From: G965261055 sp965261055 [NCBI: Fibrobacteria bacterium]
Lineage (GTDB): Bacteria; Fibrobacterota; Fibrobacteria; UBA11236
Assembly: GCA_965261055.1 (NCBI GenBank)
Contig: OZ253440.1
Location: 1,116,001-1,180,000, forward strand
Direction: 5' to 3'
DNA: 64,000 bases
Below are positions 1-64,000 of this stretch, piece after piece (positions within the stretch are counted from its first letter, which is position 1; each line of letters starts with the position of its first letter). Below the pieces are notes generated by a model. That model saw only the letters and a program-made list of their open reading frames with translations. It was not told where the DNA came from and made no database searches. The translations under genes and the position numbers were made by a program.

Positions 1-262
1 TAATAGAGGCAGTAATATACGGCATAATACCCAAAGAAAAAACAGCAGCCCTTGAAACAGCACCCCCAACAAAAGTATTATAGAGAGTAAAAAGATTTGT
101 AGATGCTCCAGAGAAAAGTTCTGCCAACGCGTTTGTATTCACACCTGGTATAGGAATATATCCGCCTAAACGATAAATAAAAAGAAGCAATAGAGTGAAA
201 AGAATCTTTTCTCTTAGCTCTTTTATTTTAAATACATTACTTAATCCTGTCAGCAATCTCAA
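1..262 (-). CDS. secY: SecY preprotein translocase subunit, 5' part only
   Basis: This is the N-terminal 87 codons of the SecY channel, which with SecE and SecG forms the inner-membrane protein-conducting pore. The gene runs off the left edge. The start is TTG at 262, with an AGGAG box 7-8 bases upstream that overlaps the end of rplO. The translation shows the usual amphipathic start, a first membrane segment rich in Leu and Phe, then a GGYIPIPGVN stretch and the SRAAVFSLGIMPYI region, both typical of SecY. It is the last visible gene of the S10-spc block, as expected. The TTG start is inferred from the ribosome binding site, since no ATG lies nearby in frame. Confidence 0.93.
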   Translation of the reverse strand, partial: MRLLTGLSNVFKIKELREKILFTLLLLFIYRLGGYIPIPGVNTNALAELFSGASTNLFTLYNTFVGGAVSRAAVFSLGIMPYITASI

Positions 263-272
263 AATGCTTCTC

Positions 273-725
273 CTATTTCGATTTTTTTGTCACTTGAACG
301 GTTCCGCCAGCAGCTTCTATTGATTTTGCTGCTACCTTACTACACTGATCAACTAATACTTGAAAAACTTTAGTCACTGAACCATTCGCTAAAAGTTTAA
401 CTGGGTGATCTATTTTTTTAATTAGTCTAGCCTTGAACAAAGTTTCATTTGTAACCTCATTCTCCATTCTTTTTTCTAAATCCGATAAATTAACAATTTG
501 TGTCGTTTGGTCAAATTTTGAATTAAAACCAAATTTAGGAACTCTTTTTTGCAAAGGCATTTGACCACCTTCAAAACCACGAGCAATACCTGAACTTTTT
601 CGAGCTCCAGCTCCTTTGTGACCACGACCTGAAGTTTTTCCACAACCCGAACCTAGACCACGACCTAATCGTACTGATTTTTTAGTAGAACCAATAGTTG
701 GTTGTAAATTTGATAAATCAATCAT
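273..725 (-). CDS. rplO: 50S ribosomal protein L15
   Basis: Large-subunit protein L15 (150 residues) binds 23S rRNA late in 50S assembly. The Gly-rich N-terminal arm (LGRGLGSGCGKTSGRGHKG) and the GFEGGQMPL motif are diagnostic. The ATG at 725 overlaps the TGA of rpmD as ATGA, which implies translational coupling. It sits between rpmD and secY as in most bacteria. Length is normal for the family. Confidence 0.98.
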   Translation of the reverse strand: MIDLSNLQPTIGSTKKSVRLGRGLGSGCGKTSGRGHKGAGARKSSGIARGFEGGQMPLQKRVPKFGFNSKFDQTTQIVNLSDLEKRMENEVTNETLFKARLIKKIDHPVKLLANGSVTKVFQVLVDQCSKVAAKSIEAAGGTVQVTKKSK

Positions 726-901
726 TTTTGTTCCTCCACAGAGATTAAATGATTCACAACTCTTAACATACCTTTTATAGCAGACGTTTGGTTATGAACA
801 ACACTTTTTCGAATCCCTTTAAGTCCTAAAGCTTCTAATGTTTTTCTTTGGGAAGGTTTACTTCCTATTTTACTTTTTACTTGTGTTATTTTTAACTTCA
901 T
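722..901 (-). CDS. rpmD: 50S ribosomal protein L30
   Basis: A 59-codon gene fills the space between rpsE and rplO. The translation begins MKLKITQVKSKIGSKPSQR and continues with a LGLKGIRKSV stretch and an HNQTSAIKGML stretch, matching the compact bacterial L30 fold (beta strand, helix with the T-L-x-x-L-G-L-x-x-I motif, final helix). The start ATG at 901 lies 4 bases after the rpsE stop, and the TGA overlaps the rplO start. Some bacteria lack rpmD, but here it is intact. Confidence 0.96.
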   Translation of the reverse strand: MKLKITQVKSKIGSKPSQRKTLEALGLKGIRKSVVHNQTSAIKGMLRVVNHLISVEEQK

Positions 902-905
902 AATA

Positions 906-1382
906 TTAAACTGTCTGTCTTAATTTTTCAAAAAACTCTTTACCTTTTTGTGATTTTAAACCATTTAAGGTTGCTCTAACAACATTAAAAGAGTTTGTAG
1001 ATCCAAAAATCTTAGTCAGTACATCTGTTACTCCAGCCAATTCTAACACAGCTCTAGCAGCTCCTCCAGCAATTACGCCTGTTCCTTTTGAAGCAGGTCT
1101 GATGAAAACATCAACCGATCCAAAGTGACCTGTTGTCTCATGAAAGATTGTACCATCCTCTAAGATTACTTCTTCTTGACTTTTGTAAGCATTTTCGGTT
1201 GCCTTTCGTACAGACTCTGAAACATCTTTGGCTTTTCCCTTACCAATGCCAATCATTCCTTTTTTGTTACCAATAACAACAAGGGCAGAAAAGGAAAAGC
1301 GACGACCACCCTTAACAACTTTAGTACAACGGTTGATTGTTACAACACGTTCTTGATATTCTTTTTCTTCGGTATCCAACAT
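906..1382 (-). CDS. rpsE: 30S ribosomal protein S5
   Basis: S5 (158 residues) is a small-subunit protein needed for decoding accuracy. The N-terminal double-stranded-RNA-binding region ([23 protein letters not shown]) is followed by the [15 protein letters not shown] motif and the C-terminal [14 protein letters not shown] helix with SxNxxNVVRAT-like residues ([16 protein letters not shown]). Length and order are standard. It lies 8 bases after rplR. Confidence 0.98.
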
Positions 1383-1390
1383 AACTCCTA

Positions 1391-1762
1391 TTAAAAATTT
1401 AGACCAGCTTCTCTTGCACCATCAGCAAAAGATTTAACTCGACCATGATATAAATAACCAGATCGATCAAAAACAATTTCATTGATTCCTTTGCTTTTCG
1501 CAATTTCACCCAATTGTTTTCCAAGAATAAAACTAGCTTCTACTTTGGTCTTACCTTTTAATAAAATTTTAGTATCCTTAACTACAGACGAAGAAGAACC
1601 TAAAGTAATCCCTTTTTCATCATCAACTAGTTGTCCATAAAAGTGATTTAAACTTCGGCGAACACACAGACGAGGCAGAGATTCTGTGCCCTGTATTTTT
1701 TGGCGGATATGTTGGCGCCTCGCTCTTCTAATTTTAACTCTTTCTTTTGCTATATCACGCAT
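1391..1762 (-). CDS. rplR: 50S ribosomal protein L18
   Basis: L18 (123 residues) binds 5S rRNA together with L5. The basic N-terminus (RVKIRRARRQHIRQKI), the PRLCVRRSLNHFYGQLVDD strand pair and the C-terminal FDRSGYLYHGRVKSFADGAREAGL block are the family signature. Position between rplF and rpsE is canonical. Confidence 0.98.
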   Translation of the reverse strand: MRDIAKERVKIRRARRQHIRQKIQGTESLPRLCVRRSLNHFYGQLVDDEKGITLGSSSSVVKDTKILLKGKTKVEASFILGKQLGEIAKSKGINEIVFDRSGYLYHGRVKSFADGAREAGLNF

Positions 1763-1778
1763 TTCAAAACCTTTCTAA

Positions 1779-2312
1779 TTATGATTTTTTAACTTCTTTT
1801 CTTCGGACTTCTTCACCAGCATATCGAACACCTTTACCTTTGTAAGGTTCTGGTTTACGGTACGATCTAATATTTGCTACTACTTGACCAACTTTTTGTT
1901 TATCAATTCCAGAAACTGTTAACTTGGTATTTCCGTCTAGTTTAAACTCAATATCTTCAGGAGGATCTAATAAAATTGGATGTGAATAACCTAATAAGAA
2001 ATTAAGACTCTTTCCTTTAAGTTCCACACGATAACCCACTCCAATAATTTCTAAAGATTTTGACCAACCTTCTGATAAACCTTGAATAATATTAGCCACA
2101 TTAGCACGAGTTGTACCATGTAAAGCTATCAACTTTTTAGCTTCAGTAGCTCGAGAAAAAGTAAGTTCATTCTCATTAATTTCAGCTTGAATTCCTTCTG
2201 GAAGAGTATAATCACTTTTGCCTTTTGGACCTTCAGCATAGAAGCGGTTTCCATTTATTTTTATTTTAACAGATGCAGGAACATTGATAAGTAGTTTTCC
2301 AACTCGAGACAT
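1779..2312 (-). CDS. rplF: 50S ribosomal protein L6
   Basis: L6 (177 residues) sits near the sarcin-ricin loop of 23S rRNA. It starts MSRVGKLLINVPASV, shows the duplicated L6 fold, and ends with the signature YKGKGVRYAGEEVRRKEVKKS. The start codon lies 3 bases downstream of nothing but the rplR-side spacer, and its stop is followed at 16 bases by rplR. The length is normal. Confidence 0.98.
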   Translation of the reverse strand: MSRVGKLLINVPASVKIKINGNRFYAEGPKGKSDYTLPEGIQAEINENELTFSRATEAKKLIALHGTTRANVANIIQGLSEGWSKSLEIIGVGYRVELKGKSLNFLLGYSHPILLDPPEDIEFKLDGNTKLTVSGIDKQKVGQVVANIRSYRKPEPYKGKGVRYAGEEVRRKEVKKS

Positions 2313-2315
2313 AAT

Positions 2316-2708
2316 TTACCAGACCTTTAAAAGAACTTCACCACCACAATTTTCTTGGCGAGCTTGGATATCTGTCAAAATCCCTTTAGAAGTCGACAGG
2401 ATTGTAAAACCTAAGCCATTAATTGTTTTAGGAATATTAACTAGTTTTGAATAATTTCTAAGACCAGGTTTACTTATTTTCTTCAATCCTTGTATTGCGG
2501 CAACAGATCCAATGTATTTCAACTTGATTTTAATCATATCTTGCTTATTATCTTCAATAACAAGAAACTTCTCTAAGAAACCCTCTCTAACTAATATTTT
2601 CAAGATTTCTATTTTTAAATTAGAAGCAGGTATTTGAACAGTTTTTTTATTCACTGCCAAAGCATTTCTAATTCGTGTTAATAAATCTGCAATAGGATCT
2701 GTATTCAT
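2316..2708 (-). CDS. rpsH: 30S ribosomal protein S8
   Basis: S8 (130 residues) organises the central domain of 16S rRNA and in many bacteria represses the spc operon. The chosen ATG at 2708 gives MNTDPIADLLTRIRNAL, the conserved N-terminus, and is preceded by AAGGAAAATT. A longer reading frame extends to 2726 but would overlap rpsN and adds a non-conserved leader. The C-terminal ILSTSKGILTDIQAR and GGEVLLKVW motifs are diagnostic. Confidence 0.97.
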   Translation of the reverse strand: MNTDPIADLLTRIRNALAVNKKTVQIPASNLKIEILKILVREGFLEKFLVIEDNKQDMIKIKLKYIGSVAAIQGLKKISKPGLRNYSKLVNIPKTINGLGFTILSTSKGILTDIQARQENCGGEVLLKVW

Positions 2709-2719
2709 AATTTTCCTTT

Positions 2720-2905
2720 CTACCAACTTGCTTTTTTAATTCCTGGAATCAATCCCTCTAGAGACATCTCTCTAAAGCAAATTCTGCAAATTCCAAATTT
2801 ACGCATAAAAGAACGAGGTCTTCCACAACGATTGCATCGATTATAACTGCGTACCGCAAATTTTGGTACTCTTTTATTTTTTTCTATTAATGATCTTTTA
2901 GCCAT
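2720..2905 (-). CDS. rpsN: 30S ribosomal protein S14, zinc-binding short form
   Basis: This is the 61-residue type Z S14. It has two CxxC pairs (CNRCGRP and CRICFRE) that bind zinc and replace the long N-terminal region of the zinc-free form. The [18 protein letters not shown] ending is typical. It sits between rplE and rpsH. Only this zinc-dependent form is visible here; a zinc-independent paralogue would have to lie elsewhere. Confidence 0.97.
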
Positions 2906-2915
2906 ATTTCTAAAC

Positions 2916-3464
2916 CTATTTTTTACGGAAAGGCATTCCTAATTGTTGTAAAAGTTCGCGACCACCTTCATCTGTATCCGAAGAAGTTACAAAAGAAATG
3001 TCCATTCCCATAATAGAAGGTATTTTGTCATATTCTATTTCCAAAAACACTATTTGCTCTTTAATTCCTAATGTGTAATTTCCACGACCGTCAAAACTTT
3101 TATTCGAAACTCCTTTAAAATCACGGACACGAGGTAAAGCCAAGTGAACTAGTCTATCAAAGAAATTCCACATACGATCACCTGTTAGAGTTACTTTTGC
3201 TCCAATTGGAGAACCTTCTCTAAGTTTAAAATTAGAAATCGCTTTCTTTGCTCGAGTAACAACAGCTTTTTGCCCTGTTATTTTGGTAAGAGTTTCTACA
3301 GCCTCATTCACTATTTTAGAGTTTTGAGTTGCTTTACCTACACCCATATTTAAAACAATTTTCTTCAAATGGGGAATAGACATTACATTAGACAATCCTA
3401 ATTTATTTTTTAAAAAGCCTTTGATTTCGTCTCTAAATTTTATTTTTGATTTTGATTCTATCAT
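2916..3464 (-). CDS. rplE: 50S ribosomal protein L5
   Basis: L5 (182 residues) binds 5S rRNA in the central protuberance. Recognisable blocks are [53 protein letters not shown], the [19 protein letters not shown] block and the final [18 protein letters not shown]. It follows rplX after a 32-base gap, the longest inside this part of the operon. Confidence 0.98.
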
Positions 3465-3496
3465 AATTTATTTCTTTTAAAATGACTTTTAAACTG

Positions 3497-3745
3497 CTAT
3501 CTATCCTTTTGTTCTTTCTTAGATACTTTCTCTAAGGCAACATTCGAAATATGTATAGGCATTTCTTTTTCAACAATCCCACCTTTCTCATTTTTAGGAC
3601 TAGGTTTTTCATGTTTTTTACAAAGATTAACACCTTGTACAAGTACTTTGTCTTTTTTAGGAAAAGATCTTAACACTTGACCCGTTTTTCCACGATTTTT
3701 ACCAGAGATAACTTTAACGATATCGTCTTTTTTGATAGAAGACAT
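3497..3745 (-). CDS. rplX: 50S ribosomal protein L24
   Basis: L24 (82 residues) is a primary 23S rRNA binder that starts 50S assembly. The KOW motif is clear in [20 protein letters not shown], followed by [16 protein letters not shown]. It is at the short end of the family range, lacking an extended C-terminus. The start overlaps the last base of rplN. Confidence 0.97.
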
Positions 3746-4113
3746 TATAGAACCTCCACTGCTAAAGAAATAATTTTAATATATTTTTTATCTCGTAATT
3801 CTCGAGCAACAGGGCCGAAAACACGTGTTCCTTTAGGATCGCCATTGTCATTAATAAGAACTATCGCATTCTCACTAAAACGAATTGCTGAACCTTGTGG
3901 ACGCTGAACCTCTTTTCTTGTACGGACAACAACAGCCTTTTGAACTGTCCCTTTTTTGATATTTCCATTAGGAATTGCCTTCTTAATTGTAACGACAATA
4001 ACATCACCAACTGAAGCATAACGACGACGAGAGCCTCCCAGTACTTTTATACATTGAGCCTCTTTAGCTCCCGAGTTGTCAGCTACGATCAATCTTGTTT
4101 CTACTTGAATCAT
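3745..4113 (-). CDS. rplN: 50S ribosomal protein L14
   Basis: L14 (122 residues) lies at the subunit interface. It begins [19 protein letters not shown] and ends with [19 protein letters not shown], both highly conserved. The [13 protein letters not shown] segment is the family signature. It is followed with a one-base overlap by rplX. Confidence 0.98.
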
Positions 4114-4121
4114 AATTTATA

Positions 4122-4397
4122 CTACTTTTTTAACTCAATAATTTTAATTAAACGCCAGCACTTCAATTTGCTTAAAGGTCTAGTTTCCATAATTTCAACT
4201 AAATCACCTTCTTTGGCTTCATTATTTTCATCATGAGCTTTCAACTTTTTAGTAAACGACATCATCTTACCATAAAGAGAATGTTTCTTTTTCTCAACAA
4301 ATGAAAGTGTGATGGTTTTGTCCATTTTATCACTGCAAACAATACCTTGACGCACTTTGCGATTTGAATTTCTTTGGGATGTATTCATTGTAACCAC
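4122..4397 (-). CDS. rpsQ: 30S ribosomal protein S17
   Basis: S17 (about 88-91 residues) is a primary 16S rRNA binder with an OB fold. The blocks [14 protein letters not shown] and the [21 protein letters not shown] ending are characteristic. A GTG start at 4397 is chosen because an AGGGGAG box lies 5 bases upstream; the in-frame ATG at 4388 would leave a 14-base spacing. The GTG overlaps the rpmC stop by one base. Confidence 0.96.
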
Positions 4398-4609
4398 TAT
4401 TTCTCCCCTAGGCTATCTTGCCATTGTTTTTCTTGAATTAATGTCTTAACTTGGGCTATTGTTCGTCTTTTCTCACGAATCAAAGATGTATTTTCTAGTT
4501 TGCCTAAAGAAAATTGAAATTTTGTATCAAAGTAATCTTTACGAAGATCAACCAATGTTGTTTGCAAATCCTCTTGCTTCATTTCTTTGTATTTACTTAA
4601 ATCTTTCAT
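4397..4609 (-). CDS. rpmC: 50S ribosomal protein L29
   Basis: L29 (70 residues) lies near the nascent-peptide exit and contacts trigger factor and SRP. It is a two-helix protein. The motif KMEDLQ-like [20 protein letters not shown] and the [20 protein letters not shown] block (compare L-x-N-x-x-x-I-R-x-x-R-R-x-I-A) are diagnostic. It lies between rplP and rpsQ as usual. Confidence 0.97.
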
Positions 4610-4612
4610 GTT

Positions 4613-5023
4613 CTAATCCTCAATGTCTACAAACATTGTTTTAACTGACAATTTTTGAGCAGCTATACGAAGTGCATCTTGGGCTACATCTTTTGAAACA
4701 CCTGCCATTTCAAACATAATACGACCTGGTTGCACAACTGCAACCCATCCTTCTGGATGACCTTTACCTTTACCTTGTCTTGTTTCAGCGGGCTTTCTCG
4801 TGTATGGTTTGTCTGGAAAAATACGAATCCAAACTTGTCCTCCTCGTTTTATTTTACGAGTCATAGCAACCCTAGCTGCTTCAATTTGACGAGATGTAAT
4901 CCAAGCAGCTTGTAGTGCCTTCATTCCGAAGTCACCAAAAGCAAGACTTGTTCCAGCTTTAGAAAGACCTTTCATTCTTCCTTTCTGGACTTTTCGTCTT
5001 CTTACTCTTTTTGGGCTTAACAT
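4613..5023 (-). CDS. rplP: 50S ribosomal protein L16
   Basis: L16 (136 residues) helps position A-site tRNA. Conserved parts visible are the start [19 protein letters not shown], the [20 protein letters not shown] helix, the [21 protein letters not shown] segment and [13 protein letters not shown]. Length is standard. It is separated from rpmC by 3 bases. Confidence 0.98.
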
Positions 5024-5034
5024 ATCCGTTCCTT

Positions 5035-5682
5035 TTAACGCACAGCTAGTGCTTGTTTCTTAATAATTTCACCTTTAAAAATCCAAACTTTAACGCCTAT
5101 TGTACCGTATGTTGTTTCAGACCTAGAGGTAGCATAATCTATTTCAGCTCGTAGAGTCTGTAGAGGCAAACGCCCCTCTCCATGCTTTTCAATACGAGCT
5201 ATTTCAGTACCACCCAATCGCCCACCCAATTGGATTTTAATTCCTTTAGCACCTAAACGCATTGTACCTGAAACTGTTTTCTTCATCACTCGACGAAAAG
5301 CCACACGCCTTTCTAATTGACGAGCAATATTGTCAGCAACTATCTGAGCATCTAATTCTGGGTGTTTGATTTCAACAATGTTAATATAAATTTCTTTACC
5401 AGTAAGATGTTGTATTTCCATTCTAAGACTCTCAACTTGCTCTCCTCTTTTCCCGATGATAACTCCTGGACGAAAAGAATGTAAGTTAACAGTTATTCTT
5501 TTTGTTGTTTTAGAAATGGCTATTTTAGATAAACCAACATTTTCCAAACGTTTTTTAAGATAGCGACGAATAACTATATCTTCATAAAGAAGATCTGCGA
5601 AATTCTTTTTAGCGAACCAAGTTGATTCCCATTTACGGAAAACACCAAGTCTAAAACCAATTGGATTTGTCTTCTGTCCCAC
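5035..5682 (-). CDS. rpsC: 30S ribosomal protein S3
   Basis: S3 (215 residues) lines the mRNA entry channel and has helicase-like function. It starts [20 protein letters not shown], carries the KH domain with [14 protein letters not shown], and has the C-terminal signature [15 protein letters not shown]. Length is typical of forms with little C-terminal extension. Confidence 0.98.
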
Positions 5683-5693
5683 AATACTCCTAC

Positions 5694-6038
5694 TTAGTTA
5701 CTAATTACAACAGTTAAATGACACTGTTTCTTTAAAATTTTAAACGCTCGACCTTGGGCTCTTGGGCGAATTCTTTTAATTGGCGCACCCTGATCTACTG
5801 TCATTTTAGTGATACTAAATTCACTTACTTCAACAGAAGTATTTAAATTTTGATCTTTCAAATTAGCTACTGCTGCTTTCAAAACTTTATCAACCATCTC
5901 AGCACTCTTCTTTTGTTGTTTCAATACAAACAGAGAAGCTAATACAGACTCAACAGGTTTATTTCGATACAAATCACACACTTGTCTCATTTTACGAGCA
6001 GAACATCTTAAATTCATAGCTTTTGCAATTGCTTCCAT
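5694..6038 (-). CDS. rplV: 50S ribosomal protein L22
   Basis: L22 (114 residues) extends a beta hairpin into the peptide exit tunnel. The SARKMRQVCDLYRNKPV block near the N-terminus and the hairpin sequence KIRPRAQGR-like RIRPRAQGRAFKILKKQCHLTVV are diagnostic. The ATG overlaps the last base of rpsS. Confidence 0.97.
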   Translation of the reverse strand: MEAIAKAMNLRCSARKMRQVCDLYRNKPVESVLASLFVLKQQKKSAEMVDKVLKAAVANLKDQNLNTSVEVSEFSITKMTVDQGAPIKRIRPRAQGRAFKILKKQCHLTVVISN

Positions 6039-6304
6039 TATTTATCCTTTTTGGAATGACCTCTATAGGTTCGCGTTGGAGCGAACTCACCTAATTTATG
6101 CCCGACCATATTTTCATTAATATAAACAGGTATAAAAGATTTTCCATTATGTACAGCAACAGTAATGCCTACAAATGTAGGAGAAATCATAGAGCGACGG
6201 CTCCAAGTCTTAATAGCTTTCTTTTTTGTTTCATTACTCATCACTTCTACTTTTTTAAGTAAGTGAGTATCAATGAAAGCACCTTTTTTGAGAGATCTAG
6301 TCAT
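6038..6304 (-). CDS. rpsS: 30S ribosomal protein S19
   Basis: S19 (88 residues) binds the head of the 30S subunit with S13. The sequence [19 protein letters not shown], the [12 protein letters not shown] block and the final [19 protein letters not shown] are the family signature. It is between rplB and rplV. Confidence 0.98.
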
Positions 6305-6315
6305 AATTAATTCCC

Positions 6316-7146
6316 TTATTTTCTTCTTTTTTTAGGTCGATGCGATACAATAAACTTTTCAGTACGCTTGTTACTACGCGTTTTCTTGCCTTTGGATTTT
6401 AATCCCCAAGGAGAAACTGGGTGTCCACCACCAGAAGTTTTACCTTCTCCACCACCCATTGGGTGATCAACTGGGTTCATCACAACACCTCTAACTTTAG
6501 GTCTTTTACCTAACCAACGAGAACGTCCTGCAGAACCACTTACAATTTTATTATGATCAATATTTCCAACACGACCTAAAGTTGCACAACATTGCGAAAA
6601 AATAAGTCTAACTTCTCCTGAAGGCAACTTAACATGAACATAGCGATCATCTTTACCTACAATTTCAGCCTTACCACCAGCAGAACGAACGAACTGTCCA
6701 CCTTTACCTGGTTTAAGTTCTATGTTATGAATACTTGTATTCAAAGGTATTTTAGAAAGAGGTAACACATTACCCACTTCAATTGCTGCAGTTTCTTTAT
6801 TTACAATTGTTTGTCCAACTGCAAAATTTTCAGCAGCAACAATATAACGATGTTGACCGTCTTCATAGCGAATTAATGCAATGTTACAAGAACGATTCGG
6901 ATCATATTCAATTGTTTCAATGACTGCAGGAATATTTTGACGATCTCGTTTAAAGTCAACAATACGGTACAATCTTTTATGTCCACCACCACGACGACGC
7001 ATTGTGATAACACCGCGATTATTACGACCAGCTTTTTTACTCAAACCTTCACACAAAGGTTTATATGGCTTATTAGTCGTAATTTCTGCAAATTCAGAAG
7101 TTTGTTTATAACGTAGAACTGGAGTTAATGGTCTATAGGTTTTCAC
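6316..7146 (-). CDS. rplB: 50S ribosomal protein L2
   Basis: L2 (276 residues) is central to subunit association and the peptidyl-transferase centre. Visible marks are the [22 protein letters not shown] block, the RNA-binding SH3-like domain and the C-terminal [19 protein letters not shown] loop containing the conserved His (DHPMGGGEG). The stop of rplW lies directly before its ATG. Confidence 0.98.
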
Positions 7147-7431
7147 TTACACTCCTTCAAATTCTGAGATTGTATCACCTTTTTTTAAGCAAACATAAGC
7201 TTTCTTCCAAGAAGAGCAACGACCATAATCGCGACGCACTTTTTTAAGTTTACCTTGATAATTAGAGATATTAACCGATTCAACTAAAACATTAAAATGA
7301 CTTTCTATTATTTTTTTAATTTCTTGTTTATTAGCAGACCGATCCACTTTAAAAACATACTGATTATGTTTATATCGAACTTCTGATGACTTTTCGGTAA
7401 ACAAAGGGGAGTTTATAAGGTTAATTGCCAT
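7147..7431 (-). CDS. rplW: 50S ribosomal protein L23
   Basis: L23 (94 residues) sits at the tunnel exit and docks trigger factor and SRP. The ATG at 7431 (MAINLINSPLFTEKSS) is chosen: it has an AAGGAG box 7 bases upstream and the conserved TEKS motif soon after. A longer frame to 7455 reads through this ribosome binding site. The gene start overlaps the rplD stop by 11 bases. Confidence 0.95.
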   Translation of the reverse strand: MAINLINSPLFTEKSSEVRYKHNQYVFKVDRSANKQEIKKIIESHFNVLVESVNISNYQGKLKKVRRDYGRCSSWKKAYVCLKKGDTISEFEGV

Positions 7432-8059
7432 TAGAATCTCCTTCAGTAAAAGCACGCATGGCTTCTTGAGTGAAAATAATTTGATCCATCAAAATAACAT
7501 CATAAACATTTAATAAATCTATAGAACAAACACAGACATTTTTTAGGTTACGAGCAGACAACATCAATTGCTCATTCAAACTTGAAACTAAAACACATTT
7601 TCTTTCAGAATCTTTAAAGTTAGCTTTGTTCAACAAACCCTGCAATACTTTTGTTTTGACTTCAGATAAGTTAAACTTTTCAAAGATTGATATTTTTGAA
7701 TCCACAGCTTTTTCAGTCAAAGCTCCTCTCAAAATTTTTTGTTTTAACTTACGATTTATTTTGCGTGTATAGTCTCTAGGTTCAGCTCCGTGTGCTTTTC
7801 CACCTCGAACCCAAATAGGGGATGTATTAGATCCAGATCTAGCACGACCTGTTCCTTTTTGTTTCCAAGGCTTCTTACCCGTTCCACTAACTTCACTTCG
7901 ACCTTTCGTTTTAGCAGTACCTTGACGAGCATTACCTCTTTGAACTGTAATTCCGAAATGAATTAAACCTGCATCAACAGGACTATTAAAACAAGCTTCA
8001 TCTAAATCAACCTGTGATTTAAGAGCACCTTCCGCTGTATATAAATTTGCTTTAGTCAT
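7421..8059 (-). CDS. rplD: 50S ribosomal protein L4
   Basis: L4 (212 residues) has a globular domain and a long loop in the exit tunnel. The loop is clear: RQGTAKTKGRSEVSGTGKKP followed by KQKGTGRARSGSNTSPIWVRGG. In many bacteria L4 represses the S10 operon. Its start overlaps the rplC stop by one base, and its end overlaps rplW. Confidence 0.98.
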   Translation of the reverse strand: MTKANLYTAEGALKSQVDLDEACFNSPVDAGLIHFGITVQRGNARQGTAKTKGRSEVSGTGKKPWKQKGTGRARSGSNTSPIWVRGGKAHGAEPRDYTRKINRKLKQKILRGALTEKAVDSKISIFEKFNLSEVKTKVLQGLLNKANFKDSERKCVLVSSLNEQLMLSARNLKNVCVCSIDLLNVYDVILMDQIIFTQEAMRAFTEGDSNGN

Positions 8060-8679
8060 TATTTCGTCTTTTGGATCATTACAACACCTTGTTTTGCCCC
8101 AGGAACAGCTCCTTTAACAAAAAGAAGGTTTTTTTCAGCATCAACTTTAAAAACTTTCAAGTTTTTAACTGTTGTTTTTGCATCCCCATATTGCCCTGGC
8201 ATTTTTTTACCTGGAAAAACACGAGAAGGAGAAGAACAAGCTCCAATTGCACCTGGTGCTCTTTTATTACGAGAACCATGAGTCATTGGACCACAAGAGA
8301 AACCGTATCTTTTGATCGTTCCTGAAAAACCATGTCCCTTACTATAACCTGTTACTTGAACTTTAGCTTCGCCTTCAAAGATAGAAATATTCCATGTATC
8401 ACCTATTTTCACATCTTGTGATACATCAAAAGAAAACTCTTTTATCCGACGAAAAAGTTTAATGTTATTTTTTTTGAAAAAACCTATTTCAGCATTTGTA
8501 AGATGCTTCTCTTTCGCAGAAAAACAACCACCTTGAACAGCTGTGTAATTATTTTTTTCAACTGATTTAAGACCAACAACAGTTGTATCTTCCGCTCGAA
8601 GGACAGTTACAGGAGTAGCTATTCCTCCAGCATCAAACAAACGGGTCATACCTATTTTTTTAGCAAGAATTCCATTCAT
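8059..8679 (-). CDS. rplC: 50S ribosomal protein L3
   Basis: L3 (206 residues) initiates 50S assembly and reaches the peptidyl-transferase centre. The start MNGILAKKIGMTRLFDAGG, the VQVTGYSKGHGFSGTIKRYGF block and the GSRNKRAPGAIGACSSPSRVFPGKKMPGQYG loop (split here in the description of three adjoining motifs) are conserved. It follows rpsJ by 7 bases. Confidence 0.98.
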   Translation of the reverse strand: MNGILAKKIGMTRLFDAGGIATPVTVLRAEDTTVVGLKSVEKNNYTAVQGGCFSAKEKHLTNAEIGFFKKNNIKLFRRIKEFSFDVSQDVKIGDTWNISIFEGEAKVQVTGYSKGHGFSGTIKRYGFSCGPMTHGSRNKRAPGAIGACSSPSRVFPGKKMPGQYGDAKTTVKNLKVFKVDAEKNLLFVKGAVPGAKQGVVMIQKTK

Positions 8680-8686
8680 AATTTAC

Positions 8687-8995
8687 CTATGCTTTAATAT
8701 CAACTTCAACCCCAGCAGGCAACTCTAAACGCATTAAAGCATCCACAGTTTGAGGGTTAGCGTTTAAAATATCTATCAATCTTTTGTGCGTTTGTATTTC
8801 AAACTGCTCTCTAGATTTTTTATTAACATGCGGAGAACGATTTACCGTATAAATTGTTTTTTTGGTTGGCAAAGGAACTGGACCAGCTATTTTAGCTCCA
8901 GCATTCTTAGTAACTGTAACAATATCTTTTGTAGACTTATCAATCATGTTATAGTCAAAAGACTTTAATCTAATTCTTATTCTTTGTTCTGCCAT
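8687..8995 (-). CDS. rpsJ: 30S ribosomal protein S10
   Basis: S10 (102 residues) is the first gene of the S10 operon and also the NusE subunit of antitermination complexes. It begins [19 protein letters not shown] and contains [20 protein letters not shown] and [16 protein letters not shown], all diagnostic. A 192-base spacer separates it from the EF-G-like gene upstream, so an S10 promoter and leader probably lie there. No tuf gene is present next to it. Confidence 0.98.
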
Positions 8996-9187
8996 AATAG
9001 CTTCCTTATTGGCTTAGAACAGAAAAAGAATTTTATTAAAATACTCTTAGACTTTGCGGCTCTAAAACCATAATTTATTGTCTTTTAACTTTCTTAAAAA
9101 AGAAACCTACCCAATGATCTTCATTAGGAGAGAGATGCAATATAGCATATATAGAACATATTGTATAGTTTTTTATTAATTATTTTT

Positions 9188-11080
9188 TCAACGGTAACAC
9201 AAATACTCTAAAGAAAAATACCCTAATCCTTTTGTCATTGATCGTATCGTCGTTGTATAACCGAGAGTAGCTTTCAAAGTTATTTCCGCTTCTATTTTTA
9301 TCATTAAATCCATATTTTGTAAAGATTTAATCAAGGATTTTTCTTTTTCCAAATGTTGAACTACATTACCACAATACTGAACAGGAGTAAAAACGCATAA
9401 ACGCACAAAAGGTTCCTGTTTTCGCAATAAACTAGGAATGAAATATAAATTTAAAGCATCATACAATACTTTGTGCAACAAAACAGACGATATGTTTTCT
9501 TGATTGTGGTTTATATTCAGTAAAAGAACTGAAAATCCTATCAACTCCCCATAACCTAGAACTGGTTTTTTAACAAAGGATAAAAAAGCAGATTGAGCCA
9601 CTTTTAATAAATCTTCCTCTAAATCTACTTTTGATTTTAATTGCCTAGAACAACTAGGATAAATTTCATATTCTAATTCTAGACTCTGTTCTTTTAAAGA
9701 ACCTTTATTTTTTCCAATGTAAGATTCACTTAATTGATATTTCTCGTAATAAATTGGTTTAATTTTCCTCAAGACGACTGCTTGGGTTAATTTACATAAT
9801 CTTTTATAAAAAACTTGTAATTGTAGCTCTCCTAAAGTAGAAACAATCCATTGACCATTACTCTTATTCAAACGCACTTTAATAGATGGGTAGGCTTTCA
9901 ACAATGTTTGTATGCCATCTTCTAGTAAAGATAATTTTTCCTCTTTTTTCAACTCCAAAACTGCTTCTAATAAAGGTTCAGTTTTTAAAATTTGTTTGGA
10001 TTCTTTTATTCCCTCTGTAGTTAATACAGAACCTAAAGTTAATCTTCTGTCGTCATTACATGTCACAGCAACAATAGAACCAGCTTTAGCTGTTTGAATT
10101 GGGAGAAACTCTTGAGCTTTAATTTCACTTAACTCAGAGAAATTATGATAAGGTAAAGAAAAATCTTGATTTAATTTAACCCAATATTTTTTCTCATTCT
10201 CTAACTCTTGTGCTTCTAACACTTGTACCTTAAAAACAAAGCCTATTTCCGAACCTTTCTCTAAATATTCAGGAGTGAACCATATCAAACCATTTAAGAG
10301 TTGTCTAACTCCTATATTACGATAAGCAGATCCCATGTAAATTGGCATATATTCCTGACTCTGTACCGCTAATTTTAAACCATTTAAAATATCTTCTATT
10401 GGTATTGCTTCCTCATTTAAAAACAGCTGAGTTAGAGATTCACAATACAAAGAGGCAATATCAATTAATCTCTGAAAGTCATACTTTAGATCCTCCTGCA
10501 TACTTGAGGGAACCTCTCTAATAATAATTTCACGGGGATTTTTTGCGTTGTAATATAATGCTTTTTGATTTAAAACATCTATGATTCCTTTTAGCTGCCC
10601 TTCACGATAAAGAGGTCTTGAAAGAATCAACGCCTTAACCTCCAAAACATCTTCTAAAGAAATAACCAAATCATTTAAATTTAGATGTAGTCTATCTAAT
10701 TTATTAATAAAACAAATTGATGGTAGCTTCTTTTCTTTTGCTTTTTTCCAAACATTTAAAGTTTGTGATTCTATACCGTCTACTGCAGAAATCAAAATAA
10801 GACTACTTTCAGCAGCACTCAAACTTAAATCAACTTCTACTTCAAAATCAAGATGACCTGGAGTATCTAATAAGCCTAATCTTTCTTGTTTCCAGTTTAA
10901 AGAAATACAACTTGATTCTATCGTGATTCCCCTAGTTCTTTCTTCTTCTAAAAAATCTAAAGCGGTTACACCTTCTTCTATTTCCCCACATGCAGAAATC
11001 GTATAAGAAAAGTATAACAACCTTTCACAAAGAGTTGTTTTACCTGAATCAACATGAGCAATGACGGCAATATTTTTCAT
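9188..11080 (-). CDS. EF-G-like translational GTPase (EF-G paralogue or TetM-sized)
   Basis: A translational GTPase of about 630 residues. The ATG at 11080 is chosen because it starts right before the G domain (MKNIAVIAHVDSGKTT). G motifs visible are G1 AHVDSGKTT (8-16), G2 RGITI, G3 DTPGHLDF and G4 NKLD. The C-terminus ends GYTTTIRSMTKGLGYFSLEY, resembling the EF-G domain V end. It is shorter than ordinary EF-G (about 700) and close to TetM-type ribosome-protection proteins (about 640). In the domain IV loop an INHN sequence keeps a His where EF-G has its catalytic-tip His. It lies where fusA usually lies relative to rpsJ, but rpsL, rpsG and tuf are not beside it. Whether it is the main EF-G, a second EF-G or a protection protein cannot be settled here; divergence favours a paralogue. 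Confidence 0.75.
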   Translation of the reverse strand: MKNIAVIAHVDSGKTTLCERLLYFSYTISACGEIEEGVTALDFLEEERTRGITIESSCISLNWKQERLGLLDTPGHLDFEVEVDLSLSAAESSLILISAVDGIESQTLNVWKKAKEKKLPSICFINKLDRLHLNLNDLVISLEDVLEVKALILSRPLYREGQLKGIIDVLNQKALYYNAKNPREIIIREVPSSMQEDLKYDFQRLIDIASLYCESLTQLFLNEEAIPIEDILNGLKLAVQSQEYMPIYMGSAYRNIGVRQLLNGLIWFTPEYLEKGSEIGFVFKVQVLEAQELENEKKYWVKLNQDFSLPYHNFSELSEIKAQEFLPIQTAKAGSIVAVTCNDDRRLTLGSVLTTEGIKESKQILKTEPLLEAVLELKKEEKLSLLEDGIQTLLKAYPSIKVRLNKSNGQWIVSTLGELQLQVFYKRLCKLTQAVVLRKIKPIYYEKYQLSESYIGKNKGSLKEQSLELEYEIYPSCSRQLKSKVDLEEDLLKVAQSAFLSFVKKPVLGYGELIGFSVLLLNINHNQENISSVLLHKVLYDALNLYFIPSLLRKQEPFVRLCVFTPVQYCGNVVQHLEKEKSLIKSLQNMDLMIKIEAEITLKATLGYTTTIRSMTKGLGYFSLEYLCYR

Positions 11081-11222
11081 TTGTACAAAAGCAAGAAGTT
11101 TAGATCCCAAGTTCTATAAGATTCTAAACAACAAGTTAAGTACAATACTATTTAGAAGCAGTAAAAATTTAAACTCAATTTTTTTCAACCATCAAATTTA
11201 TAAAAACTACAGGAATTAAATA

Positions 11223-11251
11223 AAAAAGCACCTCTTTCATAGTTGCTTTTT
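11223..11251 (-). terminator. Terminator hairpin after the BIG2 lipoprotein gene
   Basis: An 8-base perfect inverted repeat, AAAAAGCA at 11223-11230 and TGCTTTTT at 11244-11251, with a 13-base loop. On the minus strand the stem is followed by a T run. It lies 47 bases beyond the stop of the 11298-12713 gene, so it fits its terminator. The stem is A/T rich, so strength is uncertain. Confidence 0.5.
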
Positions 11252-11277
11252 CATTATCACATTCTATCACACAAAAT

Positions 11278-11299
11278 TTTAGTCACTCTTTAGTCACTC
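11278..11299. repeat. Perfect tandem 11-base repeat at the stop of the BIG2 gene
   Basis: TTTAGTCACTC occurs twice without a gap, 11278-11288 and 11289-11299. The second copy overlaps the stop codon of the BIG2 lipoprotein gene. The period of 11 bases is about one helical turn. Similar short tandem pairs lie at 13472-13491, 18733-18755 and 36155-36174, three of the four close to or inside BIG2 genes. Confidence 0.8.
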
Positions 11300-12713
11300 A
11301 ATTCGTTACCGTAATAATTACTATCGCTGTTTTATCACTGTCAAAAACTGAAGTCGCCGTAATTGTAGCACTGCCTAGAGCAACTCCCGTAACAACACCA
11401 TCTATAACTGTTGCAATAGACATATTACTTGAGGACCACCTTACATTCTGCGAAGCACCTCCTTCAACCTCTACCATCACAGTTAAGCTTATATTTTCTT
11501 CTAAATTTATACTCGTAGTTGTGCTCAGCAATGTCACTACTATTACCTTTGGTTCTATAACATTAACTGTAGCTTCTGCTAATTTTGTAGGATCAAAAAC
11601 AGATCTCGCTGTAATCGTTGCCCGCCCTTGAGACAAACCAGTTACAATGATACTGTCAGCACTCATAGTTATGCTTACAATGCTACTATCACTAATACTA
11701 TAAACCACACTAGAGTTAGCTTGATTCAATATCAGCACAGTTAAATTTAATATTTGAGTCTCTCCAACAACAACAGAAGATCCCGTTGGCTCCAATATAA
11801 CATCGGTTACAATAGGAGGTAAGATAATAAGAACTGAAACTGTATCTGCTTTAGATGTATCAACTACAGAGGAAACAATGATATTAACTCTAGTTTCTCC
11901 AGTTGCCACTACACCAACAGCAGTTATTAAACCGTTTGCACTCACTGTTGCTAGACTAGTATCACTACTCATCCATACCACAGAAGTATCAACACGTCCA
12001 CCCTCTATCTCAACATCTACATCGAGAAGGAGAGCATCTGAAACTGTAATCATATATGGTCCATTTTGTCTGATCTCAACTGATGTAACACTTGGTAGAG
12101 GCTTCACTATAAGTAAAAAAGAATCTGATTTTGTCGCGTCTGCTCTTGCAGTCGCTATGATAGTAACTTCGCCCTTCTTTTTGGCAGTAAGCATTCCTCT
12201 TATGTTAACATCAGCTATATCATTGTCCGTACTATGCCAAGACACATCAGTTGAGACATTACCCACAACGCCAACAGATACAACTAATTGTTCTGTTACT
12301 CCAGCTGTTAATTCTAAACTATCATCTAAAACTTGTCCTGCAATATTAACAGCAGTGACTCTACTCACTTCTGTAACTTGGATTGTAATATTAGCTGATT
12401 TAGTTATGTCAAGTCTAGAAGCTGCTGTAATAACGACCATGCCTCTAGACTGAGTAACAATAAGTCCACTATCATTTACCGTAGCAATATCACTATTATC
12501 ACTAAACCAAATTAAAGAAGTATCTGGTGTTCCCTCTTTAACAAAAGAAACTCTAACCTGACTTTGTTCTCCCAATCTAATATTTGCATCACTTACTGTT
12601 AAATCAAAAGAAGTTATTGTTGAAGATACTGGGTCTGTTGTTGATTTACAGTTTAAAAACACTAAACTGAGAATAAAAAGAATGGTTAAATTTCCCAAAT
12701 ACAAAGATTTCAT
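11298..12713 (-). CDS. Lipoprotein with five BIG2 immunoglobulin-like repeats
   Basis: A 471-residue secreted protein. The ATG at 12713 is preferred over 12728 because GGGGAA lies 8 bases upstream and it leads straight into a Lys start and a hydrophobic segment ending FLNCKS, a lipobox with Asn before the lipidated Cys. The rest is five repeats of about 85-90 residues, each ending in the BIG2 pattern S-x-x-x-x-I-A-T-V followed by G-L-V-T-x-x-x-x-G and then I-x-A-T-S-x-x-D-x-T-K. BIG2 domains are found in intimins and other bacterial surface proteins and often take part in adhesion. The gene stands alone, with a terminator-like hairpin downstream. No catalytic domain is visible. Function beyond a surface-exposed spacer or adhesin cannot be stated. 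Confidence 0.85.
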   Translation of the reverse strand: MKSLYLGNLTILFILSLVFLNCKSTTDPVSSTITSFDLTVSDANIRLGEQSQVRVSFVKEGTPDTSLIWFSDNSDIATVNDSGLIVTQSRGMVVITAASRLDITKSANITIQVTEVSRVTAVNIAGQVLDDSLELTAGVTEQLVVSVGVVGNVSTDVSWHSTDNDIADVNIRGMLTAKKKGEVTIIATARADATKSDSFLLIVKPLPSVTSVEIRQNGPYMITVSDALLLDVDVEIEGGRVDTSVVWMSSDTSLATVSANGLITAVGVVATGETRVNIIVSSVVDTSKADTVSVLIILPPIVTDVILEPTGSSVVVGETQILNLTVLILNQANSSVVYSISDSSIVSITMSADSIIVTGLSQGRATITARSVFDPTKLAEATVNVIEPKVIVVTLLSTTTSINLEENISLTVMVEVEGGASQNVRWSSSNMSIATVIDGVVTGVALGSATITATSVFDSDKTAIVIITVTN

Positions 12714-13074
12714 ATCAAAATTCCCCATGTTTATATAAAAAGTTATGTTAGAACAGATTTATCATCAATAATAGAATATTTGTTTTTAAAGTTAAACTTT
12801 ATTTCAAAATAATTCATTTTATAAGGTGCAAATCCTTCTCAAACTTTATTCTCGGTCACTAACCACATATATTAGAATATTAGAATTTTGCATTTCCGCT
12901 AATGTTGAATTATAAGTAAGATAGAACCATGCATTAGAAAACCCATGTAAATATGCTTTTAAAGCACATAAATTCGTTAATAATTGTTACTACTAATGGA
13001 AAAGAAGCAAGAGAAAGATTTAAACAGGGTTTAAGTATAGAGTAATTAAAAAGTGAATAGAAATAAATAAAAGG

Positions 13075-13105
13075 TTGACAAAAAGTTTATAATTTGGGGT
13101 ATAAA
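13075..13105 (+). promoter_or_regulatory. Possible sigma70-type promoter upstream of a 58-codon frame
   Basis: A perfect -35 box TTGACA (13075-13080) is followed after 19 bases by TATAAA (13100-13105). The spacer is 2 bases longer than ideal. It faces the small open frame at 13192. Such boxes arise by chance in AT-rich DNA, so confidence is low. Confidence 0.35.
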
Positions 13106-13191
13106 AAGTAGGAATGAAAAATAACTAAGAAGGGCACTAATAAAACAACAATTGAAATGGATAAACAAATAAAGGGTAAACGATAAAAACA

Positions 13192-13368
13192 ATGAACAAT
13201 AAAATCGCACACATAGCGGTATTAATTTTAAAAATGAGTGTTATAGGGGTTAAGTTTTGGGTAACCGCGTTAGGTTATCACATTTGCATGGTACTTACCC
13301 GAGAGAGTTTATGGGTTAAATTTCAGAAAAAACATACAGATACAAGGGGGAATAAAAATGAAAAATGA
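13192..13368 (+). CDS. Possible 58-residue hydrophobic small protein
   Basis: An ATG-started frame of 58 codons. The first 40 residues are mostly hydrophobic (MNNKIAHIAVLILKMSVIGV at the start), then the chain turns basic with a Lys-rich tail ending RGNKNEK. No family is recognised. The upstream promoter-like boxes and the GGG-rich composition, unlike the flanking AT-rich DNA, are the only support. No clear ribosome binding site is seen. Confidence 0.2.
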   Translation: MNNKIAHIAVLILKMSVIGVKFWVTALGYHICMVLTRESLWVKFQKKHTDTRGNKNEK

Positions 13369-13957
13369 ATTAAGACAAATTACCTGTAATAGAAGTTATA
13401 TATCTAAGCCTATTAAAAATAAATAGAGCATTATTACTTTTCAAAAGTAAATTATCCCCTATTATATAAATATAAGTCAAAATAAGTCAAATTATCAAAT
13501 CCAGAAAAAGGGGTTAGCATATTAATTAGATTCAATTGTTAAATAATTCTCTATACAATCTATCGTATTATAAGAGGTTAAATCTGTAATATCATTTCCT
13601 CAAATGATAAGATTTGCGTTAATAATATTGTATTTATTTTTTTCTTATTTTTTTCTTCAAACTACATGAGATCACAGGCCTTGAGTAAAAGTAATGTAGC
13701 AAGAGAGATTATCAACAATTTTTCAATATTAGTTTTATTTAACAATTTATATTCCTTAAAGGGATAGAAAGAATACATTCAATTCGTATACTTATTCTTT
13801 GTTTTATAAAAATTATTCTTCCAAATTAAAATTGTACAAAGTTTAAGTTTCATTCTACACTCAATACAACAAATAAAACTCCATTTACATTTTCAAAAAT
13901 CTTTACTATTTTTTTTCCAAATTTTACCTATTTACCTAAAAGCTAAAGGACATTATT

Positions 13958-14194
13958 ATGAGTCGAGTTTGCGATGTAACCAGACGAGGAAGTCTTAAAG
14001 GAATGCAAGTTTCTCATGCTATGAACCATACGATTAAACACCAACAGATTAACTTAAGAAAAAAAAAATTTTGGCTACCAACTGAAAATCGTTGGGTCAT
14101 TTTACGTATCAGTTCTAAGGGCATCCGTGAAATCAATAAAAACGGTATAGAAGCTGTTTACGCGAAAGTAAAGCAAAATAAAAAAGCAGAATAG
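13958..14194 (+). CDS. rpmB: 50S ribosomal protein L28
   Basis: L28 (78 residues) binds 23S rRNA near the E site. The start MSRVCDVTRRGSLKGMQVSH and the NLRKKKFWLP segment are diagnostic. An AAAGGA box precedes the ATG by 7 bases. L28 often carries a zinc CxxC in some lineages; here only one Cys (residue 5) is present, so this is the zinc-free type. It stands alone, without rpmG (L33). Confidence 0.96.
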   Translation: MSRVCDVTRRGSLKGMQVSHAMNHTIKHQQINLRKKKFWLPTENRWVILRISSKGIREINKNGIEAVYAKVKQNKKAE

Positions 14195-14218
14195 TTTAAT
14201 TGACTCTATTTAAGTAGC

Positions 14219-14244
14219 TAAATAAACAAAATTTCGTTTATTTA
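14219..14244 (+). terminator. AT-rich terminator hairpin after rpmB
   Basis: A 9-base perfect inverted repeat, TAAATAAAC (14219-14227) and GTTTATTTA (14236-14244), with an 8-base loop, 25 bases after the rpmB stop. T-rich sequence follows. The stem has only one G-C pair, so it is probably weak. Confidence 0.45.
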
Positions 14245-14432
14245 TTACTTATTTGGTTTAAACTATTTGTATAGGATTTGTCTTTGCATTACGAATAAAC
14301 CTGCTTTCGTTCAAATAAGCTCCTCAATATATCTTAATAAAAAGAGTTTTATAAATAATTTAAATGTAGATACATTTTCAATTGTAGTTTAATTTAGTAG
14401 ATAATACCATTTTTAAAAACTATTATTGAACT

Positions 14433-15176
14433 GTGAATTCCTTGAACTATACAAATACTATTATTGAGCTAGCTCAATCTCCTCAACATAGAGGGGCTTA
14501 TTTTATAGAAGATGCCCATAGTAAGGGCTTAGCTCTTCTAGAAGCTAAACATAATGATATCAAATGTTATTGGCTCATTGACATTGAAAAAGAAAGCGTC
14601 TATTCCTGCCGTTTTTTTGCTTATGGTGGAACTCTTTCCTTAGCTTTAGGAGAGGTATTATGTCAATTAGCTGAAGAAAAAACAGTTCAAGAAGCCTTAA
14701 AAATTACCCCTAAAATGGTTGACTCTGTGCTAAGAGATGACCCCCTAGTTGAAGCATTAGACCCTCAACATCTAGAACCTATTAAAAATCTAGTTTTAAT
14801 ATTGGCTCAGGCTTATCCTCAAGCAAAAAAAGTCACTCAATTACAAAAAGAAATTAAACAATCTAATTTTAAAAAATCATTAGATATTGCTTCCTTATCT
14901 GAACAAGAAAAGAAATGGACAAACACAAGTCTTGAAGAAAAAAAACAAGCGATTGAAAGCGTTTTAGATGAACATATTCGTGCTGGACTACAAATGGACG
15001 GTGGCGACATTACCATTCTTGATATTGAAGACCATTATCGTGTCTTGATCCGCTGGGAAGGTGCTTGTGGAGGCTGTTCTTCTTCTAGTGGAGCGACTCT
15101 TTCTTTCGTTGAAAATAAACTTAGAGATACTTTATTCAGTAAAATTGAAATCATTCAACCTGAGAATACTTTATGA
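14433..15176 (+). CDS. NifU-like protein: degenerate IscU domain plus NFU domain
   Basis: A 247-residue protein in two parts. The C-terminal NFU domain (about 163-240) keeps DGGD (189-192) and the iron-sulfur binding CxxC in ACGGC (Cys212, Cys215), so it can probably carry and deliver a [4Fe-4S] cluster. The N-terminal part resembles an IscU/NifU scaffold domain (CRFFAYGGT, then helix), but the active-site Cys of the usual YGCG motif is Gly here (YGGT, 64-67) and the other scaffold Cys are not at recognisable places. It is therefore likely not a working scaffold. GTG is the start. The end overlaps sufB as TTATGA, placing it first in the suf operon. It may act as the cluster carrier for SufBCD products. 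Confidence 0.8.
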
Positions 15177-16618
15177 CAAGATCTAACCAAGAAATTGTAG
15201 ATCAAAATAAAGAATATCGTTATAGCTTTAAAAGTGATATTGAAACAGAGCTTATTGAAAAAGGCTTAAATGAAGATGTTATTCACTTTCTTTCAAAGAA
15301 AAAAAAAGAACCTTCTTTCATGCTTGATTTTAGGCTTAAAGCCTACAAAAAATGGTTAACAATGAAAGAACCCCATTGGGCTAAATCAAAGTATCAAAAT
15401 ATTGATTATCAAAATATCATTTATCATGCTGAACCTAAACCTAAAGAAAAGCTTAAAAGCATGGATGAGGTTGACCCCGAATTAATCCGTACTTTTGACA
15501 AACTAGGAGTTCCACTTGATGAAAGAAAACAACTTGCTAATGTAGCCGTTGATGCCGTATTTGATAGTGTAAGTGTTGCAACAACACATCGCAAAAAATT
15601 AATGGAAGTGGGTATTATCTTTTGTTCTATTCGAGAAGCCCTCCAAGAATATCCTGAGCTTGTGGCAAAATATCTAGGGTCTGTTGTTCCTATCGGTGAC
15701 AACTATTTTGCAGCTCTTAATTCTGCCGTTTTTAGTGATGGTTCTTTTGTGTACATCCCCAAAAATACCATCAGCCCTATGGAGCTTTCAACATACTTTA
15801 GAATCAACACTGAAGACTCTGGACAATTCGAACGCACTTTAATTATTTGTGAAGCAAATAGTTATGTCTCTTATTTAGAAGGATGTACTGCACCTAAATT
15901 TGATACAAATCAACTTCATGCTGCTGTCGTTGAGCTAGTTACTATGGACAATTCTGAAATCAAATACAGTACCGTTCAAAATTGGTATGCTGGCGACCCC
16001 GAAACAGGACTAGGTGGCATTTATAATTTTGTAACAAAACGAGGCTTGTGTAAAGGACATCATTCTAAAATATCTTGGACGCAAGTTGAAACAGGTTCTG
16101 CAATTACTTGGAAATATCCTAGTTGTATTCTACAAGGAGATTACTCCAAGGGAGAGTTTTATTCTGTTGCTCTAACAAACGGAAAAATGCAAGCAGATAC
16201 TGGTACAAAGATGATCCATATTGGCAATAATACTCAATCAAAAATCATCTCTAAAGGAATCTCTTCAGATAATTCTAATAATGCCTATCGTGGTCTTGTA
16301 AAAGTTAGTCCTCAAGCAAAAAACGCTCGAAACTATAGTCAATGCGATAGTATGCTTATTGGAGAAAATTGTGGTGCACATACTTATCCCTATATTGAAG
16401 TATCTAATTCTCTTACTCAAATTGAACACGAAGCAACAACTTCTAAAATTAGTCAAGAACAACTCTTTTATCTTGAATCTAGAGGTATTGAACAAGAAGA
16501 GGCCGTTAGCCTTATTATTAATGGCTTCTGCAAAGAAGTCTTTAATCAACTTCCAATGGAGTTTGCTGTTGAAGCAAGACAACTCCTATCTCTCAAACTA
16601 GAAAACAGTATAGGATAA
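15173..16618 (+). CDS. sufB: Fe-S assembly scaffold SufB
   Basis: SufB (481 residues) is the scaffold subunit of the SufBC2D complex, where clusters are built in the cytoplasm. Family marks include the [18 protein letters not shown] start, [19 protein letters not shown], the YLEGCTAP motif, [20 protein letters not shown], and the C-terminal [17 protein letters not shown] block shared with SufD. It overlaps the NifU-like gene by 4 bases and is followed one base later by sufC. No sufS desulfurase is in the operon. Confidence 0.98.
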
Positions 16619-16619
16619 A

Positions 16620-17369
16620 ATGTTAGAAATAAAATCTCTTCAAGTTACAATTGAAAGTACAGACCAATCCATTTTGAAAGGGATTGATTTAAAAATCAAT
16701 AAAGGAGAAGTTCACGCTATTATGGGGCCAAATGGTTCTGGAAAAAGCACTTTATCCAAAGTTATCGCTGGTCATCCTAGCTATAGCATTTCTCAAGGAG
16801 ATATTTTACTAGACAATATCTCTATCTTAGAAACAGAAATACACGAGCGAGCCCTTAAAGGTATTTTTATGGGTTTTCAATATCCTGTTGAAATTCCAGG
16901 AATCAACAATGCAGAATTTTTACATACAGCATATAATGCTAAAAGAAAATATCAAGGATTAGACCCTATTGATGCTCTTGATTTTGACATTTTACTGGAA
17001 GAAAAACTCAAACAACTCAAAGCAGATCAAAAATATAAAGAACGAGCTCTCAACGATAGCTTTTCTGGTGGTGAAAAGAAACGCAATGAAATATTACAAC
17101 TCTCTATCCTAAACCCTAAAGTAGCCATCTTAGATGAAACAGATTCTGGTCTTGACATAGACTCTCTTAAAATTGTAGCCGATGGCATTAATTTGTTTCG
17201 TAATTCTGAGAACTCTGTCTTACTTATTACACACTATCAAAGACTATTAGATTACATTAAACCCAATTTTGTTCATGTTTTGTATAATGGTAAAATTGTT
17301 CAATCAGGAGACGCGTCTTTGGCTTTAAAATTAGAAAAGAAAGGCTATAACTGGATTACTTCAAATTAA
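16620..17369 (+). CDS. sufC: Fe-S assembly ATPase SufC
   Basis: SufC (249 residues) is the ABC-type ATPase of SufBC2D. Walker A is GPNGSGKST (36-44), the SufC-specific signature is SGGEKKRNEI, Walker B reads VAILDETDSGLDID, and a switch His follows in ITHYQRLL. It sits between sufB and sufD with spacers of 1 and 7 bases. Confidence 0.98.
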   Translation: MLEIKSLQVTIESTDQSILKGIDLKINKGEVHAIMGPNGSGKSTLSKVIAGHPSYSISQGDILLDNISILETEIHERALKGIFMGFQYPVEIPGINNAEFLHTAYNAKRKYQGLDPIDALDFDILLEEKLKQLKADQKYKERALNDSFSGGEKKRNEILQLSILNPKVAILDETDSGLDIDSLKIVADGINLFRNSENSVLLITHYQRLLDYIKPNFVHVLYNGKIVQSGDASLALKLEKKGYNWITSN

Positions 17370-17376
17370 GAAGCTA

Positions 17377-18558
17377 ATGGAACAACTTTCTTTACAACAA
17401 CAAGCACAACAAAAAAGCCTAAACACAAAAATCCCTCATGCTAAGGATGAAAGGTTTACATATGTTCCTACTCAATATTTTAAAACGCTAACTTCAAGCC
17501 ACCAAAATGATCCTTCAAAAAATCGTTTTTGTACACAAAACGAATACGATCAATTAACTGAAAATAAAAAATATTTTCTTCTTTTTGACAACGGTTTTTA
17601 TCAAGATCAAAGTCAACTTCCAGACGGCATTGAAGTTTTATCCTCTTTGTTTGAGCAAAAGGATTGGCAAACACACATTGAAGGAATGTTTAAAAATGAA
17701 AAAGACTGGTTAGCTCTGCAAGCGTTCTCTAATGCTCCAGCTTTAGCAATTCGTATCAAAAAAAGTATCAAAGCACCCATTCATCTAGTTTATTGTCATT
17801 CTGACAAAAATACACTTCCACAAAATTTTGTAGTTACAGTTTTTTTGGATGAACAAGTGGACATTCATTTGTCTGTAGAAATAATAGGTCATGAAAAAAC
17901 ACCCATTAATATGGTTTCAAACTTTTTTCTAAAACCTTATTCTAAGCTACATTATACTGCAAACCATAAAAATGTTTTGCCTCACTCTTGGTTTCATAAA
18001 CTCAATATTTGGCAAAAACAAAATTCCATTTTCAAAGGACACTCTATTTCTAAAGGAAGTCAAGAAGTTGCTCGAGAATCAGCCGATATATTTTTACTTG
18101 AACCTAAAACCCAGTTTAACTGGTATGGACTGTCTAAATTAAACTCTAAAAACCAATTTCACCGTCATTTAGAAGTACATCACCTTGCATCAGATACATT
18201 TTCCAATCAATTATTTAGAAATGTACTCACCGATCAAGCTAAATCTAGTGTTAACGGAACTATTTCTATCATTAAAGGAGTTAATCAAGTTAATGGTAAT
18301 CAATTAATTAATAATTTAATGCTTTCTGATCAATCTCAAAGTAACAATAAACCTAATCTTCAAATTTATGCAGATGATATTAAATGTTCTCATGGTGTTA
18401 CCGTTGGAAAATTAGATGAAAATCAATTAATTTATTTACAATCTCGTGGTTACAATAAAGAACAAGCCGAAAAAGCCCTTACCTTTGGGTTTTTATTAGA
18501 GCTTATCAAAGAAATAGAATCTCCTATAATCAGAAATTCTGTTCTTAAACATCTGTGA
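17377..18558 (+). CDS. sufD: Fe-S assembly protein SufD
   Basis: SufD (393 residues) pairs with SufB and SufC and is linked with iron entry during cluster building. The SufB/SufD beta-helix core is seen, with GHSISKGSQEVARESADIFL, FHRHLEVHHLASDT and the C-terminal SHGVTVGKLDENQLIYLQSRG region. The SufD-type ADDIKCSHGVTVG motif carries the conserved Cys and His. The N-terminal 100 residues are more variable, as is normal. It ends the operon. Confidence 0.95.
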   Translation: MEQLSLQQQAQQKSLNTKIPHAKDERFTYVPTQYFKTLTSSHQNDPSKNRFCTQNEYDQLTENKKYFLLFDNGFYQDQSQLPDGIEVLSSLFEQKDWQTHIEGMFKNEKDWLALQAFSNAPALAIRIKKSIKAPIHLVYCHSDKNTLPQNFVVTVFLDEQVDIHLSVEIIGHEKTPINMVSNFFLKPYSKLHYTANHKNVLPHSWFHKLNIWQKQNSIFKGHSISKGSQEVARESADIFLLEPKTQFNWYGLSKLNSKNQFHRHLEVHHLASDTFSNQLFRNVLTDQAKSSVNGTISIIKGVNQVNGNQLINNLMLSDQSQSNNKPNLQIYADDIKCSHGVTVGKLDENQLIYLQSRGYNKEQAEKALTFGFLLELIKEIESPIIRNSVLKHL

Positions 18559-18732
18559 TCATAGTGTTTTTAAATACGACCGTCTCATGAAGCATTATTT
18601 GAATTTATTGATTTAGTAAAATACTTCTTGTACATGATCTCAAGATAAATTGCTCGTTTTTTGTTCTTTAAAGCACTATCACTTTTTTATTAACTTGAGA
18701 ACAGAATGTTCATCTTGCGTCAATTCTAACTA

Positions 18733-18755
18733 GTTACACAAAAGGTTACACAAAA
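18733..18755. repeat. Paired 11-base direct repeat after the large BIG2 gene
   Basis: GTTACACAAAA occurs at 18733-18743 and 18745-18755, a period of 12 bases. It lies about 30 bases beyond the stop codon of the 1134-residue BIG2 gene and in the space shared with sufD. Compare the tandem pair at 11278. Confidence 0.7.
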
Positions 18756-18787
18756 AAAGAACCCTTTAGGATAATTATATTTTACTG

Positions 18788-21700
18788 TTATAATACTGGA
18801 ACTCCAAATATTTCTATCTCACGAAACCCTTGCCAACCCCCTTCAAAAGTAATCTTCACTTCATCAAATTGAATATTTTCGACTGCAGTAAATGGGACAT
18901 CCTCTTCATGTATCTCCCTAAGTTGCCAGAAACGACTAGTCACGAACGATACCTGTACAACTCCTTCCAAAATAAACTCAACATCAGAATCTTGTAACCC
19001 ATTATTAGCACCGCGATTGTAGTATATAAGCTTACCCTCAGTATAAGTTCTATCCAAAGTAAATGTTAACGTATGTTCGTTAGAATTCCTTATTGCTACT
19101 TGTCCATCATTATCCAGACCCGGATCATCAGGATGCTTACCTGTCTTCAATTTATTACCATCTGTTATACGAGCTATATTCTCGGCAGCGGTACCTGAAG
19201 AAGCCCAATTACCCGCAACTAGCGTTGTGGTTATTACAGATATATCTGAAATTAATACTGGTCTAGATCTCACAACAATCAGTTTTTCTGCATACTTCGT
19301 AGGATCAAAAACAGAGGTGACCCGAATCATTACTTCTCCTCCTGTTATTCCCCTCACAAATCCAATACTATCAACTGTAGCTATACTACTATCACTTGAA
19401 GACCATACAACAGAATCTGTTGCCCCATCTACAGCAACTATTTCATAGCTAAAATCTGGATCACTCTGACTACCAGAATTATAAATAGTATCTAATCTTG
19501 ACTCAATAGTTATAGATGTTATCGCTGGAATAATCTCTCTTAAAACTGTGACTGGTACAGTGACAATAAATCCACCTACTGCTACTTTTATTTCTATCGC
19601 ACCCTCTGATAAAAAGGTAACCAAGCCACTTTCATCTACTGAAGCTTTCGTAATATCTGTCGACGTATAAGTCACTGAACCAGCGGTATGGTCTGGCGGT
19701 GATACCGTTACAATTAACTGCTGTTGCTGTGGAGAACTACTTATCGCAGTGTCTACTAAATCTTGTGGAGTAACTGATAAACCTGTCACTGCTACTGCAT
19801 TGTTCACTCTAATAACAATAATATCTAATTCTTCTGGTGTTACAATAGAGGTTGCCTTAATCGTGACCTCTCCTACTGATATACCTGTAACAATCCCTGA
19901 ATTATTAACAGTAGCTATAGATGTAGCTGAAGAGCTCCAAGTTAATAACGTAGATGCTCCTCTCTCTTCTGTAACTGTTGCTGTTAAAGTTAATCTTCCT
20001 CCTACTTCAATATTAGAGGAGGAGGGGGAATCTATGCTCACTGATGTTACTTCAGCTGCCATTAGATCTGGAGAAACTGTAATTGTTATACTACCTGACT
20101 TAGTGCTATCAAATGTAGATGTCGCTGTAATCATTCCTGATCCTGATCCAACACCTGTCACTAAACCTGTAGCACTAACTGTTAAAACACTCGGCAAAGC
20201 ATTCGTTGACCATTCTACACTTTCTGATGCTCCCGAAATAACGTCAACAATAGATTGCAACTGTGTCGTTCCATTAACAGCAAGCACTACGCTACCACCA
20301 ACTGAAATTACTTGAACGCTTGTCACTGAGGCAGGTTCTAATAATACTGGAGCTCCCAATATTCCTACCTCATACAACGCTTGCCAACCCCCTTCAAAAG
20401 TAATCTTCACTTCATCAAACTGAATACTAGGTACTATAGTAAATGGAACACCATCCCCATGTATCCGCCTAAGTTCCCAGTAACGATCAACCATAATCGA
20501 ATCCTGTACAACTCCTTCTAAGATAAAATCAATAGTAGCATCTTCTAACCCATTACTAGTACTGTAGTATATAAGGATACCATCAGTATAAGTTCTATCC
20601 AAAGTAAATGTTAACGTATGTCCATCAGCATTCCTTATTGATACTTCTCCGTCATTATTACCAGTGGTCAATGTATCACCATCTGTTATACGAGCTATAT
20701 TCTCGGCAGCGGTACCTGAAGAAGCCCAATTACCCGCAACTAGCGTTGTGGTTACAGATAAATCTGAAATTAATTCTGGTCTAGATTTTATATGAATTGG
20801 TATTTCTGCATACTTCGTAGGATCAAAAACAGAGGTGACCCGAATTATTGCTTTTCCTCCTGTTACTCCCCTCACTACTCCAGTACTATCAACCATAACT
20901 ATACTACTATCACTTGAAGACCATACAACAGAATCTGTTGCCCCATCTACAGTAACTATTTGATGGCTAAAATCTGGATCACTCTGCCTACCATAATTAT
21001 AAATAGTATCTAATCTTGAATCAATAGTTATAGATGTTATCGCTGGAATAATCTCTCTTAAAACTGTGACTGGTACAGTGACAATAAATCCACCTACTGC
21101 TACATTTATTTCTATCGCACCCTGTGATAAAAAGGTGACCAAGCCACTTCCATCTACTGAAGCTTTCGTAGTATCTGTCGACGTATAAGTCACTGTACCA
21201 GCGGTATGGTCTAGCGGTGATACCGTTACAGTTAACTGCTGTGGAGAACCACTTATCGCATTGCCTACTAAAACTTGTGGAATAACTGATAAACCTGTCA
21301 CTGATACTGGAACGTTGTTCACTACTATAATAATATCTATATTATCTAATTCTTCTGGTGTTACAATAGAGGTTGCCTTAATCGTGACCTCTCCTACTGA
21401 TATACCTGTAACAATCCCTGAATTAACAGTAGCTATAGACGTATCTGAAGAGCTCCAAGTTAATAACGTAGATGCTCCTCTCTCTTCTGTAACTGTTGCT
21501 GTTAAAGTTAATCTTCCTCCTACTTCAATATTAGAGGAGGAGGGGGAATCTATCCTCACTGATGTTACTTCAGCTGCCATTCGATCTAGAGAAACTGTAA
21601 TTGTTATACTACCTGACTTAGTGTTATCAAATGTAGATGTCGCTGTAATCATTCCTGATCCTGATCCAACACCTGTCACTAAACCTGTAGCACTAACTGT

Positions 21701-22192
21701 TAAAACACTCGGCGAAGCATTCGTTGACCATTCTACACTTTCTGATGCTCCCGAAATAACGTCAACAATAGATCGCAACTGTGTCGTTCCATTAACAGCA
21801 AGCACTACGCTACCACCAACTGAAATTACTTCAACGCTTGTCACCGATGGTAATGCTTCTACTGTAATCTCGGATTCAGAAAAAATTGTATCTGTAACTG
21901 TCGATATTGCCTTAATCTGTACAGAACCAACTGCTTTCCCAACTACAACTCCACTACTATCAACCGTTGCTATACTTGTATCAGAAGAATACCAGACAAC
22001 TGTAGTATCTGCATTTCCTGTAACAGTCACCGTTGCTGTTAATGTTGTACTCGACCCTTGTTGAATTGTCACAGATTTTAGATTCAATTCTATAAAATCC
22101 ACTGAAATTGGTGTTGCAACTGTCGGTGGGGCATCTCCACAGTTGACAATAAGAATCACTATCAGTAATGTAAACAAATTTAAGATACCCAT
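18788..22192 (-). CDS. Large BIG2 lipoprotein with two discoidin-like domains
   Basis: An 1134-residue surface lipoprotein. The ATG at 22192 has an AAGGGAG box and leads into a hydrophobic segment ending LIVNCGD, a lipobox with Asn before Cys. One unique BIG2-like domain is followed by a five-module block that occurs twice: four BIG2-like domains of about 85 residues, then about 150 residues resembling a discoidin (F5/8 type C, galactose-binding-like) domain, with the run GTAAENIARITDG, then HTLTFTLDRTYT, then IQFDEVKITFEGGWQ and a final EIxIFG or EVGILG. BIG2 is usually structural or adhesive, and discoidin-like domains often bind sugars, so carbohydrate or surface attachment is a reasonable inference. 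The gene stands alone. The block duplication is nearly identical at DNA level, hence recent. Confidence 0.85.
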   Translation of the reverse strand: MGILNLFTLLIVILIVNCGDAPPTVATPISVDFIELNLKSVTIQQGSSTTLTATVTVTGNADTTVVWYSSDTSIATVDSSGVVVGKAVGSVQIKAISTVTDTIFSESEITVEALPSVTSVEVISVGGSVVLAVNGTTQLRSIVDVISGASESVEWSTNASPSVLTVSATGLVTGVGSGSGMITATSTFDNTKSGSITITVSLDRMAAEVTSVRIDSPSSSNIEVGGRLTLTATVTEERGASTLLTWSSSDTSIATVNSGIVTGISVGEVTIKATSIVTPEELDNIDIIIVVNNVPVSVTGLSVIPQVLVGNAISGSPQQLTVTVSPLDHTAGTVTYTSTDTTKASVDGSGLVTFLSQGAIEINVAVGGFIVTVPVTVLREIIPAITSITIDSRLDTIYNYGRQSDPDFSHQIVTVDGATDSVVWSSSDSSIVMVDSTGVVRGVTGGKAIIRVTSVFDPTKYAEIPIHIKSRPELISDLSVTTTLVAGNWASSGTAAENIARITDGDTLTTGNNDGEVSIRNADGHTLTFTLDRTYTDGILIYYSTSNGLEDATIDFILEGVVQDSIMVDRYWELRRIHGDGVPFTIVPSIQFDEVKITFEGGWQALYEVGILGAPVLLEPASVTSVQVISVGGSVVLAVNGTTQLQSIVDVISGASESVEWSTNALPSVLTVSATGLVTGVGSGSGMITATSTFDSTKSGSITITVSPDLMAAEVTSVSIDSPSSSNIEVGGRLTLTATVTEERGASTLLTWSSSATSIATVNNSGIVTGISVGEVTIKATSIVTPEELDIIVIRVNNAVAVTGLSVTPQDLVDTAISSSPQQQQLIVTVSPPDHTAGSVTYTSTDITKASVDESGLVTFLSEGAIEIKVAVGGFIVTVPVTVLREIIPAITSITIESRLDTIYNSGSQSDPDFSYEIVAVDGATDSVVWSSSDSSIATVDSIGFVRGITGGEVMIRVTSVFDPTKYAEKLIVVRSRPVLISDISVITTTLVAGNWASSGTAAENIARITDGNKLKTGKHPDDPGLDNDGQVAIRNSNEHTLTFTLDRTYTEGKLIYYNRGANNGLQDSDVEFILEGVVQVSFVTSRFWQLREIHEEDVPFTAVENIQFDEVKITFEGGWQGFREIEIFGVPVL
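18800..21840. repeat. Internal tandem duplication, unit about 1.5 kb
   Basis: Two copies of a block of about 1.5 kb follow each other inside the large BIG2 gene, roughly 18800-20330 and 20330-21840. Matching points, for example the shared CTGCATACTTCGTAGG at 19288 and 20806, are 1518 bases apart. Long runs are identical, with scattered substitutions and a few whole-codon insertions or deletions that keep the frame. Both copies include four BIG2-like domains and one discoidin-like domain. Confidence 0.85.
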
Positions 22193-22828
22193 GAATTCTC
22201 CCTTTTAAGTCAAAAATTTCATAATCTAAAAAGAATTAGTAATATTCTATAGCTCTGTCAAGTATAAAAAAAATGAAAAATACTAAATTTATTTTCCCAA
22301 AATCGCTTATACTTTTTAAATCATTTGTAGATTTACTAAAAAATGGATATATTATAGTATTCTAACGGTACAAAGTTGGAATTGCTACGGACTGGAAATG
22401 TAGATTTTATCTTTTTTCACAAAAACACTCCAGAGCTATTTTTAAAAGCATTATAATTAAGGAAAAACAACAAAAACCAAGAGGTTTCTGTTGTTAATAT
22501 AGAGAGATTGCAAAAGATCTGCATAATCACTTTGAAAATAAGCAAGAATGGGTAAAAGCTACTTTAGATAATATTACACAGAGAATAGAAAGTATTCAAA
22601 TAAAAGTTTTCTAATTGAGAACTCATCTATATAATCTCCCAATGTTTTTTATTGAGAGTACAAACATTTGAATAATTTATTTATTTTGATTAATATACCA
22701 AATTTTCTATTTATTATTTTCATCATTTCTCAATATCTATTAGAATTGAACTACAATAAAGCTACATTTCTACTTAAAATTTACGATTTATTCATATCCG
22801 AAAAATCTCACTTACTTAAAAGATACCC
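22193..22828. other. Intergenic region with a hairpin and a gene relic
   Basis: This 0.6 kb space separates the start of the BIG2 gene from the start of the helicase gene, so promoters for both should lie here. It holds the hairpin at 22466-22495 and, right after it on the plus strand (22497-22613), an open stretch of 38 codons without a start codon that reads like the end of a protein (EIAKDLHNHFENKQEWVKAT region). No family was recognised. Confidence 0.45.
22466..22495 (+). other. Strong hairpin, 13-base stem with one mismatch
   Basis: AACAACAAAAACC at 22466-22478 pairs with GGTTTCTGTTGTT at 22483-22495 around an AAGA loop, with one A-C mismatch. There is no T run after it, so it is not a standard intrinsic terminator in the plus direction. 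It could be an mRNA structure or a remnant of a mobile sequence end. Confidence 0.55.
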
Positions 22829-24388
22829 ATGAGCGACGTAAAAACAAACCAAGTTACTTTTGATAGCTTTGGTTTCAAAGAAACTATAATGCAAGCTGTC
22901 AATAAAGCTGGATTCAAAGAGCCAAGTTCTATTCAAGCAAAAGCAATCCCTTTTATCATGAAAGGTCGTGACATTATTGGGCAAGCACATACTGGCACAG
23001 GTAAAACTGCAGCTTTCGGACTTCCTATCATTCACAAGTTAAATCATAATAGTGGTATTGAATGTTTGGTGATTGCTCCTACTCGAGAATTAGCAATGCA
23101 AGTTAGTGAAGAACTTTACAAGTTAGGTCACGCCGAAAAAACAAGTGTTTTAACTGTTTATGGTGGTCAGCCCTATACAAAACAAATTGATGGAATTAAA
23201 CGAAAACCAAATATTATTGTTGCGACCCCAGGGCGTCTTCTAGATTTACTTAAACAAAAAATATTTAACAATTTCGCACCACATACAGTGGTTTTAGATG
23301 AAGCCGATGAAATGCTTGATATGGGTTTCTTGGAAGATATTGAAAAAGTTTTCTCCTACATAGATAGTGAACCTCAAACCCTACTCTTTTCGGCTACAAT
23401 GCCTAAACCTATTAAAAAGCTTGCTGAATCTATTTTAAAAAATCCCGTTATTATAAATGTTACTGATGGGATGAAAAATACTGTTAATGAGAACATCAAA
23501 GAATTCTATTCCATCATTCGAAATCATGAAAGAAGCGATGCTGTCATCCGATTAATTGATAGTGAAGACACAAAAAAAGCCATTGTCTTTTGCCGTACCA
23601 AAAGTGAAGTTGACCAACTCAATACACATTTAATCGCCAATGGCTATCCATCTGGATGTTTGCACGGAGATATGGATCAGAACCAAAGACAACGCACGAT
23701 TCAACGCTTCCAAGGTGGAAAAATATCTATCTTAGTTGCCACTGATGTCGCTGCTCGTGGTCTAGATATTAAAAATGTATCTCATGTTTTTAATTATCAT
23801 ATTCCATTTGAACCTGAGCTTTATCTACATCGTATCGGAAGAACAGGAAGGGCTGGCAAGCAAGGATCGGCTATTACTTTAGTCACATCTAGAGAATATT
23901 ATAAACTACGTCGCTTTAAAAATGTATTAGGTGGAGAGCTTTTTCCTTGTATAGTACCTACCACAAAGGAGCTTCGAGAAGCCTCTACTCAAAACACTCT
24001 TAATAATGTTTTAAACCAGAAAATCAATTCTTTAAGTGAAAATTATATTGACCAACTTATCAAAGAAGATTCTATTGAAAATATTGCAATGAAACTTTTA
24101 TCAATTATACTAGAACAGGATGTTATTTTAGGTCCAGACCAAATTGGCCTATCTCCTGAAGAAGTAGAACGCGTCGTTGCAGATACTCATGATCATAAGG
24201 ACTCTAGTGGTAGAGATGGTCACCGAAGAGGGCGTTCTTTTAAAAGTCGTCGCCGTAATAAAGAACGAATAGGCAGCGATAAAAAAAATCAAAGTAGAAG
24301 AAGCCGTTCCAATAGTGATGAAAAAGAGCATTCAAGCCGTCCTAAAAGAAATCGTAGCGATAGAAAAAAAAGCTACAACAAAGATTAA
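22829..24388 (+). CDS. DEAD-box ATP-dependent RNA helicase
   Basis: A 519-residue RNA helicase of the DeaD/CshA/RhlE type. Motifs in order: Q motif (FGFKETIMQAV with GFKEPSSIQAKAIP), I AHTGTGKT, Ia PTRELA, II DEAD in VLDEADEMLDMG, III SAT, IV IVFCRTK, V VAARGLDI, VI HRIGRTGRAG. After the helicase core, from about residue 380, comes a helical part and then a strongly basic, Arg/Ser/Lys-rich disordered tail (from about 455) that should bind RNA. Likely roles are ribosome assembly or mRNA turnover, including in the cold. It is a single gene facing trmL. Confidence 0.95.
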   Translation: MSDVKTNQVTFDSFGFKETIMQAVNKAGFKEPSSIQAKAIPFIMKGRDIIGQAHTGTGKTAAFGLPIIHKLNHNSGIECLVIAPTRELAMQVSEELYKLGHAEKTSVLTVYGGQPYTKQIDGIKRKPNIIVATPGRLLDLLKQKIFNNFAPHTVVLDEADEMLDMGFLEDIEKVFSYIDSEPQTLLFSATMPKPIKKLAESILKNPVIINVTDGMKNTVNENIKEFYSIIRNHERSDAVIRLIDSEDTKKAIVFCRTKSEVDQLNTHLIANGYPSGCLHGDMDQNQRQRTIQRFQGGKISILVATDVAARGLDIKNVSHVFNYHIPFEPELYLHRIGRTGRAGKQGSAITLVTSREYYKLRRFKNVLGGELFPCIVPTTKELREASTQNTLNNVLNQKINSLSENYIDQLIKEDSIENIAMKLLSIILEQDVILGPDQIGLSPEEVERVVADTHDHKDSSGRDGHRRGRSFKSRRRNKERIGSDKKNQSRRSRSNSDEKEHSSRPKRNRSDRKKSYNKD

Positions 24389-24403
24389 CCTTCATAATGA
24401 ATA

Positions 24404-24439
24404 ATGCTTTTTAAGCATAAAAATGTATTTATTAGAAGT
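24404..24439. terminator. Possible bidirectional terminator between helicase gene and trmL
   Basis: Two inverted repeats lie where the convergent genes end: ATGCTT/AAGCAT at 24404-24418 with a 3-base loop, and an AAAATGTA/TACATTTT pair just after it that reaches into the trmL stop. Both are A/T rich and short, so this is only suggestive. Confidence 0.3.
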
Positions 24440-24911
24440 ACATTTTATGATTATTTTTTTGCCTTAGTACTTCATAAGAAGCAATAGAAACACTACTACT
24501 TAAATTTAAACAGCGTGAATTTTTTCCTTGCATTGGAATATTCAAAAAATTTTCTTTAAACCTGTAATGTATCTCTTGAGGCAACCCTTTTCTTTCACTT
24601 CCAAATAAAAGGTAAACATCTTCAGTATACAATTGTTGCCAATAACTCTTTTCACCCTTAGCTGAAAAAAAGAACAAATTGTCTAATTTATTTTCTTGTT
24701 CGATCATCTCTAAAAAACTACTCCAATGTTTATGTTTTATTAAATTGAGGTGTTGCCAATAATCTAAGCCAGCTCTCTTAACTTTTTTTTCGTCTAAACG
24801 AAACCCTAAAGGCTCTATAAGGTGTAAACAAAAATCATTACAAACGCAAAGTCGACCGATATTAGCAGTGTTTTGAGGGATTTCTGGCTCAAATAAAACA
24901 ATATGTATCAT
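24432..24911 (-). CDS. trmL: tRNA (cytidine/uridine-2'-O)-methyltransferase TrmL
   Basis: A 159-residue SPOUT methyltransferase that places a 2'-O-methyl group on the wobble base 34 of certain leucine tRNAs. The start MIHIVLFEPEIPQNTANIGR, the HLIEPLGFRLDEKKVKRAGLDYW block, the knot region LLFGSERKGLP, and the final IPMQGKNSRCLNLSSSVSIA with the SAM-binding loop are diagnostic of TrmL. Length is standard. It is 6 bases downstream of the thioredoxin-like gene, probably cotranscribed. Confidence 0.95.
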   Translation of the reverse strand: MIHIVLFEPEIPQNTANIGRLCVCNDFCLHLIEPLGFRLDEKKVKRAGLDYWQHLNLIKHKHWSSFLEMIEQENKLDNLFFFSAKGEKSYWQQLYTEDVYLLFGSERKGLPQEIHYRFKENFLNIPMQGKNSRCLNLSSSVSIASYEVLRQKNNHKMYF

Positions 24912-24917
24912 AATATA

Positions 24918-25484
24918 TTAATTTAAGAAATAGGAAGGTTCATTCCCCTCTTTCCACTTAATATTACAACCTATACTTGGTTTTTGATTTTGTTCAACTA
25001 CCTTATTTTCTAAGGCAGAATCAATTGCTTTCCTCAAATCAGAACCATCAACAGGTAAATTGTTAAATGGTCTACTAGAATCTAATTGTCCCCGATAAAC
25101 AAGACTTTTAGACGTATCAAATAAGAAAAAATCAGGTGTACAAGCTGCTAAAAAATCCTTTGCCACCTGTTGCGAAGCATCTACTAGGTAAAGAAAGGAG
25201 TATTGTTTTTGATGTTCTTTCATTTTTTCGATACCATCATCTGGATAAGCAATAGCATCGTTAGAGTTAATTGCAATAATATCAAGTTTATCTTGATAAT
25301 CCAAACCTAATGCGATGAGTTCTTCTTGAACATGAATGACAAATGGGCAGTGATTACAAATAAACATCACTAATACTGTCTTGGAAAATTGATTAGAAGA
25401 AATCCGTTGACCCTCTGTATTTTTAAGCTCAAAATAAGGTAGCTTTGTTCCCAACGAAAGCATTGTTGATTCAGTTTTTGCCAT
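24918..25484 (-). CDS. Thioredoxin-like protein, AhpC/TlpA-related
   Basis: A 188-residue thioredoxin-fold protein. It has the motif CNHCPFV (Cys43, Cys46) after a hydrophobic strand, then the INSND loop and a YRGQLDSSRP region. This matches a widespread family of cytoplasmic thioredoxin-like proteins annotated as thioredoxin family or redoxin domain. No signal peptide is seen. A peroxidase or thiol-disulfide exchange role is inferred. It faces hup across a short divergent promoter region. Confidence 0.85.
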   Translation of the reverse strand: MAKTESTMLSLGTKLPYFELKNTEGQRISSNQFSKTVLVMFICNHCPFVIHVQEELIALGLDYQDKLDIIAINSNDAIAYPDDGIEKMKEHQKQYSFLYLVDASQQVAKDFLAACTPDFFLFDTSKSLVYRGQLDSSRPFNNLPVDGSDLRKAIDSALENKVVEQNQKPSIGCNIKWKEGNEPSYFLN

Positions 25485-25534
25485 TTTAGAAAATCCTTGT
25501 CATGAAAATTATTTTATTATAAAATAAAAAACCC

Positions 25535-25563
25535 TTGTCACAATAAGCATAAAAAACTAAACT
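25535..25563 (+). promoter_or_regulatory. Sigma70-type promoter for hup
   Basis: TTGTCA (25535-25540), a 17-base spacer and TAAACT (25558-25563) lie 33 bases before the hup start codon. The spacing is ideal and the boxes each match consensus at four to five positions. Confidence 0.5.
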
Positions 25564-25595
25564 ATTGGTCACTTTCAATATAAAAAGGAATTAAA

Positions 25596-25892
25596 ATGAA
25601 AAAACAAGAGTTAATTGAAGCTGTTTTGGCTGATAAGGAATCAAAATTTGAAACGAAAGCTGAAGCCACTCGTGCTGTAGTCTCCGTTCTTGATGCAATG
25701 CAAAAAGGTATCAAAAAAGATGGAGAACTTCAATTAATTGGTTTTGGAACCTTTAAAGTCAAAGTAAGAGCTGCCCGAAAAGGTCGTAATCCATTAACTG
25801 GAGAAGATATTAAAATAAAAGCTTCTAAAAGAGTTGCTTTCAAAACTGGTACTAAATTAAAAGAAGCAATCGCTCGTACAAAAGCTAAATAA
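25596..25892 (+). CDS. hup: HU-family DNA-binding protein
   Basis: A 98-residue histone-like protein that bends and compacts DNA as a dimer. The motif GFGTFKVKVRAARKGRNPLTGEDIKIKASKRVAFKTG holds the DNA-binding arm with its intercalating Pro (RNPLTG). The ATG has an AAAGGAATT box. It is transcribed alone from its own promoter. Confidence 0.96.
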   Translation: MKKQELIEAVLADKESKFETKAEATRAVVSVLDAMQKGIKKDGELQLIGFGTFKVKVRAARKGRNPLTGEDIKIKASKRVAFKTGTKLKEAIARTKAK

Positions 25893-25953
25893 TTATTTTA
25901 AAATAACATTTATACAGTTAGTACTTTCCACTCTTTGATCTCCTAAATTCTTT

Positions 25954-26403
25954 TTGAATCTGCAAGATATTCAAATAGAACTGGTCAAAAAAAATGCTAG
26001 TGGCATTTTGTTTTTTGATAATGAATGTGGTCTTTGCCAATATTCTATCCAAGTTCTTTTAACTATAGATCACAAAAAAAAGTTTTTATACGCTCCTTTA
26101 AAAGGGTACATAGCTAGTTCTGGTTTTCAAAATTATGATACTACAAAACTTTTAAATTCTTTAAACAAAGAAAGTATTGTGTACTTTAACAACAAAGGCT
26201 TTTGGTATGCTAGTGATGCTGTACTATGGGTTTTAAAAGACCTTTCTAATCTATGGTCTGTCCTTTTCGTTTTTAAAATCATACCTAAAAGCCTGCGTGA
26301 TGCATTATATTTTTTAATAGCAAAATACCGTAAGAAATTTTTTAAAACAAAAGCAACATGCTGGGTACCACAAAAAAAATTTGAGGATCTTTTTTTAGAT
26401 TAA
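25954..26403 (+). CDS. DCC-family thiol-disulfide oxidoreductase (DUF393)
   Basis: A 149-residue protein of the DCC family. The defining motif D-x-x-C-x-x-C is present as DNECGLC (Cys25, Cys28), followed by a strand-helix pattern and the ALKGYIAS stretch. Family members have a predicted thioredoxin-like fold; the exact substrate is unknown. The start is TTG at 25954, chosen because it gives the normal N-terminal length; no ATG is suitably placed. Convergent with thiD, 6 bases between the stops. Confidence 0.85.
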   Translation: MNLQDIQIELVKKNASGILFFDNECGLCQYSIQVLLTIDHKKKFLYAPLKGYIASSGFQNYDTTKLLNSLNKESIVYFNNKGFWYASDAVLWVLKDLSNLWSVLFVFKIIPKSLRDALYFLIAKYRKKFFKTKATCWVPQKKFEDLFLD

Positions 26404-26409
26404 AACGCT

Positions 26410-27153
26410 TCACTTGAGATTAAAATAATAACCTAAAGTATTGTCTGAACTTCTCAAAAAGTTTTGTAAATACTGGCTTGATTTCTCATATGCATCTTCT
26501 AAAGAATGACCTTGTGCCAAAAAAACAGCTAAAGCAGAAGAAAGCGTACATCCTGTTCCATGTTTTTTAGACTCTTCTAAGAATTTGTTTTTTTTTATCT
26601 TATACTGACCATTAAAAACCAAAAGGTCACCAATAGTCGTAGAATCTTTAATGTAACTTTTGATGATCCATTTTGTTTTTAAACTTTTTTTCAAGTCTTC
26701 TAATTTCAAATCAGGAAACCAAGTCTTAAATTCAAAGAAATTAGGTGTTACTATATCTATAAACGGCAACATTTTCTTTAAAGATTCATACTCTACTGAG
26801 GAATAAAAAAAGAAGCCTGTTGAAGATTGATAGACTGGATCCCAAATTAATACACTCTGTGGAGAATGATCTTGGAAAAACTTTATAATAGTTTCTAACA
26901 CATGTAAATTAGGAACTAAACTAATTTTAACATGGCTTATTTTATATTTTTGTAAGAGAGACTGAATTTGACTTAAAATTTCTTCTTTGGTGAACCATTT
27001 AATTCCTGATATACTGTCGTGATTTTGATATGTTAAACAAGTACAAACACCTATGAAGGAAGCTTTCAAAAATTCAAAAATTCTTGAATCCGCTAACATA
27101 CCTGCACCAGCACAAGGATCAAATCCAGAAATGCTTAAAACTTTACTCACCAT
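26410..27153 (-). CDS. thiD: Hydroxymethylpyrimidine (phosphate) kinase
   Basis: ThiD (247 residues) phosphorylates HMP and HMP-P to HMP-PP in thiamine synthesis. The ribokinase-like fold is seen with SISGFDPCAGAGMLADSR near the start, the VWDPV-like IWDPVYQSSTG substrate region, TPNFFEF, and the anion-hole motif KHGTGCTLSSALA with the catalytic Asp replaced in context as usual (G-T-G-C). It overlaps thiE by 11 bases and ends the long trp-thi operon. Confidence 0.92.
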   Translation of the reverse strand: MVSKVLSISGFDPCAGAGMLADSRIFEFLKASFIGVCTCLTYQNHDSISGIKWFTKEEILSQIQSLLQKYKISHVKISLVPNLHVLETIIKFFQDHSPQSVLIWDPVYQSSTGFFFYSSVEYESLKKMLPFIDIVTPNFFEFKTWFPDLKLEDLKKSLKTKWIIKSYIKDSTTIGDLLVFNGQYKIKKNKFLEESKKHGTGCTLSSALAVFLAQGHSLEDAYEKSSQYLQNFLRSSDNTLGYYFNLK

Positions 27154-27760
27154 AAACTTCTTTAATTTTCTGTTGTATCCTTAAAAAGGAACATAAAGGA
27201 TCTTTCTGCCCCCAAATTACACCTAAAACAGCAACTCCTTGAAAACCTAAATTGAAACATGTTTCAATAGTATTTTCATCAATCCCTCCCAAAGCAAAGA
27301 TTGGTTTTAACCTATTACCATATTTTTCTTCTAAAAAAAATTCTTTTACTTTTAACAAATCTAAATTAGCCTTTAATCCTGTTTTAGAGATAGAATTAAA
27401 AATAGGACTCAAAAAACAGTACGAAACATAATCAGGAAGTTCCAACCATTCTTCAATACTATGACAAGGAACACTCCTTACTTTATTCCATTTTTTTTGA
27501 TGGTGCTTTTCAATAGAACCATGAATACCTCCATATTGTATTATGTCATGTAATGACCAATGATGATGTATCACAATTTTAGAATAAAATTCAGAGGGAA
27601 TCATCAATAACAATTCCTGAACCTTTTGAACGCTTTGATTAGGCTTTCGTACATGTAAACAGTCTAATCCCAAATCAAATAAAGCTCTAATCCAAAAAAC
27701 CTCATTTTCAATAAAAGAAGAAGAAGTAAGTACAATTAAGCGTTGCACACCATTTTCCAA
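27143..27760 (-). CDS. thiE: Thiamine phosphate synthase (ThiE/TenI family)
   Basis: A 205-residue TIM-barrel protein of the ThiE/TenI family that would join HMP-PP with the thiazole phosphate. Marks are CLHVRKPNQS for the beta-2 region, HHHWSL, GGIHGS, LSPIFNSISKTG (compare the phosphate-binding P-T-x-S-K of ThiE) and FALGGIDENTIE with GVAVLGVIWG. The RKPN start is typical of the TenI-like group, so regulation or an isomerase role (as in B. subtilis TenI) cannot be excluded; the operon position supports ThiE. Confidence 0.85.
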   Translation of the reverse strand: MENGVQRLIVLTSSSFIENEVFWIRALFDLGLDCLHVRKPNQSVQKVQELLLMIPSEFYSKIVIHHHWSLHDIIQYGGIHGSIEKHHQKKWNKVRSVPCHSIEEWLELPDYVSYCFLSPIFNSISKTGLKANLDLLKVKEFFLEEKYGNRLKPIFALGGIDENTIETCFNLGFQGVAVLGVIWGQKDPLCSFLRIQQKIKEVYGE

Positions 27761-27784
27761 ATGACAAGTCTAAACAATAGATTT

Positions 27785-29787
<2,003 letters not shown>

Positions 29788-29802
29788 ATATTTTATTTAA
29801 AA

Positions 29803-30573
29803 TTAAATTTCTCGTAAGGAAGATAAAAAAAGTCTAACACCTTTTTGACCCTCTTTGAAATATGTTGTTAAAATTGCTGTCCCAATAATAGCAATATCTG
29901 CTTTATCTTCTAAAAAAGCAACATCCTTTCTAGATTTAATACCGAAACCAACACCAATTGGAATATTAGAGTACTCTTTTATTTTTTTGAAGTATTTTTG
30001 CGTTCCTCTTTCAAAGTCTGTATCTTTACCAGTCACACCCTTACGAGAAACTACATAAACAAAGCCTGTTGTATCCTTCAAAATATATTGATAATCAGAA
30101 ACTGGCGTTACTGGAGCAATTAAAGGTATAAAACTTAAACCGTGCTTTTGGCAAAACTCCTTAAGTGAAACGGCTTCATCAACAGGAATGTCAGGAATAA
30201 TCATTCCCACAGCTCCACATTCTTCTAATCTTTCACAAAACCTTTCCTCTCCATAACAAAAAACAGTGTTGTAATAGCCCATCATCAAAATTTTAAAAGA
30301 AAACTCTTCGTTTGCTAGTTTCATCAAATTAAAACAATCTTCTACTGTTGTACCTTTTTCTAAACTATATTGATTCGCTACGGTAAATGTTGGACCATCT
30401 GCAATAGGATCAGAAAAAGGAAATTGAATTTCAACTAATTCTATTCCCGATTTATCTATTGCGTCTAGAATTTCTAGGTTAGCTTCCATTGAAGGATAAC
30501 CGCAAATAACATGAGCCATACAACAAATTTTTTTGTTTTGAGCAGATTGTTTAATATAGGTTGATAGTTCCAT
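29803..30573 (-). CDS. trpA: Tryptophan synthase alpha chain
   Basis: TrpA (256 residues) cleaves indole-3-glycerol phosphate. Catalytic Glu48 (in ELVEIQFPFSDP) and Asp59 (in ADGP) are present, as are the VSRKGVTGKD loop and the phosphate-binding GVGFGIKS motif. It overlaps the last base of trpB and forms the usual alpha-beta pair. Confidence 0.97.
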   Translation of the reverse strand: MELSTYIKQSAQNKKICCMAHVICGYPSMEANLEILDAIDKSGIELVEIQFPFSDPIADGPTFTVANQYSLEKGTTVEDCFNLMKLANEEFSFKILMMGYYNTVFCYGEERFCERLEECGAVGMIIPDIPVDEAVSLKEFCQKHGLSFIPLIAPVTPVSDYQYILKDTTGFVYVVSRKGVTGKDTDFERGTQKYFKKIKEYSNIPIGVGFGIKSRKDVAFLEDKADIAIIGTAILTTYFKEGQKGVRLFLSSLREI

Positions 30574-31823
30574 TACTTAATTTGCGTCTTCAAAAAATTA
30601 TTCCACTTCTCATCTTGCAAAGCGTTAGCAACAGTAAAAATATCTTTATCTGCTCGTCCAGACTGATTAATTAAAATCACTTGATCTTTTAACATTTTTG
30701 GAGCTTCTTCTATTGCTTTAGCAAAAGCATGAGATGATTCAAGTGCAGGTACAAGACCTTCTGTTCGCATTACTAATTTAAGGGCATCTATTACTTTAGC
30801 GTCCGAAGACTGTTCAAAGCGAACTCTGCCTTCTTCTTTGAGATAAGCTAAGATAGGTGAAACACCAGTGTAATCTAAACCCGCAGAAATAGAGCTTGTT
30901 TTTTGCATTTGACCTTCTGAACTTTGTAAAAACTGTGTTTTATAACCATGTGCAACACCAATACTAGCATTCGTCCCTTCGGCTAAACGAGATGCATGCT
31001 TACCTGTTTCCATTCCAGTGCCACCAGCTTCAACTCCAACAAGCTCTACAGATTTTTCATCTAGAAAACCTTGAAAAATTCCCATAGCATTTGAACCTCC
31101 ACCAACACAAGCGTAAACGCGATCTGGTAGCTTATTTATAAGAGCAAACATTTGTTTTTTAGATTCTTGACCAACAACACTTTGAAACCAACTCACCATC
31201 TCTGGAAAAGGATGAGGACCACAAGCCGTACCTAAAACATAATGAGATTCTTCCATAGAAAAAGCCCAATCTCTCATCGCTTCTGTAATAGCATCTTTTA
31301 AAGTTTTTTGCCCGCTTGTTACAGAAACAACAGTTGCACCCAGTTGCTCCATCCAAAATACATTTGGCCTTTGTCTTTCAATATCAATAGCACCCATATA
31401 GATTGTACAGTCTAAACCCATTTTAGCTGCCATAGTTGCGGTAGCGACACCATGCTGCCCAGCTCCTGTTTCGGCAATCACTCTCTTTTTTTTTAAAAAT
31501 TTAGTCAACAAACCTTGCCCAAGAACATTATTGATCTTATGTGAACCAGTATGATTTAAATCTTCTCGCTTAGCATAAATTTGAGCCCCATTCAGTTTTT
31601 TAGATAAATTGTTTAAATGTGTAATAGGTGTTGGACGACCTGCATAATTCTGAAGCAAGTTTATAAATTCATCCCAAAATAATGGATTCTTTTTTACAGC
31701 TTCAAAATTCGTTCGTAAATCCTCAATCGTTAACCTTAAAACCTCAGGTATAAAAGCCCCTCCGTACAGACCATAATATCCATCTTTATCAAAATCAAAA
31801 AGATTAAAAGGAGCTTGTTTCAT
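30573..31823 (-). CDS. trpB: Tryptophan synthase beta chain
   Basis: TrpB (416 residues) condenses indole and serine. The PLP Lys is Lys96 in HTGSHKINN. The phosphate-binding CVGGGSNAMG loop and AETGAGQHGVATATMAAKMG are diagnostic of TrpB1. The other trp genes (trpE, D, C, F) are not here. It is 2 bases after the CysJ-like gene. Confidence 0.98.
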   Translation of the reverse strand: MKQAPFNLFDFDKDGYYGLYGGAFIPEVLRLTIEDLRTNFEAVKKNPLFWDEFINLLQNYAGRPTPITHLNNLSKKLNGAQIYAKREDLNHTGSHKINNVLGQGLLTKFLKKKRVIAETGAGQHGVATATMAAKMGLDCTIYMGAIDIERQRPNVFWMEQLGATVVSVTSGQKTLKDAITEAMRDWAFSMEESHYVLGTACGPHPFPEMVSWFQSVVGQESKKQMFALINKLPDRVYACVGGGSNAMGIFQGFLDEKSVELVGVEAGGTGMETGKHASRLAEGTNASIGVAHGYKTQFLQSSEGQMQKTSSISAGLDYTGVSPILAYLKEEGRVRFEQSSDAKVIDALKLVMRTEGLVPALESSHAFAKAIEEAPKMLKDQVILINQSGRADKDIFTVANALQDEKWNNFLKTQIK

Positions 31824-31825
31824 GA

Positions 31826-32947
31826 TTAATAAATATCCAACAAGAAGCGTTTGTCTTTTTTCATTCTCTTAATGTATAATTGAGCATCTTCAATTGACAT
31901 TAAACCTTGCTCAGAAAATATAACTTCTAAAGATTTTTGAACATCCTTAGCCATATATTCGGCATCTCCACAAATGAAAAGATAGGCTTTTTTTGTCTGA
32001 ATCCAGTACCAAAATTCCTTTGCTTGCAATTCTATAGAATGTTGCACATAATATGGATATTCTTTTTTATCTGAAAAAACTGTAGAAAGTTTTAAATCAC
32101 CTTGACTCTCTAATATTTCTAACTCATCTCGATACAGAAATGATTTTTCTTTAGAACTAGTTCCAAAGAAAAGCCAATTTTCAGATTCATTATGAAAGGT
32201 TCTCTCTTGAAGAAAACTTCGGAAAGGAGCTAAACCTGTTCCAGGTCCAATCATAATGATAGGAGTGTTTGGAGTTTCAGGTAACCTAAAATGTTTGTTT
32301 TTAACAAAGAATATTGTAAGATCGTCACCTTTCTGAAGAGATAAGCAAGTATCACTTGAACAGACTCCATGCCTTATCCGATTATTGTGTTTAGTTTTAA
32401 CTGCTGCAATTAAAACATGCACTTCTTGAGGATGTTGAGATAAAGAAGACGCAATAGAATATAAACGCGGTTTAAGGGGCGTTAATAAAGGTAAAACTAA
32501 TTCCGCATCAAGACAAGCATGAGGAAAACCTTCCAAAACATCCAGAACATCCAAAAAAATTTCCCTCTTTAACAATTTGTTGGATTTACACTCCAATAAT
32601 TTATCTTGCTCTTCTTTGTTTTGACATCTATCTTCCAATAATTTCCATAAACCTAATGGAATTTTATGTAAATCTAAACCATGAGTCAACGCTTCTCGAA
32701 CAGAAACATTTAACCTTGAGCCTAAAGTAACTGTAGTTCTTTCATTTACTTTCAGAAGGTTACACAATTGATCTACAAGTGATTCTGTGTTATGAGGAAC
32801 AATCCCTAAAGTATCACCTGGTTTATAATCATTAGGATTTTGACTTAAATCTAAAGAAATATGATAAGTTGTACGAACAGCACCAGGAGCAGTAAGAATC
32901 CGATGTTCTAATACTTTACTTTGAAATGGGTTGTTTTTATCATTCAT
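31826..32947 (-). CDS. CysJ-like FAD/NADPH reductase lacking a flavodoxin domain
   Basis: A 373-residue protein matching the C-terminal half of sulfite reductase flavoprotein and related diflavin reductases. Marks are PGDTLGIVPHN, the FAD motif PRLYSIASSLSQ, the VCSSDTCLSLQKGD loop, the NADP motif IMIGPGTGLAPFRSFLQER, FFGTSSKEKSFLYRDEL, and ICGDAEYMAKDV. The N-terminal FMN-binding flavodoxin domain is absent, as in some short CysJ proteins. ATG at 32947 is chosen; a longer frame reaches 33010 but its added residues look unlike the family. It likely feeds electrons from NADPH to a reductase (for example sulfite reductase) encoded elsewhere. The operon ties it loosely to trp and thi. Confidence 0.85.
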   Translation of the reverse strand: MNDKNNPFQSKVLEHRILTAPGAVRTTYHISLDLSQNPNDYKPGDTLGIVPHNTESLVDQLCNLLKVNERTTVTLGSRLNVSVREALTHGLDLHKIPLGLWKLLEDRCQNKEEQDKLLECKSNKLLKREIFLDVLDVLEGFPHACLDAELVLPLLTPLKPRLYSIASSLSQHPQEVHVLIAAVKTKHNNRIRHGVCSSDTCLSLQKGDDLTIFFVKNKHFRLPETPNTPIIMIGPGTGLAPFRSFLQERTFHNESENWLFFGTSSKEKSFLYRDELEILESQGDLKLSTVFSDKKEYPYYVQHSIELQAKEFWYWIQTKKAYLFICGDAEYMAKDVQKSLEVIFSEQGLMSIEDAQLYIKRMKKDKRFLLDIY

Positions 32948-33037
32948 AATTAGGATGGTGTTAACAAAAATACTATTTTCATATGCTACTATAAAGATTT
33001 TTAAATCCATAGCTAAAGAATTTTTACTTTTATTAAT

Positions 33038-34324
33038 ATGAAAACAATCAATTTGGGGATTATAGGGCTAGGGACTGTTGGAAAAAGTTTTGTAAAGCTT
33101 ATCAAACAACAAGAATCCTTCTTACAACAGTCTTTAAAAGCTAAAATAATCATCTACGGTATTTCTGCTCGTACTTCCGAAAGTTTAAATCATGTTGACG
33201 CTATTTTAAAAACAAAAAATGCTTTAGACATTTGTCGCCATGAAGAGATTGATATTGTAGTAGAATTAGCAGGAGGCTACGAATCTCCTCGCGAATGGGT
33301 TTTAGAAAGCTTAAAACACAATAAACATGTTATTACCGCTAATAAAGCCTTACTAGCTAAATATGGTCACGAACTTTTTCCATTAGCTGAAAAACAAGGC
33401 TGTTCCATTTTTTTTGAAGCAGCTATAGGCGGAGCGATTCCAGTTATTCGTTCTATTCAAGACCTTATGAGTGGTAATAAAATACATTCTTTTACTTGCA
33501 TCATTAATGGAACATGTAATTACATCTTGACTCAGATGAAGAACCTTAAACAAAGCTTTGATTTTGTATTAAAAGAAGCCCAAGAAAAAGGTTATGCCGA
33601 GGCGGATCCTAGTTTGGATATTGAAGCAACCGATACCGCCCATAAGGTTGCCTTACTTTCTTCCTTAGTCTCTCAAAAATATGTCTCTTTTAAAGATATT
33701 TTTGTAAAAGGTATCACAAAAGTTACAACCTTAGATTTGGATATGGCTACCGAATTCGGCTTTTCAATCAAACTCTTAGGGCAATTCATCACACAACCTT
33801 CAGGGCAAATTTACATTACTGTATTTCCAACACTTGTTCCTGCAAAACACCAGCTAAGCTCCGTCAATGGTGTTCTAAATGCAGTATATTATGAAAATTC
33901 TGCTGCTGGACCTATTTTCTTAACTGGTGCAGGTGCAGGTGGAGACGTAACAGCTAGTGCAGTCATGTCAGATTTGACTCAAGCTTGCTTATCTCATTTA
34001 TCTAAACAAAAAATGACAAATTCTCTTGGATTTATTAATCCATCTAATTCCATTGATATTTTACCTATTGATACCTTTGAGACAGAATTTTATCTCAGAA
34101 TTATTACAAAAGATGAATCTGGGGCGTTCGCCAGCATTAGCAAAATTTTATCTCAAAATAATGTTTCAATAGAAGCCGTTATTCAGAAACCATCTCAGGG
34201 CACATTTACACCTATTATTATTCGTACACATAAAGTTAGTCACCAGGCTATTAAAATAGCTATTACGGAAATTGATAGGCTAAAGATAGTCATTGAAGAT
34301 AGTCTGTTTTTACACTTTTACTAG
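33038..34324 (+). CDS. hom: Homoserine dehydrogenase
   Basis: A 428-residue enzyme reducing aspartate semialdehyde to homoserine, for threonine and methionine. The Rossmann motif GLGTVGKSFVK is at the start. VITANKALLAKYG, FFEAAIGGAIPVIRSIQD, GTCNYILTQM and the catalytic YAEADPSLDIEATDTAHK are all present. A C-terminal ACT domain (about 345-428; GAFASISKIL) suggests end-product feedback. It is divergent from the CysJ-like gene. Confidence 0.97.
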   Translation: MKTINLGIIGLGTVGKSFVKLIKQQESFLQQSLKAKIIIYGISARTSESLNHVDAILKTKNALDICRHEEIDIVVELAGGYESPREWVLESLKHNKHVITANKALLAKYGHELFPLAEKQGCSIFFEAAIGGAIPVIRSIQDLMSGNKIHSFTCIINGTCNYILTQMKNLKQSFDFVLKEAQEKGYAEADPSLDIEATDTAHKVALLSSLVSQKYVSFKDIFVKGITKVTTLDLDMATEFGFSIKLLGQFITQPSGQIYITVFPTLVPAKHQLSSVNGVLNAVYYENSAAGPIFLTGAGAGGDVTASAVMSDLTQACLSHLSKQKMTNSLGFINPSNSIDILPIDTFETEFYLRIITKDESGAFASISKILSQNNVSIEAVIQKPSQGTFTPIIIRTHKVSHQAIKIAITEIDRLKIVIEDSLFLHFY

Positions 34325-34354
34325 GAGTAAGACTAATATCAAATAAGAGCTAAT

Positions 34355-34661
34355 TTAGTTATCAATAAATTTAATCAGAGAGGATGTACAGTACGGTGTT
34401 TTACGGAATAGAGTGAAGCAACATATTAGAAAGCGAAAGAGGTAAATCGAAAACGAATCACATATTACTGTATTAAGTAGAGAATCTTTTACTTTATTTG
34501 CTTGAACAGATTTAATATCATTCAAATCATATTCCATTTCTTTGGGCTATTATTAGAGCAAATTCGTTATTCTCCCAGTCATTAAAACAGTGGATTACAA
34601 AATCTTCATTTTTACATCCATCTTTTGCTGTTTTGGAATCTTTTGCTTATTTATCATTCAT
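34355..34661 (-). pseudogene. Probable relic of a restriction endonuclease gene
   Basis: Directly after the decayed cytosine methyltransferase on the same strand. An ATG at 34661 opens MNDK followed by a TAA, then a readable stretch KDSKTAKDGCKNEDF and VIHCFNDWENNEFALIIAQRNGI, then a frame change into YDLNDIKSVQANKVKD, after which the frame is lost. The alternation of readable stretches with stops and shifts is typical of decay. Position after a C5 methyltransferase, and the DWxxN and YDLNDIKSVQANK style, suggest the cognate endonuclease, but the family is not proved. Confidence 0.45.
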
Positions 34662-34680
34662 AGAATTCTTTAGTTAAATT

Positions 34681-35718
34681 TTAAGTTACTTGCAAAATCA
34701 AGTATTTTTTAGCTACTGCTTGTACAGTATTTACTGCCATCGCATTTCCTGTTTGTCTCAAAATATGAGCCTCGGCAATATTTTCCTTTGCTTTTTGTGC
34801 TAATTTTTTGGGAAAATCTTGTAAAAGTAAAGATTCATAACCAGACAATTTTTAAAATCTCCCATTTTTTATATACAAAACTCCATGTCTTCCAAACCTC
34901 AGTGTTGGAACTTTGTTATAATACAACCTCAGATCTGATTACCTTGTATCTAAAACAAGATATTCTCTTTCTCGTAATTTTTCTATTGAGTATTTCTTTT
35001 GGTTGTATTTGTTACTAAGATATTTCAAAAAAGTTATATATGCTTGTTCTTTTTCATGAAAGATAGTCTCATTATCATTAATCAAAAAATCTTCTACATT
35101 TGTAATTTGTTCATTGCCATTTGGGAAAGAAAATTTTGTGCTATCTTTTAACAAATCTTTTCTAATTCCTACAAAATAGATTCTTTCTCTCACCTAGGGA
35201 ACTCCATAATTTATACTATTTAAAACTTCCTACTCAACATAATAACCAGCTTGATCAAGAGCTCCTAAGATAATTTTAAAGATCGTCCCTTATCATGATA
35301 TACTAGGCTTTTTACATTTTCCAAAAGAACAAATTTTACACTTTTTTCTTCATTATCTTTATCAGATAATAAATTATTTCACCTCTTTCATCTTCCATTC
35401 CTTTTCTTTCCCCAATCACAGAAAAAGTCTGACAAAGAAAACCTCTAACCATTATATCAAAATTAGGTAGATTATCTGTATCTATTTTTGTTAAGTCTCC
35501 TTAATTTTTTCATCTTCCCCATGAAATAATCTACATGTTTTTTTTGCATTTTTATTAATCTCAGAAAACTCAAAACATTTAATCCCTAGATCGTCCAATG
35601 CAAATCTTCCACCTCCAACACCTACACAAAAATCAATAAAAGTTAATGTTTTTATAAGCTTTAAATTTGGGAATTACTTACTTAATACTCCAAAGTTCTG
35701 TGTTAAGTTGAAGTGCAT
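34681..35718 (-). pseudogene. Decayed C5-cytosine DNA methyltransferase
   Basis: A full-length C5-cytosine methyltransferase can be read across frames on the minus strand, but with several in-frame stops and at least two frameshifts. Motif I reads FIDFCVGVGGGRFAL. Motif IV reads RGFLCQTFSVIGERKG, where the invariant Pro before the catalytic Cys is Leu. Motif VI-like LLENVKSLVYHDKG, motif VIII RERIYFVGIRKD, then DTR-stop-SDLRLYYNKVPTLR and motif X QTGNAMAVN follow. Two stops fall where the family has Gln (GVPQ, DTRQ), consistent with C-to-T changes. The ATG at 35718 is followed by an early TAA. Length over all (about 1 kb) equals a normal gene, so this is decay by point changes, not deletion. 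The target sequence cannot be told. Confidence 0.9.
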
Positions 35719-35723
35719 TCTAA

Positions 35724-35871
35724 TCAAACCTCTTTAAATCTTCTCAAACGATCATCAAACTTCCATAGCTTGTTTTTTTCCTCTGCTGTAGACTTCCTTT
35801 TCAAGCTGTTTAAAGACTCTTTAGGTCTAAACTTAATCGCTTCTAATGTATTCTGTTCCTGTTTTTTTCAT
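35724..35871 (-). pseudogene. Small frame-shifted gene relic upstream of the methyltransferase
   Basis: An ATG at 35871 begins with a run of seven A bases. Read with six As, the frame would continue as a 47-residue basic protein (starting MKKQEQNTLEAIKF and ending DDRLRRFKEV) that stops 5 bases before the methyltransferase ATG. With the seven As present it stops after 12 residues. This suggests a frameshift in a homopolymer. It could be a small R-M accessory protein, but no family is recognised. Confidence 0.4.
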
Positions 35872-35881
35872 ATCAACCAAC

Positions 35882-35983
35882 CTATTTATTAAAAAAATCT
35901 AATTGATTTCCATGATTTAAAATCCGTTCTCTGGCTAATCCACAATATTCATCGCTTATATCTATACCTATACAAAAAGGCAT
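35882..35983 (-). pseudogene. C-terminal tail of an amino (N4/N6) DNA methyltransferase
   Basis: The translation MPFCIGIDISDEYCGLARER resembles the C-terminal GIDINPEYCxxAxxR motif (motif I region of permuted beta-class amino methyltransferases). Only about 33 codons remain, and the upstream edge meets the terminator hairpin at 35974, so the rest of the gene has been lost at that junction. Confidence 0.6.
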
Positions 35984-36000
35984 CTCTGTTATGAGATGCC
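35974..36000 (-). terminator. Intrinsic terminator after the decayed BIG2 gene
   Basis: On the minus strand GGCATCTC (36000-35993) and GAGATGCC (35986-35979) form an 8-base perfect stem with a 6-base loop, followed at once by TTTTTG. This is the best intrinsic terminator in the window. It lies 26 bases past the stop of the decayed BIG2 lipoprotein gene. Confidence 0.8.
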
Positions 36001-36025
36001 TGTTTATCATTTTTATGATTAAAAA

Positions 36026-36756
36026 CTATTCAGTATCAGATCCAAAAATTGCTATTTCATAAAAAGTAGCCAAGGCAATAGAAAAAATTGTTATCACTTT
36101 ATTAAAAACAGTTAGTGGATTAGGATCCACTGTAATATCCTTTGTCACATTTGAAATTGTCACTAATTGTCACTGTTTCAATAACAGTATATCATTCATA
36201 AACTGTATAGTACTACCATTCATAGCTAAAATAGCATTACCCTGATTACGACCATAATAGGTATAAACACCATTATTATAAATCTTAGAAAAGCTACGTG
36301 TAATCGTGGCATTAGTTATTTACAAATGTGTACTTGAAACCTTTCATTACCACTAGTATCCGCTGTTTAAACAGTAGAGAAATTAAACACTATTGTATAA
36401 GACAGACCCTATTGAAATGTTTTCTAATACTGTAATCTCTAACTCTGCTTTTTAGTGGGATCTGCTGTAGAAGTCACTGTTATTCTGATTATTCCTACTC
36501 TTATTCCAGTGACTTACCCACTAGAACTTACTGTAGCTATTGTGCCTGCACTACTTCTATCTCACTGCTTGTTGGTAGCTTCAGATAGTGATACTGTCGC
36601 TATTACTGTTGACGAGTCTCTCAATACTATTCTTACTGCAAGATTATCAACACTAACACTACTTACTGGAATCGGTGATGCGTTTTCACCTGAATCAAAT
36701 AGGTTACAATTGACAATGGTTAATGCTAGTAATATAAATATAATTAGCTTAATCAT
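36026..36756 (-). pseudogene. Decayed BIG2/discoidin-like lipoprotein
   Basis: An ATG at 36756 opens MIKLIIFILLALTIVNCNLFD, a signal peptide with a VNC lipobox. A single BIG2 domain follows, broken by a frameshift and a stop: the expected IATVSSSGLVTG reads IATVSSSG-stop-VTGIRVG, then ITVTSTADPTKK. After more stops and shifts, a segment with FSKIYNNGVYTYYGRNQGNA and a final FYEIAIFGSDTE corresponds to the discoidin-like end of the large BIG2 protein (YTEGKLIYY and EIEIFG). The gene is thus a decayed smaller relative of 18788-22192. Confidence 0.85.
36155..36174. repeat. Perfect tandem 10-base repeat
   Basis: AATTGTCACT occurs at 36155-36164 and again at 36165-36174, inside the decayed BIG2 gene. 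It may be a slippage event. It resembles the tandem pair at the stop of the other BIG2 gene (GTCACTC). Confidence 0.7.
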
Positions 36757-37077
36757 TAGGATTCTATTTTGTATGGAATAACAAAAAATAACACTATCAA
36801 GTATATCTATACAGTAATAATAAATCAAAATATTTTTGTATGTAGTTCCATTTAGCTATAATCCTAGGTTTAAATAAAAAGCATACAACTATTGAAATAG
36901 ATAAGTAAAAATTAAACCATCATGCTTATTGTATAAGATGAAAGCTTTTTAATCGTGGCAGTAAGTATATAAACTCCATAATTTTATACAAATTGCTTTA
37001 GATAAAAAAGAAAAGTACCTGTAAGAATATAAGCAAATGCCTCGGCTAAAAGTCGATTAGAAACTAAGTTCCTATCC
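36757..37077. other. Intergenic region with nothing recognisable
   Basis: This 0.3 kb stretch lies between the start of the decayed BIG2 gene and the end of the HisN-type gene. No open frame, hairpin of note or RNA gene was seen. A promoter for the BIG2 gene would be expected in it. Confidence 0.5.
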
Positions 37078-37878
37078 TCATCTTTTTGCATTTAATTCCA
37101 AATTCTCTGATAAACTTTTAGTAACCATTGGATGTAAAAAACCATTCGTTGCCAGACCACTACGGTCTTTTATGAAACAACCATTTGAAACCGAGGAAAA
37201 TTGTCCTCCTGCTTCTGAAATAATAACCGACATGGGAGCTAAATCCCAAATTTCAGCAATAGGATCAAACATAACCTCAGCTTTCCCTGTGGCAACAAGA
37301 AGGTAGCCATAAGCATCACCCCAGCCACGATGAAACTTGCATTGCGTTCGCAAACTTTTCCAAGCTTTTGTATATCCCATAGATTCCAAAGTTGTAATAC
37401 TACCATCTAACAGAACTGATTTTTTAATACTTTGGACTTCCGAAACACGACATGGAGAATCGTTTAAAAAAGAACCTTGACCTTGTATTGCAGATAAAGT
37501 CAAATTCAACACTGGAAAATGTACCACACCTAAAACGGACTTTTGATTTTCAAGTAAAGAAATTAAAACACTAAAAAGGGGGACACCACAAATGAATGAT
37601 TTAGTTCCATCAATGGGATCAATTGTCCATTGCATAGAGCTACTGCCAGCTTTATCCGAAAATTCTTCCCCAATGATACCATAATTTGGTGTTTGTTTTG
37701 CTAAAGCTTCTCTAATTAATTCTTCAGCTTTTTGATCCGCAATTGTGACGGGTGAATGATCTGTTTTGTAATCAACTTTAAAACCTTTTTGATGGTAATC
37801 TAAAATTTTGCGACCTGCTTCTTCTGCCAATTTTTTAGAAAAATAGAGTTTTTCTTGTAATTCTTGGACTGGAATCAT
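37078..37878 (-). CDS. hisN: Inositol monophosphatase-family phosphatase, HisN-type
   Basis: A 266-residue metal-dependent phosphatase. Motifs are IGEEF (metal), WTIDPIDGTKSFICG (the DPIDGT metal site) and the C-terminal WDLAPMSVIISEAGG. The LRTQCKFHRGWGDAYGYLLVATGKAEVMFDP segment, in two adjoining motifs, is like bacterial histidinol-phosphatase HisN rather than SuhB or CysQ. The best guess is histidinol phosphate to histidinol in histidine synthesis. CysQ (adenosine bisphosphate phosphatase) is the alternative. It is 4 bases downstream of thrC. Confidence 0.8.
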   Translation of the reverse strand: MIPVQELQEKLYFSKKLAEEAGRKILDYHQKGFKVDYKTDHSPVTIADQKAEELIREALAKQTPNYGIIGEEFSDKAGSSSMQWTIDPIDGTKSFICGVPLFSVLISLLENQKSVLGVVHFPVLNLTLSAIQGQGSFLNDSPCRVSEVQSIKKSVLLDGSITTLESMGYTKAWKSLRTQCKFHRGWGDAYGYLLVATGKAEVMFDPIAEIWDLAPMSVIISEAGGQFSSVSNGCFIKDRSGLATNGFLHPMVTKSLSENLELNAKR

Positions 37879-37882
37879 ATCA

Positions 37883-39205
37883 CTAAAAATTTAAATTTTC
37901 TGCCAAAGTCTTTCTTACTGCATTAATATTAGCCTTACACTCGATCATAGAATTATGATATTTAGATCGTATCCCCTCTATAGATTGTTCGTGATACCCA
38001 ATCTTAAATTCAGAGAACTTAAGCCCATGAGCTGTAGAAACAACAACAACATTTTCCTTGGGATGAATTTGTTTATTTGCAACCATTTGCTGTAAAGCTC
38101 CCAATGCAACTCCAGTATGTGGACAACAATAAAGTCCAGCACGATCTGCAAGATGTGCTGCATCAGCAAGTTGATTTTCTAAAACTTGACAAACAACTCC
38201 TTGATATTTTTTAAGAACACGCACAGCTCGTTCATAACTGACTGGATCTCCTATTTGAATAGCTGAAGCCAAAGTACTTTGAGCTTTAACAGACTGGTAT
38301 GTTTTAAAATCATTTTGGTAAGATAAATACAAAGGATTTGCCCTTTCTGCTTGAGCAACAACAATTCTTGGTTTTTTTGTAATCAATCCTAACTCAAAAA
38401 GCATATCAAAACCTTGTCCTAAAGCAGATACATTTCCCAAATTTCCACCTGGAATCACTACTGTATCAGGAACATCCCAATCCATCTGTTGGCAAATTTC
38501 AAAAGAAATCGTTTTTTGACCTTCTATTCTCAAAGGATTCATAGAATTTGCTAAATAAATTATTCCAGTTTGCGTTACTTGTTGTACTATTTTCATACAT
38601 CCATCAAAATCAGTATCTAAAAGTAAAACTAGTGATCCGTTAGAAATGGGTTGTATAAGTTGTGCTGTCGTAATTTTGCCTTTTGGTAAAAAAACAATAG
38701 ACGGAATTTCAGCAGCAGCACAATAAGCTGCCAAGGCCGCAGAAGTGTCCCCTGTAGATGCACAAGCAATTGCTTTAATTTTAGTGCCTTTTCTAATAAG
38801 ATATTTCACATGAGAAACTAAAGCAGTCATTCCCAAATCTTTAAAAGATCCAGTGTGACTATTTCCACACAACTTAATTTTTAGGTTTTCCAAACCAAAA
38901 GCTTCACAAAAAGGTTTGGGAGATAAAAGGCTAGACCAGCCCTCATTTAAGGTTACAACATCTGAATCATCTAAATAAGGTAACACCCATTCTTTCTTGT
39001 TCCATACACCAGATTGATGTATAGGTGAGAAACTAGAACGTCTTTGTTTAAATAAATCTTTCCATTCTTGAGGCGATTTTTGTTTCAAGGCATCTAAGTC
39101 GTGATGAACATGTAATAAATTCTGTTTTGAATCTCTATAGACAATCTCATCTATGGAGAACGATTCACCCGTAGCCTGAGACTTTAATGAACATTGATTA
39201 ATCAT
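37883..39205 (-). CDS. thrC: Threonine synthase
   Basis: ThrC (440 residues) forms threonine from O-phosphohomoserine using PLP. The PLP Lys is Lys122 in NSHTGSFKDLGMTALV. The TLNEGWSSLL block near residue 85, ACASTGDTSAALAAYCAA, and VIPGGNLGNVSALGQGF are diagnostic. With hom at 33038 it covers two steps of threonine synthesis. It shares a 54-base divergent gap with the lipoprotein gene at 39260. Confidence 0.95.
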   Translation of the reverse strand: MINQCSLKSQATGESFSIDEIVYRDSKQNLLHVHHDLDALKQKSPQEWKDLFKQRRSSFSPIHQSGVWNKKEWVLPYLDDSDVVTLNEGWSSLLSPKPFCEAFGLENLKIKLCGNSHTGSFKDLGMTALVSHVKYLIRKGTKIKAIACASTGDTSAALAAYCAAAEIPSIVFLPKGKITTAQLIQPISNGSLVLLLDTDFDGCMKIVQQVTQTGIIYLANSMNPLRIEGQKTISFEICQQMDWDVPDTVVIPGGNLGNVSALGQGFDMLFELGLITKKPRIVVAQAERANPLYLSYQNDFKTYQSVKAQSTLASAIQIGDPVSYERAVRVLKKYQGVVCQVLENQLADAAHLADRAGLYCCPHTGVALGALQQMVANKQIHPKENVVVVSTAHGLKFSEFKIGYHEQSIEGIRSKYHNSMIECKANINAVRKTLAENLNF

Positions 39206-39259
39206 AATATTAAAATAGAAAACAAAAAGGTTTTTTTTCTATATTTATAAGTCCATTTT

Positions 39260-41017
39260 ATGATAAAATTGACTCTACTTTCTATCTGCCTTCTTATAGT
39301 TATGCAGTGTTTTAAAGAGAACACCCTTAATACTTCTTTACTAGAGGAAGCAAACCCTTCTTTCTTATCAAAAAGACTTGATTCACTCACAATAAAAGTT
39401 GTAGCAGACTCATTTTGGGTTAGTACATCGCCATCAGCGATTCATTCCCTTTACAATACTGCAACAGATCGATCTCATGTGATGGGCTCATTTTCAGGTT
39501 TTTCAAGTAAAATTCGCTACGCCTTCTCCTTACCTTCTTCTTTTAAAAGATCCCTCTCTTTCGATGTTAAAGAAGCCAATCTGCAAATTCCTAGAAGTAT
39601 TTTTTCAAAAGAGGACTCTTCTTTTTTTAAAAATGAGAACCCAACTCACTCTCTAAAACCTTTATTAGTCAGTGGTGTATTACAGAAATTTAGCTCTACC
39701 AATAATACCAATATTACTACTGCTTTAAATCGTTTTTTGTTAAAAGAAACACCTCTTTCATTTGAAAACTTTATTTCTATTGCAAGTCAGTCTTCAATCT
39801 CCTTTAAAGATACTCTCAATGCGATGGGATCTCCCAGCACAGACAGCGTCAATATTACAAATGACTCTATCATTATTTTCTCCTCAATTCTAGATACTAC
39901 TCAATTGTTAGATACCGTGGCTAGAGATTCTTCAACTTGGATTTTTATAGAATTAGAATACCTTAATTTAGATACAACCTTTATCACTCGCTCCTCACTC
40001 CCAACGCTTACTCTCATAACTGAAAATAACAATATTTTAGACACTCTAGAAATTCTGCCTCAAATTCAAAACATTTCTTTTACTTCCTCAACTTATTATA
40101 GCCGTTCTATCACAACTCATAACTCTGCATTCAAAGAAAAATCTCCACTATTGCTGACTGGATTTGATCAAAATGTTCACTTTTGGCTAAACCGCGATAC
40201 AATCCTTAAAGCAATTAGCCAAAAAGACTCAAATTTTATACACAGTGCATTAACAACCTCAAACACTGACTTTGATAACAATTATTTTATTCCTTATAGC
40301 CGCTTGCATATTCCTATAGATACAGCTAAAACTAAATTTTCTAGTGACTACCGCTTACAATTTTATTTAACTTCCAATTTAGACTCTCTTTATAACAATA
40401 AACCTAATTTACTTCAATTTTCATTTAAAGCAACAGATGATACCAATCAAAAAACAAAAACTTCGGTTTTGGTCACTTCCCCACCCTTTAACGATGTTAT
40501 AGATACTCTTCAACTACAATATCTTTCGACCCCATCTACAAGCGACTCAACATATCTATTTGTTATTTCTTTTGAAAACAACAATGTTAGATCGGACACT
40601 GTTCTACTCGGTCCAAATCAACAAAGAAGCTATAGCTTTTCCGAAATTAACTCTTCTAATTTTTTATATCAATTAGAGTTTTTCATTTCAACAAAACAAG
40701 ATTCAGTATTTGTAGGTGCATTTGAGCACTTCCTGAGTCTTCTAGAAAGGCAAGATACCATTAACATTTTCAATCCAAAGCAAGATTCAATTTTTGTTAA
40801 TGCAACAAGAGGATTACAGGCTCTCTTTAATCGTAGTCTAAATACAAATCAAAAAAATGCATTTACAATTACCCCTTTCAGAAATCCTGTTGTCGCGATC
40901 GATACCCTCTTAACATCTTCTCAAATCTTTTTCTCAGAAGTTCCGTTAAACATCAACTCCAACAATAAACTAGAAGTTAATCTTACTATTTATTATTTTC
41001 AACAATCTTCATTATAA
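39260..41017 (+). CDS. Unknown large lipoprotein
   Basis: A 585-residue protein not recognised as a known family. The N-terminus is a signal peptide ending LLIVMQCFKEN, a probable lipobox (Gln before Cys). The rest is rich in Ser, Thr, Asn and Asp, with many short strand-like segments and no BIG2 signature; the pattern DSTYLFVISFENNNV and repeated LDSL and DTLxI suggests a beta-rich exported protein. It overlaps the next gene (a beta-barrel protein) by one base, so the two are probably made together and may work together at the outer membrane. Confidence 0.75.
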   Translation: MIKLTLLSICLLIVMQCFKENTLNTSLLEEANPSFLSKRLDSLTIKVVADSFWVSTSPSAIHSLYNTATDRSHVMGSFSGFSSKIRYAFSLPSSFKRSLSFDVKEANLQIPRSIFSKEDSSFFKNENPTHSLKPLLVSGVLQKFSSTNNTNITTALNRFLLKETPLSFENFISIASQSSISFKDTLNAMGSPSTDSVNITNDSIIIFSSILDTTQLLDTVARDSSTWIFIELEYLNLDTTFITRSSLPTLTLITENNNILDTLEILPQIQNISFTSSTYYSRSITTHNSAFKEKSPLLLTGFDQNVHFWLNRDTILKAISQKDSNFIHSALTTSNTDFDNNYFIPYSRLHIPIDTAKTKFSSDYRLQFYLTSNLDSLYNNKPNLLQFSFKATDDTNQKTKTSVLVTSPPFNDVIDTLQLQYLSTPSTSDSTYLFVISFENNNVRSDTVLLGPNQQRSYSFSEINSSNFLYQLEFFISTKQDSVFVGAFEHFLSLLERQDTINIFNPKQDSIFVNATRGLQALFNRSLNTNQKNAFTITPFRNPVVAIDTLLTSSQIFFSEVPLNINSNNKLEVNLTIYYFQQSSL

Positions 41018-42168
41018 TGCGTTTTTTTTTTCGATTTATTTCATTTTTTATTCTCATTGGTTTTGCCTATGGAGAATTTAGTGCGTTAAGTTTAGAAAAA
41101 GGACTATCTCTTCAACAACCATCTTACGGAAATCGATTTATCGGTTTAGGTCATGCTGGAATTGCTTATGTTAGTGGTTCTGGTATATCTTTTAAAAATC
41201 CTTCTAAGTTAGCCTTTAATAAAATAGCTTCTGTAGAAGCTCAATTTAACACTAGCTTCGTGAATCTAAATACAAACTCTCAAAGCAAGACATTCTCCTC
41301 CAGTGATTTATCCAATATTGGACTCGTGATTAAACTTGGCTCTTGGGGTGCTTTAGCTGGAAGCTATCAACAGTTATTTTCTGCAACCTACAATCAAACA
41401 ATTATTGATAGCAATCTCACGCGTTCCGAGTTCTTAAAAACAGGACAATTATTTGAGGTCGGGATTGCTTATGCTTTTGATTTTCATCCTCTTTGGAGTA
41501 TAGGAATTGGACTCTACTCCCTGTCTGGAAAAATTGAAGATCACAGCAGAAGACAATTCAACAACCCTCTTCTTTTAATTCAAAATGACACGCTTTCCCA
41601 ATTTTTCAAAGGAACTAGACTTAATCTCTCTTCAACATTTAGATCCTTTGATTTTAACATTGCCTTAAGTGGAGACATCCCTCTACTTTTTAATAGAAAA
41701 GAAGACCTCTCTTTTCCAGAACAACGCAATAATAGTAACACCACTAAAACGCAATCTTTTCAATCACCTTTACAATATACTGTTGGCATAAATTGGAAGC
41801 TAGCTAAAAACAAAAATTTTGTTCTTGATTTATCAGTAGCCCGTTGGGACAAAGAATTAACACAGTCAAATCAAACCCTTTATCCTCAACTTGGATTCGG
41901 ATACGAAAACTCAGGAAATTTAAACCCATTTAGTCCGCTCTACCAAAGGCTACTTTATCGTTTTGGTACTGGTTATCAACAAATTCACAATGCAAAAGCA
42001 AATGTTTACAGACTTACAGCTGGCTTAGGCATTCCTATTCAAAGAGAAGGTATTTTTGATTTTAATACTGAAATAGGATTACGACAATGGAAAAATTCAT
42101 CCAACTCAAGTGAACAATATCTTAAATTATTTTTTTCTTTTGTTGGTTTCAGTCGTATCAGAAATTAA
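41017..42168 (+). CDS. Outer membrane beta-barrel protein, FadL/PorV-like
   Basis: A 383-residue exported protein. A cleavable signal peptide (ends GFAYG before EFSAL) is followed by SYGNRFIGLGHAGIAYV and an N-P-S-K-L-A segment, features of FadL/PorV-type barrels of the FCB group. Alternating strands, GIGLYSLSGKIED, and the aromatic end FFSFVGFSRIRN are consistent with an outer-membrane barrel. The cargo or partner is unknown; the coupled lipoprotein just upstream is the obvious candidate. Confidence 0.8.
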   Translation: MRFFFRFISFFILIGFAYGEFSALSLEKGLSLQQPSYGNRFIGLGHAGIAYVSGSGISFKNPSKLAFNKIASVEAQFNTSFVNLNTNSQSKTFSSSDLSNIGLVIKLGSWGALAGSYQQLFSATYNQTIIDSNLTRSEFLKTGQLFEVGIAYAFDFHPLWSIGIGLYSLSGKIEDHSRRQFNNPLLLIQNDTLSQFFKGTRLNLSSTFRSFDFNIALSGDIPLLFNRKEDLSFPEQRNNSNTTKTQSFQSPLQYTVGINWKLAKNKNFVLDLSVARWDKELTQSNQTLYPQLGFGYENSGNLNPFSPLYQRLLYRFGTGYQQIHNAKANVYRLTAGLGIPIQREGIFDFNTEIGLRQWKNSSNSSEQYLKLFFSFVGFSRIRN

Positions 42169-42202
42169 CTATTATTGCAATTTAATTTAAAGGAGACACT
42201 AT

Positions 42203-42613
42203 ATGTATGATCCAACTATGATCCAACCTATGAGAGATGAGCTTGCTAATTTAGGTGTTATTGAGGCTAAAACTGCAATCCTTGTTGACCAAACTTTAGA
42301 AAATAATGAAACTGTTCTATGCATTATTAACTCTGTTTGCGGTTGTGCTGCAGCAAATGCTAGACCAGCCGTTGCCATTGCAAAAAGCAACGAAAAACAA
42401 CCTAAAGCCAGTTTAACTGTTTTCGCAGGCAACGATTTAGAGGCAACATCTCGCTTAAGAGGTCACCTTGTCGGCTACGCTCCATCTTCACCTAACATAG
42501 GGCTATTCAAAAACGGTAAAGTTGTTTTTCATTTAGAACGCCATCAAATAGAAGGTCGAACAGCACAAGAAATTGCTAGCGATATTACACAAGCTTACAA
42601 TAAATTTTGTTAG
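42203..42613 (+). CDS. BrxA/BrxB-family bacilliredoxin (DUF1094)
   Basis: A 136-residue protein of the YphP/YqiW family, with the C-x-C centre in SVCGCAAANARP (Cys46, Cys48). The start MYDPTMIQPMRDELANLGV, the HLVGYAPSSPNIGLFKNGKVV strand and HQIEGR are diagnostic. Bacilliredoxins remove bacillithiol from S-bacillithiolated proteins. The bacillithiol genes bshA and bshB1 lie at 58891-60797 in this window, which supports the role. An AAAGGAGAC box gives a clear start. It is followed directly by a ferredoxin. Confidence 0.92.
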   Translation: MYDPTMIQPMRDELANLGVIEAKTAILVDQTLENNETVLCIINSVCGCAAANARPAVAIAKSNEKQPKASLTVFAGNDLEATSRLRGHLVGYAPSSPNIGLFKNGKVVFHLERHQIEGRTAQEIASDITQAYNKFC

Positions 42614-42856
42614 ATGGATTTTCCTCGTAAAATCAAAAAAATTTGGTTAGACGAAAGTGAAAACGAATGCACTATGTGTGGTGCCTGCGAAGCAACTTGC
42701 CCAGAAGTTTTTCAAGTTCCAGAAAAAATGATTCTTGTAGATAAACCTGACTTCTCTCTAACAGATATCATAGAAGAATCTGCTGACAGTTGTCCTGTTG
42801 AAACAATAGCCATTGAATATGAAAATGGTGATATAACACACGGCACACCCACTTAA
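42614..42856 (+). CDS. Ferredoxin, single [4Fe-4S] cluster
   Basis: An 80-residue ferredoxin. The Cys pattern CTMCGACEATCPEVF (Cys19, Cys22, Cys25, Cys29) and a later CP (Cys60, in DSCPVETIAIE) give one [4Fe-4S] site, like monocluster ferredoxins of the Fer4_15 type. It begins immediately after the bacilliredoxin stop, so the two are cotranscribed; this hints at a redox link but proves none. Confidence 0.9.
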   Translation: MDFPRKIKKIWLDESENECTMCGACEATCPEVFQVPEKMILVDKPDFSLTDIIEESADSCPVETIAIEYENGDITHGTPT

Positions 42857-42923
42857 AAAATCTCAGAGAATCCAATAACATTTCTAATCTTACAGAAAAT
42901 AAATTTACAGGAGAATACCAAAT

Positions 42924-43675
42924 ATGAAAAATTCATCTCAAAATACGACCTATATGCTTATTACAGAATTGGTGAAAACTAGCCATCGCTATAGAAAAGA
43001 AGGGCATTCTCTTATTTTAACAGTCCGTTAAGAAGATCGCTTACAAACTTTACAAAAGAAGCGACAAGAAGCCTATTCGATCTCTGTTCAAACCATTGTC
43101 TGTGATTTATTTGATATAAAAGGACTCAACCTTTTATTCTCTACAATCCAACAACAACAGTGGGTAAGTCCCGTAAATACTCTAGTTAATAATACAAATA
43201 TGGGGGTTTTTAATTTTTTTTCTGATGCAGATCGGGAAAAACACAATCAAATCATTGACCTTAACATTATAAGCATATTACACATAACCCATTTTTACCT
43301 GAACTTTAAAAAGTTAAAAACAATTCTAATATTTTAATTTCATCTATAATAGCCTCTTTCTTACCTAGTCTCTTTATGCATATACTACCTCTAAAATTTT
43401 ATCACTTCTTTTGCAATGCCCTTACTGAACAATAAAGAAAAGTACACATCCTAAATGTATGTCCAAGTTTCCACCACGGGGTTTGAAGAAACTGTAACAT
43501 TTAATACAGAGTTACTTCAACACATTGATGCTTTCTACATCTAAAACTTGCCCTATCATTTACCGAAAGCTCATCAAAAACTACAACAACAGATCCTTTT
43601 AGAAAAAGTAAATCAAATTTTTGGAGTTCTCGTAAAACTCCTACAGTTCTTGAAGTTCAAAGTAACCTATTGTAA
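42924..43675 (+). pseudogene. Decayed short-chain dehydrogenase/reductase
   Basis: An ATG with a GGAGA box opens MKNSSQNTTYMLITELVKTS, which is the degraded TGASSGIG site. It continues as KEGHSLILTVR-stop-EDRLQTLQKKRQEAYSISVQTIVCDLFD, then VNNTNMGVF where the family has NNAG, then DREKHNQIIDLNII. After frameshifts, SSIIASFLPS, a loop of CPGP type (VQVSTTGFEETVTFN) and further stops. The catalytic Tyr-x-x-x-Lys region is unreadable. Length (about 0.75 kb) equals an SDR of the DltE/YqjQ type. Decay is by point changes. Confidence 0.85.
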
Positions 43676-43676
43676 A

Positions 43677-43717
43677 AATTGAATGAGTTTGTAATTTACA
43701 GTTTCTGTCATTCAATT
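43677..43717. terminator. Possible terminator between the decayed dehydrogenase and lolD
   Basis: A 10-base perfect inverted repeat, AATTGAATGA (43677-43686) and TCATTCAATT (43708-43717), with a 21-base loop, in the convergent space. The long loop makes the structure weaker. Confidence 0.35.
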
Positions 43718-43756
43718 CTGAAAGTCGCTTAGTATAAAAAAAATACAGAAACAAAT

Positions 43757-44437
43757 TTACTGTTTCAGAAACCCACCATCCATCTTGTATGAAGTTTTAG
43801 CGATTTCCCCTAAAATAGGATCGTGGGTTACTAAAACAATAGTGGTCTTAAATTCTTCATGTATTTTTGTTAAAATTTCGCAGAGATACTCCGTATTTTT
43901 TTGGTCTAGATTTCCAGATGGCTCATCTGCAAACAACACATTTGGCTGATGAGACAAGCTCCTAACTAAAGCAATTCTTTGTCTCTCTCCTCCTGAAATT
44001 TCCTTAGGTAAATGTTTAAGACGGTGAGACATTCCCACAAGTTCTAAAAGTTTTTTAACCCACTCTCTATGTTCAGGTTGATTTTTACCCTGTAAAATTA
44101 AAGGCATCATTGCATTTTCAAGCACCGTAAAATCAGCCAGTAAATGATGAAATTGAAATACAAACCCAATAAACTCTCGGCGCACTAAACTCAAATAAGA
44201 GTCTTTTAAGCCTGATATTTTTCTTCCTTGAAAGTAAAGCTCACCTTCTGTAAGATTTTCAATTAAACCCAATATATGTAACAAAGTACTTTTTCCAACT
44301 CCCGAAACACCTTGAACACAGATAAAATCTTGAGGCATTATTTTAAAATTTAAATTCTTAAATAAAATCAATTTTTCTATTTGAGTGAAAACCTTTCCAC
44401 CCTTTTTTATTTCAAGTAAAGGTGATACATTATTCAT
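43757..44437 (-). CDS. lolD: Lipoprotein-release ABC transporter ATPase LolD
   Basis: An ATPase of about 226 residues. The ATG at 44437 is chosen because it overlaps the lolC stop in ATGAATAA. Walker A is GVSGVGKST, then Q-loop FQFHHLL, signature ISGGERQRIALVRSL and Walker B VLFADEPSGNLD. This is the LolD/MacB branch. LolCDE transfers outer-membrane lipoproteins from the inner membrane to LolA. The presence of many lipoproteins in the window fits. Confidence 0.9.
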   Translation of the reverse strand: MNNVSPLLEIKKGGKVFTQIEKLILFKNLNFKIMPQDFICVQGVSGVGKSTLLHILGLIENLTEGELYFQGRKISGLKDSYLSLVRREFIGFVFQFHHLLADFTVLENAMMPLILQGKNQPEHREWVKKLLELVGMSHRLKHLPKEISGGERQRIALVRSLSHQPNVLFADEPSGNLDQKNTEYLCEILTKIHEEFKTTIVLVTHDPILGEIAKTSYKMDGGFLKQ

Positions 44438-45671
44438 AACGTAAATGACTAACAGGCTTTTGTTTGGAAGCATACAATGCTGGAAAAAAAGAAGCAGTTA
44501 AACACAAAAGATGTGTTATAAAAATAATCCATACAATATCTTTCCATAAGACTAAAATCGGTAGTTGTGTTACAAAATAAACATCTCCTGGTAAACGAAT
44601 GAATCCAAATTTAAATTGTAGCCAACAACTTAATAAACCTATAATAAGACCAAAAATAGTTCCTAGAAAAGCCAAGATGGATCCTTGCACCAGAAATATA
44701 AAAAGGATATTCTTACGAGTTGCTCCCATTGCTCTCAAAATTCCTATTTCTCTCTTTTTGTTATTCACACACATAAAAACAGAGCCCAAAACATTAAAAG
44801 CAGCAATAATAATAATAATACCTAAAGCGAGACCTATTAATATTTTTTCATAGTCAATCCAACGAATCAAATTTGAATTTTTCTCTTTCCAATCAGAAAC
44901 CTCAAAACCAGGCGGTAATACTAAATCAATTTGATCTAGTACAGGTTTTGTATTCTCTAAATCTTTGACCTTTCCCTGTAAACCAATCCATCGATTCTTT
45001 AAATTAAAGGCTTTTTGTGCATCAGATATACTAAGATATGCAGATGCTAAGTCATGTTCATAAATACCTGATTCAAAAAGGGCGGTGACTAAAAAAACAC
45101 TAATTTTTGGTGTTAAATTAGATAAAGAAGATTCTTCATTTAAAAAATATAAATAACATAGATCCCCTACTGATAGACCTAAATATTCAGCCAAGGCGTA
45201 ACCAAGTATAATTCCTTTTCTTTTCTTTTCTTTAGAATCTGTACCCGAAAAAACATAATCACCATCTCTAATTTGACTCACGATACCTAAAATTTCTCTA
45301 CCTTTAGACGAATCTATTCCCAAAAATTGAACACCTCTAAATTCACTATTTGCCGAAAGAATAGCTTGCTTATTAACATACGGAGCCACATGAATTACTT
45401 CTGGTATTTGGGCTATTTTGTTTAGAAAATTAGTGTTTTTTTTCCAAGGGCGATAAAAATATTGATTAATCTCAAAATGAGCATCTTTTCCTACAATTTG
45501 ATCTTTTACTTCTCGTTCAAATCCATTACTAACACTCAATACAAAAACCAATAACCAAATTCCAATAACAACACCCAAAAAAGAGAAACCAACAACAAAA
45601 GAAGAAGACAAATTCCTCTTTTGTGCCAATAGGTAACGAAAAGCTATTTTTAATTCAAACCTGTTTAACAT
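44430..45671 (-). CDS. lolC: Lipoprotein-release permease, LolC/LolE family
   Basis: A 413-residue permease. The first membrane segment is about residues 21-47 (VVGFSFLGVVIGIWLLVFVLS), followed by a large periplasmic domain. A C-terminal three-segment FtsX-like domain begins near 270, with CVNNKKREIGILRAMGATRKNI. It is the only permease in the unit, so a homodimer or a second permease elsewhere must complete the complex. Its start is 3 bases from the lysS stop. Confidence 0.9.
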   Translation of the reverse strand: MLNRFELKIAFRYLLAQKRNLSSSFVVGFSFLGVVIGIWLLVFVLSVSNGFEREVKDQIVGKDAHFEINQYFYRPWKKNTNFLNKIAQIPEVIHVAPYVNKQAILSANSEFRGVQFLGIDSSKGREILGIVSQIRDGDYVFSGTDSKEKKRKGIILGYALAEYLGLSVGDLCYLYFLNEESSLSNLTPKISVFLVTALFESGIYEHDLASAYLSISDAQKAFNLKNRWIGLQGKVKDLENTKPVLDQIDLVLPPGFEVSDWKEKNSNLIRWIDYEKILIGLALGIIIIIAAFNVLGSVFMCVNNKKREIGILRAMGATRKNILFIFLVQGSILAFLGTIFGLIIGLLSCWLQFKFGFIRLPGDVYFVTQLPILVLWKDIVWIIFITHLLCLTASFFPALYASKQKPVSHLRYE

Positions 45672-45672
45672 A

Positions 45673-47169
45673 TTATTCTGGACGCATCAAAGGAAAAAGT
45701 AATACATCTTTGATTGAACTAGCATTAGTTAAAAGCATAACCATACGATCGATACCTATACCAGCACCTCCCATAGGAGGCATACCATATTCCATTGCTC
45801 TTAGAAAATCTCCATCCATTTGATGCGTTTCTGCTTCACCACCTCTTCCTCGTTCCATTTGGTCTTCAAAAAGTTTTCTTTGTAACAAAGGATCGTTTAA
45901 TTCAGAATATGAATTTCCAACTTCCCAACCATTGATATATGGCTCAAAACGTTCAATTAATGTAGCGTCGTCTCTATGAACTTTACAAAGAGGTGAAGAC
46001 TCTAAAGGATAGTCAATAATAAATACAGGCTGAATCAAATGAGACTCACAAAGTTCCTCAAACAATGCTTGAATTGCTAGACCTCTTTTAAACTGACCTG
46101 AAGAAACAATTTCATGTTTTGTAAGTAATTTTTTAAGTTCTTCATCAGAGTAATCATCAACCTTAATGTGTGCATACTTCTGTAAAGCCTCTTTCATAGT
46201 GATGCGGGGCCACGGCGTTTTTAAATCTATTTTAGTTCCTTCATACTCAATTTTAGTTGTACCGTGAATTACTTTAGCACACATAGAATATAAATTTTCA
46301 CAGTGTTCCATCATGTCATTATAATCGGCGAAAGATTGATAAAATTCAAGTACAGTAAATTCTGGATTGTGCGTTTTATCCATTCCTTCATTTCTAAAGT
46401 TACGAGAAAACTCAAAGACTCTAGACATCCCACCTACGACACATCTTTTCAAAAATAGCTCATTAGAAATTCTCAAAAACAAATCCATATTTTGAGAGTT
46501 ATGATGCGTTATAAATGGTCGAGCATTTGCACCACCGTAAATAGTTTGTAATACTGGAGTATCTACTTCTAAAAAATGTTGTTCTAACAAATAATTTCGA
46601 ATGGTTGATACAATTTTAGAGCGAGAATAGAATATGTTTCTAACATCATCATTCAAAGCTAAATCAACATATCTCTGGCGATAACGCGTTTCGGTATCTT
46701 TAAATTCATCATAAACTACTTTTTTACCATCTTCTAATTTTTCTTTAGGAATAGGTAAAGGGCGAATTGCTTTAGAAAGAAGTTCTACTTTTTGAGCACG
46801 AACACTAACTTCTCCTGTTTGCGTTAAACACATTATTCCTTTAACACCAAGCCAGTCTCCAATATCCAGTAATTTAACTAACTCATAATTTTCTTCACCT
46901 ATCGTCGTTTTAATAATCATCACTTGAAGACGATTTGTATCATCTTTAAGATGAAGAAAAATCATTTTACCTTTTCTATTAAAACGAATGATACGACCTG
47001 CACAAGCAATTTGAGTTTCTTCTTGAATCAACTTATCTTGGTTAGTAATCAAATCTTTTAAGAAATGCGTTTGCTTAAAAAAATATGGATAAGGATTAAT
47101 TCCTTGATCTTTAATTTTTTGAATTTTTTCTAAACGAGCATTGATTTGATCATTTGTTTCTAAAGCCAT
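45673..47169 (-). CDS. lysS: Lysyl-tRNA synthetase, class II
   Basis: LysS (498 residues) charges tRNA-Lys. The OB-fold anticodon-binding domain (about 55-145; AGRIIRFNRKGKMIFLHLKDD) precedes the class II core with motif 1 (FYSRSKIVSTIRNYLLEQ), motif 2 (FEFSRNFRNEGMDKTHNPEFTVLE) and motif 3 (MPPMGGAGIGIDRMVML). It is the only lysyl synthetase type seen. It precedes lolC in the same direction. Confidence 0.98.
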   Translation of the reverse strand: MALETNDQINARLEKIQKIKDQGINPYPYFFKQTHFLKDLITNQDKLIQEETQIACAGRIIRFNRKGKMIFLHLKDDTNRLQVMIIKTTIGEENYELVKLLDIGDWLGVKGIMCLTQTGEVSVRAQKVELLSKAIRPLPIPKEKLEDGKKVVYDEFKDTETRYRQRYVDLALNDDVRNIFYSRSKIVSTIRNYLLEQHFLEVDTPVLQTIYGGANARPFITHHNSQNMDLFLRISNELFLKRCVVGGMSRVFEFSRNFRNEGMDKTHNPEFTVLEFYQSFADYNDMMEHCENLYSMCAKVIHGTTKIEYEGTKIDLKTPWPRITMKEALQKYAHIKVDDYSDEELKKLLTKHEIVSSGQFKRGLAIQALFEELCESHLIQPVFIIDYPLESSPLCKVHRDDATLIERFEPYINGWEVGNSYSELNDPLLQRKLFEDQMERGRGGEAETHQMDGDFLRAMEYGMPPMGGAGIGIDRMVMLLTNASSIKDVLLFPLMRPE

Positions 47170-47322
47170 TGATGAATATATCCCTTAGTGGTTAAATGTG
47201 AATTAAAAGATAGAAAACCTAAATCTTTCTTCTATTGCTTTTATTACCCAAAACAAACTCAAAAGACCTTTTCATTTTAATAGAATACACCAAATGTAAA
47301 CCTTTCTTTAGAAACAGAAGTA

Positions 47323-48765
47323 TTAAACTTTTAATTCTTCATTAGTAATGTCTTTATAATCAGAATATTGCTCTAAAACAGGTTTTATTTCATTAACAAT
47401 AAATTCCGTTGTTAAACTAGCTGCACGACCTGTAAATTTTTTAGGGTCTAAAATACCTATAATTTCTTCTTTAGACATCGTAATAGCATCATCAGCAATC
47501 AATCTCTCAATTAAGTCATTTTCTTTGCCTTCTTGTTTAATCTGCTTTGCTACTTCTTGAGAATGAACTCGAATCACCTCATGAAGGTCTTGCCTATTGC
47601 CACCATTTTTAACGCAAACCATTAGGATATTTTCAGTGGCCATAAACGGTAATTCATTCATCACTCTTCTATGAATCACCTTAGGATAAACTACAAAATT
47701 CTCTGAAATATTACATGCTAGTATCAACATTGCATCAATAGCTAAAAAACCTTGAGGAATAGATAGTCTTTTATTTGCTGAATCGTCTAAGGTCCTTTCA
47801 AACCACTGTGTAGAAGCCGTAAAAGCAGTACTATGAACGAAACTTTGAACAAAACGAGCTAAAGACCCTATTCTTTCTGAACGCATAGGGTTTCTTTTAT
47901 ATGCCATTGCAGAAGACCCAATCTGACTCTTTTCAAATGGCTCTTCAATTTCTTTTAAATTCTGTAACAAGCGAATATCTGTAGAAAACTTAGATAACGA
48001 TTGAGATATATTGGATAGACAGTGCATGATCTGGCTATCGACTTTACGTGTATATGTTTGACCCGTAATTGTAAGTTTCTTGTTAAAGCCCATTTTATCT
48101 GTTATTTTTTGATCTAGCAAAGATACTTTCTCTTCGTCTCCATTAAATAATTCTAAGAAACTAGCTTGTGTTCCTGTTGTTCCTTTAATCCCTCTAAATG
48201 GCAATTTTGCTAATAAAAACTCTAGTTCCTGAAAATCAAGTAGTATTTCTTGTATCCATAAACAACAACGCTTTCCCACTGTTGTAAGTTGAGCTGGTTG
48301 ATAATGAGTAAAACCTAATACAGGTAAATCTTTATATTCCAGTGCAAATTGACTTAATCTATCCATAAGCAAAAGTAAACGACTCCGAGTCAACTTTAAT
48401 GCTTCTTTAATTTGAATTAAATCTGTATTATCCCCAACAAAACAAGAAGTCGCTCCCAAATGAATAATAGGTGAAGCTTTAGGACATTGCTCACCATAAG
48501 CTTGGACATGAGACATTACATCATGACGTGTTCTCTTTTCATTTTCACTAGCGACTTCAAAATTAATATCTAATTCAAATTTCTTTAGCTCTTCTATTTG
48601 TTCATCTGTAATAGGCAGTCCTAGTTCTTGTTCACTTTTAGCTAATGTGATCCACAATTTACGCCAAGTCTGGAATTTAAATTGAGGTGAAAAAATAAAA
48701 CTCATTTTTTCAGAAGCATAACGGGTATTTAAAGGATTTTGATACTCTGTGTATTTTGTTTTCAT
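47323..48765 (-). CDS. purB: Adenylosuccinate lyase, ADSL-like type
   Basis: PurB (480 residues) acts at two steps of purine synthesis. The lyase signature SSAMAYKRNPMRSERI is present. The N-terminal region (NPLNTRYAS, FKFQTWRKLWITLAKSEQELGLPITDEQI) and IIHLGATSCFVGDNTDLI are much closer to the animal ADSL type than to the E. coli or B. subtilis types. This type is known from some bacteria. Length is normal. It is likely transcribed on its own from the space shared with the ClC gene. Confidence 0.95.
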   Translation of the reverse strand: MKTKYTEYQNPLNTRYASEKMSFIFSPQFKFQTWRKLWITLAKSEQELGLPITDEQIEELKKFELDINFEVASENEKRTRHDVMSHVQAYGEQCPKASPIIHLGATSCFVGDNTDLIQIKEALKLTRSRLLLLMDRLSQFALEYKDLPVLGFTHYQPAQLTTVGKRCCLWIQEILLDFQELEFLLAKLPFRGIKGTTGTQASFLELFNGDEEKVSLLDQKITDKMGFNKKLTITGQTYTRKVDSQIMHCLSNISQSLSKFSTDIRLLQNLKEIEEPFEKSQIGSSAMAYKRNPMRSERIGSLARFVQSFVHSTAFTASTQWFERTLDDSANKRLSIPQGFLAIDAMLILACNISENFVVYPKVIHRRVMNELPFMATENILMVCVKNGGNRQDLHEVIRVHSQEVAKQIKQEGKENDLIERLIADDAITMSKEEIIGILDPKKFTGRAASLTTEFIVNEIKPVLEQYSDYKDITNEELKV

Positions 48766-48849
48766 GATGGCAAATCTAGTAAATGACAGCTATTCTTAAA
48801 ACATTATAAACTTAATGCCGATAAATGACTCTTTAACTAATTTTTTAGA

Positions 48850-50574
48850 GTGGACTTAAAATCACTCAATCGAAGAATTTATCATGGGTTTAAACTCAGA
48901 AGAATGTCTCAATTGCTAATCATTCCTTTACTGATTGGTTTTTTAACAGGCTTATGTGCTATTTTATTGCACTACACTCTAACAACCGTAGAACACTGGG
49001 TCATAAACACCTTTTTAATTGATGGTGTCATGCCTAAAACAATCTTTTTCATTATTCCTGCAATTGGAGGTTTGCTATCAGGTCTTTTAGTTTACTCTCT
49101 TGCTCCCGAAACAGAAGGGCATGGCACAGATGCAATGATTGATACTTTCCATAATCATAATGGAAAATCTAGGAAGCGTGTGCCACTCATTAAGTCTCTA
49201 GCGTCCATTCTTACCATTGGAAGCGGAGGTAGTGGTGGGTATGAAGGTCCTGCTTCTCAAATTGGATCGGGCTTAGGGTCTATTATTTCTCGTCTCTTTA
49301 GAGTTCCAGAGAATATTGCTCGAAAATTTTTCTTAGCAGGCTCTGCCGCTGGTTTAGGCTCTATTTTTCATGCTCCATTAGGTGGAGCTCTCACCTCTGT
49401 AGAAGTTATTTACAAAGAAGACTTTGAAACAGAAGCTCTACTTCCTGCAATTGTAGCTGCTGTCGTTGCCTATGCGACTTTTACCCAGTTTACAGGTAAC
49501 TCAGACCCTATTATTCCCATTTCATCTATTGCTTCTTTCCAACCTTTGGAAATCATTCTCTTTGGAACCTTGGGTTTAGTTTGCGTTCCCGTCTCTTGGC
49601 TATTTGTTAAAGTCTTTTACACTTTTTCTAAATTCTTTAAAGAATTAAATATACCTCGCCCTTTCAAACCAGCTATTGGAGGTCTTTGTGTAGGTGGCAT
49701 TGCTTTTATTTGTCCCCAAGCTGTTGGAGAAGGATGGCGCTTTTTAGAACAAGGCATTAATGGAAATTTTGCCATTCACACATTAATCTGGATCGTTCTA
49801 TTTAAAATTATTACAACTTCACTAACTGTTGGTTCAGGTGGCTCAGGTGGTGTTTTTGGTCCCGCTCTTTTTATCGGAGGAATGCTCGGTGGAATTTATG
49901 GATACAGTATTGATTTATTTTTTCCTGAACTTATCTCATCTCCTTCACAGTACATCCTTGTTGGAATGGGTGCTTTTTTTGCTGGAGCCGCCAATGCTCC
50001 TATTGCCTCTATTATTATGGTCTGTGAACTCTCTGGAAACTATGCTTTACTCGCTCCTCTCATGTTTTCAAGCATAGTACATGTCATGCTATCTTCCCGT
50101 TGGTCTATTTACAAAAATCAAAAACAAAATAAATTTGATTCTCCTGTTCATCATCATGAAATTAATGTCGATATTCTAAAATCAATCCGAATTGACTCTA
50201 TCTTTGAATTGAGTCAAAAAGCAACTTGTGTTGAGAATAATGAAAATTTTAAAAAGATCCAATACTTACTAGAAGAAAGTAATCAAAAAGTATTTCCCGT
50301 TTTAGAAAAGAAAGAGGTTATTGGTCTTCTTAGCATTGACCAAATTCGTAAAGTTATGCTTCAAGAACAAGCTCATAAACTACTAATTGTAGAAGATATG
50401 ATGACTCCTCTTTACTACTTATCTGAAGAAATGGATTTACATTCAGCATCTCAAATTTTCTTAAAATCAACACATATGGAATTACCTGTTTTATCTAATG
50501 ATAATAAAGTTATTGGACTAATTAGCTATTCTAATGTTATTACAGCCTATAACGATTATTTAAATCATCTCTAA
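48850..50574 (+). CDS. ClC-type chloride channel or transporter with CBS domains
   Basis: A 574-residue membrane protein. The ClC core (about 20-425) has GSGGSGGYEGPASQIG with the gating Glu in GYEGP, and GSGGSGGVFGPALFIGG. A CBS pair follows (about 455-570; KVFPVLEKKEVIGLLSIDQI and MELPVLSNDNKVIGLISYSNV). The gating Glu suggests Cl-/H+ exchange may be kept. GTG at 48850 is the start, without a strong ribosome binding site; ATG later at 48904 is possible but would shorten the cytoplasmic start. Confidence 0.92.
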   Translation: MDLKSLNRRIYHGFKLRRMSQLLIIPLLIGFLTGLCAILLHYTLTTVEHWVINTFLIDGVMPKTIFFIIPAIGGLLSGLLVYSLAPETEGHGTDAMIDTFHNHNGKSRKRVPLIKSLASILTIGSGGSGGYEGPASQIGSGLGSIISRLFRVPENIARKFFLAGSAAGLGSIFHAPLGGALTSVEVIYKEDFETEALLPAIVAAVVAYATFTQFTGNSDPIIPISSIASFQPLEIILFGTLGLVCVPVSWLFVKVFYTFSKFFKELNIPRPFKPAIGGLCVGGIAFICPQAVGEGWRFLEQGINGNFAIHTLIWIVLFKIITTSLTVGSGGSGGVFGPALFIGGMLGGIYGYSIDLFFPELISSPSQYILVGMGAFFAGAANAPIASIIMVCELSGNYALLAPLMFSSIVHVMLSSRWSIYKNQKQNKFDSPVHHHEINVDILKSIRIDSIFELSQKATCVENNENFKKIQYLLEESNQKVFPVLEKKEVIGLLSIDQIRKVMLQEQAHKLLIVEDMMTPLYYLSEEMDLHSASQIFLKSTHMELPVLSNDNKVIGLISYSNVITAYNDYLNHL

Positions 50575-50577
50575 ATT

Positions 50578-51486
50578 ATGCTTATGAATAAAAAAATTCA
50601 TTTATTTGGGGGAACACACGGAAACGAAAGATTAGGTGTTCATCTTGTTCAAGCCTTAAAACAAAAAGATATATCCTTTAATACAAAATTCTCTTTAGTT
50701 CCTGTTTTAGCAAATCCTCAAGCCAGTCGTAGGAATAGTCGTTACATTCATAATGACTTGAATAGACTGTTCAAAGAAGAATCTTATCATTCTCACAAAA
50801 CTAATTTTGAAATACAACGTGTTCAAGAGCTCCATAAACAATTTGATTCTGTAGATTTTATTATTGATTTACATTCTACAACCTCAAATATGGGAAATTC
50901 TATCATCATAACAGAATGGAATTCTTATATCCTAGAAATATGTAAAATTATAATAGAGACAACACCCAATACCTTCATCTTGTACGAAGATGTTTTAGAA
51001 GGCTCTTTAGAAAGCTTATCAAAAAAAGCGATCACTCTAGAAGTTGGCCCTATAGGGCAAGGCGTTGCAAACCTAAAGCTTTTTAATGATTATAAACAAG
51101 TATTTCAAAACATTTTAGATGCTATAGAAAAGGTAGAACATCTTTCAAATTTATCTACAAAACCTCTCTCAGTTAAGCCCATTAAAGATTTTTGTTATTT
51201 CTATCGCACTCCTTTTAAAATAGATTACCCTCGTGATTCTGATGGATATCCCCAAGTATTCATACACTCATCTCTAGAGGGGAAAGATTACCAACCTCTA
51301 TCTCTTAATCAATCTATTTTTATAAATCATAAGAATGAAAGTCTAACTTTAATTGATCTCAATCTACCTCAAGAATTATTGAAAAAAATTCAAAGTGGTA
51401 AAAAAATGTGTCCTATTTTTATTGGAGAAGCCGCTTATATTGAAAAAGGAATTGCTTTTGTTATTGTAGAAAAAATTGAATTCTAG
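50578..51486 (+). CDS. Aspartoacylase-like zinc amidohydrolase
   Basis: A 302-residue member of the AspA/AstE family. Zinc ligands are seen in GGTHGNE (residues 11-17; His and Glu) and DLHSTTSNMG (His). The substrate-Arg region is ASRRNSRYIHNDLNR. This is close to mammalian aspartoacylase and ACY3, which deacetylate N-acetyl-aspartate or aromatic N-acetyl amino acids. The C-terminal FIGEAAYIEKGIAF is also typical. Substrate unknown. It lies 3 bases after the ClC gene. Confidence 0.88.
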   Translation: MLMNKKIHLFGGTHGNERLGVHLVQALKQKDISFNTKFSLVPVLANPQASRRNSRYIHNDLNRLFKEESYHSHKTNFEIQRVQELHKQFDSVDFIIDLHSTTSNMGNSIIITEWNSYILEICKIIIETTPNTFILYEDVLEGSLESLSKKAITLEVGPIGQGVANLKLFNDYKQVFQNILDAIEKVEHLSNLSTKPLSVKPIKDFCYFYRTPFKIDYPRDSDGYPQVFIHSSLEGKDYQPLSLNQSIFINHKNESLTLIDLNLPQELLKKIQSGKKMCPIFIGEAAYIEKGIAFVIVEKIEF

Positions 51487-51499
51487 ACCGTTCTTCATT

Positions 51500-52582
51500 A
51501 TGAAAAAAAAGACAATTCTATTCACAGGTGGTGGCACAGCTGGACATGTTTTACCTCATTTCTCTCTTTTCCCAAAATTATTAAAAAATAATATAAAAAT
51601 ACATTATATAGGATCTTATACTGGGATTGAGAAAAGCCTCATTCAACAACAAAACATCCCCTACACTTCAATTCTAACTGGTAAACTAAGACGTTATATT
51701 TCAGCAAGAACCTTTGTTGATTTTTTTTCCTTTTCTTGCGGATTAATACAAGCCTTTTTTTACTTATTCTGGATTAGACCTAAAATAGTTTTTTCAAAAG
51801 GTGGCTACGTCAGTGTTCCTGTTGTCCTCGCAGCATTTCTTCATCGCATTCCCATCATGATTCACGAGTCTGATTTAACGATGGGACTTGCTAACCGAAT
51901 TTCTAGTCTATTCGCAACTCATGTCTTTTTCACATTTGAAGAATCTCTTCAATTTTTCAAAAAAAATAAAAAAAAATACCAAGCTATTGGATCGTTAATT
52001 CGCGATGAAATTTTTCAAGGAGACACAAAAAAAGGCTTAAATCTTTGCAATTGGAGTTTTGAAAAAAAAATAAAAACACTCTTAATTGTTGGTGGTAGTT
52101 TAGGTTCTAAAAACATAAACTACAACATAGAAGCTATTCTTCCTGATTTTCATCAACAACAATGGAGAGCCATTCATATTTGTGGGAAAGGTAAAACCAA
52201 TCCTAAAATCCAAAACTCTTCTCATTACTGTTCTTTTGAATTTGTGAATCAACAATTCAAAGATTTACTTTCTATATCTGACATTGTTATTTCTCGAGCA
52301 GGCTCTGGCTCTATTTTTGAACTTCTTGCACTACAAAAACCAAATCTTCTTATCCCTTTATCTAAAAAAGCAAGTCGTGGGGATCAAATTTTAAACGCCC
52401 AAATATTCAAGCAAAAAGGTTACAGTTTAGTATTACAAGAAGAGGAGCTTTCTAAAGAAAAATTATTAAGCACTTTGCAACAACTTTGGGAGAACAAAAT
52501 AGACTATCAAAAAAAAATGAAACAACACCGTACAGATGGCACTCAAGTTATACTAAAGTTATTTTTTGATACTCTAAAATGA
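51500..52582 (+). CDS. murG: UDP-GlcNAc transferase MurG
   Basis: MurG (360 residues) adds GlcNAc to lipid I to form lipid II. The glycosyl loops FTGGGTAGHVLPH and GGSLGSKNIN, the FSKGGYVSVPVVLAA segment, and the UDP-binding SRAGSGSIFELLALQKPNLLIP are present. ATG at 51500 is chosen; an upstream in-frame ATG at 51476 would overlap the previous gene and adds residues before MKKKTILF. It overlaps uvrC by 4 bases. Confidence 0.95.
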   Translation: MKKKTILFTGGGTAGHVLPHFSLFPKLLKNNIKIHYIGSYTGIEKSLIQQQNIPYTSILTGKLRRYISARTFVDFFSFSCGLIQAFFYLFWIRPKIVFSKGGYVSVPVVLAAFLHRIPIMIHESDLTMGLANRISSLFATHVFFTFEESLQFFKKNKKKYQAIGSLIRDEIFQGDTKKGLNLCNWSFEKKIKTLLIVGGSLGSKNINYNIEAILPDFHQQQWRAIHICGKGKTNPKIQNSSHYCSFEFVNQQFKDLLSISDIVISRAGSGSIFELLALQKPNLLIPLSKKASRGDQILNAQIFKQKGYSLVLQEEELSKEKLLSTLQQLWENKIDYQKKMKQHRTDGTQVILKLFFDTLK

Positions 52583-54429
52583 TAACCTCTAAAGAGATTA
52601 AAGAACAACTGTCTCTTTTGCCCAAAGAACCAGGCGTTTATTTTATGTACAATCATGAAGGGCAAATTATTTATATTGGAAAGGCCCAAATATTGTACAA
52701 AAGGGTCAAACAATATTTTACTAACCATCTTTCCAATTCTCATTATGCATCACATTTAATGCAAGGGAAAATCACAAAAATAGATTGGATTGTAACAAAC
52801 ACAGAGCAAGAAGCTCTTCTTTTAGAAGCCAACCTTGTTAAACAACATCAACCCCGTTATAATGTCATGCTTAAAGATGACAAACACTATCCTTATCTAA
52901 GAATTTCTATTTCTGAGGCATACCCTAGAGTTTACATTACACGCAGAATTGAACCTAAAACAAAAGATCTATTTTTTGGACCTTACCCTTATTCTGGAAT
53001 TCTTCGAAAAACATTAGAAACTGTATTTAAACTTTTTCGCATCCGTGATTGTGACTTCGTATTACCTTCTAAAAGAAAAATTCAACCGTGCTTAAGTTAT
53101 CATATCAATCGCTGTGATGCACCTTGTGATAATTTAATTACTCTAGAAAACTATTCTAAATTAGTATCAGATACCATCTTATTTTTAGAAGGAAAAAATA
53201 AAGTTCTTATTCAAAAACTAACAGATAAAATGGTTTCATTCTCTAATCATAAAAAATATGAGTTAGCCGCTCAAATTCGAAACCAAATTAAAAATCTAGA
53301 AGATTTAACCCAACACCATAAAATTGATGTTTCAAGCAATCACACTTCTCAAGATTTCATAGCCATTGCTGTAAAAAATCAATCTGCCATTGCAATTGTC
53401 TTACAACTTAGAGATGGCATTATCACAAATAAAAATAAATTTGAGATTTCCTGCCCTCTCAAAGAACCTCTTGAAGTTATTTATAAACATTTTTTAATGC
53501 AACACTACAATTTAAAAGAAAATATTCCTTCCAAAATATTCTTACCCTTCCAACCTAAAGATATAAATGAAATAAAAAATATTCTTACTCATATTAACAA
53601 AAAGAGTATCCATATCCTTACTCCCCAAAAAGGGGATAAAAAAAAGAAAATAGATTTAGCTGTTAAAAACGCCTTCCTTTTACTAGAAGAAAAAGAAATC
53701 AAAGAATTATCTAAAAAACTACATTCTGAAAGTTTATTAGGATTACAAAAAAAATTAAACCTACCTTTTCCTCCTTATCATATAGAAGCTTTTGATATCT
53801 CTCATTTATCAGGAACAAATACGGTCGCATCCATGGTCTGCTTTAAAAATGGCTTACCTAAAAAAAGTGAGTACCGAAGATTTAAAATTAAAACAGTCAA
53901 TCAAATTAATGACTTTGCATCTATGTACGAGGTTGTTTATCGTCGCGTTTCCCGTTTAAAAAAAGAAAATAAATCTTTTCCTGATTTAATTCTAATTGAT
54001 GGTGGAAAGGGTCAATTAAGTTCTTCTTATCAAGCTTTAAAGGATCTAAAATGTATTCACATTCCCATTGTGAGTTTAGCTAAAAGATTAGAAAAAGTTT
54101 TTTTTCCTCATAAATTTGAGCCTCTTGTTCTAAAACACCATTCCAGTGAACTCCAACTTCTTCAACACCTTCGGGATGAGTCGCATCGATTTGCAATTAC
54201 TTTCCAGAGATCTAAAAGAAAACCAACTGTTTCTAAGACTAGTTTACACTCTATTTCAGGTCTCGGTAAAGATAGCATTCAAAAGGTATTGAAATTTTAC
54301 AAGTATCCCGAAAATGTTTGGAAACATAATTGGGAACATTGGAAAGAAAATCTAGGCACTCGTATTGCAAATATTTTAAAAAATTATCAAGGTACAATAT
54401 TAACTGAAAATCAAAATGAGCATTCTTAA
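52579..54429 (+). CDS. uvrC: UvrABC nuclease subunit UvrC
   Basis: UvrC (616 residues) cuts on both sides of lesions in nucleotide excision repair. GIY-YIG is seen as GVYFMYNHEGQIIYIGKA, with the Cys box PCLSYHINRCDAPC, the UVR motif (KYELAAQIRNQI), the RNase H-like half (IEAFDISHLSGTNTVASM with LILIDGGKGQLS) and the C-terminal helix-hairpin-helix. The start overlaps murG, and the stop lies within the next gene. Confidence 0.97.
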   Translation: MITSKEIKEQLSLLPKEPGVYFMYNHEGQIIYIGKAQILYKRVKQYFTNHLSNSHYASHLMQGKITKIDWIVTNTEQEALLLEANLVKQHQPRYNVMLKDDKHYPYLRISISEAYPRVYITRRIEPKTKDLFFGPYPYSGILRKTLETVFKLFRIRDCDFVLPSKRKIQPCLSYHINRCDAPCDNLITLENYSKLVSDTILFLEGKNKVLIQKLTDKMVSFSNHKKYELAAQIRNQIKNLEDLTQHHKIDVSSNHTSQDFIAIAVKNQSAIAIVLQLRDGIITNKNKFEISCPLKEPLEVIYKHFLMQHYNLKENIPSKIFLPFQPKDINEIKNILTHINKKSIHILTPQKGDKKKKIDLAVKNAFLLLEEKEIKELSKKLHSESLLGLQKKLNLPFPPYHIEAFDISHLSGTNTVASMVCFKNGLPKKSEYRRFKIKTVNQINDFASMYEVVYRRVSRLKKENKSFPDLILIDGGKGQLSSSYQALKDLKCIHIPIVSLAKRLEKVFFPHKFEPLVLKHHSSELQLLQHLRDESHRFAITFQRSKRKPTVSKTSLHSISGLGKDSIQKVLKFYKYPENVWKHNWEHWKENLGTRIANILKNYQGTILTENQNEHS

Positions 54430-55207
54430 CCATTTTAAAGATATTCTAATAAAATCTCTTGAAAGTCCGAAACCTTCTCCCGTAACGAAAAGGAACTCAA
54501 GCTCCAAAGACTTTTTATTGACAGTACAGAATCGGTCTTGCTTTTATACAATCGTGCGTTCTCCTAGACGAAAACACATGCAAATAAAGATTAACCCATC
54601 TTTAAAAGTGAGTATTCATATTCCCTCTTATATGTCTGATAAAAAGGCTCATTTTTTTATACAAGAAAAATCCAAGTGGATTTTCAAAAACCTTAAAAAG
54701 GTTAAAAACCTCAATCATTATCTTTATCAAAATCAAGAAGAACACTACTATCTAGGAAAACTCTATCCTTTAGAGATATCTACTTCAAAATCAACTAACA
54801 TTTATTGTCATCACAAAAATATTTTCATTCAAGCTTCTCAAAATGATTCCAAACACATTCAGAACATTTTATCTCAATGGTATCTTATAGAAGCCAAAAA
54901 AAAGTTACCTTCTATTTTAGAAGATTGCTGGATTATTTTTTCGGAACAGTTTTCTTATTCCAAACCAACTCTTAAAATCAAAAGAATGAAAACGCGTTGG
55001 GGTAGTTTGTCTTCTAAAGGTTGTATTAATTTAAATTCTTATTTGATGCAATCTTCTATAGAATGTATTCAATATGTTATCTTTCATGAACTGTCTCATT
55101 TAGTTCATTTCAATCACAGTCGTCAGTTCCATCAAATAGTGGAAGTATTTTGCCCAAACTGGAAAACACATCACACATTTCTGAAAACCTTGAATTTAAA
55201 AGAATAA
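54416..55207 (+). CDS. YgjP-type metallopeptidase (DUF45)
   Basis: A 263-residue protein with a zinc-protease site HELSH (residues 224-228) and a third His in FNHS (234), after the signature KTRWGSLSSKGCINLNSYLM. This is PF01863, YgjP-like metallopeptidase, with an unknown physiological substrate. The N-terminal 110 residues match the usual family start (RSCFYTIVRSPRRKHMQIKI). The start overlaps uvrC by 14 bases. Confidence 0.9.
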   Translation: MSILNHFKDILIKSLESPKPSPVTKRNSSSKDFLLTVQNRSCFYTIVRSPRRKHMQIKINPSLKVSIHIPSYMSDKKAHFFIQEKSKWIFKNLKKVKNLNHYLYQNQEEHYYLGKLYPLEISTSKSTNIYCHHKNIFIQASQNDSKHIQNILSQWYLIEAKKKLPSILEDCWIIFSEQFSYSKPTLKIKRMKTRWGSLSSKGCINLNSYLMQSSIECIQYVIFHELSHLVHFNHSRQFHQIVEVFCPNWKTHHTFLKTLNLKE

Positions 55208-55689
55208 CCTAAAAACAATAAACAATTAGTATAATTATACAAAAAGTTAAGATCTTAAAATTATTCACGCGTCTCAACTAACTCTCAATTATTTATAACC
55301 CAAATCATGCATATTAAAATATTGATGCTAATCAAAATTTATTAACAATTATTAACTATCCTTATCTAAAGGATACTATATTGTATTCTATCCTACCAAA
55401 TAGGAAGCAAAACAATGCAACAAAAATTAAAAATAAAATCAGTTTAGTATTTTTATTTAGTTGGTTAATTACTAGCCAGTTGTTTATCTAACAATCCAAC
55501 CCAACAAAATAAACTTTTAGATTTAACAGAAGACGAGTTAAAAAGTTTAGCTTTGTTTGAATCCCTAGTGATAAGCCAAGCAGAAGCCACACAAACAGTG
55601 TTTAACTGGAGATACTATTCTTTCAACTCATAACTTCAGCACACAAATGAGCATGTGGTCTGATATTTCACATTAAAGGTAGATATAAA
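55208..55689. other. Intergenic region around a decayed lipoprotein gene
   Basis: Between the YgjP-like gene and the BIG2 lipoprotein gene. The first 200 bases hold no gene or clear hairpin; the remainder holds the relic at 55415-55633. Confidence 0.5.
55415..55633 (+). pseudogene. Decayed lipoprotein
   Basis: An ATG at 55415 opens 72 codons in one frame with two early stops: MQQKLKIKSV-stop-YFYLVG-stop-LLASCLSNNP. LLASC is a classical lipobox. The chain continues NKLLDLTEDELKSLALFESLVISQAE and stops in TAA. The two stops in the signal peptide mean it is not made as a lipoprotein. The 60-odd residues after the Cys match no known family. It lies directly before the intact BIG2 lipoprotein gene. 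Confidence 0.7.
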
Positions 55690-56391
55690 ATGAAATATTT
55701 AATTTTCTTAGTATTGTTAATCATATATAATTGTGACTTGTCATTTCTGCCAGACGAATATGAACTTGTTCTAGACATTCCTTATGAGATAAACATCAAT
55801 GACACAGTCACACTTAAAGCACAATTAGTTGGTATAAACTCTCGAAATATTTTGAATGTAAATGATACACTACTAACATGGTCATGGGAAAAACCTCTTG
55901 ACTCACTCTCTAGTATCAACGATTCACTAGCACTGTCAGGATATCCATTGGACCCCATTGACGCATTGTCTTTTGCTAGAAAAGCTAAAATTATAGGAAC
56001 TCATAATTTAATAGCTGTAAATACTGGTGTGATTAATGTAATCGCTCACATAAAAAGCACAGATTCCCATGTAATTATTGGAAATACAACGACTAAACAA
56101 AGAGTTATTATCACTGAAGGATTTATATTACCAGTTCTAAATCAAAATATTACAATTACTGGAAATAACCAAGTCACTGTAAATAATCAAATTTATTTAA
56201 CTGTAATAGCAAACAATGTTGAAAATGCGAATAGTAGAAAATTTATATGGGTATCAAGTAACCCTTCTATTGCTACTGTTAATGCCAATGGAACAGTTCA
56301 AGGTATTTCAATAGGAAATGCCGTTATTAAAGCAACTACTCTTGATGAAGATTTATTTTTTAATTCATTCACAATAACAGTTATAGAATAA
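55690..56391 (+). CDS. Small lipoprotein with one BIG2 domain
   Basis: A 233-residue exported protein. The signal peptide ends LIIYNCDLS, an Asn-Cys lipobox. An N-terminal domain of about 150 residues with beta-rich pattern is followed by one BIG2 domain (about 152-233; ITITGNNQVTVNNQ, then NPSIATVNANGTVQGISIGNAVIKATT). It ends just after the domain. AAAGGTAGA precedes the ATG. Relation to the larger BIG2 proteins in the window is clear from the domain, but it has no discoidin-like domain. Confidence 0.8.
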   Translation: MKYLIFLVLLIIYNCDLSFLPDEYELVLDIPYEININDTVTLKAQLVGINSRNILNVNDTLLTWSWEKPLDSLSSINDSLALSGYPLDPIDALSFARKAKIIGTHNLIAVNTGVINVIAHIKSTDSHVIIGNTTTKQRVIITEGFILPVLNQNITITGNNQVTVNNQIYLTVIANNVENANSRKFIWVSSNPSIATVNANGTVQGISIGNAVIKATTLDEDLFFNSFTITVIE

Positions 56392-56960
56392 AACAAAAAT
56401 ATGTCAAATGTATTCTTTTACCTGCTGTTTAAAACAGTTTCCTTATTTAGTTTCTTATTTAAATTAAATCAGAATAGTAAATAGCCACTCTTTTTTAGAG
56501 AACCAAAGAAGTACATCAGCAAAAACACCTTTCTCTAAAAAGATTTTTTGTAATTGTATTTTATAAAAGGCCAACACAATTTTATCTATATCCATATAAC
56601 CTATATCTAAGTTATATTTTCTTTGTATTTTTTGAAGCTCTATCGTATTTGATTTTGATTGAGCTAAAAACCCTGCTTGCTGTAAGTTTTTAAAACTCAA
56701 GACAAAATGAAAAAGATTGCTTCCTAATTCCTTCTCATAATATATAAGAAAAAATAAAGCTGACCAATAAGATCAATTGAATCAAATAATTTTTTAAAAC
56801 TTCTGGTATTTGATTACTTTTAGTCTTGGATAAAACAAAAATTAAATTTTTTGAACAACATTTCAGTTCTTTATAATAGAACTATTTAATAACATTGAGT
56901 CTTCTTTTAATTTTACGAAAATAGGAGTATAAATAAAGTTATCATAATTTGATATATCAC
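56392..56960. other. Intergenic region with a possible gene relic
   Basis: On the minus strand (about 56464-56760) an open stretch reads roughly 95 codons (YYEKELGSNLFHFVLSFK, then YNLDIGYMDIDKIVLAFYKI and a final WLFTILI). The only possible start is TTG at 56700, without a ribosome binding site, giving 78 residues. No family was recognised. It may be the end of a decayed gene upstream of the glycosyltransferase end. The rest holds nothing seen. Confidence 0.35.
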
Positions 56961-57965
56961 TTACAACTTTAAATCCTTCAGTGATACTGAATATTTTTTT
57001 AAAAGAGAAATAGTTTTTTTAGGAGATGCTTCAGAAACCTTAGACCAAAATAATTTTCTTTTCTTGTATGTTTTTGGCAAGAGCATAATAGCAGATATCC
57101 ACGCTTTAAAAATAATTAAAATGATGTCAATAGAAGATAAAGAGATACTAGACTTTTCTTTAGGCAACTGTTTTTTTGTGAAATAAAAACGAAGACAAGA
57201 GTACCAAAAGATAATAGGAAACTTAAAAATAGGGAGATATTTAAAAGCAGTGACAATACGGTTTCTTTCTCCATAAAAAAGTTTAACGGTAGAAAATCGA
57301 ACAGTAGATAAGGAACGATAATGATATACTTTCGCTTTTGGTAAAAAATAGGTAGGAATACCTAAAAGTTCTGTTCTAAAATAAAAATCAGTTTCTTCAT
57401 AAAATAAAAAATAATCTTCATCAAAATACCCTACGGTATCAAACAGATTACGATGAAAAATCATAACAGCTCCATAACAACCAAATGTTATTTTTTGAGA
57501 CGGAACATTTTCCAAAGATGCATCAGATAAAAAACTGAAAGGGTGTAAATCTTTATAAAATTTAGTTCCAGCCCAATTAATTAGACCGCTATTTTGATGA
57601 ATAAATAAAGGAGAAAAAGATTGTGCAGTAGGGTTTTTATTTGTAAAATCATAAACAATATCACCAAAATTATCATCAAAAATAATATCCATATTACACA
57701 AAACAAAGTAAGAATCTGTGATAACCTCAATAAGGCGATTACAAGCAAAAGCGTAGCCTTTATTCTCTTTGGCTTGAATGATATTGACATCACCTAAGAA
57801 AAATTCTTGTAATTTTACAATAGAATCATCGCTAGAAGCATTGTCATAAACAAAAATAGAGGAGGTGATATTTTTTTGATTTTTAATAGATTTAACACAA
57901 TCAATTAAGTAATCGCCACCATTATAGTTAACAATTCCAAAAGATAAAGCCATTATGGTTTTCAT
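56961..57965 (-). CDS. Family 2 glycosyltransferase, rhamnosyltransferase-like
   Basis: A 334-residue GT2 enzyme. The nucleotide-sugar fold shows LSFGIVNYNGGDYLIDCVKS, VYDNASSDDS, then the metal-site region VLCNMDIIFDD (in place of DxD: N-M-D), and FGCYGAVMIFHRNLFD with YFDEDYFLFYEETDFYFR. The end (about 250-334) has one or two hydrophobic segments. It resembles rhamnosyl- and related sugar transferases for lipopolysaccharide O-chains or other surface glycans. ATG at 57965 is chosen over the TTG just upstream. Confidence 0.85.
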   Translation of the reverse strand: MKTIMALSFGIVNYNGGDYLIDCVKSIKNQKNITSSIFVYDNASSDDSIVKLQEFFLGDVNIIQAKENKGYAFACNRLIEVITDSYFVLCNMDIIFDDNFGDIVYDFTNKNPTAQSFSPLFIHQNSGLINWAGTKFYKDLHPFSFLSDASLENVPSQKITFGCYGAVMIFHRNLFDTVGYFDEDYFLFYEETDFYFRTELLGIPTYFLPKAKVYHYRSLSTVRFSTVKLFYGERNRIVTAFKYLPIFKFPIIFWYSCLRFYFTKKQLPKEKSSISLSSIDIILIIFKAWISAIMLLPKTYKKRKLFWSKVSEASPKKTISLLKKYSVSLKDLKL

Positions 57966-58039
57966 CAAAATTAATATAGGCTAAAAAAATAAATTAATTT
58001 AGAATATAACTGTGTTACCACAACAGAGCTCATTTTTAT

Positions 58040-58801
58040 TTATCCTATACCCGGTAAATTAAACCAACTTAAAATAACATTAATGCACTTTGCTGTCTTT
58101 ACAACAAAACTCTTTTTTTGTGTCTCCATTGAGAAAGATGGGTTGCCAGTTTGTAGAGAAACTGGTTTTTCTTTCTTCCTTTTTTCAATCACTATCATAT
58201 TATCATAGTAGTGTAACGAATGAGCAGATTTTGTAAGTGAATCAATTTTAAAAAATGATTGTTTTGAATGATAAGCATTTAAAGAATCTATAAAATTTTT
58301 AGAATACTGAACAAAAGTTCCACATCTTTTTTTACCTCCACCATATTTTGGTTCGTAAGAAGTACTCAAATCTTCACATATATAAATACCATCCTCTTTA
58401 ATATGAGGAAATAATTCCTCATAAGCGATCTTTTGTTGTTTCATAGTATGCCCACCATCATCAATTAAGATATCTATAGGAGGAAGTGTGCTTTTTAATT
58501 TACGCAAAAAATTACGATTTGATTGCGATCCGATTAATATGGAAATATTTTTTTCTTCAAATTCTTTGCATTTTGGATTAATATCCATTCCATAAATTTT
58601 AGCTTTATTACCGAAATAATGTTTCCACATTTGTAAGCTTCCACCATGGAACACACCAATTTCTAGGACAGTAATTTCTTTGTTTCTGAATTTTTTAAAA
58701 TGTCTATGATAAATTTCAAAATAATGAACTAGTTTGTAGATAAGTCTTTTTTCGTTATTTTCAAAATATTTTTCTAAATCGTTTTTAATTGATTCATTCA
58801 T
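58040..58801 (-). CDS. SAM-dependent O-methyltransferase-like, sugar-modifying type
   Basis: A 253-residue class I methyltransferase. Motif I reads VLEIGVFHGGSLQMWKHYFG and the following strand YGMDINPKCKEFE. The Asp-rich LPPIDILIDDGGHTMKQQ is the metal/catalytic region seen in sugar O-methyltransferases related to macrocin and MycE-type enzymes. It probably methylates a surface or secondary sugar. It lies between a glycosyltransferase and bshA on the same strand. Confidence 0.78.
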   Translation of the reverse strand: MNESIKNDLEKYFENNEKRLIYKLVHYFEIYHRHFKKFRNKEITVLEIGVFHGGSLQMWKHYFGNKAKIYGMDINPKCKEFEEKNISILIGSQSNRNFLRKLKSTLPPIDILIDDGGHTMKQQKIAYEELFPHIKEDGIYICEDLSTSYEPKYGGGKKRCGTFVQYSKNFIDSLNAYHSKQSFFKIDSLTKSAHSLHYYDNMIVIEKRKKEKPVSLQTGNPSFSMETQKKSFVVKTAKCINVILSWFNLPGIG

Positions 58802-58890
58802 ATTGGTATTCTATTTAATTTTTATGATTTTTCTTAGAAAATAGAAAAAAGTATTAATAAAAACTATTGGATACCTTTTTTATACAACAG

Positions 58891-60048
58891 CTACTCTATA
58901 GATTTTGACCAACATTCTAGTGCTTTGTAATACAACTCTTCATATTGATCAACAATCAAATCATGATGAAATAATTTAACAGCTCTCTCTCTTCCCGCTT
59001 TTCCCATTGCTTTTCTAAGATTGGGATCTCTAGCTAATTTTAAACAACTTTGTGATAAAGATTCAATATCCCCTACAGAACACAAAAAACCAGTTTCTCT
59101 ATCTTTGACAACTTCAGGGATTCCTCCAGAATCACAAGCAACTACAGGTATTTCACAGGCCATTGCTTCTAGAGCTGCTAAACCAAAACTTTCAATACTA
59201 GATGGAAATATCAAGATATCCGCAAGGTTAAGAAGCGTCACAACTTCTTCTTGTTTCCCTAAAAAATACACACGATCTTGTATCCCCATTTCTTTTGCCA
59301 TTTGTTGGCATAACAACATTTCTGATCCGTTTCCAACCATAATTAAATTTGCTGAAACTTGTTTCTGTACATTGTTAAAAACTTCAATAACATCGGGCGT
59401 TCTTTTAACCTCACGAAAATTAGAGATATGTATAAAAAGAATTCCATCTTTTTCTGATAAAAATTTATCTCTTTGGTCTACTTTTTCTTTCGGCACAAAA
59501 ATATTAAAGTCAATAAAATTATGTATTGTCTGTATTTCTCTCTGTGTTGAAAATAATTTTTCTGTTTCTCTCTTTAAATAATCTGAGACAGCTGTAACTG
59601 CTTGACTCTTCTTAATAGCAAGGCAAGTCATATCAAAGAAATTATTTTGTTTTCCTACAATTGTAATATCAGTACCATGCAAAGTTGTAATGAAAGGTAT
59701 TTCCTTTTCTTTCAACATTAAATTTACCAAATATGCCGAGATAGCATGTGGAATTGCATAATGCACATGCAAAATATCTAATCCTTCAGATTCTATTACC
59801 TCTTTCTGTTTAGAAGCCAATGCTAATGTATAAGGAAAATGTTCAAATAAAGAGTACGAATCTGTATTGACTTCATGGAAAAAGATATTTTTCTCTAATC
59901 TTAATGATAATCGGAATGGCAAAGACGATGTAATAAAATGTACTTCGTGTCCACGACGAGCCAAAAGCTTACCTAACTCCGTTGCCAAAACTCCACTTCC
60001 ACCATAACTAGGATAACAAGTAATTCCTATCTTTATTTTTTTTCTCAT
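58891..60048 (-). CDS. bshA: N-acetyl-alpha-D-glucosaminyl L-malate synthase BshA
   Basis: BshA (385 residues) is the GT4 glycosyltransferase that joins GlcNAc from UDP-GlcNAc with L-malate, the first step of bacillithiol synthesis. The start GITCYPSYGGSGVLATELG, HVHYAIPHAISAYL, FITTLHGTDITIVG, and SSIESFGLAALEAMACEIPVV are diagnostic of BshA. bshB1 lies 39 bases upstream on the same strand. bshC is not in the window. Confidence 0.95.
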   Translation of the reverse strand: MRKKIKIGITCYPSYGGSGVLATELGKLLARRGHEVHFITSSLPFRLSLRLEKNIFFHEVNTDSYSLFEHFPYTLALASKQKEVIESEGLDILHVHYAIPHAISAYLVNLMLKEKEIPFITTLHGTDITIVGKQNNFFDMTCLAIKKSQAVTAVSDYLKRETEKLFSTQREIQTIHNFIDFNIFVPKEKVDQRDKFLSEKDGILFIHISNFREVKRTPDVIEVFNNVQKQVSANLIMVGNGSEMLLCQQMAKEMGIQDRVYFLGKQEEVVTLLNLADILIFPSSIESFGLAALEAMACEIPVVACDSGGIPEVVKDRETGFLCSVGDIESLSQSCLKLARDPNLRKAMGKAGRERAVKLFHHDLIVDQYEELYYKALECWSKSIE

Positions 60049-60086
60049 ATAGGTATAATTATAGAGTTATAACAGAGTTATAGAGT

Positions 60087-60797
60087 TTAAGAAAACCTTA
60101 AACCATTTAACTCTGTTAAATCCTTCACTTCGGCTAACTCTTCAGATTGAAAAGCCTCAGCTAATTTTGATTTAATTCTCAACCCATAAAAACGATTACG
60201 AACTTCTAAACTTTCAAAAAAGGCAGGTGAACTAATATCTGTAGAGTAGTTAGTTTTCTGAAATTGAGACTTATAACAGCGTAATGCTGTAAACTTATCT
60301 TGAAAATATTCTGAAATATCAACGCAAAATGAAGGTTTAAAATCTGTAATAGCCACACTTTCAAAATAAAATAATCTTGAAGGACGAAAAGCAGATATTT
60401 CTGTTTCCCACTTCTTCAAACCTGCTTTAAACCAAGAAGCTCGAACCAATTCATGAGCCACCATATGATCTGGATGATCATCACATTTAGAATGTGTTAA
60501 AATAATTTTAGGCTTATACATTCTAATCACGTCTATTACTTTATTTTGACTGTCAAAATCATTCTGTAAATAACCATCTGGTAAATTAAGATTTTCTCTA
60601 GCCAAAATACCCACACATTCTGCAGATTTTTTAGATTCCTCTAATCTTTGAGACGGAGTGCCATTAGTTGCCATAGAAGCATCCGTTAAATCAACAATAA
60701 CTCCCTTTTTGCCTTGTGCAGACATTTTAGCAATTGTTCCCCCTGCAGAAATTTCAACATCGTCGGGATGAGCCCCTATAGCCATAAAATCATACAT
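60087..60797 (-). CDS. bshB1: Bacillithiol pathway deacetylase BshB1
   Basis: A 236-residue zinc deacetylase of the PIG-L family that removes the acetyl group from GlcNAc-malate. The metal motif AHPDDVEI is at residues 8-15, and HPDH in DDHPDHMVAHEL provides a further ligand. LDLTDAS-like IVDLTDASMATNGTPSQR and NLPDGYLQND are BshB1 signatures. With bshA it forms a two-gene unit. Confidence 0.95.
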   Translation of the reverse strand: MYDFMAIGAHPDDVEISAGGTIAKMSAQGKKGVIVDLTDASMATNGTPSQRLEESKKSAECVGILARENLNLPDGYLQNDFDSQNKVIDVIRMYKPKIILTHSKCDDHPDHMVAHELVRASWFKAGLKKWETEISAFRPSRLFYFESVAITDFKPSFCVDISEYFQDKFTALRCYKSQFQKTNYSTDISSPAFFESLEVRNRFYGLRIKSKLAEAFQSEELAEVKDLTELNGLRFS

Positions 60798-60837
60798 CTT
60801 TCAAAAGATAGATTTTTATGAATAAGATGTTTGATTG

Positions 60838-60866
60838 TTGACCAATATTATTTGTTTTTATAGATT
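60838..60866 (+). promoter_or_regulatory. Sigma70-type promoter for rpsU
   Basis: TTGACC (60838-60843), a 17-base spacer and TAGATT (60861-60866) lie 28 bases before the rpsU start. This is a good fit to the usual promoter pattern in AT-rich bacteria. Confidence 0.5.
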
Positions 60867-60894
60867 TTAAGCTCAATTTAAAAGAGGTTATGTT

Positions 60895-61104
60895 TTGATA
60901 GAAATTACAATAAAACCCGGTGATCATTTCGATAAATCGCTTCGTCGATGGACTAAAATTTGTGAAAAATCAGGTGTTCTTTCTGATGTTCGAACAAGAC
61001 AGCGTTACGAAAAACCAACAGAAGTGCACAAAAAACACAAAAATTTAGTTAAAAAACGAAATCAAAGAGAATTAGCAATGAAGAAAGTCGTTAAATTGTA
61101 CTAA
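60895..61104 (+). CDS. rpsU: 30S ribosomal protein S21
   Basis: S21 (69 residues) is the small basic 30S protein near the anti-Shine-Dalgarno region. It has the IKPGDHFDKSLRRWTKICEKSGVL helix start (two motifs), the RTRQRYEKPTEVHKKHK block and a basic tail. A TTG start at 60895 is chosen, with AAGAGG upstream, and gives the normal N-terminus. It is followed by yqeY, a common pairing. Confidence 0.92.
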   Translation: MIEITIKPGDHFDKSLRRWTKICEKSGVLSDVRTRQRYEKPTEVHKKHKNLVKKRNQRELAMKKVVKLY

Positions 61105-61147
61105 ATTGTACTAATTTCATTTTTTAATATACTACTCCTTTTTTTGA

Positions 61148-61594
61148 ATGTCTCTATTTAATCAAATTTTGGATGATATCAAATCAAGTATGAAACGAGG
61201 CGAGAAATCTCGCCTTTTGTGTCTTCGTGGAATACACTCTGAAATCAAAAACATTTCAATTAATCAAAGAATTGAGATAACAGATACTGTTTTAATTCAA
61301 TGCTTATCTAAAGAAATTAAACAACGCCAAAGCTCCATACAAATGTTTACAGAGGGAAAACGACAAGATTTAGTTGACCAAAATAAACAAGAAATTGAAT
61401 GGATTAGTTCATACCTTCCTTCTGCCCTGTCTACACAAGAATTAGAAAATACTATCCAGTCCGTTATTACTGATCTAGGAACAAACTCTCAGAAAGACAT
61501 GGGTTTTATTATGAAAGCTTGTCGTTCTAAGTTAGAAGGTCAATTTTTTGACAGCAAAAGCCTCAGTCAATTAATTCAAAAGTTTCTGACATAA
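61148..61594 (+). CDS. YqeY/GatB-domain protein
   Basis: A 148-residue protein with a GatB/YqeY fold. The SMKRGEKSRLLCLRGIHSEIKN stretch, the EIEWISSYLPSALSTQEL block and the final MGFIMKACRSKLEGQFFDSKSLSQLI are characteristic. The domain binds tRNA in GatB, but the free-standing protein has no settled role. It lies 43 bases after rpsU. Confidence 0.9.
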   Translation: MSLFNQILDDIKSSMKRGEKSRLLCLRGIHSEIKNISINQRIEITDTVLIQCLSKEIKQRQSSIQMFTEGKRQDLVDQNKQEIEWISSYLPSALSTQELENTIQSVITDLGTNSQKDMGFIMKACRSKLEGQFFDSKSLSQLIQKFLT

Positions 61595-62260
61595 TAACTT
61601 AAATTATCTTTGCTTTAATTCTAACAAAGCAATGTTACAAATACAACACAAAGTTCAGCAGAATATTTTGATACCGAAAGGACTTTGTTGTATTAAATAA
61701 ATAGCCTATCTCTCCCAAGTAGATCTCCTTTAAAGATTCGTATCAAGGGTGTTAATTTAAAATTAGATAAATTATTTACACTATGGTTAAGCAGCAACAT
61801 AAGTCAAATGTACAAATAGTTATATGAAGCTAAATAGGGGCAAAACCAAGTTTAACACGATAGTCAAACAAATTTTTTGATTAATAATTTCGTAACATTT
61901 AATTCCAAAAGAGAAAAATATCTCTTAGTCTCTAAATCATAGCTCCAAGCTATATTAATATTAGGCTAAAAATAATGATTCAAATCTAATTGTAATTTAC
62001 TGAAATAATTAGATTGAAAAGATATAGAATTCTCTAGATAAATAGGGTATTCCACTGAAAATTAGCACCTATTACACTGTCTGTACAAGATCTTTCTAAA
62101 GACAATCCTAAAGAATGCCGAATAGCTGTAGAATAGTGTAGATATAGACAATTTTGTTTAACATTATTTTGTTGAATTAATGTCCAACTGCCAACATAAG
62201 AAATTGGTCAAGCATTTATGAAACTCAAAGTGACCCACATCATCAAAAAACATTTTAATC
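61595..62260. other. Intergenic region holding a possible terminator and a decayed gene
   Basis: The left part has a 7-base inverted repeat, TTGCTTT (61610-61616) and AAAGCAA (61626-61632), 16 bases after the yqeY stop, which may end that unit. The right part holds the relic at 61800-62243. Nothing else was seen. Confidence 0.4.
61800..62243 (-). pseudogene. Decayed outer-membrane-type gene behind csoR
   Basis: Starting at ATG 62243, 18 bases after the csoR-like stop, the minus strand reads MMWVTLSFINA-stop-PISYVGSWTLIQQNN, then LHYSTAIRHSLGLSLERS, and, after further stops and frame changes, NFQWNTLFI, NINIAWSYDLETKRYFSLLE and FDYRVKLGFAPI. The SYVGSWTL start, HYS, and DYRVKLGFAP blocks recall a family of exported barrel-like proteins found beside metal genes. 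Stops interrupt it at least three times. The link to metals is inferred from the adjoining CsoR-type regulator. Confidence 0.55.
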
Positions 62261-62542
62261 TCATTTTTTAAATAGTAACACTAACTCGTCTATTTTTTCT
62301 CGTACCTTCGCTTCATCTTGCTTAGCAAAAGATTGCTGTACACATTCATAAATATGTTTCTTAAGAATATTAGATTCTATAGATTTTGAAGCAAACTGAA
62401 TTGCTTTAAGTTGAATCATAATATCTGGACAATATCGTCTTTCTTCAATCATTTTTTTCACTCCCTCCATTTGTCCAATGACTCGATTAATACGACTAAT
62501 TTCTTCAATATGACTAGGGTGTTGATGACATGAATGTTCCAT
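62261..62542 (-). CDS. CsoR-type metal-sensing repressor
   Basis: A 93-residue helical protein of the CsoR/RcnR/FrmR family. The Cu(I) ligand set Cys38, His63 and Cys67 has exactly the C-x24-H-x3-C spacing of CsoR. In addition an N-terminal CHQHP (Cys5, His6, His8) could supply another ligand, as in RcnR. The repressor would leave its operator when copper (or another metal) binds. A palindrome at 62594-62622 lies upstream and may be its site. The gene it would control downstream is decayed. Confidence 0.85.
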   Translation of the reverse strand: MEHSCHQHPSHIEEISRINRVIGQMEGVKKMIEERRYCPDIMIQLKAIQFASKSIESNILKKHIYECVQQSFAKQDEAKVREKIDELVLLFKK

Positions 62543-62593
62543 AAAGCTATCCAGAAGTTAAGTAACAAATAAAAAACAAAGTTTAAGCATACC

Positions 62594-62622
62594 AAAAATA
62601 TACCATATTAGGGTATATTTTT
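62594..62622 (-). promoter_or_regulatory. Palindrome upstream of csoR, possible CsoR operator or terminator
   Basis: AAAAATATACC (62594-62604) and GGTATATTTTT (62612-62622) form a perfect 11-base inverted repeat around a 7-base spacer. The inner TATACC-GGGTATA matches the known style of CsoR-type operators (TACC...GGTA). It is 52 bases before the csoR start. The T-rich arm after the stem and the place 11 bases after the DUF502 stop also allow a terminator for that gene. Both roles are possible. Confidence 0.6.
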
Positions 62623-62632
62623 CAATTTTTTC

Positions 62633-63235
62633 TTAAACTTTATCTTTTAAATCTTCTACAATTCCAGCTGACATCACTAATTTAGCAGCCTGATTCACAC
62701 TAATATCTAAAACTTGGCATTCACTTTGTGGAACAAATAACAAAACCCCACTTGTTGGATTCGGTGTTGTAGGGATAAAAACAGCCCATAAATCTTCTTT
62801 ACCCTCTAGGATTGGATGCCTTTCTTCGGTCGTCACAAACGCAATACTATAAAGGCCTTTTCTAGGGTACTCTAATAATACAACTTTTGAAAACTTATTA
62901 TTGTCTTGAAAAACTGCACTTAACAGCTGCCTTAAAGTTCCATAAATCACATTAATCAATGGCATCTTTTCTATAAATTTATTCAACAAATTAACAAAAC
63001 GATGACCTACAAAATTTCCTCCTAGCGTCCCTATCAGAAAAATGAATATAAATAAAATTCCGAAGTTTACAATGGCTAATGGCTTTACACCAAAATAACC
63101 CAAAACAACATAAATATAAATAATCACATTATCATAAAGAAATTGATAAATACTTTGGCACAATAGGATTGTACCACCTATCGGTAGAGTAATCAGAACT
63201 CCTCTTAAAAAATATTTCTTTGCTAAATTTTTCAC
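62633..63235 (-). CDS. DUF502 integral membrane protein
   Basis: A 200-residue membrane protein of the DUF502 family. Two membrane segments are clear near 12-32 (GVLITLPIGGTILLCQSIYQ) and 48-74 (LAIVNFGILFIFIFLIGTLGG). The conserved IYGTLRQLLSAVF, the FVTTEE segment, the VFIPTTPNPTSGVLLFVP motif and a final SAGIVED are diagnostic. Function is unknown in bacteria. It is 7 bases after the FtsB-like gene. Confidence 0.9.
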   Translation of the reverse strand: MKNLAKKYFLRGVLITLPIGGTILLCQSIYQFLYDNVIIYIYVVLGYFGVKPLAIVNFGILFIFIFLIGTLGGNFVGHRFVNLLNKFIEKMPLINVIYGTLRQLLSAVFQDNNKFSKVVLLEYPRKGLYSIAFVTTEERHPILEGKEDLWAVFIPTTPNPTSGVLLFVPQSECQVLDISVNQAAKLVMSAGIVEDLKDKV

Positions 63236-63242
63236 ACTTTAA

Positions 63243-63539
63243 TCACTTTACAGTTTGCAAAATAAAGATCTTTTCATCTTTCTTTGCTACTCCCAATTTT
63301 TTTCGAAGAACACGATCGATATAAGCACTATCGTGTAAGAGTTTTTGTTCTTCACTCTTTAATTTCACAGTCTTCTCTTCCATTGCAATAATTTGATGGC
63401 TAATCTCTTTATTACTTTTTCGTAACAAGTGCAATTCTAAAAAACTTCCTTTAACAAAAAAGAGTAGGTACACATAAAAAATGGCAAGAACAATAAAGAA
63501 AATTTTATAAACCCAATGCATCTTTAACAAAAACTTCAT
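63243..63539 (-). CDS. FtsB/DivIC-like septum protein
   Basis: A 98-residue protein with one N-terminal membrane segment (about 11-30, KIFFIVLAIFYVYLLFF) followed by a coiled coil (about 35-75) and a short tail with VLRKKLGVAKKDEKIFIL, which resembles the ARE-xLG-xxxxxEx ending of FtsB/DivIC. Such proteins join the FtsQ-FtsL-FtsB complex in the divisome. The family is short and divergent, so the call rests on topology and the tail. Confidence 0.75.
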   Translation of the reverse strand: MKFLLKMHWVYKIFFIVLAIFYVYLLFFVKGSFLELHLLRKSNKEISHQIIAMEEKTVKLKSEEQKLLHDSAYIDRVLRKKLGVAKKDEKIFILQTVK

Positions 63540-63609
63540 ACAACATACTTCTTTAATTTTCTAGTTTCTAGTTTCCAAGATAGTAATCTTTTGTCATAAA
63601 TCTAACTAA

Positions 63610-64000
63610 ATGATCATTTTTAAAATATCTAAACATCTTTTCTTAAGCCTTTTGTTTCTTGGTTGTGCCAAAAATTTACCACCCACAGGAGGAGAAATTA
63701 ACAAACCTTTATTTTATATTAAAAAAACATCTATAATTGACTCAAGCCTAAATGTACCTAGATATGTTTCGTTTCGTTTTCAATTTAATGATTGGATTAC
63801 AAAAAAAATTCAAGACAATGACATTCTAATTATTCCTTCAATTCAGAACAAATTTAATTTATCAATTAGGTCTGATAACTTAAACATTAAGTTACGAAAT
63901 CCTTTAGTTAACAATACAACATACACACTCTCTTTTAGACAATCCTTAAAGAGCATTCGTAATCAAAATCTAATTAAGGAACAAAGTCTTGTATTTTCAA
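63610..64000 (+). CDS. Ig-like domain lipoprotein, 5' part only
   Basis: The gene runs off the right edge (130 codons seen). The signal peptide ends FLGCAKNLPPTGGEIN. The lipobox, followed by PPxGG, and an Ig-like domain with VSFRFQFNDWITKKIQDND, then LNIKLRNPLVNNTTYTLSF, matches the Ig-like (Big_5) lipoproteins common in Bacteroidota and relatives. The molecular role is not known. It lies 70 bases from the FtsB-like gene and is divergent from it. Confidence 0.85.
   Translation, partial: MIIFKISKHLFLSLLFLGCAKNLPPTGGEINKPLFYIKKTSIIDSSLNVPRYVSFRFQFNDWITKKIQDNDILIIPSIQNKFNLSIRSDNLNIKLRNPLVNNTTYTLSFRQSLKSIRNQNLIKEQSLVFS

What the first reader, a model, noticed from the sequence alone, without database searches (positions are those of the whole stretch)
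18788..22192. BIG2/discoidin lipoprotein grown by a recent 1.5 kb tandem duplication
Five modules (four BIG2-like, one discoidin-like) are present twice, with matching points 1518 bases apart, long identical stretches and only in-frame indels. This is a recent expansion under selection for the frame. Together with intact relatives (11298, 55690) and a decayed one (36026), it suggests a fast-evolving family of surface lipoproteins, possibly adhesins.
Basis: partly seen in the sequence, partly recalled or inferred. Interest (0 to 1): 0.7.

Follow-up and report, generated by a model that had tools for sequence, protein, structure and literature searches.

The report
Surface lipoprotein with doubled stalk unit
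A bacterium from a poorly sampled lineage carries a gene for a long, probably surface-exposed protein whose stalk-and-tip unit has been copied head to tail, with the stalk parts staying nearly identical while the tip parts have drifted apart; this looks like an ordinary route to longer adhesin-like proteins, with some unusual details.

Summary
ORF 18788-22192 (-), 1134 aa, has nine Big_2 domains: one lead domain plus a five-module unit (4 Big_2 + a C-terminal domain, CTD) present twice, 1518 nt apart, with in-frame indels only. Two parts of the reading change. First, the CTD is not shown to be discoidin: no Pfam, NCBIfam or PDB match, no profile match to F5/8-C sequences although 12 of 14 single controls matched, and both AlphaFold models failed (pLDDT 33 and 36). 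Second, the copies are neither evenly recent nor visibly constrained: divergence climbs 2.6, 3.5, 5.8, 8.7, 14.5% from first to last module, and dN/dS estimates are 1.4-2.3, significance depending on the model. Best reading: a lipid-anchored Big_2-stalk protein lengthened by one in-frame tandem duplication, after which recombination kept the stalk end alike while the CTDs diverged. Leptospira LigA/LigB is the closest precedent. The decayed relative at 36026-36756 probably carries CTD remnants. New member of a known kind.

The parts
18788..22192 (-). whole gene, 1134 aa Big_2-repeat lipoprotein-like protein
22139..22192 (-). N-terminal signal/lipobox-like segment, aa 1-18 (ends ...LIVNC; lipidation Cys inferred at aa 18)
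   Evidence: sequence; lipobox reading is inference, no signal-peptide predictor available
21848..22111 (-). Big_2 module 1 (single copy), about aa 28-115
   Evidence: Pfam best stretch aa 31-99; module profile
20330..21847 (-). unit A (aa 116-621): Big_2 modules 2-5, C-terminal domain A, linker LEPA
18791..20329 (-). unit B (aa 622-1134): Big_2 modules 2'-5' and C-terminal domain B
20342..20782 (-). C-terminal domain A (CTD-A), internal copy, 147 aa; no known family found
18791..19264 (-). C-terminal domain B (CTD-B), terminal copy, 158 aa; no known family found
11298..12728 (-). intact relative, 476 aa, five Big_2 stretches, lipobox-like N-terminus, no CTD match
36026..36756 (-). decayed relative: lipobox-like start, weak Big_2 remnants, weak collinear CTD remnants in two adjacent ORFs (36173-36319, 36029-36169), interrupted by stops and frame changes
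55690..56391 (+). smaller relative, 233 aa, one Big_2 near the C-terminus, lipobox-like N-terminus

Best explanation
The gene encodes a secreted protein tied to the membrane by an N-terminal lipid (inferred), with a rod of Big_2 immunoglobulin-like domains that ends in a distal CTD of unknown fold, probably the binding part (inferred). An in-frame tandem duplication of the last five modules turned a Big_2 x5 + CTD protein into Big_2 x9 with two CTDs, one mid-rod and one at the tip (anatomy shown; direction of change inferred). Afterwards the two units diverged unevenly: modules 2-3 are almost identical and the CTDs are the most different. I think recombination between the units (gene conversion or unequal crossing-over) has kept the stalk end alike, while the CTDs changed under relaxed or diversifying selection. 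The result is a longer rod with two slightly different tips.
For: Nine Big_2 stretches and unit layout. Divergence rises in order M2 2.6%, M3 3.5%, M4 5.8%, M5 8.7%, CTD 14.5% (chance of that exact order 1/120, my arithmetic). Silent differences among codons with unchanged amino acid: 5 of 305 in modules 2-5 against 7 of 100 in the CTD, p = 0.012, so age as well as constraint seems to differ. Differences are clustered (gap variance 422 against null mean 144, highest 296 in 5000 shuffles; longest identical run 109 nt, p = 0.011), and silent differences lie close to replacement differences (p = 0.003 overall, 0.032 in the CTD, 0.090 in modules 2-5), as patchwork recombination would give. 0-fold sites differ more than 4-fold sites (8.7% against 4.0% from unit A, one-sided p = 0.005; 8.8% against 3.7% from unit B, p = 0.003). 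The nucleotide-level spacings of all seven repeat pairs are multiples of 3.
Against: The 4-fold-site contrast between modules and CTD is p = 0.027 counted from unit A but p = 0.25 from unit B. dN/dS above 1 is significant with equal codon frequencies (2.34, p = 0.0007) but not with F3x4 (1.44, p = 0.15), and no single region is significant. The shuffles assume evenly placed changes, so varying constraint alone could also break them, and clusters break the independence that the other tests assume. Only one sequence of the gene is known, so conversion tracts cannot be dated or given a direction. No binding partner, localisation or expression data; the CTD has no known fold.
Confidence: 0.55

Rival explanations
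1. One duplication with no later recombination: all modules have the same age, and the gradient comes only from differing constraint, the stalk being constrained and the CTD free to change.
For: The 4-fold contrast is weak counted from unit B (p = 0.25); silent-only codons are few (12); the silent-near-replacement test is not significant in modules 2-5 (p = 0.090).
Against: Codons with unchanged amino acid carry more silent changes in the CTD (7 of 100 against 5 of 305, p = 0.012), and silent changes sit beside replacement changes overall (p = 0.003). dN/dS before the CTD is not below 1 (1.17 and 2.25 for two stretches, neither significantly different from 1), so constraint is not visible there.
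Confidence: 0.25
2. The second unit, or its CTD end, came from a diverged allele or a paralogue elsewhere in the genome by recombination, so the CTD difference is older than the duplication.
For: A paralogue that probably has the same CTD type exists in decayed form at 36026-36756; CTD divergence is the highest.
Against: No donor with long DNA similarity in the window: BLASTN hits outside the gene with E up to 0.06 are 30-82 nt and 71-87% identical, all in the Big_2 relatives. The whole genome is not held, so this tests only the window.
Confidence: 0.15
3. Assembly artefact: two alleles or strain variants of one gene joined head to tail.
For: The window's source is unknown; a metagenome assembly could join strain variants.
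Against: The junction is an open frame with its own linker, unit B lacks a lead module and signal of its own, and divergence is graded by module.
Confidence: 0.05

Closest known systems
Leptospira Lig proteins (LigA, LigB; PMC7821625, passages read)
   Same: Big_2-repeat proteins; [quoted passage not shown]
   Different: There two genes, tandem on some chromosomes, share the identical part; here the two units lie in one gene. LigB's C-terminal extension (putative Big_5) was not compared with this CTD.
Periscope proteins (PMC8201768, passages read)
   Same: Tandem folded repeats with high DNA identity that form a rod; intragenic recombination is proposed to change repeat number.
   Different: Named for variable-length stalks between strains, not testable here; here the repeat is a five-module unit that includes the distal domain.
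Fibrillar-adhesin-like proteins (PMC9210967, passages read)
   Same: Stalk of repeated domains (Big_2 counted among stalk domains), anchor at one end, often an unannotated region at the other.
   Different: The passages treat Firmicutes and Actinobacteria; here the anchor is an inferred lipid and the possible adhesive domain is unidentified.
F5/8 type C (discoidin) domain, PF00754
   Same: By eye only: a DG motif and an E-[IV]-x-I-x-G ending (family motif recalled).
   Different: No Pfam hit and no profile match.

Membership tests
Big_2 (PF02368) | profile match over the curated cut-off | tested here: met
   244.3 bits against cut-off 22.8, 9 stretches
F5/8 type C / discoidin (PF00754) | profile match of the CTD | tested here: not met
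   No PF00754 hit listed for either CTD with E up to 5 asked. hhalign probability 0.17%, 5 aligned columns, against 14 F5/8-C sequences (14 of the 16 matches, L120 and L124 not used). Controls: 12 of 14 single F5/8-C sequences matched the others at 73% or more; the 2 that did not (6.5%, 11.6%) are L114 and L115, themselves under Pfam's cut-off. So a very diverged member would be missed.
F5/8 type C / discoidin (PF00754) | galactose-binding-like beta-sandwich fold | tested here: inconclusive
   AlphaFold pLDDT 33.1 and 35.9; too low for a fold search, none run
Bacterial lipoprotein | signal segment ending in a lipobox Cys | tested here: inconclusive
   By eye: hydrophobic segment...LIVNC, Cys 18; no Lys/Arg before it and Asn at -1 is not the canonical lipobox (recalled); no predictor available
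Periscope proteins | highly identical tandem folded repeats | tested here: inconclusive
   Between the units, modules 2-3 are 96-97% identical in DNA, but M4 94%, M5 91% and CTD 85%; the gene's self-hits other than unit against unit are short (at most 76 nt, 71-80% for those with E below 0.001)
Periscope proteins | repeat number varies between strains | not testable with these tools
   only one sequence of this gene is known
Fibrillar adhesins | known adhesive domain | tested here: not met
   no adhesive-domain hit in Pfam or NCBIfam; binding itself cannot be tested here
Lig family | number of Big_2 domains (LigB 12) | tested here: not met
   9 Big_2 domains; no Leptospira sequence was compared

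The most novel reading that the evidence does not exclude
A single-gene counterpart of LigA/LigB: ongoing recombination within one surface lipoprotein gene keeps its stalk modules identical with a polarity that fades towards the tip, while two copies of a new, otherwise unknown binding domain diverge by replacement changes inside one molecule, giving a two-tip adhesin whose length and specificity can change quickly, in a lineage with no close sequenced relative found here.
Probability: 0.25. Interest if true: 0.5.

Novelty: new member of a known kind. Interest (0 to 1): 0.33.

Why it matters
If the reading holds, it is a clean one-gene example of how stalk proteins lengthen while their tips diversify, with a stepwise divergence gradient that makes recombination against selection testable from a handful of further alleles. 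The CTD might also be a new domain family, so far seen only here and, weakly, in one decayed neighbour.

Tried and rejected
Discoidin reading: tested by Pfam, PDB profile search (nothing at E up to 10), NCBIfam (CTD-B alone and the whole protein less its first residue), PHROGs (CTD-A had one E 0.075 match, CTD-B none) and profile-profile comparison; none supports it. A first version was wrong because I had not reverse-complemented minus-strand loci; it was discarded.

CTD relatives: viral contigs 0 confirmed of 154 pattern matches; plasmids none with CTD-B at E up to 0.1; genomes 0 of 121 at E 0.01, 1 of 345 at E 0.004, 7 of 199 at E 0.002-0.007 (about 2 would be expected at E 0.01), 0 of 199 at E 0.001 (19 of the 20 genomes it lists were also listed) and 0 of 240 at E 0.001. 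Of the 8 weak hits, three (L127, L129, L132) lie in frames of about 2000 aa that look SprA-like (recalled; L127 and L132 read); L125, L128 and L131 looked like unrelated proteins in the frame printed; L126 has a stop inside; L130 was not printed in its right frame. I treat all as chance. None of these searches had a positive control. Phages: unit B matched 8 records, all over its residues 145-266 or 145-253, Big_2 territory, not the CTD.

Diversity-generating retroelement: thought unlikely; substitutions are of all 12 types and I noticed no reverse transcriptase among the ORFs, but made no dedicated search. Antisense ORFs 19749-20315 and 21261-22064 (+) are taken as by-products of codon content (inference). 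The first statistics (on a MAFFT protein alignment) were replaced because that alignment misplaced one gap; one search had given p = 0.012 for replacement excess and p = 0.003 for the silent contrast. Rfam: 0 matches in the window at gathering scores. No fold search was run, because both models were too poor.

Organism: the SufB scan kept 80 of 197 relatives, best segment 72% identical or less. rpS3 matched in 25 of 30 genomes searched, at most 57%. A FastTree of 15 ribosomal proteins from 20 of those genomes puts the window on its own long branch; the node joining it to Bacteroidota, Marinimicrobia and Marinamargulisbacteria has support 0.85, the next one, with Gemmatimonadota, 0.43. The iqtree step left no tree and that script ended in an error. 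Phylum not settled.

Full report
What is there. The minus-strand ORF 18788-22192 encodes 1134 aa. Pfam finds nine Big_2 stretches (E 6.7e-74). The layout is: hydrophobic N-terminus ending in LIVNC; Big_2 module 1; unit A (aa 116-621: Big_2 modules 2-5 and CTD-A); unit B (aa 622-1134: modules 2'-5' and CTD-B). The units start exactly 1518 nt apart; indels move other parts to 1512-1551, always by multiples of 3.

How the copies differ. On a codon alignment (499 codons) there are 118 differences: 86 codons with replacement, 12 silent only. By module: M2 7 of 273 nt (2.6%), M3 9 of 255 (3.5%), M4 15 of 258 (5.8%), M5 24 of 276 (8.7%), CTD 63 of 435 (14.5%). Seven internal indels are whole codons (the alignment allows no others, so one search is the independent check). 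Silent changes at codons with unchanged amino acid: 5 of 305 before the CTD, 7 of 100 in it, p = 0.012; silent changes lie nearer to replacement changes than shuffled positions do (p = 0.003 overall, 0.032 in the CTD, 0.090 before it); differences are strongly clustered. At 4-fold sites alone the module/CTD contrast is p = 0.027 counted from unit A and p = 0.25 from unit B.

Selection. GY94 maximum likelihood gives dN/dS 1.44 with F3x4 (p = 0.15) and 2.34 with equal frequencies (p = 0.0007); by region (F3x4) 1.17, 2.25 and 1.04, none significant. A mutation-only expectation at four base compositions and three transition biases gives ratios of 1.37 to 1.86, with one-sided p from 0.004 to 0.11 for substitutions (paths chosen in favour of silent changes) and 0.0031 or less for codons. 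What is safe is that no purifying constraint on residues is visible; positive selection is suggested, not shown. The frame is nevertheless kept.

The C-terminal domain. Pfam lists nothing for CTD-A and one E 0.2 chance match for CTD-B; PDB sequences give nothing at E up to 10; for the CTDs given alone, NCBIfam (CTD-B) and PHROGs (both) give nothing better than E 0.075. Profile comparison with 14 F5/8-C sequences gave 0.17% probability, no better than reversed controls (0.20% and 0.09%), while 12 of 14 single F5/8-C sequences were recognised; the two failures are the two of the 14 that lie under Pfam's own cut-off. Two structure predictions, on 2 and on 4 rows, had pLDDT 33 and 36. The discoidin label is therefore unproven; a very diverged member is not excluded.

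The family in the window. 11298-12728 (-) has five Big_2 stretches and 55690-56391 (+) one. In the decayed gene, weak Big_2 remnants appear at 36451-36735 (E 0.017-0.024); a profile of this gene's own modules gave only E 0.44 there. When the CTD profile was run over all 829 stop-to-stop ORFs of 30 aa or more in the window, the next two hits after the gene itself were the adjacent ORFs 36173-36319 (E 0.017) and 36029-36169 (E 0.55), in the right order along the profile. Each E-value is weak alone; adjacency and order make the link likely. So the CTD probably belongs to a Big_2 family that predates the duplication.

How it most likely works. The N-terminal lipid anchor, Big_2 rod and distal domain resemble the plan of stalk-type surface proteins (PMC9210967 and PMC8201768, passages read). 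Duplication lengthened the rod from five to nine Big_2 and doubled the distal domain. The nearest precedent for 'identical stalk end, different far end' is LigA/LigB, where a review infers gene conversion (PMC7821625, passages read). Shown here: anatomy, gradient, clustering, frame. Inferred: lipidation, surface location, binding, recombination as the cause of the gradient.

Organism and limits. No whole genome is held. The nearest SufB among the 80 loci kept is 72% identical over its best segment, and 15 ribosomal proteins reach at most 50.2% mean identity with 20 sampled genomes; the tree leaves the window on a long branch of its own. No record titled Fibrobacterota was among the 80 loci. 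Without alleles or reads, conversion, selection and copy number cannot be settled. The literature searches (open-licence PubMed Central only; listings seen, passages read in three papers) showed no report of this case.

Noticed in passing
34942-35673 (-): Broken C-5 cytosine DNA methyltransferase: three separate ORF pieces match PF00145 in order along the profile (E 7.4e-5, 1.5e-13, 2.9e-4, the last under the cut-off).
   Followed up: partly
starts of the ORFs at 18788-22192, 11298, 55690, 39260 and the decayed one at 36756: In these five lipoprotein-like starts, picked by eye, the residue before the presumed lipidation Cys is Asn (4) or Gln (1), unlike the canonical lipobox (recalled); perhaps a lineage habit.
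   Followed up: no
19749-20315 and 21261-22064 (+): Long antisense ORFs (188 and 267 aa) inside the repeats, probably a by-product of codon content.
   Followed up: no
41017-42168 (+): Sub-threshold NCBIfam match to BamG (94.4 bits, cut-off 250), next to a 585-aa lipoprotein-like ORF (39260-41017) with no convincing family.
   Followed up: partly
273-8995 (-): Ribosomal protein cluster at most 50.2% identical on average to 20 sampled genomes: a deep, poorly sampled lineage.
   Followed up: partly
22466-22495 (-): 13-pair hairpin followed by T-rich sequence in the gap upstream of the gene (3 such sites found in the region, 1.9 expected), with no intact gene seen before it.
   Followed up: no
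18788-22192 (-): PHROGs phage structural families with Ig domains match the Big_2 part (best E 9.5e-74), and 8 phage records match unit B's Big_2 part, as expected for Big_2. The gene's overall GC is 38.9% against 32.6% for the window, but its GC3 (0.223) lies within that of eight other genes (0.188-0.258).
   Followed up: partly
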